From Romeriopsis navalis LEGE 11480 (GTDB lineage: Bacteria; Cyanobacteriota; Cyanobacteriia; Leptolyngbyales; Leptolyngbyaceae), in contig NZ_JADEXQ010000022.1 in assembly GCF_015207035.1 (NCBI RefSeq), positions 1 to 61,953 of the forward strand: 61,953 nt of DNA. The letters are read 5' to 3'. Of the stretch, positions 1 through 61,953 are shown one piece after another (the first letter of the stretch is position 1; each line of letters starts with the position of its first letter). Under the pieces are notes generated by a model. That model saw only the letters and a list, made by a program, of their open reading frames with translations. It was not told the DNA's origin and ran no database searches. Both the position numbers and the translations under genes were made by a program.

Positions 1-2
1 GC

Positions 3-770
3 TTCTACTGTTGGTTCGGTATGATCCCCGCAGCATTGGCGGTTTCGCAAGATCAACTAGAGACGATTAATCAGCAGTGGAAAGGTAGTGCCCATGCCTT
101 GAACGATGTGAATTGTGCAAGCTGCCATAAAGATAAAAAGACCAAAGCCTTAGTGAATAATCTTGGCCCCGAGAGCTGTAAGTCCTGTCATGAGGGTGAG
201 GTTGATACGTTCTTATTGGGTAAGCATGGCATTCGCCTGCTGGAAAAACAAAGTCCCCTCACCCCAGACCGTGCCCGCATCCCCATGCAAGCCGATGCCC
301 ATAGCAAGTCGATGAACTGTAATGCTTGCCACAATGTCCATTCCGTTAAAACGGTGCCCGCAGCGGTGGATTCCTGCCTGACCTGTCATAGCGATCAGCA
401 TTCCTTGAACTATGAGAAATCAAAACATGCCCAATTATTTCAAGCTAAGGCCGCGCGCCTCCCCCGCCCCGATCAGGCTTCTGTAACCTGCGCGACTTGT
501 CATTTGCCGCGTTCACTGATGGATGAAGATGATGAGGATTCGGTATTCGTCAATCACAACAACACGTATACGCTTTTGCCACGCGATCGCATGGTCAGAG
601 ACGTCTGCATGAACTGTCACGGGATGGAATATTCCTACAACAACATCTTTGATGACGAGAATGTCGAAGCCAATTTTGATCATGCTTCTACCCAGGACTT
701 GAAAACGTTGGAAATGATGCGAACGGCAGAGAAAGTCCGGGGTGTAAAGCGGCGGCGTTCATCGGATTAG
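3..770 (+). CDS. Hexahaem periplasmic cytochrome c (5' end outside window)
   Basis: Predicted periplasmic or lumenal electron carrier. Counting from the ATG at 21, six CxxCH haem c sites begin near residues 32, 53, 100, 119, 157 and 196, with extra His residues that could be distal ligands. The frame stays open to the left edge, and the residues before the ATG are hydrophobic and lead into an AxA-like site. The true start and most of the signal peptide therefore probably lie outside the window. The C-terminus is basic and not membrane-spanning. It heads a same-strand series with a monohaem lipoprotein, a b-type membrane protein, haem c maturation genes and a Rieske protein, so a role in quinol-linked electron transfer is likely. 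The subfamily (cytochrome c3-like, c554-like or other multihaem) cannot be settled by eye. The six haem sites are certain; the role is inferred. Confidence 0.85.
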   Translation, partial: FYCWFGMIPAALAVSQDQLETINQQWKGSAHALNDVNCASCHKDKKTKALVNNLGPESCKSCHEGEVDTFLLGKHGIRLLEKQSPLTPDRARIPMQADAHSKSMNCNACHNVHSVKTVPAAVDSCLTCHSDQHSLNYEKSKHAQLFQAKAARLPRPDQASVTCATCHLPRSLMDEDDEDSVFVNHNNTYTLLPRDRMVRDVCMNCHGMEYSYNNIFDDENVEANFDHASTQDLKTLEMMRTAEKVRGVKRRRSSD

Positions 771-885
771 GAGGTGAAATTTCCCAGCGAAACAAGGTCA
801 GCGACTCAGGCCGCATCGTCTGAGTGATTGGATGCCCGACTATTTTATGTTTGGCCGTGTCAGTGAAATTAATTGCTTAACCGAA

Positions 886-891
886 GAGGAG
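886..891 (+). promoter_or_regulatory. Ribosome binding site setting the start of the DUF3365 lipoprotein
   Basis: GAGGAG lies 8 nt before the ATG at 900. The frame could also begin at 873, but the codons there are not preceded by such a site, so 900 is preferred. Confidence 0.6.
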
Positions 892-899
892 AACCGAGC

Positions 900-1574
900 A
901 TGTCAGCAATTTATCAGTGGTGGCGCAGTCTGCGTCTCAAGTTTGTATCGACGTTGGCGTTAGCGTTGGCGATTTGTTTTACGGTAGTTGCCTGTGGTGG
1001 CGGTGCAAGTACGAGTAGCAGTGGTGGCGGTGGTGGGACGACTGTTGCCGGGATCTCTCCGGAAGTGGTAGTCGACTATATCCATAAGGTCGCAGAATCC
1101 GATCGCACAGCCTATACCAAGCACGTGATTGGTCGCCTGACAAAACTGGAAGGGAAGGATAACAAGAAGGGGGTTGTGACCGCTGAGGCCACAGAATTCT
1201 GGAAGCAGGAGAAAGGCGTGCCCTTACCGGCACAGATGTTCCGTATGGGTGCAGAACTCGCTTCCGAAGATGGTAACTTCACCATTGGTCTAATTTCACC
1301 TTGGAACATCAACGATAACCAAGCGCCCAAAGATGATTTCGAGAAAGCTGGTATGGCGAAAGTGGTCGAGACGGCTGAGCCGTACAAAGCCGCTCGCGAA
1401 ATTGCCGGGAAGAAGTACTACTCGGCGATCTATCCCGATATCGCGGTGGCTGATGCTTGTGTCAGTTGCCATAACGATCATCCAGTGCATAAAGAGCGCC
1501 ACGCCGACAAAGTCTTTAAGAAAGGCGATGTCATGGGTGGAGTAGTGATCAACCTGCCGCTGAAGGGTGCTTAA
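900..1574 (+). CDS. Monohaem c-type lipoprotein with Tll0287-like (DUF3365) domain
   Basis: Predicted lipid-anchored haem c protein facing the periplasm or lumen. From the ATG at 900 there is a basic N-terminus, a hydrophobic core and a lipobox ending VVAC with Cys32. A Ser/Gly-rich linker follows, then a domain of about 165 residues that resembles the Tll0287-like/DUF3365 family. One CxxCH (C187, C190, H191) supplies the haem site in the family's usual C-terminal position. Family members are thought to sense redox state or ligands through haem, either alone or fused to kinases and cyclases; here the domain is free-standing. It sits 130 nt after the hexahaem cytochrome and 50 nt before the b-type membrane protein. 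It could be a small electron shuttle instead of a sensor. Confidence 0.8.
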   Translation: MSAIYQWWRSLRLKFVSTLALALAICFTVVACGGGASTSSSGGGGGTTVAGISPEVVVDYIHKVAESDRTAYTKHVIGRLTKLEGKDNKKGVVTAEATEFWKQEKGVPLPAQMFRMGAELASEDGNFTIGLISPWNINDNQAPKDDFEKAGMAKVVETAEPYKAAREIAGKKYYSAIYPDIAVADACVSCHNDHPVHKERHADKVFKKGDVMGGVVINLPLKGA

Positions 1575-1623
1575 TTCGCTTGCTTCAGCACGATCGTTCG
1601 TTAACTCAAGGTGAACTTGAACC

Positions 1624-2244
1624 ATGCAACCGAGTTTCAAAACGCTCATTATTTTGACCCTAATATCGGTTGCACTACTTGCACCGTTTGCGTTTAGTGC
1701 CTCCTATTTTCCGCTGCTGCGCGATCAGGCGTTTGATTTCCACGAATTCTTACGTGGAGATCTGTACAAGCAGGTGACAGGCTATATTTCCCTGGCATTT
1801 GTCTTGGTGGAAATGGTGCTGACTCTGCGCAAACGGGGCCGACGGCTACGCCCAGTGAAGGTGTCGGTGCCCGGCACCGTGAAGTTTTGGCGGCGACTGC
1901 ATGTATTTTTTGGGGTTGTGCTGTTAGGCGTGATCCTGATTCATACGGGTGGCGCGGTAGGGCAAAACTTTAATGGCATCTTCCTCTGGGTCTTTTTCGG
2001 CGTGACGCTTTCCGCATTGGTCGGCGTCGTTGCCGAAACCGGGGTGCTGGAGTCTGCACAACAGCGATTTAGTCTGGTGCCGATTGGGAGTGACGGTGCA
2101 TTTTCGAAAGCGTTGACGGGAATTCCGAAAAGTAAGCTGATTCAGGGGATGCGAGGTCTGTGGCTATCCACCCATATTCTGTTCGTCAGTGCCTTTTTTA
2201 TCCTGTTGGGATTCCATATTTTCCTGGTTTACAACTTCCAATAA
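1624..2244 (+). CDS. Integral membrane protein, putative dihaem b-type cytochrome
   Basis: A 206-residue protein with about five hydrophobic helices (near 5-25, 50-68, 91-110, 117-137 and 180-203). His93 and His107 fall on one helix and His184 and His198 on another. Both pairs are 14 residues apart, the arrangement that holds two stacked b haems in cytochrome b/b6. The protein is shorter than cytochrome b and has no quinone-site PEWY or PDW motif that I can see, so it may belong to another bis-His cytochrome family. Its place between two c-type cytochromes and the Ccs genes, with a Rieske gene downstream, suggests it passes electrons between the quinone pool and the periplasmic cytochromes. 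The His pattern is seen; haem binding and quinone reaction are inferred. Confidence 0.6.
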   Translation: MQPSFKTLIILTLISVALLAPFAFSASYFPLLRDQAFDFHEFLRGDLYKQVTGYISLAFVLVEMVLTLRKRGRRLRPVKVSVPGTVKFWRRLHVFFGVVLLGVILIHTGGAVGQNFNGIFLWVFFGVTLSALVGVVAETGVLESAQQRFSLVPIGSDGAFSKALTGIPKSKLIQGMRGLWLSTHILFVSAFFILLGFHIFLVYNFQ

Positions 2245-2289
2245 GCGCGCTCGATTTGCACCCGATGCCATCGAGATACTCAGTTTAGT

Positions 2290-2802
2290 GTGATTCATAT
2301 GCTCAGCCCGGTCCATATGCTTAGCCCGATCCCCATCCGATATCCCGGATTGCGCCTGCGTCAGGTGTTATACCGCAGCCTGGCGATATTGACGATCGGG
2401 CTGTGCGTCAGTCTTGGCTTATTTGGGTATACGCCACCGGCCCAGGCGAGCGGCGTGCAAGGTCTGATGGCTTTGAAACATTTGGCCAAAGAATCCGTGG
2501 CCTATGATGTCGCGATTGCCAATGGCAACCCAACGCTGATTGAGTTTTACGCCGACTGGTGTACAAGCTGTCAGTCGATGGCCCCAACGATGGCGCATTT
2601 GCATGAAAAATATGGTGATTCCGTCAACTTTGTCATGTTGGATATTGATGATCCCCAGTGGGCTGAACCCGTTGCCCAGTTCGCGGTGCAGGGGGTGCCA
2701 CAGTTAACGCTATTAACGGCGGACGCGACACCGGTTGACACATTGGTGGGCAAGGTGCCGGAGTCGATCGTGACGCAACTTCTAGAACTTGTGAGGGCTT
2801 AG
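2290..2802 (+). CDS. Membrane-anchored thioredoxin-like protein (TxlA/HCF164-like)
   Basis: Predicted periplasmic or lumenal thiol-disulfide protein. After an N-terminal anchor (about residues 26-46) comes a thioredoxin fold with the active site WCTSC (C91, C94) and a cis-Pro loop GVPQ. This active site and the length match the cyanobacterial TxlA/chloroplast HCF164 group, which keeps apocytochrome c cysteines reduced for system II haem attachment. It lies directly before ccsB with a gap of about 6 nt, consistent with that role. The start is uncertain: a GTG at 2290 and ATGs at 2299 and 2317 are all possible, because an 18-nt tandem repeat at the 5' end duplicates one of the ATGs. Confidence 0.8.
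   Translation: MIHMLSPVHMLSPIPIRYPGLRLRQVLYRSLAILTIGLCVSLGLFGYTPPAQASGVQGLMALKHLAKESVAYDVAIANGNPTLIEFYADWCTSCQSMAPTMAHLHEKYGDSVNFVMLDIDDPQWAEPVAQFAVQGVPQLTLLTADATPVDTLVGKVPESIVTQLLELVRA
2296..2331 (+). repeat. 18-nt imperfect tandem repeat at the thioredoxin start
   Basis: Two 18-nt units (2296-2313 and 2314-2331) differ at two positions. Each begins CATATG and encodes HMLSP followed by V or I. The duplication places two in-frame ATG codons next to one another. Confidence 0.75.
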
Positions 2803-2808
2803 ATTTTG

Positions 2809-4614
2809 GTGAAATTTTTGCGGTTTTTAGGCTCAATTAAACTCGCCGTGCCAGTGCTACTGACGATCGCTGTGATCTTGGTATGGGCCACCTTCCATGA
2901 AAGCGCTGTCGGTTCGCCGACGATTCAGCGTGAGGTTTATAAGAGTGTCTGGTTTGGGGCTTTGATGTTTTTGCTGAGTGTGAATCTCAGTGCTTCAGCA
3001 CTGTTGCGTTATCCCTGGCGCGGGGCAAGGAAAATTGGCTTTGCCCTGACCCATTTTGGGTTAGTGGTGTTGATCGCTGGTTCCGCTGCGGTGATTCATG
3101 TCAGTACCGAAGGCATGATGACGGTCCGGATTGGCGGTGGTGCGAATAATATGATTCGGGTTGAAGGCGATTTGCTGGAAGTTGCAACGGCCGATGGTGC
3201 CGTCCAGCAAGCGGAAGTATTTATTCAACCCGATGGAACGCCAGTCCCGAGTCAGGTCGGTGATCTGAAAATTTTGGGCTATAGTCCCAATACGATTAAA
3301 ACAGTGAGTTTTATGGCTGGTGGCCCAGTGGCCAATCCGGCCGTCCAGCTACAGTTCACGAGCGATCGCATGGGCCAGACGGTCGATCGCTGGTTAGCGG
3401 CGGCACCGGCGGCCTATAGCGCAGTTGAGATGGGGCCAGCGGAATTAGAAATCCTCCAAGCCAAAGATGATGCCCAGCTTGAGAAGCTCCTGCAAGCACC
3501 GGCGGATAACGCCTCGCAATTGCTGGGGACGCTGAAGCTAACGACCCCAAAAGGGAACCAATCGATCGATGTGACTCAGGTCAGTGAGCAATCCGTCCGC
3601 GCTGGTGATCTAGATATCCGTGTGCTCAATACTTGGAATGACTTCCGCATCAATTCCGAGCAGCAGCCGGTGAATGGCTCGGACCAACCGCGTAATCCTG
3701 CTGTGCAGTTAGCGATTACCCAAGGTGAGCAAACCGAAGAATGGTTTGTCTTTGCGCGGGATGAATTTGAGCCGATTCGGACGACGGCGACTGAAAGCCC
3801 GATTGATCTGAAGTTGGACTATGCGTTCTCGCCGCCTGTTTCTGTTGATGGTTTCCGGGTAATTGTGGGGCCAGATAGCCAGCTATTCTACGCCGCACGC
3901 TCTTCTAAGAGTTTCAAGTCCGGTGCTTGGACTGTAGGCGAATCCGTCAATCCTGGCTGGGCTGATTTCCAAATCAAACTTGCCAGCTTTATTCCCCAAG
4001 CGACCCTCCAGCGTCAGGTGGTGCCGGTTGAGGCAGCCGGTGAAGATGCCTTCCCAGCGTTGCATGTGGCTACGGCGGATGGGGCGGACCAATGGCTGTC
4101 TTGGGGCGACCCGACGGAAATTTCGACCCCAGTGGGTGAGGTGTTTGCCGCCTACAGTCCGCGCTCTTTAGAACTGCCCTTTGCGGTGAATCTATCCGAC
4201 TTTATCGTTGAGCGGAATGAAGGGAGTGAATCGGTGGCGATGTGGACAAGCCAACTCAAGCTCCAATCACCCGACTCAAACGAAGTTGTGGAACGCAATG
4301 TTTGGATGAATAATCCGACTTGGTTCCACGGCTGGAAACTGGCCCAGGCCTCTTGGAATCCGGGTGATTTGCAGCAGTCGACTTTGCAGCTCAAACGTGA
4401 GCCGGGGTGGATTACTGCCTTGACCTGGACGGGTTCGGTGCTGGTGGTCGGCGGGATTGCCACGATGTTCTACGGCGGTACGGTGTTGAAAAAGTTGCGG
4501 CGATTGATCCCCACTTTGCCGAAATCGCCGACTGTCAATCCTGCGGCGACGGCTGTGGCCGAATCGGCAGCGGCGATCGTCACCGATTCCAGCTCCGAGC
4601 TCCCTGTTTCTTGA
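2809..4614 (+). CDS. ccsB: Cytochrome c biogenesis protein CcsB/ResB, long form
   Basis: Predicted membrane partner of CcsA in system II cytochrome c maturation, which moves haem out and attaches it to CxxCH. The first 30 residues carry the ResB-type SIKLAVP helix. Further helices lie near 45-65 and 75-100, then a large soluble region of about 400 residues, a ResB-like block with NPGDLQQ shortly before the end, and a last helix near 540-560. At about 600 residues it is clearly longer than typical cyanobacterial CcsB as I recall it (roughly 450). Start: a GTG at 2809 is preferred over the TTG immediately before it. It follows the thioredoxin by 6 nt and precedes ccsA, so the three genes form a maturation unit, probably for the haem proteins of this cluster. 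Confidence 0.85.
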   Translation: MKFLRFLGSIKLAVPVLLTIAVILVWATFHESAVGSPTIQREVYKSVWFGALMFLLSVNLSASALLRYPWRGARKIGFALTHFGLVVLIAGSAAVIHVSTEGMMTVRIGGGANNMIRVEGDLLEVATADGAVQQAEVFIQPDGTPVPSQVGDLKILGYSPNTIKTVSFMAGGPVANPAVQLQFTSDRMGQTVDRWLAAAPAAYSAVEMGPAELEILQAKDDAQLEKLLQAPADNASQLLGTLKLTTPKGNQSIDVTQVSEQSVRAGDLDIRVLNTWNDFRINSEQQPVNGSDQPRNPAVQLAITQGEQTEEWFVFARDEFEPIRTTATESPIDLKLDYAFSPPVSVDGFRVIVGPDSQLFYAARSSKSFKSGAWTVGESVNPGWADFQIKLASFIPQATLQRQVVPVEAAGEDAFPALHVATADGADQWLSWGDPTEISTPVGEVFAAYSPRSLELPFAVNLSDFIVERNEGSESVAMWTSQLKLQSPDSNEVVERNVWMNNPTWFHGWKLAQASWNPGDLQQSTLQLKREPGWITALTWTGSVLVVGGIATMFYGGTVLKKLRRLIPTLPKSPTVNPAATAVAESAAAIVTDSSSELPVS

Positions 4615-4647
4615 TTGTCACTTGTTTTCCTGATTGCTGAACTTCTT

Positions 4648-6384
4648 ATGAAACTGCTGAAATTTCTCATTGGCCTTTGTCTGGGCGCATTGATGATCGT
4701 GCTCCCAGTCAGTCAATTCCAAACCTCTCCCCTGGAGCCGTTGCAGACCTTAGCGGTGCAGCTCGATGGGCGCAAAAAGCCATTGGATACCGTGGCCCTT
4801 GAAACCGTCTCAAAAATCCACGGGAGTGCGAGTTATAAGCAAGCTGACGGTAGCAAGCTCGACTATCTGAAGACTTATCTATCGCTGTCGTTTAACGATC
4901 GGGATTGGAACCAAGAGCCGTTTATTCTGTTTACCTATCGGCCCTTGAAGGAGCGGGCGGGGCTGGATGCGGAGCAGAAGTACTTTAGTTTTCAGACGTT
5001 GCTCAAGTCCCAAGGCTTAGCGGATGTGGTGGCTACTGCCCACGATAAGCAGGTGAACGATCAAGACTTGAGCCGCGATGAGCGAGAAGCCCTGACGATC
5101 GAAGAACGGGTGGAAGCCATGCTGCAAACGGTGGGTCAAGATGACTTGCCGATCGTGCCGCATCCGACGGAGAAAAAGGGCAAATGGTTGAGTTTGGCCA
5201 CCGCAAACCAGTCCTACAGCGAGGACCAAATTGCGCCCCTCGCCGCCCAACATCAGACCTTAGTGCAAACCTATGACGCGGCAAATCCGGACCTCACACC
5301 CGTGGTGCAAGCGGCAACGGCATTGCATGACGGCTTAGCGCAACTCAGTCCGACGATTTATCCCGCGATGGTTGATCTGCAGCGGGAAGTGCATTTCCAC
5401 CACTTCCATGCGTTTGCGAAGGCTTGGATGATTTATGCGGTGGCGTTTGTGGCGATGTTGCTGACGCTGTGGTTGAAGTCGTTTGATTTGTATTGGGGCG
5501 CGATCGGGATATTCTGTGCGGGCATCGCGGTGAATAGCTACGGCTTCTTACTGCGGATGCAGGTGGCCGGGCGACCCCCGGTGACGAATATGTACGAATC
5601 GGTTGTCTGGGTGGGTTTTGGTATTGCCGCATTAGCACTGTTGTTTGAGCTAACTTCGCGGGCGCGTTACTTCCTATTGGCGGCGGCCCCCCTGTCAGTG
5701 TTGAGTTTGGTGATGGCCGATCGCTTACCGGCGGTGCTGGATTCCAGCATTGCGCCGCTGGTGCCGGTGTTGCGCGATAACTTTTGGTTGAGTATTCATG
5801 TTCCGACGATTACGCTGAGTTACGCGAGTTTTGCTTTGGCCTTGGGTTTAGGCCATGTTGCTTTGGGGTATACCCTATGGGCCCCCAATCAGACGAAACG
5901 GGTGCAGGCACTTTCACAACTCACCTATCGTGTGATTCAAGTCGGTGTGCTGCTGCTGACGACGGGGATTATTCTTGGGGGCGTCTGGGCGCATGTCTCC
6001 TGGGGCCGCTTCTGGGGCTGGGATCCCAAGGAAACCTGGGCGTTAATTGCCCTGCTGTGTTATCTGATTCCGCTCCATGGCCGCTTAGTCGGTTGGATTG
6101 GTAACTTTGGGATTAATGTTGCGAGTATTGTGGCGTTTAATGCGGTGTTGATGGCTTGGTATGGCGTAAACTTTGTACTGGGTACGGGCCTCCATAGCTA
6201 CGGTTTTACGACAGGTGGCTCAGAGCTGACGATCGTGACCGTTGTTGGGATCGATCTTCTGTTCGTGTCCGTGGCCTCGCTACGCTACATGCGGTCCCGC
6301 TCAAAGCCAGCCACAGTTGGCCTCGAAGCGGTGGCGAAGGCGGCCACGATGACCATTTCAGATGATGTGTTGGAAGTGGGATAG
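4648..6384 (+). CDS. ccsA: Cytochrome c biogenesis protein CcsA/ResC, long form
   Basis: Predicted haem-handling membrane subunit of system II cytochrome c maturation. The C-terminal half has about eight helices and the tryptophan-rich haem motif (WGRFWGWDPKETW, from residue 452), with conserved His residues before and after it. The N-terminal half has one helix followed by about 230 soluble residues containing GRKKPLDT, a feature I associate with the extended CcsA of Bacteroidetes, Planctomycetes and deltaproteobacteria and not with the ~350-residue cyanobacterial form. The ATG at 4648 follows the upstream TTG-initiated reading and starts a good signal-anchor. The extended size suggests a second, specialised copy, perhaps gained by transfer. 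Genome context is needed to know whether a standard copy also exists. Confidence 0.88.
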   Translation: MKLLKFLIGLCLGALMIVLPVSQFQTSPLEPLQTLAVQLDGRKKPLDTVALETVSKIHGSASYKQADGSKLDYLKTYLSLSFNDRDWNQEPFILFTYRPLKERAGLDAEQKYFSFQTLLKSQGLADVVATAHDKQVNDQDLSRDEREALTIEERVEAMLQTVGQDDLPIVPHPTEKKGKWLSLATANQSYSEDQIAPLAAQHQTLVQTYDAANPDLTPVVQAATALHDGLAQLSPTIYPAMVDLQREVHFHHFHAFAKAWMIYAVAFVAMLLTLWLKSFDLYWGAIGIFCAGIAVNSYGFLLRMQVAGRPPVTNMYESVVWVGFGIAALALLFELTSRARYFLLAAAPLSVLSLVMADRLPAVLDSSIAPLVPVLRDNFWLSIHVPTITLSYASFALALGLGHVALGYTLWAPNQTKRVQALSQLTYRVIQVGVLLLTTGIILGGVWAHVSWGRFWGWDPKETWALIALLCYLIPLHGRLVGWIGNFGINVASIVAFNAVLMAWYGVNFVLGTGLHSYGFTTGGSELTIVTVVGIDLLFVSVASLRYMRSRSKPATVGLEAVAKAATMTISDDVLEVG

Positions 6385-6452
6385 CCAACCCGTTAGCGGG
6401 ATCTTTTCCCGCACCCAAATTCCCCAAAATCGATCTTTTAGGAGCTTGTGTA

Positions 6453-6938
6453 ATGGAACGACGCGAATTTATGTCTTGGGCGGGTACGGGCTTTATTGCC
6501 GCCTCTTTGCCAATGGCGATCGCCGCTTGTAGTTCTTCCACAACCGAGAAGCCGGATGCGGCAACCAGTACATCACCGGAGCCAAAAGCGGATGCGAAAC
6601 CCGATGCGGCTCCAGCGGCGAAAGCCGATGCCGATGGCTTTATCCCAGTGGGCACTGTGGCGGATCTCGATAAAGCCGGTTTCCTGTCGGACAAAAAGTT
6701 TGCTGGTGGGCCGTTAATTGTGGTGCGTGACCCCCAGGATAAGGCCACGGTCTTAGCGCTCAATTCGACTTGTACGCACGAAGCCTGTGCTGTGCGCTGG
6801 CGATCGGAGAAGTTTGCCTGTGCTTGTCATGGTTCGTCCTTTGCCCCGGATGGAGCCGTGGAGGCAGGCCCAGCCGAAAAGCCGTTGGCCAAGTTCACGG
6901 CAAAAATTGCGGGCGATCAAGTGTTGGTCAAGGCTTAG
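6453..6938 (+). CDS. Rieske [2Fe-2S] protein, Tat-type lipoprotein
   Basis: Predicted lipid-anchored electron-transfer protein. The N-terminus has a twin arginine (RREFM), a hydrophobic stretch and a lipobox with Cys26. A 35-residue Ala/Lys/Asp/Pro linker follows. The Rieske ligands are C107 and H109 in CTHEAC and C123 and H126 in CACHGS, with C112 and C125 placed for the disulfide typical of high-potential Rieske proteins. Tat export suits a cofactor inserted before transport. Unlike PetC, there is no N-terminal transmembrane helix beyond the lipoprotein leader. It ends the redox cluster, 68 nt after ccsA, with an AGGAG about 10 nt before the ATG. Its likely partner is the b-type protein at 1624. 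Confidence 0.88.
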   Translation: MERREFMSWAGTGFIAASLPMAIAACSSSTTEKPDAATSTSPEPKADAKPDAAPAAKADADGFIPVGTVADLDKAGFLSDKKFAGGPLIVVRDPQDKATVLALNSTCTHEACAVRWRSEKFACACHGSSFAPDGAVEAGPAEKPLAKFTAKIAGDQVLVKA

Positions 6939-6968
6939 ATCCTAGTTTGAGGCGTAAAGAATTACGGT

Positions 6969-7898
6969 ATGAGTCAACTCACCCCGGAAGAAGTTGTGGC
7001 CCTGCTCAAGCTGGGTCGATCGTTGCATGATGCCGAATTGAGCAATATCAATTTAGTCGGTATGGGGATCGACCATGCCGATTTCACGGGGGCATATTTG
7101 CGATCGGCGAAGCTCCAGAATGCCTCCTGCCTCAAGGCGGACTTTACCGGGGCGACGATGATTTTGGCGGACTTATCCGGTGCCGTTTTGGAGCAGGCGG
7201 TGCTGGTGGGGACAACTTTAATTAATGCCAAATTTAATCAAGCAAATTTGCGATTTGTGAATGGTCGTAAAGCCAAGCTGTATCACACGTGTTTTGATGC
7301 GGTGGATGCGACATCGGCTAACTTTAGCTATGCGGATTTCCAAGAAGCAACGGGTAAGCAGGCCAAGTTTATTGAGGCGAATCTGAGTCACTGCCAGTTC
7401 AATGAAGGGGACTTTAGTGGGGCTTGCTTTGATGATGCCAAACTTCAGTCAAGCCAGTGGTATGGCGCGAGTCTTGCCGCTGCGAGTTTGATCGGCACGA
7501 ATTTAGAGCAGTCGCAGTTGGTTAAGACCAAGCTCATGGGGACGAATCTGTCCCAAGCCGATTTGATCGCGGCGAATCTGGCCGATGCGGATTTGAGTGG
7601 GGCAGTGCTCGATCGAGCAGAATGTGTTGAAACTGAACTACCCCGCGTCAATCTATCCAGGGCCAGACTTCGCAATACTTCGTTTTATTCTGCCGAAATG
7701 GAAGCGGCGGATTTTTCGGGTGCTGAATTAGTTGGTGTTAACTTCGTCCAGGCGAATTTGGAAAATACGATATGGGAGGGGGCGACAATCGATCCCTCCA
7801 CTCGCTTTGCGGGCGCGATCCTAACGAAAGCCAAGGGCTTTACCGATGAGCAAAAGCATTGGCTGAAACAGCAGGGGGCACTGAATGTGCCCAGTTAG
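6969..7898 (+). CDS. Pentapeptide-repeat protein
   Basis: A 309-residue protein built almost wholly of A(D/N)LXX repeats from about residue 25 to 285. This predicts a right-handed quadrilateral beta-helix. There is no signal peptide and no membrane helix, so it is probably cytoplasmic. A helical N-terminus (about 20 residues) and a short C-terminal tail cap the coil. Cyanobacteria carry many such proteins and few have known functions. It starts 30 nt after the Rieske gene, so it may be co-transcribed with the redox cluster, but nothing in the sequence ties it to that function. Confidence 0.85.
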   Translation: MSQLTPEEVVALLKLGRSLHDAELSNINLVGMGIDHADFTGAYLRSAKLQNASCLKADFTGATMILADLSGAVLEQAVLVGTTLINAKFNQANLRFVNGRKAKLYHTCFDAVDATSANFSYADFQEATGKQAKFIEANLSHCQFNEGDFSGACFDDAKLQSSQWYGASLAAASLIGTNLEQSQLVKTKLMGTNLSQADLIAANLADADLSGAVLDRAECVETELPRVNLSRARLRNTSFYSAEMEAADFSGAELVGVNFVQANLENTIWEGATIDPSTRFAGAILTKAKGFTDEQKHWLKQQGALNVPS

Positions 7899-7954
7899 TT
7901 ATGCCTGCAGTGAGGTGATTTCTAACTGGATAGTGGGTTGTCCGGTTTGTGTTG

Positions 7955-8470
7955 TTAGTTCGAGATTGGCACCGCTTTCTCGACCCGATTATCATCTACC
8001 CCCAGCGTGAATTTCAGCGGTGTCTGAGTCTTCGCATTTTTAACGATCGTTCGGTAGACATCGTAGTTAGTCGGTACTGTGACGTTTTGGCCTTCCCGAT
8101 CATAGGTGACTTTGTAGGTCACATTCTTATGCAGTAGGGGTGACTTGGGTTCTTCGTTGTAAGCCGTATTGCGTTTTTCGATTTCATCGACATTCGGTTT
8201 GGGCGGCAGTTTGGGCCAGAATAAGCCTTTTTCATCGGGGCCAGTGACTGCACCGTCTGGTTTAACGCCGTTGTAGGTGATGAGGGAGGTGGTGCCAAAA
8301 TCTTCGAGGCGGCCGGGTGTCCGATCGCTGCCGTTGTCATATTCGACCCGCCAGACATAGGTGGTTTTAGCGGTGGCGGAGTAGTTGGCCGTATTCACGG
8401 GTGTACAGCCGACTAGCATAACGATGGCAGCGATCGGTGTAAACCGGCGAATCGTCGGAAATAGCGTCAT
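7955..8470 (-). CDS. Small lipoprotein of unknown function
   Basis: A secreted lipoprotein of about 171 residues. The leader has a basic start, a hydrophobic core (PIAAIVMLVGC) and a lipobox Cys at about residue 21. The mature part is rich in Thr, Asn, Asp and Lys, has several short beta-like segments and no further Cys. I do not recognise a domain. The ATG at 8470 gives a better leader than an upstream codon at 8485. It is convergent with the pentapeptide gene, with 56 nt between the stops and no clear terminator hairpin. Confidence 0.7.
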   Translation of the reverse strand: MTLFPTIRRFTPIAAIVMLVGCTPVNTANYSATAKTTYVWRVEYDNGSDRTPGRLEDFGTTSLITYNGVKPDGAVTGPDEKGLFWPKLPPKPNVDEIEKRNTAYNEEPKSPLLHKNVTYKVTYDREGQNVTVPTNYDVYRTIVKNAKTQTPLKFTLGVDDNRVEKAVPISN

Positions 8471-8740
8471 TAGATCTAACCTCAAACAGGGACCGATGCG
8501 ATATATCGTACTCCTTCTGGCTGAATCAATTCAAGCGTACTGGCTGATATCGAATGCGGCAAAAAAGACTGCGTAAGCCTTACTGACGCTAACGATTCGG
8601 TTGATGTAATCTAACGATCGTCTGAACCGAAATGCGACAGTTCAAATAAACTGTAACAAGCCTGTAAGTTCTATGAAGCCGCTGTTAGAGAATCTGGCCT
8701 AGGCCATTTTGGCTTTTCTGCTTTAGAATGAACCCTTGCG

Positions 8741-10465
8741 TTGCCTGTGCTCGAAATTTCCCGATCGCCATTGTTATTGATGTTGAAGCCCTCCCTCCCC
8801 AAGCTCGGAATGCGCCTTTTGGGTGTTGATTTGCAGAAGGTTTTATTTTGTTCATTTACCTTTGTTGCCATGGTGCCTGTGGTGTTTTTGGGGACTTGGG
8901 TGCAGCAAAATTCGCTCGAAGTAGAACTCAAAGCAGTTGAAGATAAACATTTACTTCTGGCAAATAACATTAGTGCAGCTTTGTCCCGTTACGCTACGGA
9001 CCTAACGGCGACCTTTACGGAAAAATCAGAAAACTATACCGAGAATCTGTCAGTCCAAGCGAAGACATTGCTGACGTCGTTTAATATTCGGATGCTTGCC
9101 GTTATCCATGATGGTAATCAGCCTGTATTTAAAATGGGCGATGCAAAATATTTTCCGGCTGGTGGTACTGCGGCCTTGGCACGGATACGAAAAACTGCCT
9201 CTCGGCAATTGCCTAAAGTTGCGATTAGTCCGGTTTTGATGAATACGCAGCAAGAACCGATGATTTACATTTGTCGTGTTGCTAGGGATGGCACGATCGT
9301 CGTCGCGGCTGTGAGTACCGAGTATTTCCAACAAGTTCAAAAAGCGATTACTTTCGGGGCGGGTGGTCATGCGGCCATTGTTGATCAAACGGGCCAGGCG
9401 ATTGCCCATCCGAAGGTGAGTTGGCAAACGAGTGCGAAGGATATGTCCCGACTTAAGCCGGTGCAGCTCATGTTGTCGCGGCAAACCGGGGTCACGCGCT
9501 TTTATTCGCCAGCGGTGGAAGCTGATATGATTGCGGGCTATTCCTTTGTGCCGGAAACGGGTTGGGGCGTGATGATTCCTCAGCCCTACGCGGAGTTAGA
9601 AGCAAATGTGCATCAAGCACGGACGATCGCGCTAGCGATTTCGCTGGCGGGTTTAATTTTGGCGGCAGGCATTAGCTGGAAAATTACCCAATCGGTGTTA
9701 GCCCCAATTCGCACGTTGATTTTCGCCTCCCAGCGTTTAGCCGCGGGGCTGCCCGTGGGTGATTTGATGGTGCAAAGCCGTGTGCTACCCAGCGAGATCC
9801 AGCATTTACTGCGATCATTTGAACAAATGTCATTGGAAGTTGCGCAAACCCGCGAAAATTTGCAGGAGAAAGTGGCGGAACGGACGCATGAATTGGTTCA
9901 AGAAGCGGAAGAGCGGCACAAGTTAGAGCAGCAATTGCGGGCAATGGCAACCCATGACTCATTAACGGGATTACCGAATCGTCGTCTCCTAGCCGAACAG
10001 TTACAGCAGACGATCGATCGGATGACGCGATCGCGCGAAGCGGCAGCGCTGTTGTTTATCGATCTTGATGGGTTTAAAGCGATCAATGATAGTGTAGGCC
10101 ATCAGATTGGTGATGCGCTGTTGATTCAAGTTGCTGATCGCTTGAAGTCAGGATTGCGAGCCAGTGATAGTGTCTTTCGTTGGGGGGGCGATGAGTTTAT
10201 TGTCCTGAGTGAGAGCGCTAATACGATTGAAGATGCCATTGCTCTAGGGAATAAGATTCTCGATGCAATTAAAATGGTTTACCAGATTGAATCACATCGT
10301 ATTTTGATTGGTGGAAGTATCGGTATAAAACAGATTAGTAGTCATCTTGGTGAAGTTGTCGCTGACCAAATTCTTGCGGATGCGGATGCGGCGATGTATC
10401 AGGCAAAGACCCGGAAGAACTGCGTGGTCGTCCATAGCTCGATGACTAATCTAATCCAGCAGTAG
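8741..10465 (+). CDS. Membrane diguanylate cyclase with periplasmic sensor (Cache-HAMP-GGDEF)
   Basis: Predicted to make c-di-GMP from two GTP in response to an external signal. A helix near residues 35-53 is followed by about 250 extracytoplasmic residues of double-Cache type, a second helix near 305-330, a HAMP region, a coiled coil rich in Glu, and a GGDEF domain from about 405 to 565. The active site GGDEF is intact at residues 482-486, and an RxxD inhibitory site (R473, D476) sits five residues before it. The enzyme is thus probably active and product-inhibited. The start is uncertain: a TTG at 8741, or ATGs at 8780 or 8810. It is monocistronic and ends before a strong bidirectional terminator. 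Confidence 0.88.
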   Translation: MPVLEISRSPLLLMLKPSLPKLGMRLLGVDLQKVLFCSFTFVAMVPVVFLGTWVQQNSLEVELKAVEDKHLLLANNISAALSRYATDLTATFTEKSENYTENLSVQAKTLLTSFNIRMLAVIHDGNQPVFKMGDAKYFPAGGTAALARIRKTASRQLPKVAISPVLMNTQQEPMIYICRVARDGTIVVAAVSTEYFQQVQKAITFGAGGHAAIVDQTGQAIAHPKVSWQTSAKDMSRLKPVQLMLSRQTGVTRFYSPAVEADMIAGYSFVPETGWGVMIPQPYAELEANVHQARTIALAISLAGLILAAGISWKITQSVLAPIRTLIFASQRLAAGLPVGDLMVQSRVLPSEIQHLLRSFEQMSLEVAQTRENLQEKVAERTHELVQEAEERHKLEQQLRAMATHDSLTGLPNRRLLAEQLQQTIDRMTRSREAAALLFIDLDGFKAINDSVGHQIGDALLIQVADRLKSGLRASDSVFRWGGDEFIVLSESANTIEDAIALGNKILDAIKMVYQIESHRILIGGSIGIKQISSHLGEVVADQILADADAAMYQAKTRKNCVVVHSSMTNLIQQ

Positions 10466-10640
10466 CTTTTCAGTGCCGTTCTGGTTTTCTGGGTGGGACT
10501 TTGGCTGAAAAGTGAAGAATTGCATTTTGCTAGTGCTAGATGCGCCGGTCTGATTTTGATGATTGGGTGTTCGTCTGTTGTGGGATTGAATTACGGCTGG
10601 ATTGTCTGAGCTATGAGCTGTTCATGGTGGGGACAAAAAA

Positions 10641-10677
10641 CCGCCCAAGCAATTTTGGCATTGCTTGGGCGGTTTTT
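10641..10677. terminator. Bidirectional rho-independent terminator
   Basis: A perfect 12-bp GC-rich stem (10641-10652 with 10661-10672) and 8-nt loop is flanked by A6 on the left and T5 on the right. It serves the diguanylate cyclase gene on + and the desaturase gene on -. Confidence 0.9.
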
Positions 10678-10694
10678 CAGTCTGAAAGGCGATG

Positions 10695-11798
10695 CTAGTA
10701 TGTGCCTTTTTCGGATGGGCTCAGCGGCGATGGTACGTTTTTTTGACCATTCCAATTCGTGAAGGTATTTGCGTCTTTGTAATGGCGCGGTGTCTGGAGC
10801 ATTAAGCGCCAGGCTTGACCGGCATCCAATAGGTTAAATTGTTCCGGGTAATGTTGAATCAGCAATGCTTGAACCATTGGATAATAATCGGAGTTCAAAC
10901 CGGGAAAAAGATGGTGCTCTGTATGGTAGGAGAAATTGAAATGCAGTGTGTCAAAGATCTTGGGGACGCGCAGTGAAACGCTGTTGTACAAAGGATCGTT
11001 GACGTCTGACATGGGGCAGAGCAAATGATTTGTATAAATGTAAAAGATGACGCCAGCATAACCTAACCAGATGGGTAGGAAATAGCCCAAGATGAGGTTG
11101 ATCGGGCTTGCACTTAAATAGGCAATGATACTGCCATGCAACACGACCATTAGTCCAAGCTCTAGGGCGATCGCTTTGCGCTCTTTGGGGCTAACTTTTA
11201 CCGGGTCAACGGAGAACGGGTTGGCTTTGCCATCGAATACTAAGGCTGATGCGATGTTGCGGAAAGCGTAAACCCCCCAGGAATAGCCCATGCCAAAACC
11301 GATCCAAAAGGGATTTGCATCAGCGGAGGGGGCGAAAAGATTCTGAATCCATTTGCCAAAGTTATTCGGTTGGCTGTGCAGATAGTTGCGATCGGGATCA
11401 TGGAGCGCGTTTGTATTGTTGTGATGTACACGATTGTGCACCGCTTTCCAGAGGGTGGGGGGCATCCAGAGCAAGGTCAGTCCGATGAGACTAATTGTTT
11501 GTCGTAGGACTGGCTGCTGAATGGTTTTGCTGTGCATTAAGTCGTGTGAGCTGAACAGTAAAACAACCACACTGTTACCCATTACTAAAGCCAATGGCAG
11601 ATAGAGCCACAGTGCAGCATGGTTCCATTGATTGAGGTGACCGGCAATGCCCCAGCCAAGGATGAGAATGACGACGTTGATGAGCAAAATCCAGAGTTTA
11701 TTGATACTCGGTTGAAAGGCTTCGGGTGGAAGTTTTGATCGCAATTCTTTGGCGTATGTGGCTTGAGATTTGAGCGATTCGCGATCGATAACATGCAT
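10695..11798 (-). CDS. Fatty acid desaturase family protein
   Basis: Predicted membrane di-iron desaturase acting on acyl lipids. The three His boxes are HDLMH (residues 85-89), HNRVHH (121-126) and HTEHH near the C-terminus. Several hydrophobic helices surround them (near 35-55, 60-82, 105-115 and 225-265). The reading frame continues upstream to 11867, but an inverted repeat at 11841-11876 looks like a terminator, so the ATG at 11798 is preferred. The regiospecificity (delta-9, -12, -15 or carotenoid-type) cannot be read from the boxes alone. It is monocistronic. Confidence 0.85.
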   Translation of the reverse strand: MHVIDRESLKSQATYAKELRSKLPPEAFQPSINKLWILLINVVILILGWGIAGHLNQWNHAALWLYLPLALVMGNSVVVLLFSSHDLMHSKTIQQPVLRQTISLIGLTLLWMPPTLWKAVHNRVHHNNTNALHDPDRNYLHSQPNNFGKWIQNLFAPSADANPFWIGFGMGYSWGVYAFRNIASALVFDGKANPFSVDPVKVSPKERKAIALELGLMVVLHGSIIAYLSASPINLILGYFLPIWLGYAGVIFYIYTNHLLCPMSDVNDPLYNSVSLRVPKIFDTLHFNFSYHTEHHLFPGLNSDYYPMVQALLIQHYPEQFNLLDAGQAWRLMLQTPRHYKDANTFTNWNGQKNVPSPLSPSEKGTY

Positions 11799-11840
11799 AA
11801 AGGCGTAACCAGGCGTATATGGTGAGATCTGACAGACATG

Positions 11841-11876
11841 AAAAAAGGGACGGGAAACAGTTCCCAACCCTTTTTG
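11841..11876. terminator. Inverted repeat, terminator-like, upstream of the desaturase
   Basis: A6GGG pairs with CCCT5 and, inside it, GGGAA pairs with TTCCC, leaving a short loop. The A and T tracts on the two sides make it terminator-like in both directions. Gene decay to its right suggests it once ended a gene that is now broken. Confidence 0.6.
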
Positions 11877-11898
11877 AAATTATTAAGTATTGTATCGC

Positions 11899-12046
11899 CT
11901 ATTGCTCCTTTGTGCTGATTAACACCTCGGCTGCGGCGCTGAAATCCCTCGAGGTTGCGAGATCGATGATAAAAGCCGTTGTCGATTGTTCTCGAGACAG
12001 CTGCTCACTTTCCTCGATCGTCATGCCAATGCGATCGATTATTCAA
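11899..12046 (-). pseudogene. Remnant of a metH 3' end
   Basis: Read on the minus strand, about 33 codons match the last residues of the MetH encoded at 15425-19081: both contain RIGMTI, then ESEQL and EQSTTAFI, and both reach FSA. By eye, 99 nt (11939-12037) align without gaps with 15432-15530 at about 80% identity. The fragment has a TGA immediately upstream and reads 12 codons past the normal MetH end before a TAG. It is the very end of the activation domain only, so it is non-functional. Confidence 0.75.
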
Positions 12047-12053
12047 CGTTGAG

Positions 12054-12242
12054 TTAAAAATCTCCCTTGGGTCGGACTTCAAGCTCGGAGCGGGAACGAT
12101 AGAAACAGACATCGAATTCGCTAAAGAAGTTGGCCTGACCAAGAATTAAAGGTGCTTCGGTCGATTTTGTCCAGGCAAATGTCAATGTAACCCACATTCC
12201 GCAAGTAGTAAACTTTTCTGAAAGTGCTTCCAAATAGGAGTT
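12054..12242 (-). pseudogene. C-terminal fragment of a retropepsin-like (clan AA) protein
   Basis: An open frame of 62 codons bounded by stops, without a credible start, ends in a block typical of cyanobacterial retropepsin-like hypothetical proteins: LGQANFF, EFDVCFYRSR, and a basic Pro/Lys end. The catalytic Asp-Thr/Ser-Gly would lie upstream and is not found. I read it as the tail of a decayed gene. The family assignment rests on recall of such tails, not on a search. Confidence 0.45.
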
Positions 12243-12971
12243 TTAATCCCAAGCTGCGATAGTACAAAAAATGTATATCATGCTCAGATAGGCTGAGGCA
12301 ATTTGCCTGTTTGATAGCTCAGGTGAAGACGGAGTCGGCATTCCATGCTGCTTGTGAACGATCATCTGCTTCACCTCAGGTCGCAATCAGAAATTCTGGC
12401 AAAACCACTAAAAGTACTGTCAGAAAGGTGTTTTGGGAAAATTCAAACCTGCGGAACGTAGGATGTAATACGCTCAACTTGAGTATCAGCTCCGCTTATC
12501 AATTCACAGCGCCCAAGATACTAACGTTGTTTTTGGGCAGAATTCTATGGGAAGGCCCAATTGCACGAAGCTGAACCCGTCTATCACCAGTAAGTCTCTT
12601 CAAAAGCTGCGTTGATTCGCGATCCACTGGTTGCTGCTTCTCCGGTACATCAATTCGACAAAAGCTACCTGTTGCTACACTGACGATAATCGAATTGTGC
12701 AAAGTTTTTTGTCTGTATTGAATTGATCCCACTCTTAGCCGAGAGCGGGTCGTTAGAATTCCAGTTAAGCGACTCTCTGCCTGAATCCCACCGTTAGGGA
12801 GAGGTGCTCAGGAGCAGCTTGGTGAAACAGCAGTTATGTCTGACCTCTACAGCCGATGATGTGAAGCGGCTTATTGGTTCTAGGCTCGTTGTTTCGTCAT
12901 TGACGCCATGGGTCACCTCACTGATATGCTCTTGCGGATTTTTGTGCCGAGAGTGAGTGTGTTCTAATCCC
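12243..12971. other. Intergenic stretch without a recognisable gene
   Basis: About 730 nt between decayed fragments and the subtilisin gene. A 77-codon minus-strand frame (12499-12732) exists but has no recognisable domain or ribosome site. No repeats, tRNA or hairpins with T tracts were seen. It is probably further eroded sequence plus the subtilisin promoter region. Confidence 0.4.
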
Positions 12972-12984
12972 AGGAGATCAAGTT

Positions 12985-15021
12985 ATGCCCTACGTAAGCC
13001 TTGGCAAACAAGATGAACCAGCGTTTGAATTAGTTGAGAGCCGCGATCTCATCGCTGTTCGTACTCGGAGCCATCGTTCAGTTCGTGGTGCGGGGCCAGT
13101 CTCTCCACCAGCAGCGGCGGCGGTGCAAGATGGCAATCTTGTCGCGAACTTTCCTGAGGCTGGAGTCGAGGTATACCAAGTACCGGCCTCAGCTCAATCT
13201 TTGGATAATCGTAAACAGACGCTGCGCGTGTCTCCAGATGTGCAATTTGCGGGTTCAGTTTTGGTCTATCCCGGTACTCAGGAACCAGTGCTGTATACCG
13301 AAAATTTCTACATCCGTTTTCGTGAAGAACTGGATACGGATGATTGTGAAGCCATAATTCGTCAGGCGGGGCTAACCGTCAAAAGAGAACTGGGCTTTGC
13401 AACGAATGCTTATTTTGCCGCCGCTCCTGAAGGCACAGGACAACAAGTATTTACGATCTCGCAAGATTTATTGCAGCGTGATGAAGTGATTTATTGCCAT
13501 CCGGAACTGGTACAGCAGCGAAGTTATAAGGCGATTTTTCCAGAACAGTGGCATTTGAAGCCGACAACGGTCGGTGGAGTTGCGATTAATGCCCATGCGA
13601 ATGTTGAGGCCGCCCATGCAATTACCCGTGGTTCAGGTGTGACGATCGCCGTGATTGATAGTGGCATCGATATCGATCATCCAGAGTTTCAGAGTAGTGG
13701 AAAAATTGTTGCGCCTCGGGATACCACTCTTCGCATCGATAATCCCCGCCCCAAAGACCCTTTTCCGTTTCCTAGTCGTAGGTCTTCTGAAAACCATGGG
13801 ACTGCCTGTGCTGGAGTCGCCTGTGCGGATGGTCAGGAGGGTGCGTCCGGCGTTGCTCCGCAGGCGAAATTGATGCCAATGCGTTTAGCTTCGGGACTGA
13901 GCTCAATGCAAGAGGCAGAAGCATTCCGATGGGCTGCCGATAATGGTGCTGACATTATTTCCTGTAGCTGGGGCCCCCCCGATGGTGATTGGTGGAATCT
14001 GGACGATCCACGTCATAATCGTGTCATTCCTTTACTGCCAAGTTCCAGAGATGCAATTGACTATGCCATTACCAATGGTCGAGGTGGTAAGGGGTGTGTA
14101 ATCTGTTGGGCTGCGGGTAATGGTAATGAATCCGCCGATAATGATGGTTATGCCAGTTATGAAAAAGTAATCGCGGTTGCGGCCTGTAATGATCGATCGA
14201 AACGCAGTGTGTACAGTGATTTTGGCAAAGCGGTTTGGTGTACTTTTCCCAGTAATGATTTTGGTTCCCCACCGTTGGGGCAGCCAGAGCCTTTGACCCC
14301 TGGAATTTGGACGACAGATCGGCAAGATCGCTTTGGGTATAACCCTGGCTTGCAGTCCAATGGCACATCGCCATTTGGTAGTCCTGACGGTCACTATACC
14401 AATGATTTTGGGGGGACATCGAGTGCTTGCCCTGGCGTAGCAGGCGTGGCCGCTCTGATGTTAGCGGTGAATCCTGATCTCCGCTGGAACGAAGTGAAAG
14501 ATCTGATGAAACAATCCTGCGATCGAATTGATCCGCAGGGGGGACAGTATGATGTCGATGGCCATAGTGAGTTCTATGGTTATGGTCGGTTAAATGCTGA
14601 AACAGCGGTCAAGCTAGCCAAGGATGAGATTATTCCGCTGGTGATTGTGAACAAGCTGGTGAATCGATTTATTCCTGATCTAGGTACGGTCGAGGAGACG
14701 ATTGAGGCGACTGAAAGTATTCCGGTGTCGAAGCTGGCGATATACGTCAAGTTGGAGCATACCTATATTGGCGATCTGGTGATTACAGCTATTCCGCCAG
14801 TCGAGCGTGGTCTCGAAACAGTGGTTTTGCATAATCGATCGGGTGGAAATCGGGACAATCTTGAGAAGTTGTTTGACCCATCGAATACTCCTAAATTAGC
14901 GGTTTATTCGGGCAAACAATGTCATGGCAGATGGACTCTGCGCGTTGAGGATAATGCGGTTGAGGATGCGGGTACTTTGATTCAGATTAGTATCCAGCAA
15001 TTTTTAGCAGTGACGGACTAG
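12985..15021 (+). CDS. Subtilisin-like serine peptidase (S8) with C-terminal P domain
   Basis: Predicted serine protease. After about 185 residues of pro-like region, the catalytic core shows Asp225 (VIDSG), His271 (NHGT), the oxyanion Asn379 (AAGNG) and Ser479 (GGTSSACPG). Residues from about 550 to 675 form a proprotein-convertase P domain, with the typical GDLVITAIPP and CHGRWTLRVEDNA blocks. No Sec or Tat signal peptide is visible at the N-terminus, and AGGAG 8 nt before the ATG supports this start. It may act inside the cell or leave by a non-Sec route. It is flanked by decayed fragments of other genes and ends in a hairpin. Confidence 0.9.
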   Translation: MPYVSLGKQDEPAFELVESRDLIAVRTRSHRSVRGAGPVSPPAAAAVQDGNLVANFPEAGVEVYQVPASAQSLDNRKQTLRVSPDVQFAGSVLVYPGTQEPVLYTENFYIRFREELDTDDCEAIIRQAGLTVKRELGFATNAYFAAAPEGTGQQVFTISQDLLQRDEVIYCHPELVQQRSYKAIFPEQWHLKPTTVGGVAINAHANVEAAHAITRGSGVTIAVIDSGIDIDHPEFQSSGKIVAPRDTTLRIDNPRPKDPFPFPSRRSSENHGTACAGVACADGQEGASGVAPQAKLMPMRLASGLSSMQEAEAFRWAADNGADIISCSWGPPDGDWWNLDDPRHNRVIPLLPSSRDAIDYAITNGRGGKGCVICWAAGNGNESADNDGYASYEKVIAVAACNDRSKRSVYSDFGKAVWCTFPSNDFGSPPLGQPEPLTPGIWTTDRQDRFGYNPGLQSNGTSPFGSPDGHYTNDFGGTSSACPGVAGVAALMLAVNPDLRWNEVKDLMKQSCDRIDPQGGQYDVDGHSEFYGYGRLNAETAVKLAKDEIIPLVIVNKLVNRFIPDLGTVEETIEATESIPVSKLAIYVKLEHTYIGDLVITAIPPVERGLETVVLHNRSGGNRDNLEKLFDPSNTPKLAVYSGKQCHGRWTLRVEDNAVEDAGTLIQISIQQFLAVTD

Positions 15022-15058
15022 CAAATCTCCACGGTTAATTCGGACTATTGATTGAGGA

Positions 15059-15087
15059 AGGCAGATCGAAAACATTTCGATCTGCCT
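15059..15087. terminator. Hairpin after the subtilisin gene
   Basis: A perfect 13-bp stem (15059-15071 with 15075-15087) with a 3-nt loop begins 38 nt after the stop codon. No T tract follows on +, so termination is likely but not certain. Confidence 0.6.
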
Positions 15088-15255
15088 GTATGGCGACCAA
15101 ACTGGATATTCTTGTCCTGCTACCAAGACCGCTTGCCCCGTGTTGTCAGTTAAGTCACGCAGCAGCAGTCGCATCAGTTCCTGTTTGTCGCTGTGAGAAA
15201 GCTCTTGGATTTTGGGAAGTAATTCGGCTAATACATATGACCGGTCTCCAGTTAA
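15088..15255 (-). pseudogene. Possible remnant of a small antitoxin-like protein
   Basis: A minus-strand open frame without an ATG, GTG or TTG at the right place reads a helical block (AELLPKIQELSHSDKQEL, then LLLRDL) followed by a YPVWSPY ending. This combination is common in short cyanobacterial proteins of antitoxin-like or unknown type. The frame then runs into the hairpin after the subtilisin gene, so the normal C-terminus is lost. It is likely a degraded copy. Confidence 0.35.
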
Positions 15256-15351
15256 TCACCTGGAGGGATGTCAGTAGCATGGCTGGTGTAATTACATTGT
15301 GGCATAAATTTCTAAAATCTCCTTTTCTTGAGAATTTAGCCCTACTTGACG

Positions 15352-15389
15352 AAAATGGCCCTGTAGAAACAATTCTACAGGGCCATTTT
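15352..15389 (-). terminator. metH terminator
   Basis: A perfect 17-bp palindrome arm (15352-15368 with 15373-15389) and a 4-nt loop, with A4 on the left arm giving a U tract on the minus strand. It lies 36 nt past the metH stop. Confidence 0.88.
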
Positions 15390-15424
15390 ATGGATAACGG
15401 GCGACCTATTAAATCTCTTCTGTA

Positions 15425-18400
15425 CTATGCACTGAAGTACTTCGAGGTTGGGTGATAGGTGATGAAGGCTGTAGTGGATTGCTCTGGATAGAGCTGCTCA
15501 CTTTCATCGATCGTCATACCAATGCGCTCGCAGCCCAATAACTTCAACTGTGGCACTTGGTCCATCACCACTGGACAAGCCGGATAGCCGAAACTATATC
15601 GCGAACCCTGATACCGTTGCGCGAGCATATCGCGAATGTTATCCGGTTCTTGATCGCCGTAGCCCAACTCCTGACGGACCCGCGCGTGGCCCCACTCAGC
15701 CAAGGCTTCGGCCAATTGCACCGCCATACCGTGGAAATACAAGTAGTCCGTGTAGCTATTGTCTTTGTATAGCTCCTGAGCCTTCTTCGTAGCAATCTCG
15801 CCCATCGTCACCGCTTGCATCGGCAGCACGTCGAACTCGTTTTCCGTGATCGGGCGAATAAAGTCCGCAATACACAACCGGCGCATCGACTTCTGGCGGG
15901 GGAATGTCCAAGTCACTTCCGGCTTGGCATCCTTTGGTGTCAAGCCCTGTTCAATCACCGACGGGTCGTAAACATGCACCGAGTTGCCTTCCGCGACACA
16001 AGGGAAATAGCCATAGACCAAATGCGGATGCAGCCAATCTTCTGTCTGGATCTTCTGCTTCCATTCCGCTAAGACGGGGTGGACTTTCTCCGCGAGGAAC
16101 GCATCGTACTCTTCGCGCGTTTGATCCTTAGGCTTACGGAACTGCCACTGACCGGCAATCAGCGCTTGTAAGTCCATATGCCAGAACAAGTCTTCGAGTT
16201 TGATATCCTCGGGCTTGAGGATTTTGGTGCCCCAGAATGGCGGTGTGGGACGGGGGATATCCACTTCGACCGCTTCCGATCGCACCGTATCGATCACTTC
16301 CGGCTCATCGGATTTGGGTTCTGCGTCGCCATTCAGTTCGGCCTCCGCTTGCTCGATCGCCTTGCGGCCCTTTTGATTGAACTGGGCAAATTCGCCCGTG
16401 AAGCCCTCGGCATCATTCCAGGACTCCTGCTGCTTGGCCGGCATTAAGCGATCCATAAACGTCAGGTCAGCAAACGCATCCTTACCGTAAATCACTTGAC
16501 CGTTGTAAACATCCTGGCAATCACCATAGACGAACTTCGGGGTCAGCGCTGCGCCGCCGAGAATCACCGGGACATTAATCCCCTTGTCATTAAAGACCGA
16601 GAGATTTTCTTTCATAAAGGCCGTGGATTTCACCAGTAGACCACTCATGGCGATACAGTCCGGCTTGTGCTCGTTGTAGGCATCAACGATCGCATCCACG
16701 GTTTGCTTAATCCCTAGATTGACCACCTTATAACCGTTGTTGGTCAAGATGATGTCTACCAGGTTTTTGCCAATGTCATGCACGTCGCCTTTGACCGTGG
16801 CGATTAAGAATTTGCCTTTACCACGATCGGCATCTTCGCCTTCGACTTTTTCCATCAGCGGTTCGAGGAACGCCACGGCCGCTTTCATGGTTTCCGCTGA
16901 TTGCAGCACGAACGGTAGCTGCATCTGTCCCGAACCGAACAGCACACCCACCACCTTCATGCCATCAAGTAAGAAGGTATTGACGATCTGCAATGGTGCA
17001 TAGTTTTCGAGGGCAACCTTCAGCGCATCTTCCAGGCCAATTCGCTCACCGTCGATGATGTGCTGCTTCAGGCGCTCTTCGATCGGCAAGTCCGCCAAGG
17101 AAGCGCTCGAACGCGCCTCTTTGGTGCTCACCCCCTCAAACATTGTGGTCAGCTTACCCAAGGGATCGTAGGTGCAGATGTCACCGTCGAACTCGCGGTT
17201 GTCGTAGATCAAATCCCGACAGATTTTCTGGTGCTCTTCAGTGATTTTGGACAGCGGCAGAATCTTGGCAGCGGAGACGATCGCCCCGTCCATGCCGACC
17301 TGAGTCGCCTCATTCAAGAACATCGAGTTCAACGTAATCCGAGCTGCCGGATTCAGACCAAAGGAGACGTTGGACACACCTAGCATGAAATGTACGCCTG
17401 GGAGGTTGTCACGAATCAGCTTGATTGATTCGATCGTTGCCTTGGCATTTTCGCGATCCTCTTCAATCCCTGTAGAAATTGGCAAGGCCAGCGTGTCAAA
17501 GAACAACTCGTGGGGCGGCAAGCCAAACTCCAACGCATCACGATAAGCCCGCTGGGCAATCTTGAATTTCTGCTCAGCGGTGCGGGCCATGCCATCTTCG
17601 TCGATACAGCCAATTACAACTCCGGCACCATAAGTCTTGGCTAGTTCCAGCACTTTGAAGAATCGCTCATCGCCATCTTCGTAGTTGGTGGAGTTGAGGA
17701 TGCACTTACCACCGGCCACTTTCAGACCGGCTTCCATCTTCGTCCACTCCGTCGAGTCGAGCATCAATGGCAATGTGGCATTCGTGACCAAGCGCGAAAC
17801 CAGCTCCTTCATATCCCGCTCACCGTCGCGGCCTACATAGTCCACATTCACATCGAGCACATGGGCTCCCTCCTTGACCTGGGTCTTGGCGATCGCCAGC
17901 AAGCCATCCCAGTCATCCTCGCCCAGCAGGTCTCGCACCTTCTTGGAGCCACTGGCATTCAGCCGCTCCCCTACGATCAGGAAGGAGTTGTCCTGCTCGT
18001 AGGGTTGGGCGGAGTAAATCGAAGCCGCCGATGGCACATAGCTGAGGTTCGGGCGGGGCACATCGCTACTTTGGACCGTGCCATTTTTCCAAGTCCGCTC
18101 ACTCAGGCGCACCGATCGCTCTTTGGGGGTCAACTTGGGAGCGGCATCGGCCAATGCCTTGATATGTCCGGGACGAGTCCCGCAGCAGCCGCCAATCACC
18201 TGCACACCCCAGTCCTCGACAAAGCGATGGAGCGCCATCTGCAATTCCATCGGCGTCATTTTGTAATGTGCATGACCCCCAATGTTTTCGGGTAGACCTG
18301 CATTCGGGACGCAGGAGATGATGAAGGGGGCATTCTCCGTCAAATATTTGATGTGCTCCGCCATCCGATCGGGTCCAGTGGCACAGTTAAGGCCCATCAC

Positions 18401-19081
18401 ATCGATCGGGTACGGCTCGAGAATCGCTAGCACTCCGGAAATATCCGTACCAACGAGCATCGTGCCCTGGACTTCCATCGTGACGGAAACCATCAGTGGC
18501 CTGCGTTCACCGCGATCAGCGAAGACTTCTTCGATCGCATTCAGCGCGGCTTTGATTTGCAGGACATCCTGGCAAGTCTCGACCAAAAATAAGTCAGCCC
18601 CACCATCGAATAAGCCTTCAGCTTGGACTTTGAAGCTGTTCTTCAGGGTGTCATAATCCACGTGGCCCAGGGTCGGCAGCTTGGTCCCAGGTCCGATCGA
18701 ACCCGCGACAAACCGTGGTTTCTCCGGCGTGGAGAATTCTGCCGTACAGCTTTTCGCCAGTTCCGTCGCAACTTTAGTAATTTCGTAGGCTCGATCTTGC
18801 AGATCGTATTCGGCCAGGACTAACGGGGTACTACCGAAGGTGTCAGTTTCAATCACATCCGCCCCGGCGGCCAAAAAGTCCTTATGCACTTTGGCGACGG
18901 CTTCGGGCTTAGTAATAACTAAATATTCGTTACAGCCTTCATATTCAGCACCGCCGAAATCCTCCAAGGTGAGGTCTTGGGCTTGGAGGTTAGTCCCCAT
19001 GGCGCCATCGAATACGAGGACGGGCCGATCGTTGCTATGTAGGCGGTCGAGAAATAAACTTTTCACTTGGGTTGTAGTCAT
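15425..19081 (-). CDS. metH: Cobalamin-dependent methionine synthase
   Basis: Transfers a methyl group from 5-methyltetrahydrofolate to homocysteine through enzyme-bound cobalamin, giving methionine in the cytoplasm. Full length at 1218 residues. The homocysteine domain has the zinc Cys residues C233, C299 and C300. A pterin-binding domain spans about 345-620, a cap and B12 domain about 650-880 with the cobalt ligand His768 in DVHDIG, and the reactivation domain ends with [12 protein letters not shown]. An acidic, Lys/Glu-rich linker lies near 900-945. The ATG at 19081 is preferred over one four codons upstream because MTTTQ begins the conserved region. No cobalamin or SAM riboswitch was recognised upstream. 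A decayed copy of its 3' end lies 3.4 kb away. Confidence 0.97.
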
Positions 19082-19367
19082 ACGGCAATTCACACGCGGC
19101 TGCGGGTTGCTGGCGTTTTAATTTAGGAGATCAGATAGTTCTGCTATGTTTGCCAGAAGCGACTTGGAGAATCAAGTACCATAGCGAAACATTACAGAAA
19201 CTACATACTACTGTGCCACATCTGAGCTGAAAATCGCTCAAGTCTGACGGAATTCCTGGGACAGTGGCGGGGCGGTTTGGGCGGAATTGGGTATTCTCAA
19301 GATTGGCCGTAGGCCAGAGGAATGGCTTGGTGTTTCGTGCTTCTACCCATCAAACCCCATAAATTTT

Positions 19368-19862
19368 ATGACGAACCGATTAATTCGAGCACTATTGTTC
19401 GGTCTGACGCTGGCCTTGGTGGGTTGTCGGACATCCGCGCCAGATACTGTGGTGGTGAAGCCAGATAAGGTGGGACAAAACCGCGCGGCGAATGAAGCAA
19501 AGACCTATATCGGCAGTTTGAATCGCGCCCAGCAGGTGGCATATCTCGAAAATCAGGTGTTTGCCCCATCACTACAGGCCTTGAAAATGGCGGTGCCGCC
19601 GGAAACCACCACTTATCGTTATCAGGTTGTCGCCCAGGCTGATGCGGTACCGGGTGTGATCAATCTGGCGACGGCCAAGCGACCCGAATTGCCGAGTTTT
19701 GTGGGGCTGGTCTATGTGACTGATGATCAGTCGGGGAGTGAAACCACCGTGACCAAGCTTTGCCTGGCGACCACTGAAATTAAGTCGATGCCAGTATTGC
19801 CACCTGTGCCATCGAGGATTGGTGCGCCGATTGTTTGCCCCGAGAATTTTGAGCCGGTGTAG
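19368..19862 (+). CDS. Lipoprotein with type IV pilin-like region
   Basis: A 164-residue exported protein. The leader ends in a lipobox (LALVGC, Cys at about residue 20). Near residue 48 is GSLNRAQQVAYLEN, which closely resembles the block that follows the N-terminal helix of cyanobacterial PilA-like pilins. Two Cys residues toward the C-terminus could form a disulfide. The pilin N-terminal methylation helix is absent and replaced by the lipoprotein anchor. It may be a pilin-derived surface protein. The ATG at 19368 is preferred because an upstream codon at 19287 would bury the leader. Confidence 0.7.
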   Translation: MTNRLIRALLFGLTLALVGCRTSAPDTVVVKPDKVGQNRAANEAKTYIGSLNRAQQVAYLENQVFAPSLQALKMAVPPETTTYRYQVVAQADAVPGVINLATAKRPELPSFVGLVYVTDDQSGSETTVTKLCLATTEIKSMPVLPPVPSRIGAPIVCPENFEPV

Positions 19863-19890
19863 TTGTGGTGAATTAACGGGGGGCGATTGC

Positions 19891-21081
19891 CTAAATACTT
19901 AAGTTGACTCGATCGACGGCTGCCGGAAAAAGCTGTTTCAGTCCGGCTTGTCGCTGTTGCTGGGATTCTGGCGTGAGATTCCAGAGCGTCTCGTAGAAGA
20001 AAAATGCGACCCCGGCAAACTTTTCCTGGCGTACAGTATTAACCTGTTGTTGAATTTGGGCCATGCTGACAGGCTTATTCCGTAGTCCGCTGAGGATACC
20101 TACGGCGACGGGAATGTGGCGTCGCGCCGCTTGGACTTCTGGGTGACGGAGCTCATGTCGAAAGGCACGATCGCTATCCCGATAAACCTGTAACACTAAT
20201 TCTTCAACGTAGCCCGCGCGTTCCCAGCGTCGCCAGTCTTGCAATGAATGGTTGAGCGAAAAGCGGTAATTATTCGGTGATAGTCCAAAAATCACCTCAG
20301 ACTTCTGGGCTTTGATGTCGCGAAAAAGCTGTTGTGTGAAGGCCGTAATCTTATCGGCGCGCCAACGAATCCACTCGCGATCCTGGGGGTTGCTGGGTGG
20401 TTTGCGGTCATTATGTTCCTGTTGGTAAAGCGCTGTGGTAAAGCGATCGTAGCCAAATTCTGCGGGTAGACCAAAGTGATCATCTAGCTGAATCCCATCA
20501 ATGTCGTAGCGGCTGACGATTTCGAGCAATAAATCATGGATAAATTGCTGTACTTCGGGCCGCAGGGGATTGAGCCAAACTCGGGGGTAAATGCCTTCTT
20601 GCCAAACTTTACTGCCATCACGCTTTTGGGTCAGCCAATCCGGATGTCGCATCGCTAAAGCCGAGTCCTCTGGTGCCATAAACCCAAACTCAAACCAGGG
20701 CATCACAGCGATCTGCCGAGTATGGGCGGCTTGGACTAATTCTGTGAGCATATCGCGGTTTTGGAGTGAATCCGGGCGTGGATCGACGGCACTGCCGATC
20801 GTCCGTTTTGCCACGGTGCTGGGATAGGTTGTATAGCCCCAATTCCACACAACGGGATACATCGTATTGAAATGATGTGCGGCTAAGTCATTCACTGCTT
20901 GTTGAAGCCGCTCGCCTTGGAATAAAACGGGACTATCAACGTTGGTGAGCCAGACTCCACGAATTTCGCGAGGCGGGGAACTCGTGGCGGGGGCTGGTTG
21001 GTAGCCGCTACTGAAGACCAGCGTGGCGATGCCAATCAGGAGCGCGATGAACCAGCGTCGCAGAGATTGTGTGAGTCGCAT
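19891..21081 (-). CDS. Glycoside hydrolase-like secreted protein (GHL10/DUF187)
   Basis: Predicted exported TIM-barrel glycosidase of the GHL10 group, which includes YddW-like proteins. A signal-anchor covers residues 8-30, followed by REIRGVWLTN, a NWGYTTYPS block, MPWFEFGF, the YDIDGIQLDDHFG segment with acidic residues typical of the family's active site, and FGLSPNNYRFS. The substrate is unknown; peptidoglycan-like or surface glycans are possible. The ATG at 21081 gives a normal signal peptide, whereas the frame from 21174 would put 31 polar residues in front. Confidence 0.8.
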   Translation of the reverse strand: MRLTQSLRRWFIALLIGIATLVFSSGYQPAPATSSPPREIRGVWLTNVDSPVLFQGERLQQAVNDLAAHHFNTMYPVVWNWGYTTYPSTVAKRTIGSAVDPRPDSLQNRDMLTELVQAAHTRQIAVMPWFEFGFMAPEDSALAMRHPDWLTQKRDGSKVWQEGIYPRVWLNPLRPEVQQFIHDLLLEIVSRYDIDGIQLDDHFGLPAEFGYDRFTTALYQQEHNDRKPPSNPQDREWIRWRADKITAFTQQLFRDIKAQKSEVIFGLSPNNYRFSLNHSLQDWRRWERAGYVEELVLQVYRDSDRAFRHELRHPEVQAARRHIPVAVGILSGLRNKPVSMAQIQQQVNTVRQEKFAGVAFFFYETLWNLTPESQQQRQAGLKQLFPAAVDRVNLSI

Positions 21082-21527
21082 AAGTTGATGACCGATGATT
21101 TGAGTCGTACCTGTGATGTTGTCTGAGGGCGTGATCACATCTGGTTGCCAATCGCGTTTAAGGGAGTTATCCACCTTCGATGACGTTTAAGTTCGGTAGG
21201 TGCTCCCGGTATGTGTGATTTTAATCGAAGCGATTTCAAGATCCTGGGAGAGGAAAATATTTTTCTTTTTCAGGAACTTTTTGGAAGCTGCTGCTTCATA
21301 TAACTTTTAGAGCCGTATGTGCTTGTCGTCAGGATGTGTTTGGACTCAGGCGAATCAGGGAAATTGCATCACGGGTGCGAATTGCTGTGACAAATCAGTC
21401 ACGGGAATTTGGGAGCGATTAGTTCCGCGCTCTGAACTCCGGTTTCACGTTCTTGCGGTTGGTCTAGGGAATGCATCGATCGAATACTGCGATTTAGAAC
21501 TTAATTGCGATCGTATCGCTAAGAGAA
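21082..21527. promoter_or_regulatory. Divergent intergenic region, GHL10 / kinase
   Basis: About 445 nt between two divergent genes, presumably holding both promoters. A short AT-rich run lies near 21250-21310. No operator, riboswitch or terminator was recognised. Confidence 0.3.
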
Positions 21528-23906
21528 ATGCTTAAGTTACGCTTGGCTGGCAAAAAGCTGCAAGTCCTAGTCTTGGGATTGGGGGCAATTGCGGCGGGAC
21601 TGGGGACTGCGATGCAGCCGCGATGGATTCAAGGGCTAGAGTATCGAGTGCAATCCGGCTTCTTTGAAACGCGGGGGCCTGTGGCACCACCCGATAATAT
21701 TGTGATTTTAGCGATCGATGATGCCTCCTTGGGACAAGGTGCAAATTATCAATCTGACCCTAAAAACTTCGCTGACCTCGCACCGATTCAGACTTGGCCG
21801 TGGCGGCGGCGCGCCTATGCCAAGGTGATTGAACGGTTGATGCAAGCAGGAGCAAAGGCGGTTGCCCTCGATATTTTGTTTACGACGCCCAGTGCTTACG
21901 GTGCGGCCGACGATCGGGCTTTTCAGCAAGTGCTCCAGAAATATGGCGATCGGGTGGTATTGGCTAGTCAGTATGCTGGTAGCCGCAATTTACAAGGGCA
22001 TTTCTTGCAATATATGCCACCGATTGCCGAGTTGATGGGCGATCGCCAACGGGTGGGATTCATTAATCTGCCTGTGGCGGCGGATGGCAAAATTCATCGT
22101 CTGGGACAGCAGTTTGCCGCTGGAATGGCCCAGCATCGTGATGCCCGAGAATTATTTCCGGTTGCACAAGCCCCGATCAGTTTTGCTGCCGCAACGTTAG
22201 AGGCCGCCAAAGCTGGAAAACAAGCGGGACTCAAATCATCAGGAGCCGCTGCTGCCTATCTGCAAATGCATGGCCCGGATCAAACCTTTCCCCATATTCC
22301 CTTCTGGCATGTGCTGGATACGCATAACTGGCAAACGCTGTTGGCCCAGGGGCAGACTTTTCGGGATAAAATTGTGGTGATTGGTTCGACCGCGCCAAGT
22401 CAGCAAGATCAGCAATCTGCCCCGTTTGCCCAGAGCTGGCAATATCCAGAGCCGCTCTATGGGGTGGAAGTCCAAGCGAATGCGATCGCCACGCTGCAAA
22501 TGCCAACGGCGCTGCAAGATTTCTGGTCAACGGCTTGGCTCAATGGCGGTTGGGTGCTATTGATCGTTGGGGTAAATAATCTTTGGTTGAGTTGGCGTAA
22601 GACAGCATTGCAGCAGCTTCTCCATTTGGTTTGCGGTCTGGGTGTATTGTTGGGCGCGTCTTACAGTCTGTTTGTTTGGGGTCACCGGGTTGTGCCTGTG
22701 GCCATGCCCATGCTGGGCATGTTGTTTGGCGGTGGGATTTGTGTCGTAACGGAGTTAGTCCGCCGTCAGCATCAAACGCAACGTCTGCGTGAAACATTAA
22801 AATCCCATCTCACGGTACCGTTAGTTCAGGCGATCGTTGATCAACAAGATGATTTGCGGGACTTGCTGGAGGAGCGGGAAGCCGCTGTTCGAGGCAAAAT
22901 TTTGGGTGGTCGCTACGAAATTTTTCGGCTAATTGGTCAGGGCGGTTTCGGTGATACATATTTGGCCCAGGATTTGCAACGTCCGGGGCAACCAGAATGT
23001 GTGGTTAAGCAGCTCACATATTCGGTAAATAAGTCCCAAACCACGGACAGTGCAAAGCGGCTGTTTATTCAAGAAGCGGCCGCTTTAGAGCGGTTGGGTG
23101 TGCACGATCGGATTCCGCAATTGTTAGCCTATTTTGAAGAAATGGGTGAGTTTTATCTGGTGCAGGAATTAGTCGCTGGACTGTCGTTGCATCATGAATT
23201 AGAAATTTCACATCACTTGCCTGTGAGTCATGTGATGCATCTGTTGCAAGATGTCTTGTTGGTACTGGAGTTTGTCCATGGCCAGCAAGTGATTCATCGC
23301 GATATTAAACCTTCGAATCTGATGCATCGCAGTCTCGATGGACATTGGGTGCTGATTGACTTTGGCATTGCCAAGCAGCTGGAATATTCGGCCTCGGGGC
23401 AGGCCCCGCGAACGATTGCCGTTGGCACCTTGGGCTATGTTGCACCGGAGCAGGCATTAGGGCATCCCAGTTGCACCAGTGACTTGTATGCTTTGGGCAT
23501 GACCGCGATCGAAGTTTTAACGGGTATCACCGCCTCAGAATTGCTGGAGCTGCCGATCGATGAACGGTTAGTCACGGTGCCGGCGCTCAGTCCAGAATTC
23601 GTTGAGTTTTTGGGTTGTTTGACTCATAGCAATGAATCACAGCGATTTGCTTCCGCCACCTTTGCGTTAGCGGCTCTGCGTAATTTGCCAGAGATGACAA
23701 CGATTGTGCCTGCACATCATAGTCTCAAGCAATTGGGGCAAAGGCAACTGGGGCAAAGACAACTCGGTAAAAGTTCGACGGCACGATCGTTGAGGCTGGA
23801 TGAAGAGACACTGATTAGTGGTGAAACGGGTGGCACAACCTTAATGATCGATAAAAGTGCGCTGGCTCAAATTGCCCCAGACTTAACATCAGATTTTGAG
23901 TCATAA
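21528..23906 (+). CDS. CHASE2 sensor serine/threonine protein kinase
   Basis: Predicted membrane receptor kinase. An N-terminal helix and an extracytoplasmic CHASE2 domain (about 35-330) are followed by three closely spaced helices (about 338-410). The kinase domain starts near 462 with a glycine loop (GQGGFGDTY), then a Lys in VVKQL, the catalytic loop HRDIKPSN with Asp592, DFG and an APE-like APEQ. All key residues are present, so it should be active. The tail has a QLGQR-type short repeat and a Thr-rich end that could be autophosphorylated. The signal and targets are unknown. The next gene encodes a FecR-domain protein 300 nt away on the same strand. Confidence 0.9.
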   Translation: MLKLRLAGKKLQVLVLGLGAIAAGLGTAMQPRWIQGLEYRVQSGFFETRGPVAPPDNIVILAIDDASLGQGANYQSDPKNFADLAPIQTWPWRRRAYAKVIERLMQAGAKAVALDILFTTPSAYGAADDRAFQQVLQKYGDRVVLASQYAGSRNLQGHFLQYMPPIAELMGDRQRVGFINLPVAADGKIHRLGQQFAAGMAQHRDARELFPVAQAPISFAAATLEAAKAGKQAGLKSSGAAAAYLQMHGPDQTFPHIPFWHVLDTHNWQTLLAQGQTFRDKIVVIGSTAPSQQDQQSAPFAQSWQYPEPLYGVEVQANAIATLQMPTALQDFWSTAWLNGGWVLLIVGVNNLWLSWRKTALQQLLHLVCGLGVLLGASYSLFVWGHRVVPVAMPMLGMLFGGGICVVTELVRRQHQTQRLRETLKSHLTVPLVQAIVDQQDDLRDLLEEREAAVRGKILGGRYEIFRLIGQGGFGDTYLAQDLQRPGQPECVVKQLTYSVNKSQTTDSAKRLFIQEAAALERLGVHDRIPQLLAYFEEMGEFYLVQELVAGLSLHHELEISHHLPVSHVMHLLQDVLLVLEFVHGQQVIHRDIKPSNLMHRSLDGHWVLIDFGIAKQLEYSASGQAPRTIAVGTLGYVAPEQALGHPSCTSDLYALGMTAIEVLTGITASELLELPIDERLVTVPALSPEFVEFLGCLTHSNESQRFASATFALAALRNLPEMTTIVPAHHSLKQLGQRQLGQRQLGKSSTARSLRLDEETLISGETGGTTLMIDKSALAQIAPDLTSDFES

Positions 23907-24205
23907 ACAGTTGTGGTTAATTCATTTGCTCAGTATGCACTGTCTAAGTCATCAATAAAATTTTAGCGTAGAGAAAAGTAGTAATGATTCACGGATATCG
24001 CAAGTAATCATCGATCGAACGGCTCAATAAATTCTCAGTGAAGTTCGCTCCAGTTCCTGATGCCGTGATGTTTGATCTGTAGTGAGATGTGAGTTGTATG
24101 GCTCAGTCCATCCATTCTCGAATTTTTCCGATACGGCGATTATCTATGTTATCCGACGTATTTGCTTAATATTGCTTGCCCCCTTTACCTTCAAGGATAC
24201 GCTTT

Positions 24206-25981
24206 ATGGTTACTCGGCATATTTATACGATTGGAATTTGTGTTGCGAGCCTCGTTTTGACGACGGCACCTGTGTTGGCTCGTACGCCACTGTACTATGC
24301 GCATATTACGGCTGTCCGCAATCGGGTGAGTATGCTGTCACGGTATCAGCGAACGCGGATTGCGAAAGTATCAGATTTGCTGATGTGGGGGGATGGCATT
24401 GCGACATCGCGTTCGTCGCGGGCGGATTTGCGGTTCAACGACGGTTCGCGGGTGCGGTTTGGGCAGCATGTTGTGTTTCGGTTTGAGCCCGGTACTCGCC
24501 GCATTAATTTGTCGAATGGAACAGTGCTGTTGCTGATTCCACCGAAGCAAGGCCGTACCCGCGTCTATACGCCGAATGCCGTGGCGGGAATTCAGGGCTC
24601 GGCATTATTTGTGCGTTATGACGCGGGCAAAAATCAAACGATCGTTGGGGCTTTGACCGATAGTGGAATTCAGGTGTCACGGCCAGATGGGACTCAGACT
24701 CAAACCCTTGCCGCTGGCCAAATTATTGTGGTGGCAGGTGATCAAGTGCAGCCTGCGGCGGAGTTTGATTTAAAGTCGTTTTATAAAACGAGCCCGATCG
24801 TCCAAGGATTTCAACTCGATCAAGCCGATGCCCCGAATACAGATGCTGCAATGGCTCAGGTTCGGGCAGAGACGCTGGCTGGATTGACCGCGCAACGGAG
24901 TTTTACCCCGGCTGAGCAGCGCACAACCTTAAGTGCCGATCGCGTGCGTCTATCGAGCCTCAATAATGCCGGTTTATTCGATCAGCAACAGCAAATTTTT
25001 AATGCTCAGGCAATCCAAAGTCATCATCTCTCCAATATTGTGACGGGTGCGGAGACGCCGCATGTGATTGCGACACCGACTAATCCAGCTGTAATAAATA
25101 TTGTTCAACCGCCAACCGGCTTAAGTAATGTGCCGCAGCCAGCGACTCCGCTAACTACGGTGGGGATTGTTGGTAATGGTGTGACAACAACCAATCCTAC
25201 TCCGGTAACGAATGCGACTCCAGTAAGTGATCTGGTCCGTCCGGCTAATCCTGCTGCTGAAGCGAATCTTCCCACTGAAATCGTTAACCAATCGCCGACT
25301 GTCGAGCAATTGATGCCGTTGAATTTAGTAAACGATCAAATACAACAACCAAACTTACCTGGTCGGGATGGCATCATTAATCGTGCCGAAATCATTAATC
25401 AGCCTAGTCTTGCACCGTTGAACCCTGCTAGTAGCGTGATGCCGAATATTGTTGAAGTTACTAATCAAATGCCTCCAGTGCGACCCGATCGAGTCAATAA
25501 TCCGATTCAAATCCCGAATCCTGTTGGAATTGACCCAACGAATTCTTCCGCAGTCGGTAACTCGATACCTGTTAATCCCCAGACTCCCTCACGCGCATTC
25601 CCGAATTCCGCTGATGCGGTAAGGCCACCATCGAATTTGTCCGGCGCTGCGAATCTCGCGAATCCAGGCAACATCAACAGTGCAGCGACAGTTAATCAAA
25701 ATCTAACAGTTAATCAAAATCCAGTGGCGGCGCCAAATCCCGTGAATCCTGGAGGGCAATCGCTACAGAACCGCCTGAATCAAACTGTACCGAATTTGAA
25801 TCAGCGCAATTTGAATGGTCTTGTGAATCGCCCAATTCCGTCGATCGACGCTACCCCGATCGTTGTACAAAATCCTGTGCCGGCGGCACCGAATGTACCG
25901 GTTTTGCCGACACCGGTTGTTCCAGATAGTCCACTGCAAAATGATGTGGCAGAGACGATAGAGTCAGTTGTGACACCATAA
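24206..25981 (+). CDS. Secreted FecR-domain protein with Asn/Pro-rich tail
   Basis: A 591-residue exported protein. A signal peptide ends at about residue 26 (APVLA). A FecR domain covers about 40-200, with GDGIATSRSSRADLRFNDGS and the TPNAVAGIQGSALFV block. From about 230 to the end the chain is low complexity, rich in Asn, Pro, Val and Thr, and probably disordered and extracellular. FecR domains in cyanobacteria are often found beside CHASE2 proteins and are thought to sense or bind periplasmic ligands. AAGGA 8 nt before the ATG at 24206 fixes the start. A terminator follows. Confidence 0.82.
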   Translation: MVTRHIYTIGICVASLVLTTAPVLARTPLYYAHITAVRNRVSMLSRYQRTRIAKVSDLLMWGDGIATSRSSRADLRFNDGSRVRFGQHVVFRFEPGTRRINLSNGTVLLLIPPKQGRTRVYTPNAVAGIQGSALFVRYDAGKNQTIVGALTDSGIQVSRPDGTQTQTLAAGQIIVVAGDQVQPAAEFDLKSFYKTSPIVQGFQLDQADAPNTDAAMAQVRAETLAGLTAQRSFTPAEQRTTLSADRVRLSSLNNAGLFDQQQQIFNAQAIQSHHLSNIVTGAETPHVIATPTNPAVINIVQPPTGLSNVPQPATPLTTVGIVGNGVTTTNPTPVTNATPVSDLVRPANPAAEANLPTEIVNQSPTVEQLMPLNLVNDQIQQPNLPGRDGIINRAEIINQPSLAPLNPASSVMPNIVEVTNQMPPVRPDRVNNPIQIPNPVGIDPTNSSAVGNSIPVNPQTPSRAFPNSADAVRPPSNLSGAANLANPGNINSAATVNQNLTVNQNPVAAPNPVNPGGQSLQNRLNQTVPNLNQRNLNGLVNRPIPSIDATPIVVQNPVPAAPNVPVLPTPVVPDSPLQNDVAETIESVVTP

Positions 25982-26010
25982 GCTGATTCCAACGAGCTTA
26001 TTTTTTATGT

Positions 26011-26041
26011 AATCCTCGGCATCTGATGCCGAGGATTTTTT
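26011..26041 (+). terminator. Rho-independent terminator
   Basis: A stem of 13 bp (aatcctcggcatc with its complement) closes on a 1-nt spacer and is followed by TTTTTT. It ends the FecR gene. Confidence 0.88.
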
Positions 26042-26787
26042 ATCTGTTGCTTCAGAGTCAAGCAACAGCCGAGATGATTGCAGCTTGAACGATGGCCTGA
26101 CATGGTAATCGAATCATTCTCGGTCTGAATTGCTTGTGCTGGATCGGAACTGTTTGAATCGAGCAATTTCCCAGGTTGGTTTTGGCTCCGGTGACAACAG
26201 TTTCTTCTAATGAATAATGCTAGAAACCGAAAAATTGTAAATAATTGCTTTATAAAGTAACTGATTGGCTAAATATAATCATTACAATCAATGCCCATGC
26301 TCAAAATAATTCTCAGGCGACCTAATTTCTTAGAGAGAGTTACCTTGAGTGCGTTTGTTGTTTAGCCTATCCGTTTTGGACTTAGCCGCTGGATCGAGTT
26401 TTCTGGGGTTTGATTTTAGTGGATTATCTTTTGGTTGAAGGATATTTATTGGCTTTCTTGGCGGAATCTCAGAGTTTATATTTTGTTCCCATTATTTGTA
26501 GCTTTTTGGCCGTGACGTTAGTCACAGAAGGTATCCCTTTGCTCGTCTACTTTTTAGGAGTGGATTTTAATTAGGGTTTGATCTCCGGTTTTGAAATATT
26601 CAAAATTTGATCCTATTTGTTTTCTGAATTTTTATTCTGCGATTGCCTGATTTGGGTTCATCGGCTGAAATTTTCTGTTTCTGTGCTTCGTTTCAGTGCA
26701 ATTTTGATTCGTTGAATAGGCTCGCTAAATACTGTTTTAAACCTTTTCTTTTCCCAGCCATTCTTAGTTCCTTTCTCTCGCGATATT
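26042..26787. other. AT-rich intergenic region before the polysaccharide operon
   Basis: About 745 nt, noticeably AT-rich compared with neighbours. It holds the likely operon promoter, but I cannot pick a -10 box with confidence. A 51-codon hydrophobic frame (26419-26574) is described separately. No repeats or RNA genes were seen. Confidence 0.35.
26419..26574 (+). CDS. Possible 51-residue membrane protein
   Basis: A GTG-initiated frame encodes a very hydrophobic peptide with one or two helix-length segments separated by a polar patch (AESQS). No clear ribosome binding site precedes it and I know no homologue. It may be chance coding in AT-rich DNA. Confidence 0.2.
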   Translation: MDYLLVEGYLLAFLAESQSLYFVPIICSFLAVTLVTEGIPLLVYFLGVDFN

Positions 26788-28227
26788 ATGCATGCTACTT
26801 TAAAGATATGTCATGCGTTGACCACGGTTTTAGTTTGGGAAATTGTCCATCCGGCGCTTGCTCAAGCTGCCACCGATGTGTTGCTTTCTCCAGCCGACCC
26901 ATTGGCTCAGACGCTTGTACGTGAGCCGGATATATTAGTTGCCTCAAGGCCATTGGGGCTTGCCTCACCGGAGTCGATTGATTTGCCTGAGTCGAGTCAG
27001 CAGGTTGGTGCATTATCAACTCCAGCAACATCACAACCGACGTCAACTGTGATGATTGCCCAAAATATGGAATCTTCGGCTGCATCATCACAATTGCCAT
27101 CTACAGAATTGCAATTGTCATTGTCCGAGGCTTGGCCAATCGCAATCGATGATTCAACCTTATCGATCGATGCGCCAAATGTGCTGGAACCACCAGTGCC
27201 TCAGGTTGATCCTGTGAGTCGGAATCCGATCACCCCGACTAGTGTTCCCCCTGCTGCGATTTCAGCGGTGCTAGTGGCAGATGAATCCTCACCAACTGCT
27301 CCGGCAAACCCGACGGCAGTTAGTTCGACGACGTCCGGGCTGAAACTCGAAAGCCTTACCACTGATTTTCAGAATGAGTCAGATGGAAATCGTACGAATC
27401 GCATGATTGAGCCAACGGCGCAGTTCAAGTTACCCAATGGCGATCGACTACAAGTAAAGTCTGGCTGGAATACCTTTCAGCAGTCTGGCATCCGCACCAT
27501 TCAGAATTTTCCACTGCAAGGTGCATGGGTAAAAAAACTCGGTGATAATCAGCTCAAATTGGGTGGGGGATTAGATGTATTTAACCGTTTATCCATTCAA
27601 CCCAAGCTAAATGCAGAACTAGAGGTGCCTCTGGGGGTTGAGGTTGCGCCCAATGGCAAACTCAATCGCGGTGTTGTACTCAAAGGGTTAGTTGACTATG
27701 GGGCTTACAAATTTAACGCCAAAACCTTAGAGCAGGGTATTAATGTTCTACATGTCAAACCCCAGGTGTATTGGCAAATTGATCCTAAAACTAGTCTCTA
27801 TAGCCACTACCAATTGGGTTTGTATCGCGATGGTAATGTTGAGCATCAAACCTATAGTCGGCTAGAGCGTAAATTCGGTCAGTTCTTTGTCGCGGCAAAT
27901 CTGTTTACTTGGAACTATAAGGCCGATCAAGAGCTAAATAATGGTTACTTCTCCCCGCAACAGTTTTTGACCTATAACGGTGAAGTGGGCTGGGCTGGTG
28001 ACATCGCGAAGGGCCTGAAATGTCGTGTCACAGCCGCATTGGGTCAACAAGCCCTGAACGGTAATAACTCAAGTATTAGTCGATATAACGGCCGTTGTAC
28101 AGCGGCGATCGCGCCAAATATTGCGTTGGATTTTGGCTATGGCTTTAGTAATGAACGGAAGCAAAACCTCAATGTGAGCAACTACCAAAATCATTCTGTG
28201 ACTGGCCAACTGCGGATGACATTTTAA
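26788..28227 (+). CDS. Outer-membrane beta-barrel, polysaccharide export candidate
   Basis: A 479-residue exported protein. A signal peptide ends near residue 26 (PALAQAA). Residues 30-190 are Ser/Thr/Pro/Val-rich and low complexity. From about 190 to 479 alternating hydrophobic/polar strands with aromatic girdles make a barrel, and the chain ends in Phe, the outer-membrane signature. Its position just before DUF3131 genes and a cellulose-synthase-like enzyme suggests it is the export pore, like the C-terminal barrel of BcsC or PgaA, but without the TPR arm those proteins carry. The barrel is well supported; the export role is inferred from context. Confidence 0.72.
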   Translation: MHATLKICHALTTVLVWEIVHPALAQAATDVLLSPADPLAQTLVREPDILVASRPLGLASPESIDLPESSQQVGALSTPATSQPTSTVMIAQNMESSAASSQLPSTELQLSLSEAWPIAIDDSTLSIDAPNVLEPPVPQVDPVSRNPITPTSVPPAAISAVLVADESSPTAPANPTAVSSTTSGLKLESLTTDFQNESDGNRTNRMIEPTAQFKLPNGDRLQVKSGWNTFQQSGIRTIQNFPLQGAWVKKLGDNQLKLGGGLDVFNRLSIQPKLNAELEVPLGVEVAPNGKLNRGVVLKGLVDYGAYKFNAKTLEQGINVLHVKPQVYWQIDPKTSLYSHYQLGLYRDGNVEHQTYSRLERKFGQFFVAANLFTWNYKADQELNNGYFSPQQFLTYNGEVGWAGDIAKGLKCRVTAALGQQALNGNNSSISRYNGRCTAAIAPNIALDFGYGFSNERKQNLNVSNYQNHSVTGQLRMTF

Positions 28228-28246
28228 GATTTGGAGAAATGCCACG

Positions 28247-29692
28247 ATGTTTGGAGATTTTCAATCACCACCAATGAAATGGTTATTGCTAACGCAAATC
28301 GGTGGATTTGCCACAGCGGGTGGATTAGTTTGGGCTTTGCAAACTTGGGATCAACAGCTCACGCCTCAGCCTATCGTTGCATCGGTCAACCAGGCGTTTG
28401 CGCAAGTCCGTCCGGCGCAAATTGCCCAATGGGATCAAGCGTCGCTACAGCAGCCTCAACAGCCTCCCATGCTGCTTGAAGCCGATAGTCGTATCGGGCC
28501 TGACCAAATTCAAGGACCGTTGTCGGCGTCTGAGCAGGCGATGGCCCAGCGGGCTTGGCGTTACTTTGATGCAAATTGGCAGGAATCGACAGGGCTGGTG
28601 AATCGTGTTGATCGGATAGCCGTCACGAGTCTGCACGATATGGCAACAAGTTTAGCCGCCTTGGTTAGTGCGCGGGAGTTGGCGCTAATTAGCGATCGTA
28701 TATTTCAACATAAGCTAAAACGCCTATTACAAACCTTGGCCACGTTGCCGCTGTATAACGGCGAATTACCCCATCGCCTCTACCATACGCAAACGGCGTT
28801 GCCGCTCGCGAAACACCCGCGCACGGGACAATCCTCAACCGGCTGGTCGGCGATCGATATTGGTCGGTTAGCGCGCTGGTTAAAAATTGTTGGTGCCCGC
28901 TATCCTCAATTTAAACCCCAGACCGAAGCAATTTGGCAACGCTGGCAAGTGAGCTTGCTGACGCGCAACGGCCAACTGATGGCAAGTCAAATTCGTCATG
29001 GTCGTGAACAGCTTTATCAGCAGGGGCGCCTTGGCTATGAAACCTATGCAGCCTATGGATTGCGGCTATGGGGATTGCCGGTTGATGTGGCGCTGCAACC
29101 GCAAAAATATATGACGATTAGTCATGTATATGGCCAACCGGTCCCGACCGATCGTCGCCGGCGCAATTTTGATAATGATGTCAGCGTAAATAGTGATCCC
29201 TATATTTTAGATGGGATTGAAACCGGTTTTCAGGCATTGCCTCGGAGCTTGGCTGAAGCGGTGTTACGCGCGCAGATGGCCCGGTTTGAAAAAACGCAAC
29301 AACTGACGGCTGTTGCCACGGATGCGATTGATCGTGCGCCATTTCGCTTGACGAATACGGTGATTGCCGATCAAAAACCTTGGTCAACCTATGCGGGGTC
29401 ACAGCAATACGCTGACTTTCGGTTTCTGAGTACGAAAGCTGCAGTGGGTTGGTATGTGTTGTATCCCAATCATTACACGCGGCGTTTAGTTGAGTTTGTA
29501 CAGTCGGAACTTGGGGGCGAACAGGGTTGGCAAAGCGGCTTTTACGAAACCTTGCGTCAACCGAATCAGGCATTGAGTGCGGATACCAATGGGGTGATTT
29601 TAGCGAGTTTGCTCTATCGCAAGGTTGATCAGCCGTTGATGGATTGGGCCGGGATTCGCCCCGTAACGCAGCCAACTTCAGATGGCAGTTAA
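28247..29692 (+). CDS. DUF3131 protein, first copy
   Basis: A 481-residue protein starting 19 nt after the barrel gene with a GGAG site before the ATG. A membrane anchor lies near residues 10-32. The rest is a DUF3131 domain: AQRAWRYFDANW with TGLVNRVDR, later GWSAIDIGRLARWL, GRLGYETYAAYGLRLWG, and FRFLSTKAAVGWYVLYP. Such domains are mostly alpha-helical and resemble alpha/alpha barrels of glycan-active enzymes; they are found beside polysaccharide synthases. The activity is not known. Two further copies follow in the same operon. Confidence 0.85.
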   Translation: MFGDFQSPPMKWLLLTQIGGFATAGGLVWALQTWDQQLTPQPIVASVNQAFAQVRPAQIAQWDQASLQQPQQPPMLLEADSRIGPDQIQGPLSASEQAMAQRAWRYFDANWQESTGLVNRVDRIAVTSLHDMATSLAALVSARELALISDRIFQHKLKRLLQTLATLPLYNGELPHRLYHTQTALPLAKHPRTGQSSTGWSAIDIGRLARWLKIVGARYPQFKPQTEAIWQRWQVSLLTRNGQLMASQIRHGREQLYQQGRLGYETYAAYGLRLWGLPVDVALQPQKYMTISHVYGQPVPTDRRRRNFDNDVSVNSDPYILDGIETGFQALPRSLAEAVLRAQMARFEKTQQLTAVATDAIDRAPFRLTNTVIADQKPWSTYAGSQQYADFRFLSTKAAVGWYVLYPNHYTRRLVEFVQSELGGEQGWQSGFYETLRQPNQALSADTNGVILASLLYRKVDQPLMDWAGIRPVTQPTSDGS

Positions 29693-29760
29693 TGCAGGCT
29701 ACGAAATTTCAACGGAATGTTCAATGCAACAAAATCGTCAACGCTTTTCACTACATAATT

Positions 29761-32169
29761 ATGAACGTTTTTTTGAGTTATCTAAATCGCCTACTCCCAT
29801 CAACGATTCTTGGGATCGTTGGACTTTTTTCAACAACTGTGATGCTGAATGATCATCTTGCGCGTGCTAATGAACCCCCAACCATCGCCGAAAATCGAGC
29901 CAGCTGCCCGATCAACCAACAAGCACTGACTGCTCAGGAGCGGCAGTATGCGCAGGTGGCTTGGCAGTATTTTCGCGATAATATGCAGCCTCAGACAGGG
30001 CTAGTGAATTCGGTCGAACGTTACCCTTCGACTTCCCTGTGGGATATGGGTAATAGTTTAATGGCGTTGCATGCGGCACGATCACTCAATCTGATTGATC
30101 AAGCCGATTTTGACTATCGGTTGAACCAGTTTTTGCAAACCTTGGGGACATTACCCCTTGTTGATCGCACCTTGCCGAATAAAGCCTATAACACGGCCAC
30201 AGCCAAGATGGTGGATTACGAAAATCAGCCGTCACGTCACGGCATCGGTTGGTCAGCGATTGATATTGGTCGCTTATTGGCGGCATTGCATATCGTACAA
30301 GATTGTCATCCCCGCTACCAGGATTGGATTCGGGGCGTTGTGTCTAAGTGGCAACTACAACGGGCGATCGATCAAGGGCAGTTAATTGGTGCAATCCGTA
30401 CGACTCAACGACGGCAGCTGGTTCAGGAAGGACGTTTGGGCTATGAAGAATATGCCGCTTTAGGGTTTGATTTGTGGGGTTTCACGGCACCTAAAGCCCT
30501 CGATCGTCGGGCTTTTCGGAAGTTTGTCGAGATTTACGGCATCCAAATTCCGGTTGATCAGCGGACCTATGCCACGACGAATGCCAGTAACTATGTAGTG
30601 AGTGAATCTTATATTCTGCAACGGTTGGAGTTTGGTGGCGATCCAGAATTTGCAGCAACGGCGGCGAAAATTTTGGCAGTGCAGCAACGACGATATGAAA
30701 AAACTGGCATTTTGACCGCTTTATCCGAGGATCACGTCAAGGGAAAACCACATTTTCTCTACAACACGATCTATGCGAACGGCATTTCTTGGGCCACGAT
30801 TACAGAAGATAATCAGGCCTATGCCAAACTTCGAAGTCTGAGTACGAAAGCTGCCTTTGGTTGGCATTATCTCTATCCGGATAATGACTATGCCCAACGG
30901 CTCTTTGATGTCGCGAAGACGCTAAAACCGGCAACGGCGGCCGGGTTTTATGCCGGCCAATTTGAACGTAATCAAATGCCGAATCAAGTCCTGACGGCGA
31001 ATACGAATGGCTTAATCTTGGAATGTCTGCTCTATAAGGCGCAAGGCTATCAGCCATTAACCCGATCGGCCCAACGTTCCGGTCGTGCGTCATCGACTGC
31101 TGCGACAACTGTGATGCCTGTGGTGAATCACTCAGCGGCGACATCAGCATTGCCTGAAAAGACAGGTTCTGTCACCGCATCCAGCTCCAGCGATCATCCG
31201 CCATCCCGCTTGGTCAACGCTGGGGAGACGCGGCATTCGGTAAAACCCCCGGTACTGTTAGGTGCCTATAGCCAGCGTTATTTGGGTGAACAAGCGGCAA
31301 TTGATCAAGATTTGCATGGAATCAGTCAATGGGCGGGAAAACGTTTATCCTTAGCCGGTTTATTTTTTGATTTAGAAGATGAGAATCCGTCCTATAACAT
31401 TCCGCGTCAGCTAGAAAAGCTGCATCAGAATGGGTTGACGGCATTTTTGAATTTCTCCGCCCGGCACCCTGCGGCAAAACTGGCAAATGGCGATCTCGAT
31501 CGGCAAATTCAGCAGATTGCCCAAGCTTTTGCGACCTGGGCAAAACAGGGTGGTCAGCGGATGGCATTTCTGGCTCCCTTACCGGAGATGAATGGTGCCT
31601 GGGAACCCTACGGCGAAGATCCGGCCAACTTTAAACGGGCATATCAGCGGATTCAACGAATTTTCACCGAGGCGGGTGTGCCCTCCAGTGCAGTCCGATG
31701 GACCTTCGCGCCGAATGGCTGGAGCCCGACCCAACAGCATAAATTTGAGCATTACTATCCAGGGGATGCGGCTGTCGATGTCGTCGCCTTCAGTGGCTAT
31801 AACTGGGGTCACTGTCAGTATCAAAGCTGGAAACAGTGGGATTCTCCCGATGCGGTGTTTGGTCCTTATTTGCAACGCTTACGGGTAATGGCTCCGGATA
31901 AACTGATCGTGATTGCTCAAACGGCCAGCACCAGCACAACCTCCCAGGGTGAAAACGCGGCCCAAAAAGATCAATGGCTGCGGGATAGCTATCGTTATTT
32001 AGCCGCATCACCAGCGGTCCAAGGCATTTTATATTTCAACTTGCAGAAGGAATGTGATTGGCCAATTTATACTCCGAAGGGACCTAATAGTCAGGGGTTT
32101 AAAGATGCCGTAGCCCATGATGCGTTTGCTTATCGGCCGCCGGGTCAGCTACGCGATGCGGGATTCTAG
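29761..32169 (+). CDS. DUF3131 protein fused to a GH26-like domain
   Basis: A 802-residue exported protein. A signal-anchor covers about 8-38, the DUF3131 domain about 60-425, then a Ser/Thr/Ala linker, and a GH26-like TIM barrel from about 500 to the end. The barrel keeps the acid/base Glu609 in PEMNGAW, but the place where GH26 enzymes carry the nucleophile Glu reads IAQTAS with Gln720. It may be a glycan-binding or altered enzyme that trims or holds the polymer. The ATG at 29761 is preferred: the frame is open from 29644 but that would overlap the previous gene and put 39 polar residues before the leader. Confidence 0.82.
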   Translation: MNVFLSYLNRLLPSTILGIVGLFSTTVMLNDHLARANEPPTIAENRASCPINQQALTAQERQYAQVAWQYFRDNMQPQTGLVNSVERYPSTSLWDMGNSLMALHAARSLNLIDQADFDYRLNQFLQTLGTLPLVDRTLPNKAYNTATAKMVDYENQPSRHGIGWSAIDIGRLLAALHIVQDCHPRYQDWIRGVVSKWQLQRAIDQGQLIGAIRTTQRRQLVQEGRLGYEEYAALGFDLWGFTAPKALDRRAFRKFVEIYGIQIPVDQRTYATTNASNYVVSESYILQRLEFGGDPEFAATAAKILAVQQRRYEKTGILTALSEDHVKGKPHFLYNTIYANGISWATITEDNQAYAKLRSLSTKAAFGWHYLYPDNDYAQRLFDVAKTLKPATAAGFYAGQFERNQMPNQVLTANTNGLILECLLYKAQGYQPLTRSAQRSGRASSTAATTVMPVVNHSAATSALPEKTGSVTASSSSDHPPSRLVNAGETRHSVKPPVLLGAYSQRYLGEQAAIDQDLHGISQWAGKRLSLAGLFFDLEDENPSYNIPRQLEKLHQNGLTAFLNFSARHPAAKLANGDLDRQIQQIAQAFATWAKQGGQRMAFLAPLPEMNGAWEPYGEDPANFKRAYQRIQRIFTEAGVPSSAVRWTFAPNGWSPTQQHKFEHYYPGDAAVDVVAFSGYNWGHCQYQSWKQWDSPDAVFGPYLQRLRVMAPDKLIVIAQTASTSTTSQGENAAQKDQWLRDSYRYLAASPAVQGILYFNLQKECDWPIYTPKGPNSQGFKDAVAHDAFAYRPPGQLRDAGF

Positions 32170-32215
32170 TTGACCTAATCGGTAATGCCATTTATTGTTC
32201 CAGTGATTCACCATC

Positions 32216-33490
32216 ATGACACTTCCTCTATTCTTCCTGCTGGCACAAGTTGCCACCCCGTTGCCGCATCATCTGCCGCACCCAGAAGCGTTACCGCAGC
32301 CTTCCCTCGAGCCACCAGCCGGCTATTCGCTGTCACGCTTATCAGTTGCCGATCGTGCCGCCGCGAAAATCGCTTGGAAATATTTTGAGCGTAACTGGGA
32401 TCAACGCACGGGGCTGGTCCATTCCGTCGATCGTTTGCCTTGGACCACTGTCTGGGACCAAGGCAGCGCGCTGTTAGGGATTCATGCGGCACGGCAGTTG
32501 GGCTTGATGACTGCCGATCGTTTCCAACAACGAATTACCACCACCTTAGGGACATTGGAAACACTGCCATTGCCACCTAGTGGTTTACCCCATAAGGCCT
32601 ATGATACCCAAACGGTCAGGATGCTGGATTTGGATATGCGCCCTGATCCCACCGGAAGTAGTGGCTACTCGGCGCTAGATGTGGCGCGATTATTAGGTGC
32701 GTTGCACATATTGCGGACCCATTATCCGATGCTGAAACCGCAAATCGAACGGATTGTCGCGCGCTGGAATCTGGAACAACTAGTGCAAGATGGCCAGCTC
32801 TACGGTCTCAGCCGAGATCGCCGGGGGCGTTTACAGCGAGTTCAAGAGGGGCGCTCTGGCTATGAACAATATGCCGCGTATATGCTACAACTCTGGGATC
32901 TCGATGCGGCCAAAGCCTTGCGTAATCCGGCGGTAGATTGGATTGAAATCGAAGGTGATATGCTCGAAGTTGACCAACGTAATTTGACGAATTCTGGTGC
33001 GAGTAACTATCTCACGAGTGATCCCTATTTACTCTTGGCGATGGAAGTTGGTTTGCCGCAGTCATTGCAGCCGCAGGTGGATACCTTATTAGGAGTGCAG
33101 GAAAAGCGATTTCAGCGCACGCAAATTTTAACCGCAGTGAACGAAGACTCCCTCGATCGATTTCCTTATTTCCTGTATTACAACGTCTATGCCAATGACC
33201 AAATTTGGCAGCCAATCACCGCTCAGGGCAAGGCCTATCCGCATCTGCGGTTTCTCAGCACAAAAGCGGCTTTTGCTTGGCATGCCTTAAAGCCGCAGCA
33301 TCCCTATACGCAGCGATTACGTCAGGCCGTCCAACCACTTGGCGATGCGCATCGTGGCTACTATTCGGGTCGCTATGAAAATGCCCGCTATGGTAATAAC
33401 GTGGCGGTGAACGTGAATACGAATGCGATTATTTTGGAGAGTCTGTTGTATCGCTTGCATCAGGGAAAACCACTGGCTCAACCGCGCTAA
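32216..33490 (+). CDS. DUF3131 protein, third copy
   Basis: A 424-residue DUF3131 protein, with AKIAWKYFERNW, TGLVHSVDRLPWTT, GYSALDVARLLGAL, GRSGYEQYAAYMLQLWD and LRFLSTKAAFAWHALKP. The N-terminus is a short hydrophobic leader, shorter than in the other two copies, so export is possible but less clear. It lies 46 nt after the GH26 fusion and 60 nt before the glycosyltransferase. The three copies have drifted apart, so the duplications are old and each may have its own role. Confidence 0.85.
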   Translation: MTLPLFFLLAQVATPLPHHLPHPEALPQPSLEPPAGYSLSRLSVADRAAAKIAWKYFERNWDQRTGLVHSVDRLPWTTVWDQGSALLGIHAARQLGLMTADRFQQRITTTLGTLETLPLPPSGLPHKAYDTQTVRMLDLDMRPDPTGSSGYSALDVARLLGALHILRTHYPMLKPQIERIVARWNLEQLVQDGQLYGLSRDRRGRLQRVQEGRSGYEQYAAYMLQLWDLDAAKALRNPAVDWIEIEGDMLEVDQRNLTNSGASNYLTSDPYLLLAMEVGLPQSLQPQVDTLLGVQEKRFQRTQILTAVNEDSLDRFPYFLYYNVYANDQIWQPITAQGKAYPHLRFLSTKAAFAWHALKPQHPYTQRLRQAVQPLGDAHRGYYSGRYENARYGNNVAVNVNTNAIILESLLYRLHQGKPLAQPR

Positions 33491-33550
33491 GGATGGCTGC
33501 TATGTTGGCTGCCGAAAATTACTAACGCTTTCCCCCTAGCACTAATTCCT

Positions 33551-35575
33551 ATGACTTCTATTCTGTTACATTCACCGACCTCATTTTCGGGAAATCATCA
33601 ATCAAGGTTGAAACGTAATACACTGTTATTTCGATATTTTGCCGAAATTAATCTTGTTCTTGGTGTGTGGTATCTGCACTGGCGGATTTTCCACTCTTTG
33701 AATTTTCAGGCTTTGTGGCTGGCTGTGCCCTTGCTGATTGCTGAGGTTTATAGCTACTTTAGCGGCCTCTTATTTGTGATTGGTCTATGGCGACCGATCG
33801 AACGCCAAACTCAGTCCCTCGATGCCTTGATGCCAAGTTTGCCGCTGGCGGATTATCCGACGATCGATGTGTTTGTGACTTGCTATAACGAACCGCTCGA
33901 AATCATTGAACAGACAACCCGGGCGGCACTCAAACTGCGCTACCCGATCGATAAATTGCGCGTCTATGTATTGGATGACGGTAATTCCGTCGCTGTTCAA
34001 GATTTGGTCCACCGCATCAATCGTGAGTTAAAGCAATCACGATCGATGCAGAATTGGAAACAGCGCTTACTCAAAAAACTCACTGACGACAAGATGCAGC
34101 TACACCAGCTTGAATCGCTGGCTGATGATTTACCCCCGATCGAGGAACTATTGGCCCAAGCCCCCGTTGGTCCTCAGGCCCAGCCCGCATCGACGTTGAT
34201 CTATGTGATTGAGCAATTATTAAAAGCATCGAGTCAATCGGAGCAGACGCTTTCAGCGCAGTTACAACGTCAAAAGCAACAGCTAATTGAGTCGATTGCC
34301 CAAACTGAACAGGCTTTGCAGAATATGCAGCGCTGTCGCTATATTGCCCGACCAAAACCGCGCGATCGGGCCCACCATGCGAAAGCGGGCAATATTAACT
34401 ACGCGTTGTTCTGTGGTGATACTGATGGTGAATTTATTATCACCTTAGATGCTGACCATGTTCTCAAAGCGCAATTTCTCCAGCGTGTGCTGCCGTACTT
34501 TTTTACCTTTAACCTGGAGTTTGGTAAATATATCAGCAATCGTGTGGCCTTTGTTCAAACGCCGCAGGATTTTCATAATTTGCCAGCGGACGATCCCTTT
34601 GGACATGGGGCACATTTATTCTATGGGCCAATTCAGCAGGGTAAAGATGGCTTAAATGCCGCCTTCTATACGGGCACAAATGCGATTCTGCGGCGAGAAG
34701 CGCTCATGAGTGTGGGGATTAAAAAGTTTTCGCGGAAACTGCGCCGTAACCATGAATACTTAGAAGAATTTGAACTGATTGGGGCCTTAGCGACAAATAG
34801 TATTACGGAAGATATGAATACGGCCATGCATCTCCATGCGAATGGGTGGCAATCGGTCTATCATCATGAGCTTTTGGCCGAAGGTCTTGCGCCGGATGAT
34901 TTGGGTGCGACCCTCAAGCAGCGGCTGCGTTGGGCCCAGGGGACGATTCAGGTATTGCTGCGGGATAATCCACTGACTTTAAAAGGGCTAACGCTGTGGC
35001 AGCGCTTGCAATATTTTCAGACAATGTACAGTTATTTTTCTGGCTTTGCTACGTTGGTGTATTTGATTGCGCCTTTGGTTTACTTCTTTGCCGGAACCTC
35101 GGCAGTTGAGGTGGCGGGTGCGAGTTTTGCGCTACACTTCTTGCCGGTTTTTCTGTGCAATCGGGTGACGTTTTTAATTGCTGCGTGGGGAATTCCACTG
35201 CGGGAGATTTGGCGGGCTGAACAATATGCGATCGCCCTATTCCCTGTGTTTATCCAAGCGGTATTAAGTGTGATTACGGGGCAGTCGCTATCGTTCCAAG
35301 TGACGCCGAAGCAGCGTCAGTCAGGTGTATATGTCAAATTAGTGATTCCCCAATTGGTGATTTTCTGTCTGACCTTGGGCGGCATCCTGTGGAGTGGTTA
35401 TCGCTTTACCCAGGGACAACTAGCAAATCCTTGGGTCTATGGCATTAACAGCTTGTGGGGATTTTATAACGTGTGTGTTCTGTGGTCGATTTTGCGGGCT
35501 GCGATATGGCAACCGCCAACTCCGCCACCGAAGCCTTCTACCAAGGTGGCATCCCGCTCCTTAACCCGCGTTTAG
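33551..35575 (+). CDS. Cellulose-synthase-like glycosyltransferase (GT2) with coiled-coil insert
   Basis: Predicted processive inner-membrane polysaccharide synthase. Two helices near 35-85 precede the GT2 domain, with Asp142/Asp143 (LDDGNS), a DAD motif at 300-302, TED at 419-421 and QRLRW at 457-461, all the residues of a processive enzyme. Four or more helices follow (about 490-640). Between the first Asp and the DAD motif is an insert of about 90 residues rich in Gln, Leu and Lys that looks like coiled coil; BcsA has no such insert. No PilZ domain is present, so c-di-GMP control, if any, must come through another protein. The sugar cannot be told. It is probably the synthase for the operon's polymer. 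Confidence 0.85.
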   Translation: MTSILLHSPTSFSGNHQSRLKRNTLLFRYFAEINLVLGVWYLHWRIFHSLNFQALWLAVPLLIAEVYSYFSGLLFVIGLWRPIERQTQSLDALMPSLPLADYPTIDVFVTCYNEPLEIIEQTTRAALKLRYPIDKLRVYVLDDGNSVAVQDLVHRINRELKQSRSMQNWKQRLLKKLTDDKMQLHQLESLADDLPPIEELLAQAPVGPQAQPASTLIYVIEQLLKASSQSEQTLSAQLQRQKQQLIESIAQTEQALQNMQRCRYIARPKPRDRAHHAKAGNINYALFCGDTDGEFIITLDADHVLKAQFLQRVLPYFFTFNLEFGKYISNRVAFVQTPQDFHNLPADDPFGHGAHLFYGPIQQGKDGLNAAFYTGTNAILRREALMSVGIKKFSRKLRRNHEYLEEFELIGALATNSITEDMNTAMHLHANGWQSVYHHELLAEGLAPDDLGATLKQRLRWAQGTIQVLLRDNPLTLKGLTLWQRLQYFQTMYSYFSGFATLVYLIAPLVYFFAGTSAVEVAGASFALHFLPVFLCNRVTFLIAAWGIPLREIWRAEQYAIALFPVFIQAVLSVITGQSLSFQVTPKQRQSGVYVKLVIPQLVIFCLTLGGILWSGYRFTQGQLANPWVYGINSLWGFYNVCVLWSILRAAIWQPPTPPPKPSTKVASRSLTRV

Positions 35576-35657
35576 GAATCGGGTTTGGGGATAACGTGAT
35601 CGAACTGCGGATGATGTGCTTGGAACGATGTTGTATTTTTAGTTTGGGAGTTTGATG

Positions 35658-36032
35658 ATGCTGACACAATCGACTGAGGTAAAATTTCTGCGATTATCAG
35701 GCACTTTTGATAGTCGCCGGAGCCAAGAAATTCAGCAACAGCTAGATCAATTGCAGGTGAAGGCCGGTGATATGGTCGTGATGAACTTGCAGGATGTGGA
35801 CCATATGAATAGTTCGGGCATTGGGGTATTAGTGTTACTCCTGAAGCAACTGCAGGCGATGCAGGTGCGGTTTTACCTGTGCTACCCAAGTGCTGCTGTG
35901 ATGTTGGCCTTACGGATGTCGGGGATGCTACGCAACTTTGCGATCTACGGCCATGATCGGCCTCAACGTTTGCGAGGTCGATTGCCTGGGCTGTCACAAA
36001 CTCGTCGATCGGATATTGGATCTCCGGTATAA
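35658..36032 (+). CDS. STAS-domain protein (anti-sigma factor antagonist-like)
   Basis: A 124-residue cytoplasmic STAS protein. The segment DVDHMNSSGIGVLV carries the Ser pair where SpoIIAA-type proteins are phosphorylated. The last 25 residues are basic and lie outside the domain. A GGGAG 7 nt upstream favours the ATG at 35658 over the one at 35655. It follows the glycosyltransferase by 82 nt and ends the operon. Such proteins switch partners by phosphorylation; a role in gating the synthase or its transcription is plausible but not shown. Confidence 0.78.
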   Translation: MLTQSTEVKFLRLSGTFDSRRSQEIQQQLDQLQVKAGDMVVMNLQDVDHMNSSGIGVLVLLLKQLQAMQVRFYLCYPSAAVMLALRMSGMLRNFAIYGHDRPQRLRGRLPGLSQTRRSDIGSPV

Positions 36033-36053
36033 GGGGCGGCTAAAACGGCCAAA

Positions 36054-36090
36054 GAGAGCAATGAAACTAGCTTGCAGTTTCATTGCTCTC
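36054..36090. terminator. Hairpin between convergent genes
   Basis: A perfect 15-bp stem (36054-36068 with 36076-36090) with a 7-nt loop lies 20 nt after the STAS stop. No T tract follows on +; it may act as a weak terminator or mRNA end stabiliser. Confidence 0.6.
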
Positions 36091-36162
36091 CGATGGATTG
36101 AGCATGATGCGCCTGGTTCCCTTGGATCGAGCTTGTCTAGTCTTAATCGTTGATGTTGCGGA

Positions 36163-37026
36163 TTAGTTAAACGTTACTGGTGTCTGCGATCGCTTCAGCT
36201 TCGACTTGAATTTGCGATAGCCAATAATGCCAGCAACCCCCATTAATCCCAAAGATGACTCTAGTTCATAGGGCACAGGTGTCACTGTCGCACCAACCGG
36301 GCGTTCGACCGAGTAGGCGGAGAAATTATCAAAGGCTAGACCGACGCTACTCGCTTTGCCTTCACCGCTAAAGACCATCCGAATCGCTTTAATGTCGGCG
36401 GACTCACGCTCGAAGGACCACATCCAAGGCCGTGATTCATAATCGCCTTTGGTATCAATCCCGAGGGGACTGGTGATGGTTTCGACGATATCACCGTCTT
36501 TGTTGAGGGCTTGCACGAGCCATTGCTCTTGGCGGTTGCCACCACCATCAATATCCCATAGTTCACCAGAGGCGGCTGAAGTGCCGTTGGTATAGGAAAT
36601 TAATAGGTTGCCGCCATTGCCACCCAATCCACCTGTGCGGAGGAAGTTTGTGCCGAGGCGATCGGCGTAGGTGATGCCATTGGCTTCATCATAATAGCCA
36701 TCGGCAGCGGCATCTTTACCATTGGTTTTACTGATGAAGCCTGATGTTGTGTCCGCACCAGTTTGTTCGAGTGCGGCGGAGCTACCCGCATCAATCACAC
36801 CGTCCAGATCGTTGTCCAGACCAAAGGTAAATCCTTCACGGATATATTGATCGGTCACGGCTTGGTTATCGCTAAGTCCGCGTGAGCTGGCATCCTCAAA
36901 GTTGACAATAACATTCTCATCGGCTTTCGCTGGATTCATCCCGCCTAGGATGGTTACGGTAATCGCGATACTAACGGCGCTAATACGTTTTGCGTGCCGC
37001 CATCGCACTGGATTTGCTGTTTTCAT
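36163..37026 (-). CDS. Exported protein with PYELE-type sorting tail
   Basis: A 287-residue exosortase substrate candidate. An N-terminal signal peptide (basic start, hydrophobic core, AxA at about 35) leads to a beta-rich domain with Gly/Asp/Asn loops. The C-terminus reads PVPYELESSLGL, a hydrophobic helix, then a Lys/Arg cluster. This pattern, a short PYELE motif followed by helix and basic patch, is a cyanobacterial variant of PEP-CTERM. Two proteins near 43-45 kb share it. The cyanoexosortase genes lie 2 kb away. The extracellular domain is not recognised; it may bind surface glycans. Confidence 0.78.
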   Translation of the reverse strand: MKTANPVRWRHAKRISAVSIAITVTILGGMNPAKADENVIVNFEDASSRGLSDNQAVTDQYIREGFTFGLDNDLDGVIDAGSSAALEQTGADTTSGFISKTNGKDAAADGYYDEANGITYADRLGTNFLRTGGLGGNGGNLLISYTNGTSAASGELWDIDGGGNRQEQWLVQALNKDGDIVETITSPLGIDTKGDYESRPWMWSFERESADIKAIRMVFSGEGKASSVGLAFDNFSAYSVERPVGATVTPVPYELESSLGLMGVAGIIGYRKFKSKLKRSQTPVTFN

Positions 37027-37574
37027 GATTGGAATTTATGGGTATAGATTGAGCATTAATGACTGGTTTCAAACGATGTAGTTCTGACTACTTTTCCAAT
37101 CTATGAAAAATATTGATTCACGTCGTTCGTGTAAATTGCTAAGCTGATTTCATAGTATTTACGGAAATGATACTTGATTGAATTTGTTTGAATGATTTTT
37201 CTGCGTGTTTTATCGACTTATTTAGTTGATTCACTTTCTGTACGTTCCCAATAGAGGGAGAACGCTAACACTGTTTTGCCTGATGTGATTCTGTAATCGC
37301 TGATTTGATTGGGTTTGTCTTGCTTGAGAGAAGTTTGTAGCAGTAATCTAAGTAATGATGATGAGTATATTTTGATTTTGATGTTTAACTTGTAACTTAA
37401 ATGTCATTTTTGTCTTTGTTATATAAATCGTCGCTTTAATTTTCCCCTAACTCGCCGTGCTTGAGAACTGGCCTGCGGGCGACCACATTCTCGATTTAGG
37501 GGGCTTTGTCTGGCTTGACTTGCCAGTGTGTTTCTATTTATGATGAGCCTTCTTTGCATTGATTGCTTCTGCCC
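37027..37574. promoter_or_regulatory. AT-rich divergent intergenic region
   Basis: About 548 nt between the divergent sorting-tail gene and the methyltransferase gene, rich in short A/T runs near 37370-37440. Both promoters must lie here. I see no repeats, hairpin with T tract or RNA gene. Confidence 0.3.
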
Positions 37575-38849
37575 ATGCCTTCTAACGAACAGCCATCCGG
37601 TCCTAAAGTTCAGTTTGTTGACTCGTTGCGATCGAGCCTGGAAAATCATGAGTTTGTGCGGCTCACGTTGACGGGTTACCGGGGTGAAGAGCAGCAGCTA
37701 AATTCTCTACGTCTACAACTGGTTCGGTTAAAGGCTGGATTGCGATTAGCGTTTACTTATCGCTACAAAACCAAGGAAATTGTCAAAAATCTTGAAATGA
37801 CTGCGGGCATTAATCAAGTTGAGACATTGCTTGGCGTGAACTTTGTTAATGCGCGTTTGTTTACCACGGTTCAGGATGTACAGCTAAATTATAATAAGCG
37901 CCTCAAACCACGTCTTGTGGTGTCGAAGCCAACCTTTCCAGGTGCGGTGGAGGCACTGCCACAGGGGAACGATCGCCAAAAGCAACGGTATATTGAGCCA
38001 GCAAATAATATTTATCTACAGGCGCTGGGAATTAGCAATGCTCAGGGCCATATTCTGCGGACCCGCGAAGCTAAGTTTAAGCAAATCAATAAATTTATTG
38101 AGATTGTCGAGAGTTTATATCAGGCATCGGATTTGGCGCAGCGTGACTCGATCACGATTTTGGATATGGGATCAGGTAAAGGGTATCTGACCTTTGCGCT
38201 ATATGACTTTTTGAATAATGTGCTGGATCAGTCAGCGGTGGTGACGGGGATTGAAGCGCGGCCGGAATTGGTTGATTTCTGTAATCAGACTGCTGCGCAG
38301 GCCCAATTTGATCAGCTGAAATTTGAGTCGGGGACGATCCAAAGTATGGTCAAACGGCCGATGGATATGGCGATCGCCCTGCATGCCTGTGATACTGCGA
38401 CGGATGATGTGATTTTCACCAGTATTCAAGCCAATGCGTCGATTATTGTGTTGGCCCCTTGCTGCCATAAGCAAATTCGGCGGGAGCTGAATCAGTCGGC
38501 TGAGGTGAAGGCAATCTGGGAATTTGGGATTTTATTGGAACGTCAGGCGCAGCTTGTAACCGATCGGTTACGCTCGCTGTTTTTAGCGTTACACGGCTAC
38601 CAAACGAAGGTATTTGAGTTTATCTCATCGGAGCATACGGATAAAAACATCATGATTACCGCCACAAAATCGGCAAAGTCGCGGAATCGTGATGCGATTC
38701 TCCAGCAAATTCAGCAAATTAAGCAGCTATACGGCATTAGATCCTATTACCTTGAGGACTTATTGGCCGCCCATGCGCGATTGCAGCCGAACTTGGAGCA
38801 GTTGATCAAGCCATCGGCGACGGATAATTCAGGCGATTTAGGTGGCTAA
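37575..38849 (+). CDS. SAM-dependent methyltransferase (Methyltransf_32-like)
   Basis: A 424-residue cytoplasmic class I methyltransferase. The SAM-binding motif LDMGSGKGYL starts near residue 196, with an acidic GIEARPELV strand end and the LHACDTATDD and APCCHKQ blocks typical of the Methyltransf_32 group (METTL25 and bacterial relatives). An N-terminal region of about 170 residues, with no clear domain, may bind the substrate. The substrate is unknown, possibly RNA. The ATG at 37575 is preferred over the TTG at 37563. The stop overlaps the end of the convergent exosortase accessory gene by 4 nt. Confidence 0.85.
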   Translation: MPSNEQPSGPKVQFVDSLRSSLENHEFVRLTLTGYRGEEQQLNSLRLQLVRLKAGLRLAFTYRYKTKEIVKNLEMTAGINQVETLLGVNFVNARLFTTVQDVQLNYNKRLKPRLVVSKPTFPGAVEALPQGNDRQKQRYIEPANNIYLQALGISNAQGHILRTREAKFKQINKFIEIVESLYQASDLAQRDSITILDMGSGKGYLTFALYDFLNNVLDQSAVVTGIEARPELVDFCNQTAAQAQFDQLKFESGTIQSMVKRPMDMAIALHACDTATDDVIFTSIQANASIIVLAPCCHKQIRRELNQSAEVKAIWEFGILLERQAQLVTDRLRSLFLALHGYQTKVFEFISSEHTDKNIMITATKSAKSRNRDAILQQIQQIKQLYGIRSYYLEDLLAAHARLQPNLEQLIKPSATDNSGDLGG

Positions 38850-39529
38850 GGCCGTAACTTCACTTGGGATTGAATATCCTGGAGCACCTTGCTTAGCTGG
38901 GCCGGATCGTCGGGTTCAGGATTCATCCGAATTCTTACCCAAAGACAGCGATCGTTGAGTAAATTACTGCGGCCCAGTAGCCAACCGGAAATCTGGTGGA
39001 CGTTAATTGCTTCCTGGTAGCGCTGTTTTTGAAATTGTTCGGCGGTGACGCTGAGCTGACCCGTGGGGCTGATGCAGGTATGGAGCTTTGTACTTTGGCT
39101 GGTATCGCTAAATAAGCGATAAATCCCCTTGGGGGCCGTTGCATCTTTCGCCTGGGTTGATGTGAAGTCTGTATTCAGATGCTTACTTTGAAGCAGCCCA
39201 ATATCGCTTTCGGTTTCGGTCACATCCCGCAATTCGATCGTCAATTGTGGCGCGGCGGCGGACTGAGGGTTAGCCTCGGCGTTGGTGTAGTAATACCGCT
39301 GGCCGCTGAGTACACGATCGTAACGCTCGGGATAATTGATCGGTAAAATTGCTTCACTGTGGCTAAATTGCCATTGGGAGACTGCAATGGATGTGGGTAG
39401 GGATAATGGTTGGGTGGCGCGCTGTTTGGGCGTCGGGCGGAGCAGAACATTGGCCAGGCTGGCGCTGAGCCCAATGAGGCCGATACCCACGAGGACGGCG
39501 CGACTATAGTACTGCATTGATGGGGTCAT
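38846..39529 (-). CDS. Cyanoexosortase A-associated protein
   Basis: A 227-residue protein with one N-terminal helix (about 8-28) and a periplasmic domain with SQWQFS and a RYYYTN segment near a quarter of the way in. Such accessory proteins occur next to cyanoexosortase A. The ATG at 39529 overlaps the exosortase stop as ATGA, showing translational coupling. A longer frame exists upstream but lies inside the exosortase gene and should be ignored. Its biochemical role is not known; it could guide or stabilise the exosortase. Confidence 0.75.
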   Translation of the reverse strand: MTPSMQYYSRAVLVGIGLIGLSASLANVLLRPTPKQRATQPLSLPTSIAVSQWQFSHSEAILPINYPERYDRVLSGQRYYYTNAEANPQSAAAPQLTIELRDVTETESDIGLLQSKHLNTDFTSTQAKDATAPKGIYRLFSDTSQSTKLHTCISPTGQLSVTAEQFQKQRYQEAINVHQISGWLLGRSNLLNDRCLWVRIRMNPEPDDPAQLSKVLQDIQSQVKLRP

Positions 39530-40413
39530 GATAGAGCCTTCGCCACCGCTGGAAACTTTTGACAAATTAAGGCAAAAACGACAATTGCACTGGTAGAAAA
39601 GATTTGGCCACCGGATGAGCCATGCCAGTAGTCGAAAGTTTCGGGCTGGGCGAGGACGCTGGTCATGACCGCCACCCGAATGGTTGATAAAAGCCAAGCA
39701 AGGCTAATGGCGATCGCAATCAGCAAGATGCCTTGTGAGCGTTGGATTGAAAACGCGATACCCATCAAGATTGCGAGTTGGAGCAGCAGGATAAAAATTG
39801 GAATTCCAGTGCAGGCATATTCCACCCGGACAATTCCACTACGCGAAATAATTTCTGCCCCTTCGCGGACCACGCCGACATTCAGATAATGCAGTAAAAA
39901 TGTGGCACTTTGGGCAATTAGTTTCTGGATCGGCAGGCCGATGGCCCACTCGATTAGACGCCCTACAACGCCGGGGGGAATAATCAAAATTCCAATCAGG
40001 GATAATTCGCGCCAATATTGGCGCCAGTGGTATCCCGAGGCAATTAACCCTAAGCCGAGACCGGCAATCGCCGGGAAGAAGCGGACAAATTCTGACTCAG
40101 AGGTAACTAGGGACAAGGACTTAGTCAGGCCGATGGCCAGGATAAAGCTGCCTAACGTACAGCAAAACCAGTTGCTCCGTAATGTCAGCTGCGCGCGTTT
40201 TTGCCAAACTAAGAGGGCGATCGCGCTCCAGAACATCACACTGAGTAAGAATTGATCGGTATTTCCCGTGAACTTCCAGGTCATTAGCAAGTGGAGGATG
40301 ATCAGCCCGAGCCCGAGATAGCCGAGGCCCGATCGATTCATCAACTTACTGAAATGCCGCGTTAATTTCGATTGCCGGTGCGATCGGCCTAGGGGAAAGC
40401 GGTTTAATTGCAT
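39526..40413 (-). CDS. crtA: Cyanoexosortase A
   Basis: Predicted membrane transpeptidase-like enzyme that cleaves PEP-CTERM-type tails and attaches the protein to the surface. A 295-residue multi-helix protein. The catalytic triad is seen as Cys201 (YACTG), Arg246 (TIRVAV) and His264 (YWHGSSGG), in order and spacing as in exosortases. Upstream is the HpsJ-like gene 23 nt away, and downstream is the accessory gene in ATGA overlap. Candidate substrates are the three PYELE-tail proteins nearby. The subtype is given from context and overall look, not from a profile search; the name crtA follows exosortase nomenclature and is unrelated to carotenoid genes. Confidence 0.85.
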   Translation of the reverse strand: MQLNRFPLGRSHRQSKLTRHFSKLMNRSGLGYLGLGLIILHLLMTWKFTGNTDQFLLSVMFWSAIALLVWQKRAQLTLRSNWFCCTLGSFILAIGLTKSLSLVTSESEFVRFFPAIAGLGLGLIASGYHWRQYWRELSLIGILIIPPGVVGRLIEWAIGLPIQKLIAQSATFLLHYLNVGVVREGAEIISRSGIVRVEYACTGIPIFILLLQLAILMGIAFSIQRSQGILLIAIAISLAWLLSTIRVAVMTSVLAQPETFDYWHGSSGGQIFSTSAIVVFALICQKFPAVAKALS

Positions 40414-40414
40414 T

Positions 40415-40444
40415 GAAAATCCTATGAGCGAAAATCCTATGAGC
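40415..40444 (-). repeat. 15-nt tandem duplication at the hpsJ-like/exosortase junction
   Basis: Two exact 15-nt units (40415-40429 and 40430-40444). On the minus strand each unit carries TCATAGGAT: because the unit length is a multiple of three, the HpsJ-like frame has two in-frame TAG stops and the exosortase gene has two AGGA sites, the nearer one 6 nt before its ATG. Confidence 0.85.
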
Positions 40445-41405
40445 GGCGCAGACGGCGGTTGCCCTTGCCAAAGGCTGGCTTTTTCTTCGTGCGGGTGCGA
40501 CGGCCAGTGCTATTGGTTTCTTCATAGGCATTGGCTTGACGGCGACGAGCCCAAGGTGTGACAAACCAGGTATAGAAGAACAAGCTGCCGCCAACGAGTG
40601 CTTCAAGCACCATTTTGCTGCTGTTTTTGATTAGGTTTTGTTCAACGTTTTTCCGGGCTTTGACGGCTTCTTCATCTGCGAGTGATTGGGCCCGTTCTAA
40701 GTTGTTGACGACCTTTTTCTTGGCCTCGGCCCGAGTCTTCGGAATATTTGGCTGTTTCTTCTGGGCTTCGCTGGGGCGGGGAATCAGTTTTTCTAAATCA
40801 TCCGGGCTCGCGCCTTGAATTTGGTTCAGCGTATTATTGATCCGGAGCTTTTGTTGTTGGACTTGGACGCTAATTTGGTCATTGTTGTACTGGCTAATCC
40901 GCATACTGTTCACGACGGTCAGCGGAATCATCAGGAGAAAAAGTACCCCAAAAATGAGGGTGCTCCAAGAGAGTGTAAAGACTAAGGGCCGCTCAAATCG
41001 TTTGCGCCCGATGGTTTCGCCATAAAAGACGAACATATAGGCGAGCATCGGGACGGGAATCAACCGAATCATATCGCCCATCGTTTGATATTCCCAGATT
41101 GGCTTGGTGAAATCCGGTGGAACCAAAATATAAATCAAGTCGATCGTTGCCAGTACGAGCAAGCCGTAGCCAATACTTCGCAACACCTGCATTGTTCTGA
41201 TCGGATTCAAGTCATTGGGCAGCAGACTGACCGATGCCGGGACGGCTTTGACCTTCTCGGCGGTGGGTACGTCGGCTAGATCATTCGACGCTATTTCCTG
41301 CTGGCTGTAGGCTGATTCGTCCGTTTCATAGAGTTCATCCATGGGAACCGAAGCATCCGAGGTCAATGCCCCGTCTGCATAAAAATCATCTTGTGAGACC
41401 GTCAT
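40437..41405 (-). CDS. HpsJ-like protein, exosortase-associated
   Basis: A 322-residue membrane protein. After about 70 acidic, polar residues come three helices (near 74-93, 110-130 and 143-165), a helical region rich in Gln, Lys and Ala (about 170-255) that looks like coiled coil, and a fourth helix near 268-285. The C-terminus is strongly basic (TGRRTRTKKK). This layout matches HpsJ of the hormogonium polysaccharide locus and HpsJ-like proteins found with cyanoexosortases. It likely links polysaccharide assembly to sorting. It is first in the three-gene exosortase operon. Confidence 0.72.
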   Translation of the reverse strand: MTVSQDDFYADGALTSDASVPMDELYETDESAYSQQEIASNDLADVPTAEKVKAVPASVSLLPNDLNPIRTMQVLRSIGYGLLVLATIDLIYILVPPDFTKPIWEYQTMGDMIRLIPVPMLAYMFVFYGETIGRKRFERPLVFTLSWSTLIFGVLFLLMIPLTVVNSMRISQYNNDQISVQVQQQKLRINNTLNQIQGASPDDLEKLIPRPSEAQKKQPNIPKTRAEAKKKVVNNLERAQSLADEEAVKARKNVEQNLIKNSSKMVLEALVGGSLFFYTWFVTPWARRRQANAYEETNSTGRRTRTKKKPAFGKGNRRLRRS

Positions 41406-41602
41406 ATGCGTTCCTTACGTTGCTGCATGATGGTATGTGTTGCATCTATTTAGCCCAGTGGATGTTTGTTCTAAGGTTTGCTTTGGCGATTAGCGGAAGA
41501 TATACAGCATGTTTCATTGAACGTAGACATGAACGCAAAGTCGGCTTTACGAAACTAAGTACATTGCGATTTACCCCTAGCTCTATACCTGCCCTTCTCC
41601 CC

Positions 41603-42262
41603 ATGTCAATGCGTTGGCTAAACTTCAAACGCCCGATGTCGCGTCGTCGTTATCGCTTTAGAAAATATCTCCGACTCGGTCTGCTCATTTTGAGTCTTCC
41701 GATGTTTGGGTTTATTCCGGCACGATTAATGATTGCGACCATTCAAGCGCCTGCTCCGCAGGCCATTTTGACCCTGGGGGGCGCCCGACAACGGGAAGCC
41801 TTCACGGCGGAATTAGCGAAAAATCATGCAGATCTAGATGTCTGGATTTCTTCGGGTTTATCCCAAAAAGATGCCCAACGGATTTTTAGTGAAGCGGGGG
41901 TTGATTTCCACCGCGTGCATCAAGATCGTGTGGCCACAGATACGGTGACCAATTTCACGAGTATTGTCGATCGCTTACAGCAACGCAATATTCAACATGT
42001 CTATTTGGTCACATCCGATTTCCATATGCCCCGCGCCGAGGCGATTGCCACCGTGATTTTGGGGAGTCGGGGGATTCGGTTTACACCGATGCCGGTGCCT
42101 TCGCAGGAGGAAAGTGAATCACCCCTCCGGATTGTCCGTGATATTGGTCGATCGATTGTTTGGATTTTCACCGGGCAAACAGGTGCAGAACTGCGCACAG
42201 GTCGAGCGACCTATAAGCTCAATAATCAGATCTTTGGTCAAAATGAACGTCAACGTCGTTAA
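41603..42262 (+). CDS. YdcF-like membrane protein (DUF218)
   Basis: A 219-residue protein with one N-terminal helix (about 20-43) and a DUF218 domain: TLGGARQREAF, SGLSQKDAQ, ATDTVTNF and TSDFHMPRAEAI. DUF218 proteins (YdcF, SanA, ElyC) act at the cell envelope, some in lipid-carrier or polysaccharide steps, with poorly defined chemistry. The ATG at 41603 (or 41609) is preferred: the longer frame from 41366 overlaps the divergent hpsJ-like gene and its first 79 residues look non-coding. It overlaps the acetyltransferase gene by 20 nt, so the two are coupled. Confidence 0.78.
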   Translation: MSMRWLNFKRPMSRRRYRFRKYLRLGLLILSLPMFGFIPARLMIATIQAPAPQAILTLGGARQREAFTAELAKNHADLDVWISSGLSQKDAQRIFSEAGVDFHRVHQDRVATDTVTNFTSIVDRLQQRNIQHVYLVTSDFHMPRAEAIATVILGSRGIRFTPMPVPSQEESESPLRIVRDIGRSIVWIFTGQTGAELRTGRATYKLNNQIFGQNERQRR

Positions 42263-42833
42263 GCTCAATCAATATCGCCAAGGTGACTATGCACCGGGTG
42301 CGGCCCTTTGGCTACAGCTCTTGTGGTACTTCTTGGGGGCGCCACTGGTGCGGAGTTACTGGCTACCGGTTTCGGGATTGAAGGTGTTGTTGCTCCGGAT
42401 GTTCGGGGCCACGATCGGCACTGGGGTGCGAATTAAACCGGGGGTACGCGTCAAATTTCCCTGGCGATTGACCGTTGGTGATCACGTTTGGATTGGGGAG
42501 GATGCTTGGTTTGATAACCTTGCCCCAATTACCATCGGTGATCACGTCTGCATTTCCCAAGCCGTGTATCTCTGTACGGGCAATCATGATTGGACGAGTC
42601 AGTACTTTGATCTAAAGATTGCGCCCATTACGATCGAGGCAGGTGCCTGGGTCGCGGCGCGTTCGGTGATTGGGCCAGGGGTAACGGTTGGCCAAGGGGC
42701 GATTTTGGCCCTCGGCAGTACAACGGGGCGATCGCTGTTGCCAATGTTGATCTATGCCGGGAGCCCCGCCACAGCGATTAAGTCGCGAGTGATGACCGCT
42801 CAGAACAGCTTTGTGCCTGTGGTCGCCACATAA
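42243..42833 (+). CDS. WcaF-like O-acetyltransferase (hexapeptide repeat)
   Basis: A 196-residue left-handed beta-helix acetyltransferase, similar to WcaF of the colanic acid pathway. The hexapeptide region runs from about residue 55 to 175 (IGTGVRIKPGV, VGDHVWIGEDAW, ITIGDHVCISQ, VTVGQGAILALGS). The conserved GNHDW loop and YAGSPA C-terminal block are present. It probably O-acetylates a polysaccharide intermediate with acetyl-CoA in the cytoplasm. The ATG at 42243 lies within the end of the ydcF-like gene; the longer frame from 42114 is overlap only. Confidence 0.85.
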   Translation: MNVNVVKLNQYRQGDYAPGAALWLQLLWYFLGAPLVRSYWLPVSGLKVLLLRMFGATIGTGVRIKPGVRVKFPWRLTVGDHVWIGEDAWFDNLAPITIGDHVCISQAVYLCTGNHDWTSQYFDLKIAPITIEAGAWVAARSVIGPGVTVGQGAILALGSTTGRSLLPMLIYAGSPATAIKSRVMTAQNSFVPVVAT

Positions 42834-42852
42834 ACTGCTTGCTTAGGGTCAT

Positions 42853-42880
42853 ACCGAAAACCGCTAATTTGGCTTTCGGT
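42853..42880. terminator. Hairpin after the acetyltransferase gene
   Basis: An imperfect stem (accgaaaacc with ggctttcggt) lies 20 nt after the stop. The following T tract is weak. It separates the ydcF-wcaF pair from the next gene. Confidence 0.45.
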
Positions 42881-42929
42881 TCGTTCAAGTTCATTTATCT
42901 TTTTCGTTGTTTCCTGGAGAATTTCTGCT

Positions 42930-43742
42930 ATGCCATCTTCGACTTCTTTGAGTGTTGGACCAATCAATAGCTACGTTGAAGGTTCGACTTGGTTTGATAT
43001 GAACCGCTACGATTTTCTGTCGAACCAAGAACGCGTTGGTGTGAACCTGACGGCGAGTGATCTATGGTTGGTCGATGCCAGCAAAATCAAACTTGCCAGT
43101 GATTACGCTCCGCGCGTTGCTTTCTTGAATGAAGGCGCCGGATATCGTTCCCCCATTAATATTTCAGCGGAAGGGGAGACCTTCACCCAGGCGCTTTTAT
43201 TTGAAGATCTTTCGGGCACAAATAGTGTCTTGCCATCGGCGGATGCGCCGCTCGATCGGGGTGACTGGGTTCAGTTGTCTAATATTGCCGCTGGTTCACA
43301 ATTGAATTTCTCGGTAATTCCGAATGGTGTTTATAATCCGGGGGCTCAAGCCTTAAGTACGGATTATACAATTAACCCTGATACGCCTTTTAATACGAAC
43401 GGGCCAGTGTTCTGGACGGCTTATGCTGACCCGGAGACGGCGACTTTGGTCATGGCCTTTGAAGATATTGCGGGTAAGGGAACGGATAATGACTTCAATG
43501 ACGGCATCTTAGCGATCGACATTGGTGAGGAAAACTTTAATCAACTGTTTGCCAGTGCGAACTTAGGGCAAGATGCTTCGATTAATCTGAATGATGCTCG
43601 AGCACAGCCGACCAATGTGCCCTATGAATTAGAAGCGGGACTGGGATTAGTCGGCTTGGCGCTGATTGTGGGCCATAAAGTCATCTTCCGCAAGCTGAAG
43701 CAGGTGTTTTCACCCCAGAAGCAAGTGGATTTCTCCCATTAA
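42930..43742 (+). CDS. DUF4114-type protein with PYELE sorting tail, no signal peptide
   Basis: A 270-residue protein. The middle holds the DUF4114 signature (GTDNDFNDGILAID) near residues 185-200, a beta-rich Ca-binding-like domain common in secreted cyanobacterial proteins. The tail NVPYELEAGLGLVGLALIVG followed by a KVIFRKLK basic patch matches that of the protein at 36163. Oddly, the N-terminus (MPSSTSLSVGP) has no Sec or Tat signal, and the GGAG site 10 nt upstream argues that this is the true start. It is about 70% identical by eye to the next paralogue. Confidence 0.78.
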   Translation: MPSSTSLSVGPINSYVEGSTWFDMNRYDFLSNQERVGVNLTASDLWLVDASKIKLASDYAPRVAFLNEGAGYRSPINISAEGETFTQALLFEDLSGTNSVLPSADAPLDRGDWVQLSNIAAGSQLNFSVIPNGVYNPGAQALSTDYTINPDTPFNTNGPVFWTAYADPETATLVMAFEDIAGKGTDNDFNDGILAIDIGEENFNQLFASANLGQDASINLNDARAQPTNVPYELEAGLGLVGLALIVGHKVIFRKLKQVFSPQKQVDFSH

Positions 43743-44254
43743 ATCGGATTGAGGACGGTGAGGCTAGTTTGCCTTGCCGTAACTTGAAGCCAACGCAATT
43801 TTAACGATCGCTGTATGGGGTCGTAGAACAGACCTATGGACGATGAACAGTTGTTTGTCGTCCATAGGTCTGTTTGGGGCTGTGATTAAGCACTGCAATT
43901 CCCGAATTACAGTAGTTTCCTAAAGCATGACTGTTCTAAACGTATACAAGATCGGCAATCGAACGCAAACGTGAATGCAAATTGGGTGTGCGCATACTGA
44001 GATATAGCTCAATCAAGTGTTGGGTTATATCGGTGCTTAGGAGCTGTCCCCATCGTGTTTCGGGGAGGTATGACAAGGTTTATGGTTCAACAAAATAATC
44101 TCATTGCAATTACTCACGCGCTGACGACTCACTTGCTGATGACTCACTAGCAAGGCTCACGGTCAATCCGCCGACCAGCGATAAATAGCGCTAGCTAAAT
44201 TAGAGCCTGGTTCCGGTTGACTACTTTCCCTGTTGATTTTTGGAGTTTTTCGAT
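43743..44254. other. Intergenic region between the two paralogues
   Basis: About 510 nt holding a strong terminator (43828-43875) for the first paralogue and, presumably, a promoter for the second. A run of short direct repeats of CTCACG/GACTCAC type lies near 44110-44160. Nothing else was recognised. Confidence 0.4.
43828..43875 (+). terminator. Terminator hairpin
   Basis: A 17-bp near-perfect stem (aacagacctatggacga with its complement at 43858-43875) with a 13-nt loop and a TTT end, 85 nt after the stop of the first DUF4114 gene. Confidence 0.75.
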
Positions 44255-45058
44255 ATGCCATCTTCTACTTCCCTGACCGTTGGACCAGTACAAAACTATG
44301 TTGATGGTTCCTCTTGGTTCGATCTCAGCCGTTATGACGCTTTGGGCTCACAGGATCGAGTCAATGTGAACCTGACGGCGAGCGATCTGTGGCTAGTAGA
44401 TGCAAGCAAAATCAAGCTTGCTTCTGACTATGCGCCCCGGATTGCCTTTATTAATGAAAGTGCGGGTAACCGATCGCCCATCTCGATCTCGGCATCGGGT
44501 GAGACATTTGATCAAGCCTTAGTGTTCAAAGATCTCTCCGGGATTGATAGTGCATTACCTTCAGAAGATGCGTCGCTATCACGGGGCGATTGGGTGCAAC
44601 TTTCCAACATTGCCGCTGGCTCACAGTTGAACTTCTCCGTTGTCCCCAATGGCGTCGTTCAACCCGGCCGTAAGGCTTTGAGCACCGACTATACAATCAA
44701 TCCAGAAACGCCATACAACTCCAATGGCCCTGTGTTCTGGACGGCCTACGCTGATCCGGAGACCTCCACGGTGCTCCTAGCGTACGAAGATCAAACCAGC
44801 TGGGGGAGTGATAACGACTTCAACGATGGTGTGATTGCCTTGGATATTGGCGAAGAGAACTTTGATCAGTTGTTTCGTACCGCTAACCTCGGTCAAGATG
44901 CCACGATTAATCTCGACGGCGCTCAGCGAGTTGATGTGCCTTATGAGCTAGAAGCGGGGCTGGGACTTGTCGGGCTCGCGCTGATTGTCGGCCATAAAGC
45001 CATCTTCCGCAAAGTCAAGCAACTTTTTGCGCCCCAAAAAGTGGATTTCTCCCACTAA
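44255..45058 (+). CDS. Second DUF4114-type protein with PYELE sorting tail, no signal peptide
   Basis: A 267-residue paralogue of the protein at 42930, collinear over its whole length. The DUF4114 signature (GSDNDFNDGVIALD) and the tail DVPYELEAGLGLVGLALIVG plus KAIFRKVK patch are conserved. It also lacks a signal peptide at its N-terminus. GGAG lies 10 nt before the ATG at 44255; an upstream TTG at 44240 would only add five residues. It is separated from the first copy by a terminator, so it is probably transcribed on its own. Confidence 0.78.
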   Translation: MPSSTSLTVGPVQNYVDGSSWFDLSRYDALGSQDRVNVNLTASDLWLVDASKIKLASDYAPRIAFINESAGNRSPISISASGETFDQALVFKDLSGIDSALPSEDASLSRGDWVQLSNIAAGSQLNFSVVPNGVVQPGRKALSTDYTINPETPYNSNGPVFWTAYADPETSTVLLAYEDQTSWGSDNDFNDGVIALDIGEENFDQLFRTANLGQDATINLDGAQRVDVPYELEAGLGLVGLALIVGHKAIFRKVKQLFAPQKVDFSH

Positions 45059-45069
45059 CTAGCCGGGTG

Positions 45070-45101
45070 ATTGCCAAGGTGTGATGCACCTTGGCAATTT
45101 T
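45070..45101 (+). terminator. Rho-independent terminator
   Basis: The stem attgccaaggtg pairs with caccttggcaat around a 5-nt loop and is followed by TTTTG, 12 nt after the stop of the second DUF4114 gene. Confidence 0.85.
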
Positions 45102-45149
45102 GCTCAACACCCATTACACACAGCTAACAACACATTCGACACCTGAATT

Positions 45150-47735
45150 ATGTCCTCTTCATTTGTTACACCCCTCTTACAGAAGCTGTTGCGGCGATCG
45201 CCTGATACAGCGGACACGACAGCACTTGATCCGTCTTTAACGGGTTTAACCGGGTCGGCGGATGCGTCAGAGTCGGCTGCATCGCCGCAACTTGCGAATC
45301 CTGAATTTCAGATGAAGCTGGTCACGCAGTTTTATCCGCCGGACTTTGCCGCGACTGGGCAATTTATGGATGAGCTGGCCCAGAATCTGTCACAGCAAAA
45401 TGTTGATGTGCGTGTGTTTACGGCCCAACCCGGCTACGCCGTAGAAGCGGGCCAAGGTCAAGCACCGGCCCAGGAATGGATGGGGAATGTGTTTGTTGAA
45501 CGATCGAATTTCTTCCGGGGTGGCTCACGGCAGTGGGCGGGGCGCACCGTAACGAGTTTGGCATTTTGTCTGCATACGATGTGGCACTTGTTGCGCTATG
45601 AAAATCGGGGTGACCTGATCTTTCTGACCAGTGAACCGCCATTTCTTCAGGTTGTTGGTTGGTTGATTCATTGGCTGTTTGGCACGAAGTTTGTCACGTT
45701 GATCTACGACTTGTATCCGGAGGTGGCAGTTGAACTCGGCGTGTTGTCGGCGGACCATTGGCTAATTCAGTTTTGGCATGATGTGAATAAAAAGGTCTGG
45801 CGCGATGCCGCAGCGATCGTCGTGCCTTGCCAAACGATGAAAGATCGGGTGGTTAAGCATTGTCCGGAGTTGGCCGATAAGATTACGGTGATTCATAACT
45901 GGGCCGATCCGACTTGGATTAAACCGATTGCGAAGGCCGATAATCCCTTTGCCCAGGAGCACGAATTGGTGAATAAGTTTACCGTCCTGTATTCCGGTAA
46001 TATGGGGCGTTGCCATGACATGGAGACAATTTTAGGTGCGGCCCAGGATCTGAAAAATGAAGCGGTGCATTTTCTGTTTGTGGGTGGTGGCCCGAAGCGG
46101 GAAGTTGTGATGGAACAGATTGCCGAACGGGGGCTAAAGAATTGTTCGTTCCTGCCATACCAAGATAAAGCGGTCTTGCCGTTGTCCCTTACCGCCTGTG
46201 ACCTTTCGTTGGTCAGTGTGGATGTTGAGATGGAAGGTTTAGTTGCACCGAGTAAGTTTTATTCAGCCTTGAGTGCGGGGCGTCCCGTGGCGGTGATTTG
46301 CGAACAGCATTCGTACCTTCGTGCCTTGGTTTCGGATGCGAGCTGCGGTGCGGCCATTCAGAATGGTGATGCAAAAGGGTTGGCTGGCTTTATTCGGTAT
46401 CTCTCGAAGGACCCGGTGATGGCGGCCCGGATGGGGAATTGTGGGCATCGCTATATTCAGGAATATTTCACCCCACAAAATATTAGTCAGCAGTACTTCC
46501 GGCTGTTGAATCGGGCCGTTTCTGATAACTCAGCTTTACAGCAGTCCGTTGAGCGGGGTGACTTCCAAGTTTGTTTCCAGCCGATCGTCAACCTGGGTAA
46601 TCAAAAGATTTGGGGGATTGAGTCCGGCCTTCGCTGGCAGCATCCGACGCGGGGCTTGATTTGTCCTGCCGAATTTCATGCAGTGGCCGAAGAGACCGGC
46701 TTGATTGTGCCGATCGGTTGGTGGCTCCTAGAAGAAGCCTGCTCCCAGCTCCAAACCTTACAAAAGCAGCTGAATAATCCCACCCTGAAGCTATCGGTCA
46801 ACTTGAGTCGTCAGGTATTTACACATCCGGATTTGCTCTCGCGGCTCGATCGATTGATTAATACCTATAAAATTGACCCCGCTTGTTTGCAATTAGATAT
46901 TGATGATGAAGCAGCGATGCAGGATGCTTCAGCAACGACGGCGACGATTTTGCAACTTCAATCGCGCAAAATTCGCGTCTGCATCAGTAACTTTGGTGAG
47001 ACTTATAAGAGCTTTGACTACCTGCATCGGTTCTCCCTCGATTCCCTGAAGATTTCGCCTTCGTTGATTGGCCGGATTGGGATTGACCCAGAGATTGTAA
47101 ATTTCCTCGGGACGATCGTCATTTTGGGTAAAGACCTCGGGATGGAAGTCGTTGTCCAGGGGATTGAGTCCTCGGATGAACTGCTGCGGATGCGCGAAAT
47201 TGGGATTCAGTATGGTCAAGGGCATCTGTTCTCACAATTGATTTCTGCCCCGGATGTGGCGACTTTATATACGCAAAACCAGCATGTGATTTCCTACCTG
47301 ATGCCGGAGCCGGATGCGGACGGCGATACCACGATTAATGCGGATGCCCCGTCGGTGTTGATTGCCGATGACGATCGCTCGATGCGGGCGATTCTACGAA
47401 GCATTATCCAAAAAGCGGGTTATCGTGTGATTGAAGCGGAGGATGGTGCCCGTGCTGTAGAGCTGTTTACCGCGCATGAGCCGGATTTAGTCTTACTTGA
47501 TGCGATGATGCCGGAGCTGAACGGGTTTGATTGCTGCCGGGCGTTACGCTCGCAGATGACGGAATCTGAAGGGAATGTCGCCGTTGCCGTTAAGCATGTG
47601 CCGATTCTGTTGATTACAGCATTAGATGATGAAGCGTCGATCGATGCGGCATTTTCCGCCGGTGCGACGGACTATATTACGAAGCCGATTAACTGGACGG
47701 TCTTGAAGCGGCGTGTGACCAAGTTCCTGGGTTAG
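45150..47735 (+). CDS. Glycosyltransferase (GT4) fused to degenerate EAL and receiver domains
   Basis: An 861-residue, three-domain protein. Residues 54-450 form a GT4 glycosyltransferase of the WbuB-like group (VLYSGNMG, FVGGGPKR, and a MEGLVAPSKFYSALSAGRPV donor site). From 468 to 720 is an EAL fold, but the signature EAL reads ESG at 491, and the metal-binding DDFGTG reads SNFGET at 613-618, so cleavage of c-di-GMP is unlikely while binding remains possible. Residues 735-861 are a receiver with the phospho-Asp784 (LLDAMMP) and a KP motif intact. The first 53 residues are polar and may be an extension; an ATG at 45309 is an alternative. It is predicted to be a glycosyltransferase controlled by phosphorylation and perhaps c-di-GMP. 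Confidence 0.88.
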   Translation: MSSSFVTPLLQKLLRRSPDTADTTALDPSLTGLTGSADASESAASPQLANPEFQMKLVTQFYPPDFAATGQFMDELAQNLSQQNVDVRVFTAQPGYAVEAGQGQAPAQEWMGNVFVERSNFFRGGSRQWAGRTVTSLAFCLHTMWHLLRYENRGDLIFLTSEPPFLQVVGWLIHWLFGTKFVTLIYDLYPEVAVELGVLSADHWLIQFWHDVNKKVWRDAAAIVVPCQTMKDRVVKHCPELADKITVIHNWADPTWIKPIAKADNPFAQEHELVNKFTVLYSGNMGRCHDMETILGAAQDLKNEAVHFLFVGGGPKREVVMEQIAERGLKNCSFLPYQDKAVLPLSLTACDLSLVSVDVEMEGLVAPSKFYSALSAGRPVAVICEQHSYLRALVSDASCGAAIQNGDAKGLAGFIRYLSKDPVMAARMGNCGHRYIQEYFTPQNISQQYFRLLNRAVSDNSALQQSVERGDFQVCFQPIVNLGNQKIWGIESGLRWQHPTRGLICPAEFHAVAEETGLIVPIGWWLLEEACSQLQTLQKQLNNPTLKLSVNLSRQVFTHPDLLSRLDRLINTYKIDPACLQLDIDDEAAMQDASATTATILQLQSRKIRVCISNFGETYKSFDYLHRFSLDSLKISPSLIGRIGIDPEIVNFLGTIVILGKDLGMEVVVQGIESSDELLRMREIGIQYGQGHLFSQLISAPDVATLYTQNQHVISYLMPEPDADGDTTINADAPSVLIADDDRSMRAILRSIIQKAGYRVIEAEDGARAVELFTAHEPDLVLLDAMMPELNGFDCCRALRSQMTESEGNVAVAVKHVPILLITALDDEASIDAAFSAGATDYITKPINWTVLKRRVTKFLG

Positions 47736-47790
47736 TGCAGTACGGGTTGCGACCCAGTTGTTGGGCGAGACTCAGTCTGGAGCCGTGATT

Positions 47791-47823
47791 AAAAAAGGGG
47801 CGGATGGTTTTACCATCCGCCCC
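47791..47823 (-). terminator. Terminator of the beta-helix gene
   Basis: A 12-bp GC-rich stem (ggggcggatggt with its complement) and short loop, with A6 on the left giving a U tract on the minus strand, 36 nt past the stop at 47860. It probably also stops the fusion gene on +. Confidence 0.82.
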
Positions 47824-47859
47824 TGATGTTTATTGGGGCAGAATTAATTGCAGTGGTGA

Positions 47860-50232
47860 TTAGCTAGCGGATAATGCGCCTGGATTTAATTGGGTATTGC
47901 TCAGGTTAACCGAATTGGTTATATTTACCGGCGTTGGGTTCAGGCGTTCGACATCGAGGCCGATCGTTTCGAGTCCGGCGATCGAGCTAAAGCCCATGGC
48001 AAAACTTCGATGGAATTCCGTTGGCAGGTTGTCGCACTTAATCACGAACTCGGTTTCATGGAACTGAACGTTGTAGAAGTTGTTGGTCCGGCGCAGTTTG
48101 ACCAAGACTTGTACGCTTTGACTCACGGTTTGACTCGAGGCAAAGAAGACCGGCAGGATGTAGTAATCCGAAGTATTCATCCAACTTGCGGTGGAATAAA
48201 TAAACGAAATTGAATCGTGGGCATTGTTCCCCAGGGATAGCGTGAATAAGACTGGCCCCCGGGATTGTTTGAGGATCGCCACTTTCGCCTGGTAGTCCTG
48301 GGTCAACTTGATATTGTTTTCGGCGTGAATTACCCGTGAAGGTGCCGAGTTATAGACTTTGTTGTTGTACTGCGGCAGGTTAATCGTCTTGACCCCAACG
48401 AAGGTGGGCATCATCATCATGACGGCTTGGAGCGGGCCGGTACTATTTGGCTGTTCAACCGAATTTTCGGAGCCGACACGAATCGACCAATCAGACTCAG
48501 AAATGTAAATTGGGCAGGCTAAGGTACTAAACCGCACCGGTTGGTTATAGATGTTGTTGGTTAGCGGTAAGTAATTTGTTTGATTGACTGCATCGTTATA
48601 GGTGCGACAGAAGAAGGCTTGGTTGGAATTGCTGGGATTGAGACTGAGATAAACCACCCGCGGCAGATTCATCTTGTTGTCCGACATGATGGTGACGGCC
48701 TGACCTGAGACGAAGCCATGGTTATTTAGCAAAGTGATGCTAGATGCCGTGAAGTCAATATCATTCGGGGGGATTTCAAACTGGATAAACCCACAGGCGT
48801 CATGAATGAAGTCAGCGGTGTAGGCAAAAGATTTGCGATAGCCGAGGAGACATTGCTCAACCCGCATATTTTTGCCCGTGGTGGCCGCAAATTCGTAGGG
48901 ATACCCCCCTTCAGCGTAGTAGTGAATTCGCATACTATCGCCAGCGGCCATGCGACATTGGCGTAGGGTCAATAGGCCCCCGGCCGCGGCGGCAACGGCA
49001 CAACCTGCGATCGTGACATTCGACTCAAACCGCACCTTTTCGGCCACAACATTGCCCTGGCAGATCCCGACTTGGAGAAACCGCCCGGAATGTTCGGAGT
49101 TATGGCCGATAATTGCCGCATGGTTGAAGGCTTCGGGGATGTAGAAGTCGGTATATTTATTCTGGGTGGAAAAGCCGTTGTACCATTTGAAGAATGCCGG
49201 ATTGGCATATAAGCCAACATTATTTTCGGCCATGGAACAATGCTGGAAGATAATGTCGTGGCAGTTAAAGCCCGTTAGCACATAGGCAAAGTTGGCATGG
49301 GTTACGCGGACATCCTGGAGGGTGACTAGATCATTATTACGATCGCCCTCTTGACCTGTGCTATTGAAGTACACGCCGAAGTTGATGGCGCGGCCGTTGA
49401 ACTGTCCCTGGTGCTGATAAGAGGTGAGTAAAAGGCGCGTGAGTCTTAAGCCTGTTGGAGTCGGCCCACCGAGATCGTTGACTAGCTCAATGATGCATTT
49501 GGCCGTATTGAGATTAATGATTTGCAGATCGCGCAATTCACTGCCTTTGTAGTTGGATAAACGCACGATCGATTTGGTGGCATCATTGCCTGTCCAAAAG
49601 ATCTGAGTGCGTTCACCATGACCCGCAATCACTAAATCCGTTGCGCCCGAACCATTGGCACCATTGCCCGGCGTCCCCGGTAGCGGCAGATGAATTGTAT
49701 TTTGAATTTCGTAACGGCCGGGATCGATTTCGAGGGTGAGGCCGGGATTGAAGGAGGTATTACCGCCACTGGTGTCGTTGTAGGCCAGGGTTGCCGCCCG
49801 TTTGATTGCCAAATTTAGCCGGGCCGAGATGTCAGTGCCTTGGTTCCGATTGGAGATAATACCAAACCAGAGGGTGTGGAGCGTTCCGCCCTCGAAGAGG
49901 CGTTGCCATCGACCGGCTTGATTGGGGAATGTCACCGTGGCTGGGGCTAAAATCGTCCCGCCAAAATCATCGACGGCCTCATCCTGTCCGTCGCCATCCT
50001 GGTCGATCGCCATGACTAACTGGGGTTGCCAAATAAATGTCCCGCCACCATGGTCGCCTGGGGTGTAATACCCTTTTACATAAATGGCCGTCGCCGCGAC
50101 CAGATTTGTTACGTCTAGCTGGCGTAATTCGTCGATCGTCTCAACTGTTTCGAGGGCCACAGGGGTGACGGGATTTGGGTTTTGAAGCGTCACCTGTGGC
50201 GGTACAGTTTGGGGCGTGAGTTGAGTCAACAT
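47860..50232 (-). CDS. Right-handed beta-helix protein, pectate-lyase/tailspike-like
   Basis: A 790-residue protein with parallel beta-helix character across about 110-480 (repeated short strands with Asn, Gly and hydrophobic ladder), preceded by VKGYYTPGDHGGGTFIW, a block seen at the head of phage tailspikes and Pectate_lyase_3 proteins. An acidic DQDGDGQDEA loop near 75-85 could bind calcium. The last 300 residues are beta-rich and not recognised. No signal peptide is present. It may be a polysaccharide lyase or binding protein for the local exopolymer, or of phage origin. The catalytic residues cannot be assigned. Confidence 0.7.
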   Translation of the reverse strand: MLTQLTPQTVPPQVTLQNPNPVTPVALETVETIDELRQLDVTNLVAATAIYVKGYYTPGDHGGGTFIWQPQLVMAIDQDGDGQDEAVDDFGGTILAPATVTFPNQAGRWQRLFEGGTLHTLWFGIISNRNQGTDISARLNLAIKRAATLAYNDTSGGNTSFNPGLTLEIDPGRYEIQNTIHLPLPGTPGNGANGSGATDLVIAGHGERTQIFWTGNDATKSIVRLSNYKGSELRDLQIINLNTAKCIIELVNDLGGPTPTGLRLTRLLLTSYQHQGQFNGRAINFGVYFNSTGQEGDRNNDLVTLQDVRVTHANFAYVLTGFNCHDIIFQHCSMAENNVGLYANPAFFKWYNGFSTQNKYTDFYIPEAFNHAAIIGHNSEHSGRFLQVGICQGNVVAEKVRFESNVTIAGCAVAAAAGGLLTLRQCRMAAGDSMRIHYYAEGGYPYEFAATTGKNMRVEQCLLGYRKSFAYTADFIHDACGFIQFEIPPNDIDFTASSITLLNNHGFVSGQAVTIMSDNKMNLPRVVYLSLNPSNSNQAFFCRTYNDAVNQTNYLPLTNNIYNQPVRFSTLACPIYISESDWSIRVGSENSVEQPNSTGPLQAVMMMMPTFVGVKTINLPQYNNKVYNSAPSRVIHAENNIKLTQDYQAKVAILKQSRGPVLFTLSLGNNAHDSISFIYSTASWMNTSDYYILPVFFASSQTVSQSVQVLVKLRRTNNFYNVQFHETEFVIKCDNLPTEFHRSFAMGFSSIAGLETIGLDVERLNPTPVNITNSVNLSNTQLNPGALSAS

Positions 50233-50475
50233 AGATGCACTGATGATTTAAATTAAGGGATAACGGCGACTTATCGTTCCGTGTGGCGCTTAAGTTATCA
50301 GTGACTCGGGAATAAGTCGGGAACCTTTGAGTTAATCCAGATAATTACTCGAAAATAAGATTTAAATTTGGGAAAACAATCAAGTGCTAGGGCTATTTTT
50401 ATCGATGCTAATTGGATATAGATGTAATGCGTTGGGTTGCGGCTCGATTGGCGCTGTTACTTGACCGATGATCGT

Positions 50476-53310
50476 CTATTCGCTAGCGTTTTCCGGGCTT
50501 GCTAGAACTTTGAGATTGTCGATCGTATAAATGCCATTGGCGTCTTCCGGAATGTCGAACAAGATGCGGGCTTGGGTCGGGACATTTAGCTGAATTTCGT
50601 ACTTGCCCGGTTTAAAGCCAAGCAAGGCGAAGCGACCGGTTTTGTTGGTAAATAGGGTGACGGATTTCCACTGACTGTCAGATTGTGAAACGATCGTGCC
50701 ACTGCCATAGCTGATGGGTTCGCCGTTGGCATCCCGGAGTTGGCCGCGCAGGAAGACATTCGCATCATTGCCGACTTTGATTAAGGTGCCGGTTTTATAA
50801 CCGGGTAATAGCTTAGTGGAGGATTTCCCGATGTCCAAACCGATGGGTAAATTCGGTGCTTCCAGCCGTACCGTTGAGAGTTGGTAGGAAGGTAATCCGG
50901 GAATCACGGCAGTGGCACCCTTGGCAACGGCGGCATAGCCACCGCGGCCATCGGCATTGATGCCAATGCGTTGTTGTTTGAGATTTTTGTGGGGCACAAC
51001 TAAGGCAAAGCTGCCATTGATTGGGCGCGAAAAAGCCCAATGTCCATCGGCAAAGACGATTGCGCTACCAAAGTTCAACTGCGTTTCTTGTTTCTGCGTT
51101 GCTGAATCTTGCCTGAGTAAGGAGCCACTATGGGCTAGCTCTAAGTTAAACCGGTAGCTTGGGAAGCTGAGCCGTGAGTTGATATCCGTGCCTTGATCGT
51201 TGACGTTAAAGCCGATATTGCTCTTGAGTCCTTGAATCGGATTGGGGGAGTTGTAGCTCCAGTCGAGTTGATGCGTGGTGGATGCCTGGTTACTGAAGGC
51301 AGAATTGGTGCGGAACGCCTGATTGCCCGACGATCGCCGCCAGTTGATATTCACGGCAATACGTTGGTCGTTGTTCCCACCTTGGAGTTGTCGATGGCTG
51401 AGTTTGGCCGTGATACTGAGCTGGTTGGAGATGTTGTGCGACAGTCCGAGGGCGATGCGGTAAGCGTTATTTTGGGTCCGACTGAGTTGATAGCGGCCTT
51501 CGATCGTCGCATCCACAGCGTGAAATAATTTCTGTTTGTAGTAGGCGTTCAGATCAAGCCAGGTTTCGTTTTTGGGTTCGGTGTCGCCCAAACTCATAAA
51601 GTTCCGGCCCCGGTATTCGGCACTGAAACCAAAGGTGCGTCGGGTGGGATTATTGTCGCCCAGTTTGATGAAATCGTAGCGTAAACGGGCGGCAAGCCCA
51701 GTGCCTTGACTATTGTGATGACTGACGGCAGTATCCCAGTTCCACAGCCCGATCGGGGTGGCTAAATAGCCTTCCCAGCCCAAGAGTTGTGACTGGAAAT
51801 TGGCCTGAAGATAGCTCCCGGTGGTGAATGTGGGATTGGCGCCCCAACGATAGGCCAGGGTTAATGTGGGTTGTTCCCAGTCATAGTCGAAGCGGCCATT
51901 TTGCTGTTCCGATGGGACGCCGAGGCTATAGGCAAATTGTTGTAATCCGGGTGCGAGGAGATTCCGGGCGGTGGCGGTGGCAAAGTCGAGGCGTTGGACT
52001 TGACCTAAGTCATTTGTGACCACCAACTGGACATCACTGACCCCGGCACCTAAGGGTAAATCGCGTAAATCTTGGGTGCCGGCTTCCAGGGTGAGGGTCT
52101 GGAGCAATTCCCCATTATTAAATACATCAACGCGTGATTTGCGTTCGAGGAAAAACTGAAATTGGTTAATGGGTCGGGTGACTTGGTCCGGTTGCAAATT
52201 ATAGTTGCGGGCAACCGCGATGCCTAGCATTGAAGGACTGGTTTGATAGCCGGTAGCCGGTGGGGCAATATCGCCGATCGCATAGCGTAAGGCGCGCTTG
52301 GTGTCGTCATGGAGCAGGCGAATATTGCCCCGTTCCCATTGATTGCCCTCAGTAAATTGGGCATCACTTTCGAGTACCCAACCACCCAAGTTGATTGCGC
52401 CATCTAAGGCAAACTGGAGCGGTTGGCGGCCCGAAGCGCGAGTGCTGCTGCCGAGCCAATCAAAGGTTTGATTCCCGCGAATGTTTAAGTAGCCACTGAC
52501 GTTACTGGGCTTGAGGGCATCCTTGAAATTTTCGGATTGAGCTTTGCCAAGGTTGGAGCGTTGGGTTTTGCGTTGCGCGGGTGGGACTTGAATGCGTAAT
52601 TCTAAGCGTTGATTGTCAAAAATTACTTCTAGTCCGAGTTGCCGCAGGGCTTCGCTGGAAAGAAAACCATTTTGCTCAACTGCTTGGGCTAACTTGGCTT
52701 GAATATCGGGACGGACAAAATTGGTGCTGGCGGCGAGGAAATCCTTGGCGACGAATTTAACAGCGAAGGCTTGACCGGGCCGCAGGGTGACTAAGATATT
52801 GCCTTGAGGCTGATCGTTGACCCACCAAGGCACCATTACATTGGTGCGACTGGTTGCGCGACCACCGCCAAAAATTTTCTGGAATAGGGCCGCTTGTTTG
52901 GTCGCTGCCTGACTGGGCTCGGTGATCGCGTTGCTGGTTGGATTGGCGAGTTGCTGATTGTCGCTTTGGGGTTGTGTTGTTGGTTGAACTGTGGGAGTTT
53001 GAATGGCCACCTTGGTTGCCGGGCCGGGCGAGGCAATGACGTTGGGATTTTGGCCGGACTTTGCTGGCGTTGATGGGGTCAGGATCGCCTTGTCTGCGGC
53101 TTGAGCGCGATTGGGCGTGGTAGGGATGTTTTCGGGCGGAGCGATCGCGGTTTCGGTTTGATTTGTGGCGATCGTTTTAGCCACAAATTGCTTGGCTAAA
53201 CGATTCGCCTGGGATTGTTGGCGGCGTCGCTGGGCAATTTTCGGCGCGGGTTGGGATGCAACGATCGGGGTGTAGTGACGCGGGGGGAGCGATGCATGTG
53301 GAACTAACAT
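50476..53310 (-). CDS. Outer membrane usher of a chaperone-usher pilus
   Basis: A 944-residue protein. After about 130 residues of Pro/Ala/Gln/Thr-rich low complexity comes an usher N-terminal domain, a barrel with long strand-like segments, a middle block (DLRDLPLGAGVSDVQLVV) typical of FimD/PapC-type ushers, and a C-terminal GYKTGT plug-like and carbohydrate-regulatory-like end. Ushers secrete and order pilin subunits through the outer membrane. It follows a chaperone and two pilins on the same strand. Oddly, no signal peptide is visible: a stop lies 16 codons upstream of the ATG. A 10-bp hairpin sits between it and the chaperone. Confidence 0.82.
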   Translation of the reverse strand: MLVPHASLPPRHYTPIVASQPAPKIAQRRRQQSQANRLAKQFVAKTIATNQTETAIAPPENIPTTPNRAQAADKAILTPSTPAKSGQNPNVIASPGPATKVAIQTPTVQPTTQPQSDNQQLANPTSNAITEPSQAATKQAALFQKIFGGGRATSRTNVMVPWWVNDQPQGNILVTLRPGQAFAVKFVAKDFLAASTNFVRPDIQAKLAQAVEQNGFLSSEALRQLGLEVIFDNQRLELRIQVPPAQRKTQRSNLGKAQSENFKDALKPSNVSGYLNIRGNQTFDWLGSSTRASGRQPLQFALDGAINLGGWVLESDAQFTEGNQWERGNIRLLHDDTKRALRYAIGDIAPPATGYQTSPSMLGIAVARNYNLQPDQVTRPINQFQFFLERKSRVDVFNNGELLQTLTLEAGTQDLRDLPLGAGVSDVQLVVTNDLGQVQRLDFATATARNLLAPGLQQFAYSLGVPSEQQNGRFDYDWEQPTLTLAYRWGANPTFTTGSYLQANFQSQLLGWEGYLATPIGLWNWDTAVSHHNSQGTGLAARLRYDFIKLGDNNPTRRTFGFSAEYRGRNFMSLGDTEPKNETWLDLNAYYKQKLFHAVDATIEGRYQLSRTQNNAYRIALGLSHNISNQLSITAKLSHRQLQGGNNDQRIAVNINWRRSSGNQAFRTNSAFSNQASTTHQLDWSYNSPNPIQGLKSNIGFNVNDQGTDINSRLSFPSYRFNLELAHSGSLLRQDSATQKQETQLNFGSAIVFADGHWAFSRPINGSFALVVPHKNLKQQRIGINADGRGGYAAVAKGATAVIPGLPSYQLSTVRLEAPNLPIGLDIGKSSTKLLPGYKTGTLIKVGNDANVFLRGQLRDANGEPISYGSGTIVSQSDSQWKSVTLFTNKTGRFALLGFKPGKYEIQLNVPTQARILFDIPEDANGIYTIDNLKVLASPENASE

Positions 53311-53424
53311 GGGGAATGGGATGAGATACAGTTCAAAGTCTGAGTTGAGTGAGACTCAACTATCTTGAAATTGCATCAACAAGAAAACACAGGGGGTCAT
53401 CGTGCATAATTTGTACCAACCAAC

Positions 53425-53450
53425 CTTGGCTGAGAGGGTGCTCAGCCAAG
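53425..53450. other. Stem-loop between chaperone and usher
   Basis: A perfect 10-bp stem (cttggctgag with its complement) and 6-nt loop, 50 nt after the chaperone stop on the minus strand. No U tract follows, so it may be a processing or attenuation site that lowers usher expression. A second small palindrome lies at 53343-53361. Confidence 0.5.
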
Positions 53451-53499
53451 TATCAGAAATTGCCGTCGCGGAATCGATTTGTCGTTTTTGCTTAGCCCA

Positions 53500-54276
53500 T
53501 TACTGCCGTTTATCGTCGAGGCGCAATTTGCCAGTAAAGCTGCCTTCAGTGGCGCCAACTGGGTAGGGCACAAGAATCTGACGCTTGTGATTCACCAGCA
53601 GGACCGGCTGTTTGATCACATTCATTTCGTTGGCGGTAAATACTTTGGCGGGTATGCCACCGTTGAGTTCTAGTTGTGAGTCGAGTAAGATTGCCCGTGA
53701 CGTACCGCGATTATGTAAGGTAACGGCCAGCATGCGTTTTGCACCTTGCATTTTGGCTTCCATCTTTTCCACCACCACATCCGCCTTGGCTTGGAATGGT
53801 CGAATGTAGAGTGATCCTTCGTAGCGCATTGCCAATTTGACACCCGCTGAGACTTGCGTACCAGTGGCTTGAATCTTTTTTGGTTCAAGATTAATCGGGA
53901 GTTGGGCGGCAATTAAGCGATATGCCAGTTCCTGCTCGGGTTTGGGATTGCCCAGCCATGTGACTCGTACAGTTTGGGATTCACCGGGTTTAAGCAAAAT
54001 TTGGGGTGGATAAATCATAAAATCATCATCCGCAGGTGTGAGCGTTTCCTTGCCCTGCAAATTCATGCTGCGTTTGGCCGTATTTACTTCAACTGCTAAT
54101 AGGGCCTTGGTGGTGTTATGAATTTCATAGGATTGTGTCGATTCCGTCCCAGTTGGACGAAATACGCGGGAGATCGGTTTTAGTCTAAATGCTTGGGCAT
54201 GACTACCCGAGCCGAGAATCAAGCCTGATCCAAGGAGCAGACCGATGGCCAAACGCATGAATGGAAAACGTTGCAT
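53500..54276 (-). CDS. Periplasmic pilus chaperone (PapD-like)
   Basis: A 258-residue exported chaperone. The signal peptide (residues 1-28, ending SHAQA) is followed by two Ig-like domains with FRLKPISRVF, LLAVEVNTAKR, IYPPQILLKPGESQTVRVTW and a YRLIAAQLPINL strand, all PapD-type marks. It would bind pilins by donor-strand complementation. It lies 22 nt after the second pilin gene and 190 nt before the usher. Confidence 0.85.
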   Translation of the reverse strand: MQRFPFMRLAIGLLLGSGLILGSGSHAQAFRLKPISRVFRPTGTESTQSYEIHNTTKALLAVEVNTAKRSMNLQGKETLTPADDDFMIYPPQILLKPGESQTVRVTWLGNPKPEQELAYRLIAAQLPINLEPKKIQATGTQVSAGVKLAMRYEGSLYIRPFQAKADVVVEKMEAKMQGAKRMLAVTLHNRGTSRAILLDSQLELNGGIPAKVFTANEMNVIKQPVLLVNHKRQILVPYPVGATEGSFTGKLRLDDKRQ

Positions 54277-54298
54277 AGCGCTAATTGCAATGAAGAGT

Positions 54299-54769
54299 TT
54301 AAGGATTGTCGGCGACCGAAAGCTGGATCGTTAGGTTGTAATTACCGGGATCTTGCAGTGCTGCGGGTGTGTATTTAATGTAGAGATCAAGGTTGTCAGT
54401 ACCAGCGCCACTGGTCGCAAAAGTGTACGTACTACTGGAATCGGTGACGAATGCCGATGCATTGGGTATGGCTGCCCCATTGGCTACGGCGAGAAACTGG
54501 AGCGCGATTGGTGCACCATCGGTTTTGGTTAGACTGCCTGGCAGGATGCTCAAAGTCAGACCATTGGGATCGACCGTGCTAACTTGTACGTCAGCCGCTT
54601 TTTGAATGACTGGCGAACCACCGCTATCACCGAGGGGTAATGCTGTGGCACCCGGTGCGGCACTGGCTGTAATGTTAGGAACGGCAAGCACTGGGGCGGT
54701 GCAAAATATGATGCTGCCGAGGAAAAATCCACTGCAAAGTAATGGTCGATATCGTCGTTTTTCAAACAT
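54299..54769 (-). CDS. Chaperone-usher pilin subunit (second)
   Basis: A 156-residue exported protein. A signal peptide (residues 1-31, ending VLAVP) leads to a Ser/Ala/Thr-rich beta-rich domain without Cys. The C-terminus reads YIKYTPAALQDPGNY, then a beta strand ending SVADNP. The same TPAALQDPG(N/A)Y block ends the first pilin. Such C-terminal blocks occur in spore-coat-U-like pilins. It sits between the first pilin and the chaperone and may be a minor or tip subunit. Confidence 0.72.
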   Translation of the reverse strand: MFEKRRYRPLLCSGFFLGSIIFCTAPVLAVPNITASAAPGATALPLGDSGGSPVIQKAADVQVSTVDPNGLTLSILPGSLTKTDGAPIALQFLAVANGAAIPNASAFVTDSSSTYTFATSGAGTDNLDLYIKYTPAALQDPGNYNLTIQLSVADNP

Positions 54770-54823
54770 TCATACCACCTCCACCAGCGTGCCTGCCGAT
54801 CGTGTTAATTGTCCAAGGCTGAA

Positions 54824-54884
54824 TAGCTTTCCCGGTGAATTGGATTCGGTGTAATTTCCACTGAATTAGTTATCGGGAAAGCTA
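54824..54884 (-). other. Stem-loop between the two pilin genes
   Basis: An 11-bp perfect stem (54824-54834 with 54874-54884) encloses 39 nt. It lies between the end of the first pilin and the start of the second; such structures often limit read-through or protect the upstream mRNA so the first pilin is made in excess. Confidence 0.5.
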
Positions 54885-54910
54885 TGTATCCTAAGTTCGC
54901 TCAGTTTAAT

Positions 54911-55420
54911 CTAGCCGTTGTCTACAACGGTGACGCTGACAGTGCCAGTATAGGCACCCGGATCTTGCAATGCTGCCGGTGTGAAGGCAATATATAAATC
55001 GCGCTCACCTTCAGCCGCCCCAAGCGCATTTCCGCCAGCTGTGGCATAGGTGTCGCCACCATCACTAAAGTCACCACTTGCAGGGGCTGCAGCGTCTCGT
55101 GCAACGATTTCAACATCGTAGGCGATTGTTTGACCATCACCATTTGTCATATCGCCATCAGTAGCCGTCAAAGTCAGACCAGTACTGTTATTTGTTTCCA
55201 TGGACAGCTCAGCAATTTTTGCGATTGTTTCTGCGCCCTGAGTCATGGTCAATGTAGTGGCGCCAGCTTCAGCCACAACGTCGATATTTAGTGTTGCTGC
55301 AACAGTGCCACCAACAGTAATATCTTCAGTCGTGGTCGCGAATGCGGTGGAAGGAAGCGTAACGGCACCGGCAACCAGGCTAACGGTCATTAATACACGG
55401 GAGAACAATTTGGAGTTCAT
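54911..55420 (-). CDS. Chaperone-usher major pilin candidate (spore-coat-U-like)
   Basis: A 169-residue exported protein. A signal peptide ends at about residue 28 (AFA). The mature chain is Thr/Ala/Gly/Asp-rich and beta-rich, with no Cys, an acidic character and an end of FTPAALQDPGAYTGTVSVTVVDNG type (last residues DNG). It matches small SCPU-like pilins of archaic chaperone-usher systems. First gene of the operon, with about 500 nt of upstream DNA for a promoter; its position and the hairpin after it suit a major subunit. Confidence 0.78.
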   Translation of the reverse strand: MNSKLFSRVLMTVSLVAGAVTLPSTAFATTTEDITVGGTVAATLNIDVVAEAGATTLTMTQGAETIAKIAELSMETNNSTGLTLTATDGDMTNGDGQTIAYDVEIVARDAAAPASGDFSDGGDTYATAGGNALGAAEGERDLYIAFTPAALQDPGAYTGTVSVTVVDNG

Positions 55421-55919
55421 ATTTCTGTTGTCTGAGACGTTGTTAGTGAGTGTAAGAGAGCAAATGGTTGTCTCTCTCTGAAATTAGTTTTGACGGCAAA
55501 TCATATTTAAAGACTGCTAAACTTGCGGATTTTAAAAATTAAAACACTTTAAATTGATTGAATATGGTTGGTTATACGGAGTCAATTGTCTCTACTTATT
55601 CATTTTCCTAAGTATTTCTGACTTTTCTCAATTTCTTTACATTTCCCGCATACGAAATTATCGAAATCACGGCATTTTTTATTTCTGAAAGACTTTGATT
55701 GCAGGCAATGTTGAATTTCCGGATAACTTATATAGATTGATGTGCTTCTACGTAGAAGGCGATCTTTGTACGCAACTTAAGCGATGTTGATGCCGGGTTT
55801 TGGTTGTCATGTTGGCTGTATATGTTGAAGTTATACAGTTTTTCTTGAATCCGCAAACTTGATCAATAAACTGTTTGCCTCAAATTGAATATATCCCTTT
55901 TGATTGGCTTGAAGTTGAC
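55421..55919. promoter_or_regulatory. AT-rich divergent promoter region, pilus operon / wecA-like
   Basis: About 500 nt between divergent genes, strongly AT-rich near 55500-55680. It must hold both promoters. I cannot place boxes or operators with confidence. No RNA gene was seen. Confidence 0.35.
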
Positions 55920-56990
55920 ATGAAAATACTTGCGGTATTTGCGATCGCACTCTTTGTAGTACGACTGATTTCTCCGATAGTAAAGCAGTTAGGTCTAAAG
56001 TTTGGTTTTGTTGACCAGCCCGATGCACGGAAGTTGCACAATCAACCAATGGTGCGGATGGGTGGTGTTGGCATTGGCGTTGGGGCAGGCATTGCCGGTG
56101 TGATTGGTATTTGGTGGCAGGCCGATACGATTACCTTGCATCATAGCTGGCTAACGATTATGGCCATGTTCGTTGCAGGGATGGGATTCTTTGCGATCGG
56201 GTTGGCCGACGATCGTTGGAGTTTATCCCCCAAGTTACGGTTAGGATTGCAGGCTGTTGTCACTTGTCTGGCTTGGGCCTTAGGTTTGCAAATGCATAAT
56301 TTACCCATACCGGGTGTTGGCACAGTGGCCTTGGGGTATTGGAGTTTGCCGGTAACGTTTCTTTGGTTAGCCGGTGTTACGAATGCCTTGAATTGGTTGG
56401 ACGGCTTAGATGGCTTAGCCGCTGGCGTAACGGGTATTGCGGCATTAACCTTCGCGGCGATTGGCTGGCAACAACAGGATGTTGTCAGCATTTTGCTGTC
56501 TTTATCCTTGGCCGGTGCGAGCTTTGGTTTCCTCCGCTATAATGCTTTCCCCGCCCAGATGTATATGGGCGATGGTGGTTCTTATTTTATCGGTGGGATG
56601 TTGGCCGGGCTCGGGATTCTCTGTACTGGCAATAGCGATAGTTTCAGCTTGACCGCCTTGCCCTATGTGGTTTTGGCCTTGCCCATTTTGGATATGGTAC
56701 TGGTGATTGGTTCCCGCGTGTTCGGTGGTAAGTCCCCCTTCTTTCCTGACCAACGCCATATTCACCATCGCTTGTTGCGATTGCATCTAACGAAGCAGGC
56801 TAGTGTCGTCTTCATCTATATTCTGGCGCTGTGGGCCGCGGTGACGGCTAACTGGCTGTTGTATACACCTTGGGCCTGGAGCAATGTTGTGCTGTTGGCG
56901 TTGTTGTTGACCTTCGTTAATCGGGCAGGTCTGCAGACGGCCAGTACTCAATTAGGTCCAGTTGGCCCGGCGATGCCAGCCGAAGCCTAA
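55920..56990 (+). CDS. wecA: Undecaprenyl-phosphate sugar-1-phosphate transferase (WecA/MraY family)
   Basis: A 356-residue, about ten-helix membrane enzyme that transfers a sugar-1-phosphate (often GlcNAc-1-P) from a UDP-sugar to undecaprenyl phosphate, the first step of many glycan pathways. It has the family marks DDRWSLSPK, NALNWLDGLDGLAAG, YMGDGGSYFIG and FPDQRHIHHRLL. The ATG at 55920 is preferred; the longer frame from 55875 adds 15 residues before the first helix. Three glycosyltransferase genes follow on the same strand, so it probably starts the repeat unit they complete. The sugar is not determined. Confidence 0.85.
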   Translation: MKILAVFAIALFVVRLISPIVKQLGLKFGFVDQPDARKLHNQPMVRMGGVGIGVGAGIAGVIGIWWQADTITLHHSWLTIMAMFVAGMGFFAIGLADDRWSLSPKLRLGLQAVVTCLAWALGLQMHNLPIPGVGTVALGYWSLPVTFLWLAGVTNALNWLDGLDGLAAGVTGIAALTFAAIGWQQQDVVSILLSLSLAGASFGFLRYNAFPAQMYMGDGGSYFIGGMLAGLGILCTGNSDSFSLTALPYVVLALPILDMVLVIGSRVFGGKSPFFPDQRHIHHRLLRLHLTKQASVVFIYILALWAAVTANWLLYTPWAWSNVVLLALLLTFVNRAGLQTASTQLGPVGPAMPAEA

Positions 56991-57061
56991 ATTCATCTCC
57001 TGTCGTCCAGTCGTTGTGTTGCTTGTTGGTTCGTTATCCATTTGCGTTTCTCCGTTCCCTC

Positions 57062-58246
57062 ATGACTTATTCTTCTCTGCCGAACGTTCACCTGTGGTCG
57101 CCTGGTTTATTTGATTTCAAAGGTGGCATTCAAGTTTTCTCGCAGTTCTTCTTGGAGGCACTGCAGGCACTATATCCACCGATCGAACAGCAAGTCTTTT
57201 CGATGCACGATCGACCAAACCCCCAGCCGCCGTTAGCCTCATCGAGCACCACATTTCACTACTGCGGCCAGTTGCCGCAGCGATGGCGGACACCAGCGTT
57301 TGCGGCCCAGGTGATGGCCCATGGATTACTGCGTCAGCCAGATTTGGTGATCACAACACATCTCAACTTTACGGTGGCGGCGGCCCAGTTAAAGCGGCTG
57401 ACCAATACCCCTTACTGGACGATTGCCCACGGTTTTGAAGCTTGGGATATTCAGCGACCTAAGGTGCTTGAGGCCTTAGCGGGGGCGGATCGAATTCTGG
57501 CTGTTAGTAGCTATACCCGTGATCGGTTAATTGAGCATCCGCAGATTAATCCCGATCGAATCGAGCTGTTTCCGAATACCTTTAATATCGAACAATTCCA
57601 GATTGCGGCGAAGCCAGAATATTTGCTCAAGCGACATCAGCTACGGGCAGATCAACCCGTTATCCTGACAGTGAATCGGTTAGAGGCCGGCGAAGATTTC
57701 CATAGTTATGATCAAGTGCTGGCGGCATTACCCCAAATCCGTCAAACGTTACCGGATGTCCACTATGTGATTGTCGGAAAGGGCGGCGATCGTCCCCGCT
57801 TAGAGCAGTTAATTCGCGATCGTCAATTGGAAGATTGTGTCACGCTAGCCGGATTTATTCCGGATGATGAGCTAGTAAATTACTACAACTTATGTGATGT
57901 ATTTGCGATGCCGAGCACCTTAGAGGGGTTTGGCATTGTGTATCTCGAGGCGTTAGCTTGTGGTAAGCCGGTCATTGCTGGTTTGGATGGTGGTTTAGAT
58001 GCGTTAGACCACGGACAGCTCGGTGCCAATGTCGATCCAATGGATATTGCCACACTGGCGACAACCGTAACGCAAATCCTAACGCAGCAATATGCAAATC
58101 CGTTGTTGTTTGATCCAGCGGGATTGCGCCAAGCGGTGATTCAACGATTTGGCACAGCGGCGTTCCATGCTCGCTTAAATGCGTTATTCCAAACGGCACC
58201 GCTGGCATCCCAGAGTGCCGCTCACAAGTTTGCCACTTCTTACTAA
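57062..58246 (+). CDS. GT4 family glycosyltransferase
   Basis: A 394-residue cytoplasmic GT-B enzyme. The N-terminal domain has PGLFDFKGGIQVF, the C-terminal domain has LTVNRLE, VGKGGDRPRLEQLI and the donor-site E-x7-E (PSTLEGFGIVYLEALACGKPV). It lies 71 nt after the wecA-like gene and 28 nt before the next GT4. The ATG at 57062 is preferred, as a codon at 57014 would add a hydrophobic piece not seen in the family. The donor and acceptor are unknown; a role in building the local exopolysaccharide is likely. Confidence 0.85.
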   Translation: MTYSSLPNVHLWSPGLFDFKGGIQVFSQFFLEALQALYPPIEQQVFSMHDRPNPQPPLASSSTTFHYCGQLPQRWRTPAFAAQVMAHGLLRQPDLVITTHLNFTVAAAQLKRLTNTPYWTIAHGFEAWDIQRPKVLEALAGADRILAVSSYTRDRLIEHPQINPDRIELFPNTFNIEQFQIAAKPEYLLKRHQLRADQPVILTVNRLEAGEDFHSYDQVLAALPQIRQTLPDVHYVIVGKGGDRPRLEQLIRDRQLEDCVTLAGFIPDDELVNYYNLCDVFAMPSTLEGFGIVYLEALACGKPVIAGLDGGLDALDHGQLGANVDPMDIATLATTVTQILTQQYANPLLFDPAGLRQAVIQRFGTAAFHARLNALFQTAPLASQSAAHKFATSY

Positions 58247-58274
58247 TCGCTCCATTTAGTTCTTGAGATCCCTG

Positions 58275-59495
58275 ATGAAAATTCTTCACGTTATCCCTTC
58301 TGTTTCGCCGGTTCGGGGTGGTCCGAGCCAAGCTGTACTCGAAATGGTCTGGGCGCTGCGGCAGCAAGGTGTTGATGCGGCAATTGCGACCACAAATGAT
58401 GATGGTGATCAACTGTTATCGGTGCCCCTCAACCAGTGGGTCGATTATCCTGTTGATCCGAACGAACCGACGAAAACCGTCCCGGTTCGATTTTTTGCGC
58501 GTTGTGAGTTGCCGGTCACGGCGGTGCGCGAGTTTGCGCTTTCCTTTAGTTTTACGATGTGGCTCTGGAAAAACTTAGCCAACTATGATGTAATGCATGC
58601 CCATGCGATATTCTCCTATGTGCCGACAGCGGCGATGGCGATCGCTCGAACCGTCGGTGTTCCCTATATTGTGCGGCCGTTGGGGCAGCTCTGTCACTGG
58701 TCCCTCCAGCAAGGGGCGAAAAAGAAGCAAAATTATTTACGGCTGATTGAACGGACGAATTTGCAGCAGGCCGCCGCAATCCACTTTACAGCGCTACAAG
58801 AGCGACAGGAAGCCGCGGCGCTGGAACTCGGGACAGACAGCTTTATTTTGCCCCATGGCCTCAACTTACCAGAGGCCATGCCGAATGCTTCAGCGCAGTT
58901 GAAGCAATGGCTGAATTTACCGGAGGATGTGCCGGTGATTCTATTTCTTTCACGGATTCACCCCAAGAAAGGGCTAGAAGTATTGATTGAAGCACTCAGT
59001 AAACTGCGGTCTCAACCATTTCGCCTCGTAATTGCAGGCAGCGGGACAGCAGTGTATGAGCAGCAAATTCAGCATTGTGTTTCACAGGCAAATCTTGACG
59101 ATCGCACCCACTTTGTTGGCTTTGTCAAAGGTGAAGCAAAACAAATGCTGCTACAAGGTGCAGATTTATTTGCCTTACCGTCGCATTCTGAAAACTTTGG
59201 GATTGCGGTTTTGGAGGCGATGGCTGCTGGCTTGCCAACGCTGATTACGCCCGCGGTTGGCCTATCCCCGATCGTCCAACAGCAGAATCTCGGTTGGGTT
59301 GTGCCTCAGACCCAGGCTGCGGTTGAGGGCGCGCTGCAAGCGTTTCTGCAAGAGCCACAGGCCGCTCGATCGATGGGTGAGCGGGCCGTCTCAATTGTCC
59401 AACAGCAATTTACCTGGACACAGGTCGCCCAGCAGTTGGCGCAGCACTACCATGCGATGGCGCAATTATCAGTGCCTGCAACGGCAACAGCCTAA
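58275..59495 (+). CDS. GT4 family glycosyltransferase, second
   Basis: A 406-residue GT-B glycosyltransferase. It begins MKILHVIPSVSPVRGGPS, a typical start of cyanobacterial exopolysaccharide GT4 enzymes, and has FLSRIHPKKGLE, the VIAGSG strand and the donor motif SENFGIAVLEAMAAG. The ATG at 58275 is preferred over one four codons upstream. It is flanked by the other GT4 and a GT2 gene, and shares only fold-level likeness with the first GT4. The transferred sugar is unknown. Confidence 0.87.
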   Translation: MKILHVIPSVSPVRGGPSQAVLEMVWALRQQGVDAAIATTNDDGDQLLSVPLNQWVDYPVDPNEPTKTVPVRFFARCELPVTAVREFALSFSFTMWLWKNLANYDVMHAHAIFSYVPTAAMAIARTVGVPYIVRPLGQLCHWSLQQGAKKKQNYLRLIERTNLQQAAAIHFTALQERQEAAALELGTDSFILPHGLNLPEAMPNASAQLKQWLNLPEDVPVILFLSRIHPKKGLEVLIEALSKLRSQPFRLVIAGSGTAVYEQQIQHCVSQANLDDRTHFVGFVKGEAKQMLLQGADLFALPSHSENFGIAVLEAMAAGLPTLITPAVGLSPIVQQQNLGWVVPQTQAAVEGALQAFLQEPQAARSMGERAVSIVQQQFTWTQVAQQLAQHYHAMAQLSVPATATA

Positions 59496-59535
59496 GTCAA
59501 AATTTCGGTTCCCTATTTAACGAGTGAATTCCACC

Positions 59536-60333
59536 ATGCTTGACCAAATTACGCCAGTTATCCTGACTTATAACGAAGCTCCCAATCTCGATCGCACGTT
59601 GCAACAACTTTCCTGGGCACAGCGGATTGTGATTGTCGATAGTTATAGCACTGATACAACGTTGGAAATTGCGGCCCAGTATCCTCAGGTTGAGTTGTTG
59701 CAGCGTCAGTTTGATACCCATGCACAGCAATGGAACTATGCGGTGGCACAGGCCCAAACGGAGTGGGTGTTATCGCTGGATGCGGATTACTGCGTCAGTG
59801 ATGCGCTCTTTGCCGAAATGCAGTCATTATCACCCGCTGCACCCTACGATAGCTATTGGATTCCCTTTAAGTTCTGCATTTTCGGTCGGCCATTGCGCGG
59901 TGCAATTTTACCGCCACGTGAGGCGTTATTTCGCAAATCTAAGGCAGTCTATATCGATGATGGCCATACGCAGCTCTTGCAATCGACGGGTCATACCGGT
60001 GAGCTTAAAGCCCCGATCAATCATGACGATCGTAAATCCCTCGATCGCTGGCTTTGGGCCCAAGCTCGCTATGCCAACTTAGAAGTCGATAAGTTGATGA
60101 CGATGCCTGCTTCTGAGTTGGGCCTCAACGATCGCATTCGTCAGGCTAAGGTCGTTGCCCCGTTTGTTGTCTTAGTCTATTGCTTGATTCTGCGGGGTGG
60201 GATCTTCGATGGTTGGCAGGGGTGGTTTTATGCGTTTCAGCGGATGATCGCTGAGATGATTCTATCGGCCCGGTTGATTGAAGCCGCATTCAAGCAAAAG
60301 TCCGCACCAGTGGTCAATCTGGTAACGTCTTAG
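59536..60333 (+). CDS. GT2 family glycosyltransferase (WaaE/KdtX-like)
   Basis: A 265-residue GT-A enzyme. The N-terminus PVILTYNEAPNLDRTL and VIVDSYSTDTT, the DxD motif LSLDADYC, and HTQLLQSTG followed by HDDRKSLDRWLWAQARY are typical of the WaaE/KdtX-like group that adds sugars to glycan cores. One hydrophobic helix near 210-228 could anchor it. It is the last of the four-gene glycan set beginning at wecA. The ATG at 59536 is used; a GTG at 59524 is an alternative. Confidence 0.85.
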   Translation: MLDQITPVILTYNEAPNLDRTLQQLSWAQRIVIVDSYSTDTTLEIAAQYPQVELLQRQFDTHAQQWNYAVAQAQTEWVLSLDADYCVSDALFAEMQSLSPAAPYDSYWIPFKFCIFGRPLRGAILPPREALFRKSKAVYIDDGHTQLLQSTGHTGELKAPINHDDRKSLDRWLWAQARYANLEVDKLMTMPASELGLNDRIRQAKVVAPFVVLVYCLILRGGIFDGWQGWFYAFQRMIAEMILSARLIEAAFKQKSAPVVNLVTS

Positions 60334-60380
60334 AGCGGCATCGATTGTTGGCGATTATCCGTCTGGCGGGTGAATGATTG

Positions 60381-60420
60381 ACGCATGCTGTGGCTGGTTG
60401 AAGGATTTCCCAGCATGCGT
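60381..60420. terminator. Long-loop hairpin between convergent genes
   Basis: A perfect 10-bp stem (acgcatgctg with its complement) with a 20-nt loop lies between the stops at 60333 and 60456. The loop is long, so it is a weak candidate. Confidence 0.4.
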
Positions 60421-60455
60421 ATTTCACGCTAGTGTGACTGGAAATTGCGTCATAT

Positions 60456-61007
60456 TCAACTGGCTGTCACCTTGGCAAGTTGGATATTTAGGTGCTGAAT
60501 CTCATTAGTGGCCGCAATCACCTGATGCTTGAGCACATTATTTTCCAGACACCGTTGCAGGCGTTGTTTGAGAATAGGCCAGTGAATTGGTTTGGTGATA
60601 AAGTCGCTGGCACCTGCGGCAAAGGCTTGCTCGATGACACTGGTGTCAGACATTGCCGTAATCATCAGAATTGGTGGACAGGGTTGCGATGCGACGTTGG
60701 ATTGGTAATGGGCCTGGATTTCACGACAACAGCTAATACCATCAAGCTGTGGCATGACGGCATCGAGCAGGATAATATCAGGCTTGACGGCTTTACATTG
60801 AGCTAAGCCTTCAACCCCATCCTGGGCCATAATCGTTTCATACCCATCATCGGCTAAAGCCGCGGCCAAAAGCATGCGAAGATTGGGGTCGTCATCCACA
60901 ATCAGCACTTTTTGACTGCTTCTGGGTATATTGCTGCTCACGTTGTCCAATTCGTTTAATTTTTGATTTTGATTGTTGACAGTGGCTGTTTGCGATGAAG
61001 ACGTCAT
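60456..61007 (-). CDS. Response regulator receiver protein
   Basis: A 183-residue receiver with short N- and C-terminal extensions. The acidic pocket (IVDDD), phospho-Asp82 (LLDAVMP), Thr/Ser in MITA and Lys in ITKPI are intact. The insert before TKP and the ITKPIHWPILKQR end resemble the receiver of the GT4-EAL fusion at 45150 and of cyanobacterial receiver-GGDEF proteins. The last 35 residues look like coiled coil, perhaps for dimerisation. There is no output domain. It follows a truncated hybrid kinase on the same strand by 79 nt, so it is likely its partner. Confidence 0.85.
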   Translation of the reverse strand: MTSSSQTATVNNQNQKLNELDNVSSNIPRSSQKVLIVDDDPNLRMLLAAALADDGYETIMAQDGVEGLAQCKAVKPDIILLDAVMPQLDGISCCREIQAHYQSNVASQPCPPILMITAMSDTSVIEQAFAAGASDFITKPIHWPILKQRLQRCLENNVLKHQVIAATNEIQHLNIQLAKVTAS

Positions 61008-61086
61008 GCTTAGGTCTCGGGTAATGTGAGTTTGGTTAGGATTGGGCTGATAGGCCGTGGAAGTGCTTACGGGTAATGCGAGTTGT

Positions 61087-61953
61087 TTAGGTGAGGCTTA
61101 TCGTCATTGGAAAGTTTTCGGCTGTGGTGTTTTGCATAATGCTGCAAACTTGTTGATATTCTTGTAGGACAGCGGCAAAAGTTACTTCTGCTCCGTTCAG
61201 AGTTTGTTGTTGGCCCATGTCTTCCAAGGTTTGGCAAAGCTGACTGAGCGGCGCGGCACCCAGATTAATACTGCAGGAACGGAGGGCGTGGGCGGCGGCT
61301 TTGAGTTGACTTGCTGATTGTTGCTCAATCGCTGTGCGGATTTGAGTGACGGTATTGGGGGTGTCCTCCAGATAGTTTTGAAAGAGTTCGAGCAGCATTT
61401 CGATTGTCTCTTCGCCGAGCATGACTTGGAGCTCTTGAAGGATGGTTTGATCAAAGTGGTGCTCGAAAATTGGTGGGGGCACCGCATTGGTCTGTCGGTG
61501 ATTTAAGGGTGCGCTAATGCCACTGTCCACGGTTGCATCAGTATTAGTTGGTGGTGTTTCATGTCCGATTGATGCATCGGTTGTCTGAGCATCGCTTGTT
61601 GGTGTGATGGCATCCTGAGCTGTTTGTTTTAACGCATGCTGGGCGCGGGCCGTTGCGAGAATCTCGATCAGGGTGGGTTTTTGAATGGGTTTGGTCATAT
61701 AGTCGTTCATGCCTTGCTTGATATATTCTTCCTTGGCACCACGCATGGCATGGGCAGTGACTGCGATAATCCAAGGTTGGTCAGTAATCGTGGGATTAGC
61801 TCGAATGTTTTGGGTGGCGGTAATACCGTCCATTTCCGGCATCTGAATATCCATCAGAATGACATCATAGTGAGCGCGATCGAGGGCGGCGAGCGCGGCT
61901 TTGCCATTGCCAACAATATCGGCCTGATAGCCAAATTGCTCGAGCATTTTGGC
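61087..61953 (-). CDS. C-terminal part of a hybrid histidine kinase (receiver and HPt), cut by window
   Basis: The frame is open to the right edge, so the sensor and kinase part lies outside. The visible part starts inside a receiver domain: the phospho-Asp is in VILMDIQMPEMDG (Asp33 counting from the first visible Met) and the Lys in MTKPI. A Thr/Asp-rich linker follows, then an HPt domain with the His phospho-acceptor in AAHALRSCSINLGA (His220). The order receiver-HPt indicates a multi-step phosphorelay, with the stand-alone receiver next to it as a candidate output. Confidence 0.82.
   Translation of the reverse strand, partial: AKMLEQFGYQADIVGNGKAALAALDRAHYDVILMDIQMPEMDGITATQNIRANPTITDQPWIIAVTAHAMRGAKEEYIKQGMNDYMTKPIQKPTLIEILATARAQHALKQTAQDAITPTSDAQTTDASIGHETPPTNTDATVDSGISAPLNHRQTNAVPPPIFEHHFDQTILQELQVMLGEETIEMLLELFQNYLEDTPNTVTQIRTAIEQQSASQLKAAAHALRSCSINLGAAPLSQLCQTLEDMGQQQTLNGAEVTFAAVLQEYQQVCSIMQNTTAENFPMTISLT

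Follow-up and report, generated by a model that had tools for sequence, protein, structure and literature searches.

A conserved gene set of scattered cyanobacteria and other bacteria appears to move electrons across the membrane via a chain of haems

Introduction

The periplasmic decahaem cytochromes of the MtrA/DmsE type, known from MtrCAB and DmsEF, contain a haem chain in which all haems can be bis-His. In NirB-type nitrite reductase, a flavoprotein part made of FAD and BFD [2Fe-2S] domains is combined with a sirohaem domain. Cytochrome b has four His arranged in two H-x13-H pairs. Proteins of the sCache_heme/Tll0287 family (PF11845) carry a CXXCH motif and exist in a stand-alone lipoprotein form, and stand-alone members have been assigned a redox role (available text of PMC12889525). 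In Wolinella, the dedicated System II haem lyases NrfI and CcsA1 are linked with unusual multihaem cytochromes, according to the accessible part of PMC12285233. As for globins, it has been proposed that any haemoglobin could scavenge NO if a mechanism for its re-reduction exists, and the cognate globin reductases, still to be found, were stated to be an open problem (PMC2323109, accessible part). A cyanobacterial globin is tied to NO metabolism in SyNOS, the globin-fused NO synthase of Synechococcus PCC 7335; unlike the globins described below, SyNOS is a fusion enzyme, for which the available text mentions no multihaem relay (PMC6104048).

Here, we describe a gene set, little noticed until now, that is common to scattered cyanobacteria and to distantly related bacteria, planctomycetes among them, and that appears to move electrons across the membrane via a haem chain. 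Literature searches, from whose coverage subscription journals were mostly missing, returned no earlier description of it. The reading that we tentatively favour, while holding it short of probable, is that of a b/c-haem relay spanning the membrane, with a redox partner at its cytosolic end and a Tll0287-type haem lipoprotein in the periplasm; it would probably be tied to the chemistry of NO or O2. The cytosolic partner would be a flavoprotein or, in cyanobacteria, perhaps the globins.

Results

The analysed stretch of DNA (hereafter the window, 61,953 nucleotides) is the entire contig G000:C22 of Romeriopsis navalis LEGE 11480. It opens with seven genes that follow one another on the + strand and code for a hexahaem cytochrome c (hexaC), a DUF3365 lipoprotein, a four-His membrane protein (cytb), a thioredoxin, CcsB, CcsA and a Rieske protein (Table 1). 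Both the ORFs and the sequence bear out the gene content and order that had been claimed in a first, sequence-only reading, including the six haem motifs of hexaC. We add that hexaC has no start codon, because the window is a whole contig whose 5' edge falls within this gene. That reading had also suggested looking upstream for further subunits. The missing upstream genes were indeed found on a separate contig of the same genome (G000:C108), and they code for a membrane-anchored pentahaem cytochrome (pentaC) and a two-domain globin.

Table 1. Features at the start of the window
Feature	Position	Strand	Remarks
hexaC, hexahaem cytochrome c	3..770	+	6 CXXCH; frame open at contig edge; C-terminal half of 11-haem unit
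Mono-haem sCache_heme (DUF3365/Tll0287-like) lipoprotein	900..1574	+	PF11845 59.9 bits, cut-off 24.1; lipobox-like site
cytb, helical membrane protein, putative di-haem-b type	1624..2244	+	H93, H107, H184, H198 = two H-x13-H pairs
Thioredoxin, N-terminal hydrophobic stretch, WCTSC	2290..2802	+	PF00085 67 bits
CcsB/ResB, extra copy of a System II cytochrome c synthase subunit	2806..4614	+	PF05140 45.8 bits, cut-off 24.6
CcsA, large extra N-terminal part, extra copy	4615..6384	+	PF01578 (Cytochrom_C_asm) 113 bits; ATG at 4648 likely start
Rieske [2Fe-2S] lipoprotein	6453..6938	+	PF00355 43 bits; CTHEAC...CACHGS, RR-x-F signal, lipobox-like Cys
Pentapeptide-repeat protein, frequent neighbour	6969..7898	+	PF00805 167 bits

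Loci were compared by using the best 80 of 87 relatives. The gene set recurred in about 50 cyanobacterial loci, scattered across cyanobacteria, and 11 non-cyanobacterial core loci were of planctomycete, gammaproteobacterial, acidobacterial and Gemmatimonadetes origin. The recurring order in cyanobacteria was globin - pentaC - hexaC - DUF3365 - cytb - thioredoxin. Among the 53 cyanobacterial loci bearing hexaC, a number in which two pairs judged from their lengths to be the same contigs (L010/L044 and L011/L060) are both counted twice, component ORFs were present for pentaC (52), DUF3365 (52), globin (49) and cytb (48). Accessory ORFs were those of thioredoxin (38), ccsB (34), ccsA (30) and Rieske (26), and many contigs stop early. 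Gene order, on whose conservation the sequence-only reading had staked its proposal, was maintained between genera and between phyla. Together with the conserved His of cytb and hexaC described below, this goes beyond what chance would give. A scan of the contigs of genomes with a single cytb sequence as query gave no match.

In 46 of 52 cyanobacterial loci, the pentaC and hexaC ORFs share 4 nt, and in all 11 non-cyanobacterial core loci the two are fused into one 11-haem protein, hexaC aligning with the C-terminal half of the fusions. We aligned 9 of the 11 fused proteins, then these 9 together with the window hexaC, 20 of the 53 other hexaC and 20 of the 52 pentaC. In these 50 sequences, the split and fused forms agree in the positions of 11 haem motifs and of 11 second His, and over 65 hexaC homologues the 6 haem His and 6 further His are kept at 98-100%. 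Because each has a second conserved His, all 11 c haems look, from the alignments, like a wire and not an active site. Compared with MtrA/DmsE, the chain counts 11 haems, is split in cyanobacteria, has one CX4CH haem and starts with an N-terminal membrane helix.

The profile of the set gave as best PDB match 6r2q_A (1.3e-9, about 45 profile positions), which we take to be MtrA of MtrCAB. Nitrite-reductase and HAO families came close behind (HAO-like 6h5l, 1.6e-8; NrfA, 9e-8), and the pentahaem ActA of alternative complex III was matched weakly (6btm_A, 1.3e-4). When a single 11-haem sequence was searched, octahaem nitrite reductases came first (1.5e-6, about 57 residues). Given these nitrite-reductase- and HAO-type matches, catalysis at one of the c haems is not formally excluded. 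That the module substitutes for sirohaem nitrite reductase is thought unlikely, since 10 of the 11 module genomes that were searched carry NIR_SIR (nitrite/sulfite reductase) genes and every c haem has its second His. The NrfD-like and Mo/Fe-S subunits that go with ActA in alternative complex III were absent among the families recurring in at least 5 of 69 clustered loci. The AlphaFold2 model of the 11-haem protein (pLDDT 60.8) was too weak for structural comparison.

The cytb alignment comprised 44 of 49 cyanobacterial ORFs, the window protein and 5 non-cyanobacterial C-terminal parts. His93, 107, 184 and 198 were invariant in all 50 sequences, in agreement with the two cytochrome-b-like His pairs initially noticed. 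A helical AlphaFold2 model (pLDDT 87) placed them on helices 86-108 and 169-204, that is, four haem-ligand-type His on two helices as in bc1/b6f cytochrome b. Haem is thus predicted, and we infer that cytb is a di-haem-b protein. Foldseek found no match to the model at E<0.001. Among VIA rows, the di-haem cytochromes (bc1 cytochrome b 8q1b, Z 8.6; hydrogenase cytochrome b, 8.6; b561, 8.1; NOX5, 6.8) rank no higher than unrelated talin helical bundles (Z 10.4).

In all 11 non-cyanobacterial core loci, a FAD-BFD-cytb homologue, of which cytb forms the membrane tail, lies upstream of the 11-haem gene. Pfam domains for FAD and BFD-[2Fe-2S] were seen for two of these loci, and a match to the NirB model for a third; TIGR02374 scored 358 bits for L077, for a cut-off of 578. 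In contrast to NirB, the two fusions scanned had no sirohaem domain, and the four-His membrane domain comes next instead. The cyanobacterial locus differs from the fusion in having no FAD part. A module-specific FAD partner elsewhere in the genome was not found among four module genomes searched: the strongest match, an 868-aa protein of R. navalis, had its counterparts in two genomes that lack the module, while G170 gave a shorter-range match (34%, residues 27-353) and G360 and G213 only weak ones.

The FAD/BFD feed in other phyla, the MtrA-like best profile match and the DmsE model, which was the best NCBIfam match of hexaC although far under its cut-off (48 bits versus 192), would suit an outward route, by which reductant from the cytosol reaches the cell surface and serves reductive iron uptake or extracellular electron transfer. 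However, no outer-membrane barrel, such as MtrB of MtrCAB, was found among the families recurring in at least 5 of 69 clustered loci. One recurring 75-residue family near module loci had no Pfam match. The porin of R. baltica belongs to the alginate-export family, and relatives of it lie close to 3 of 5 planctomycete loci, counting that of R. baltica. We therefore regard export as unlikely.

The sequence-only reading had proposed a bc-type complex fed by plastoquinol. In such a scheme, plastoquinol would be oxidised at cytb and/or the Rieske lipoprotein, and periplasmic cytochromes would receive the electrons, on a route alternative to cytochrome b6f. The His pairs of cytb do resemble those of cytochrome b. 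The Rieske motif C.H..C...C.CH.S, with both ligand boxes and the disulfide Cys of bc1/b6f proteins, was present in 26 of 28 homologues and in the window protein, whose gene adjoins ccsA in many loci. Yet the PEW of the PEWY quinol-oxidation motif was absent from all 55 cytb homologues, cytb is tied to the FAD/BFD reductase throughout the non-cyanobacterial loci, and the window Rieske gave no tblastn match (E 1e-5) in these 11 core loci. With no PEWY and with flavoprotein-tied relatives, cytb is better read otherwise than as part of a bc-like complex from quinol to cytochrome, and we abandoned both the bc analogy and plastoquinol as the donor as our leading view. We consider such an alternative to b6f quite unlikely; the cyanobacterial version may still contain a quinol site.

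Outside the membrane, the relay that we favour would involve the DUF3365 lipoprotein. Its CXXCH lies in a Tll0287-like domain that scores well above the sCache_heme cut-off, and a lipobox-like site was found in 57 of 59 homologues. The conserved axial Cys of Tll0287-type relatives is replaced by Pro at the aligned position in 10 module sequences, by a remote alignment. No further Cys occurs past residue 60 in 58 of 59 sequences, the exception being L068 at residue 62, probably its lipobox. Met113 and His62, invariant in an alignment of the window protein, 20 of the 59 collected ORFs and two sequences re-framed by hand, are candidate haem ligands. A sequence search against the PDB gave no relative, 5b82 being absent from the matches. 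According to the available text of PMC12889525, a signalling sCache_heme member without axial Cys bound NO tightly, and NO release remained fast in a stand-alone member whose Cys had been changed to Ala, so the loss of Cys alone would not create an NO binder. It is very unlikely that the module serves sensing or regulation, with the Tll0287-type haem and the globins as reporters of NO, O2 or redox state and with c haems that do no more than set their redox level. In favour of this, PF11845 has sensor members in which it is joined to signalling parts (same source, accessible part), and a PAS-domain ORF lies near 5 Moorena-type loci, one a duplicate. Against it, no other signalling family recurred in at least 5 of 69 clustered loci, and eleven bis-His haems would exceed the needs of a sensor.

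The cyanobacterial globins have one to five domains per chain, often with a hydrophobic C-terminal tail; chains of up to five domains, mostly tailed, were unexpected. Single-domain ORFs with such a tail numbered 12, one of which (L059) is a truncated globin whose frame runs on into the Rieske gene that follows, and the di-globin of R. navalis has no hydrophobic tail. Pocket residues were Tyr27 (93%), Gln49 (97%) and His81 (100%) over 60 ORFs, taken as B10, E7 and F8. The nearest solved relative was 3s1i (4.5e-24), which we take to be Hell's Gate globin I. In their PF00042 domain, nearest solved relatives and Tyr/Gln/His pocket, the module globins are similar to flavohaemoglobin and single-domain F-family globins, from which they differ by the number of domains, the frequent tail and the lack of an attached reductase domain. 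Judged against VHb, the proximal-triad Glu of flavohaemoglobin seems to be replaced by Ala. Among the features of an NO dioxygenase, the pocket residues were seen, and NO dioxygenation is putative. Globin also accompanies all 5 planctomycete loci, and its lack of a match in 6 of the 11 non-cyanobacterial core loci puts it outside the universal core.

Regarding maturation, the thioredoxin has WCxxC in 42 of 43 homologues and is probably the apocytochrome thiol reductant. CcsA was found in two copies in 6/6 genomes with cytb (the second in G211 being a fragment) and in one copy in 6/6 genomes without cytb. Of the 6 cytb-bearing genomes, 5 gave an extra CcsB/ResB match beside the canonical one, and no ResB match was obtained in the Hahella genome, though the module is present there. 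The extra copies have the ResB and Cytochrom_C_asm domains of a System II CcsBA haem lyase, above Pfam cut-offs. The idea that this electron-transfer module comes with its own maturation genes thus held, and a conserved module with an extra haem lyase is well supported. By comparison with NrfI and CcsA1 (PMC12285233, accessible part), the unusual motif here is CX4CH and the specificity of the lyase is putative.

Discussion

Gene neighbourhoods and alignments show that the four-His membrane protein, the penta- and hexahaem pair and the Tll0287-type lipoprotein stay together across phyla. To these the cyanobacterial set adds globins of one to five domains and, alongside, the extra CcsBA lyase, the thioredoxin and the Rieske lipoprotein. 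In the transmembrane relay that we propose, electrons would cross the membrane via two b haems and move along the 11 bis-His c haems, with the haem lipoprotein as their destination or their source. The Rieske lipoprotein is given no position in this scheme. In non-cyanobacterial loci, the flow would be from NAD(P)H to FAD, 2Fe-2S, b haems, c haems and lipoprotein. In cyanobacteria, globins, many of them tail-anchored, would occupy the cytosolic end, and the relay would keep them reduced or drain them. The direction of flow, the substrate and the contact of globin with the b haems are what we infer from this arrangement. The physiological job would most likely concern NO or O2 at the membrane, with a globin inside and an sCache haem outside. 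Nitrate-assimilation-type genes adjoin 3 of 5 planctomycete loci, near which nitrate ABC-transporter models matched below curated cut-offs.

A more specific and rather unlikely version is a transmembrane met-globin reductase, in which multi-domain haemoglobins, tethered at the inner face of the membrane, would be wired via the di-haem b protein to the 11-haem periplasmic chain and to an sCache haem that lacks the Cys. Globin turnover, whether by NO dioxygenation or O2 consumption, would thereby be coupled to electron transport in the periplasm or in photosynthesis. If true, such wiring of a globin to a chain of c haems would represent a respiratory-type complex of a new kind. The globin genes beside the cyanobacterial set raise a testable idea on how such haemoglobins are kept working, and the question of re-reduction is directly testable because these globins are genetically tied to a defined electron-transfer set. 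Beyond this, photosynthetic bacteria gain a multihaem electron-transfer system, the module may explain why a second CcsBA lyase is retained in some cyanobacteria, and the non-cyanobacterial loci supply a FAD/[2Fe-2S] reductase that is naturally fused to a haem-type membrane domain.

Two other ideas were discarded. Regarding a plasmid-borne element, a Moorena hexaC matched none of 72,556 plasmid records, and regarding a defence system, PADLOC gave no match for 5 proteins. Incidentally, a pentapeptide-repeat gene similar to that of the window lies near 38 of the 53 cyanobacterial loci; such genes are common in cyanobacteria.

Gene set and its upstream part

All seven window genes that the sequence-only reading had taken as a possible alternative quinol-to-cytochrome electron transfer module were found (ORF listing, sequence, Pfam, NCBIfam): a hexahaem cytochrome c (hexaC), a DUF3365 haem lipoprotein, a four-His membrane protein (cytb, putatively of di-haem-b type), a thioredoxin, CcsB, CcsA and a Rieske lipoprotein. 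The window is a complete contig, C22, whose start falls within a gene. Using the upstream protein of a relative as a query in the same genome, we obtained a match at the extreme end of contig C108. It is a pentahaem cytochrome c (pentaC) that has a hydrophobic stretch at its N-terminus and carries four CXXCH motifs plus a single CX4CH; a two-domain globin of 315 residues precedes it, and all three PF00042 globin matches in this genome lie on C108. The two contigs appear to be adjacent, a deduction from the gene order of relatives rather than from a sequence joining both.

Distribution and gene order

Among 386 cyanobacterial genomes, hexaC was present in four and cytb in six. Two of these six have a remnant locus (L013 and L014) that lacks the multihaem, DUF3365 and globin genes. 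What remains there is thioredoxin, CcsA, ChaN and a cytb that in L014 is only a fragment containing a stop. Both apparently reflect decay of the module. A profile scan of GTDB contigs found 87 relatives, the best of which gave 79 loci. Judged by title, 52 of these are cyanobacterial (Symploca, Acaryochloris, Leptolyngbya, Moorena, Roseofilum, Xenococcus and Prochloron among others). Another 16 are weak, and 11 are core non-cyanobacterial loci, which belong to relatives of Rhodopirellula, a member of the Pirellulaceae, Hahella, Thermoanaerobaculia and Gemmatimonadetes.

The cyanobacterial order is globin, pentaC, hexaC, DUF3365, cytb, thioredoxin. Where the contig was long enough and the genes were found, ccsB, ccsA and Rieske lie nearby on either strand. 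In the 53 cyanobacterial loci with hexaC, some of them cut short by a contig end and two contigs apparently counted twice, ORFs were found for pentaC and DUF3365 (52 each), globin (49), cytb (48), thioredoxin (38), ccsB (34), ccsA (30), Rieske (26) and ChaN (12). PentaC overlaps hexaC by 4 nucleotides in 46/52 loci.

In all 11 core loci, pentaC and hexaC form a single protein with 10 CXXCH and one CX4CH. There, cytb forms the C-terminal end of a protein of ~680 residues, and scans of two such proteins showed Pyr_redox_2, Rubredoxin_C and BFD [2Fe-2S] domains. A homologue of this fusion was located by tblastn in 11/11. NAD(P)H would be the donor in the fused form. A globin lies downstream in the five planctomycete core loci; the module CcsA and CcsB had no match within the 11.

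The haem proteins

In hexaC, six His beyond the six haem His are kept at 98-100% (65 sequences), and the fused proteins carry eleven second His for eleven haems, at positions that match in split pentaC and hexaC. With a second His conserved for each haem, all of the c haems can be bis-His, and this favours electron transfer. On wire versus enzyme, sequence comparison speaks less clearly than His conservation. The top PDB match of the 11-haem profile was 6r2q_A (E 1.3e-9, over ~45 positions), whose table name is not a cytochrome's and which we take to be MtrA. Next came chains of HAO-like proteins, NrfA and octahaem nitrite reductases, and octahaem nitrite reductases ranked first (1.5e-6) with the R. 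baltica 11-haem protein as single query.

Cytb resembles known families weakly (nearest DUF4405, 21.5 bits vs the Pfam cut-off of 26.7), so no family name by itself says haem b. All 50 aligned sequences, of which five are non-cyanobacterial, share its four His. The AlphaFold2 model is helical (pLDDT 87) and has the His pairs in helices 86-108 and 169-204; in cytochrome b the His pairs sit on helices B and D. In fold comparison, Foldseek gave no match at E<0.001, and the Z score for bc1 cyt b (8.6) lay below that for talin, an unrelated helical bundle (10.4). Two b haems would span the membrane, and electrons would move along the c haems.

The DUF3365 lipoprotein (Tll0287-type/sCache_heme, PF11845) was aligned with five Tll0287-type proteins from other genomes of the cyanobacterial phylum. 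These have a VCxxV-type motif holding their only other shared Cys, presumed axial, whereas the module protein has LPAQM at that place. All 23 sequences compared retain Met113 and His62. PMC12889525 describes tight NO binding by a signalling sCache_heme member without the Cys, stand-alone members that appear redox-type, and a Cys-to-Ala variant of one stand-alone member from which NO was still lost fast. The ChaN gene, encoding a haem-binding lipoprotein, adjoins the module in its 12 loci (L012, L021, L031 and others).

An extra haem lyase

CcsA occurs in two copies in 6/6 cytb-bearing genomes and in one copy in 6/6 genomes without cytb, these being the first six listed of 380 without a match; an additional ResB match was found in 5/6 cytb-bearing genomes. 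Away from its module locus, R. baltica encodes a CcsBA-type frame of 1215 residues. Module CcsA aligns with it over residues 31-534 (26%) vs only 297-531 (31%) with the canonical CcsA encoded in the same genome as the module CcsA, and the longer alignment indicates that the module lyase shares the longer CcsBA-type architecture. The Hahella genome has Cytochrom_C_asm matches and gave no match when searched for ResB; System II is therefore not strictly needed by the cytochrome. In Wolinella, according to PMC12285233, special System II lyases serve unusual haem motifs, and the CX4CH of pentaC is a candidate reason for the extra lyase.

Directly after the thioredoxin gene, a hydrophobic protein of ~72 aa is conserved in 17/69 clustered loci; the one scanned had no Pfam match.

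Globins

A profile from seven single-domain members retrieved 61 ORFs, with one domain in 32, two in 23 (such as those of Leptolyngbya sp. PCC 7375, L049, and Xenococcus sp. PCC 7305, L063), three in 5 and five in one, from a Symploca MAG. A hydrophobic C-terminal stretch of tail-anchor type was present in 28/29 multi-domain chains, the sole exception being that of the window's own genome, and in 12/32 single-domain ORFs, one of them spurious. A crude test found no hydrophobic N-terminus among these ORFs, and the domain begins at most 6 residues from the ORF start in 44/61; on this basis the globins probably face the cytosol.

Some loci have a divergent second globin downstream of cytb, with a conserved C-terminal tail of another kind. 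The in-frame globin-Rieske arrangement of L059 is probably a decayed gene, not a fusion.

Function

What the sequences show directly is the set of genes, how some of them are fused, the number of haems and the conserved His. The module is best read as a variant on a known theme, electron transfer across the membrane by multihaem proteins, made unusual by its putative globin partner. Quinol is a possible donor, the single positive evidence being the Rieske gene. Three soft pointers suggest NO or O2 chemistry: the pocket residues of the globins, an sCache haem protein without the Cys, and nitrate-assimilation-type neighbours in 3/5 planctomycete loci. In L066 these are an NMT1-type binding protein and NrtB/NrtCD-like matches, just below or below curated cut-offs; L072 has homologues of them (73-84%), and L070 has NasA-like (partial), NirA-, sulfite-reductase-alpha- and MoaA-type genes. 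Against such chemistry, no globin match was obtained in 6/11 core loci, and no nitrogen-oxide family was among those recurring in at least 5 loci. Every family of the module is already known; a limited literature search found no earlier description of the combination.

Other window features

Three further regions of the window are listed below. Small secreted proteins of the chaperone-usher-like set are possible subunits (no Pfam match for the one scanned). The similarity between the two secreted proteins near the exosortase was judged by eye.

Coordinates of side features in the window and in related loci (L numbers)
Feature	Location	Strand	Remark
~72-aa hydrophobic protein	L049:12764-12982		
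~72-aa hydrophobic protein	L019:12097-12315		
~72-aa hydrophobic protein	L026:12698-12916		others exist
Bacterial poly-globin	L016:6753-9107		2-5 domains per frame across the group; also L017, L021, L022, L030, L062 and the 23 two-domain ORFs
Second divergent globin	L012:8831-9361	-	
Second divergent globin	L025:7066-7608		
Second divergent globin	L041:4132-4659		
Second divergent globin	L045:4072-4599		
Second divergent globin	L047:12591-13121		
Truncated second globin	L059:2985-3563		continues in frame into Rieske gene
Three DUF3131 proteins in a row	window 28247-33490		one with GH26-like part
Cellulose-synthase-like glycosyltransferase	window 33551-35575		after the DUF3131 proteins
Chaperone-usher-like set	window 50476-55420	-	Usher 84 bits; PapD-type chaperone 41 bits
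Exosortase	window 39526-40413	-	EpsH family, 98 bits
Secreted protein	window 42930		DUF4114, 30 bits
Secreted protein	window 44240
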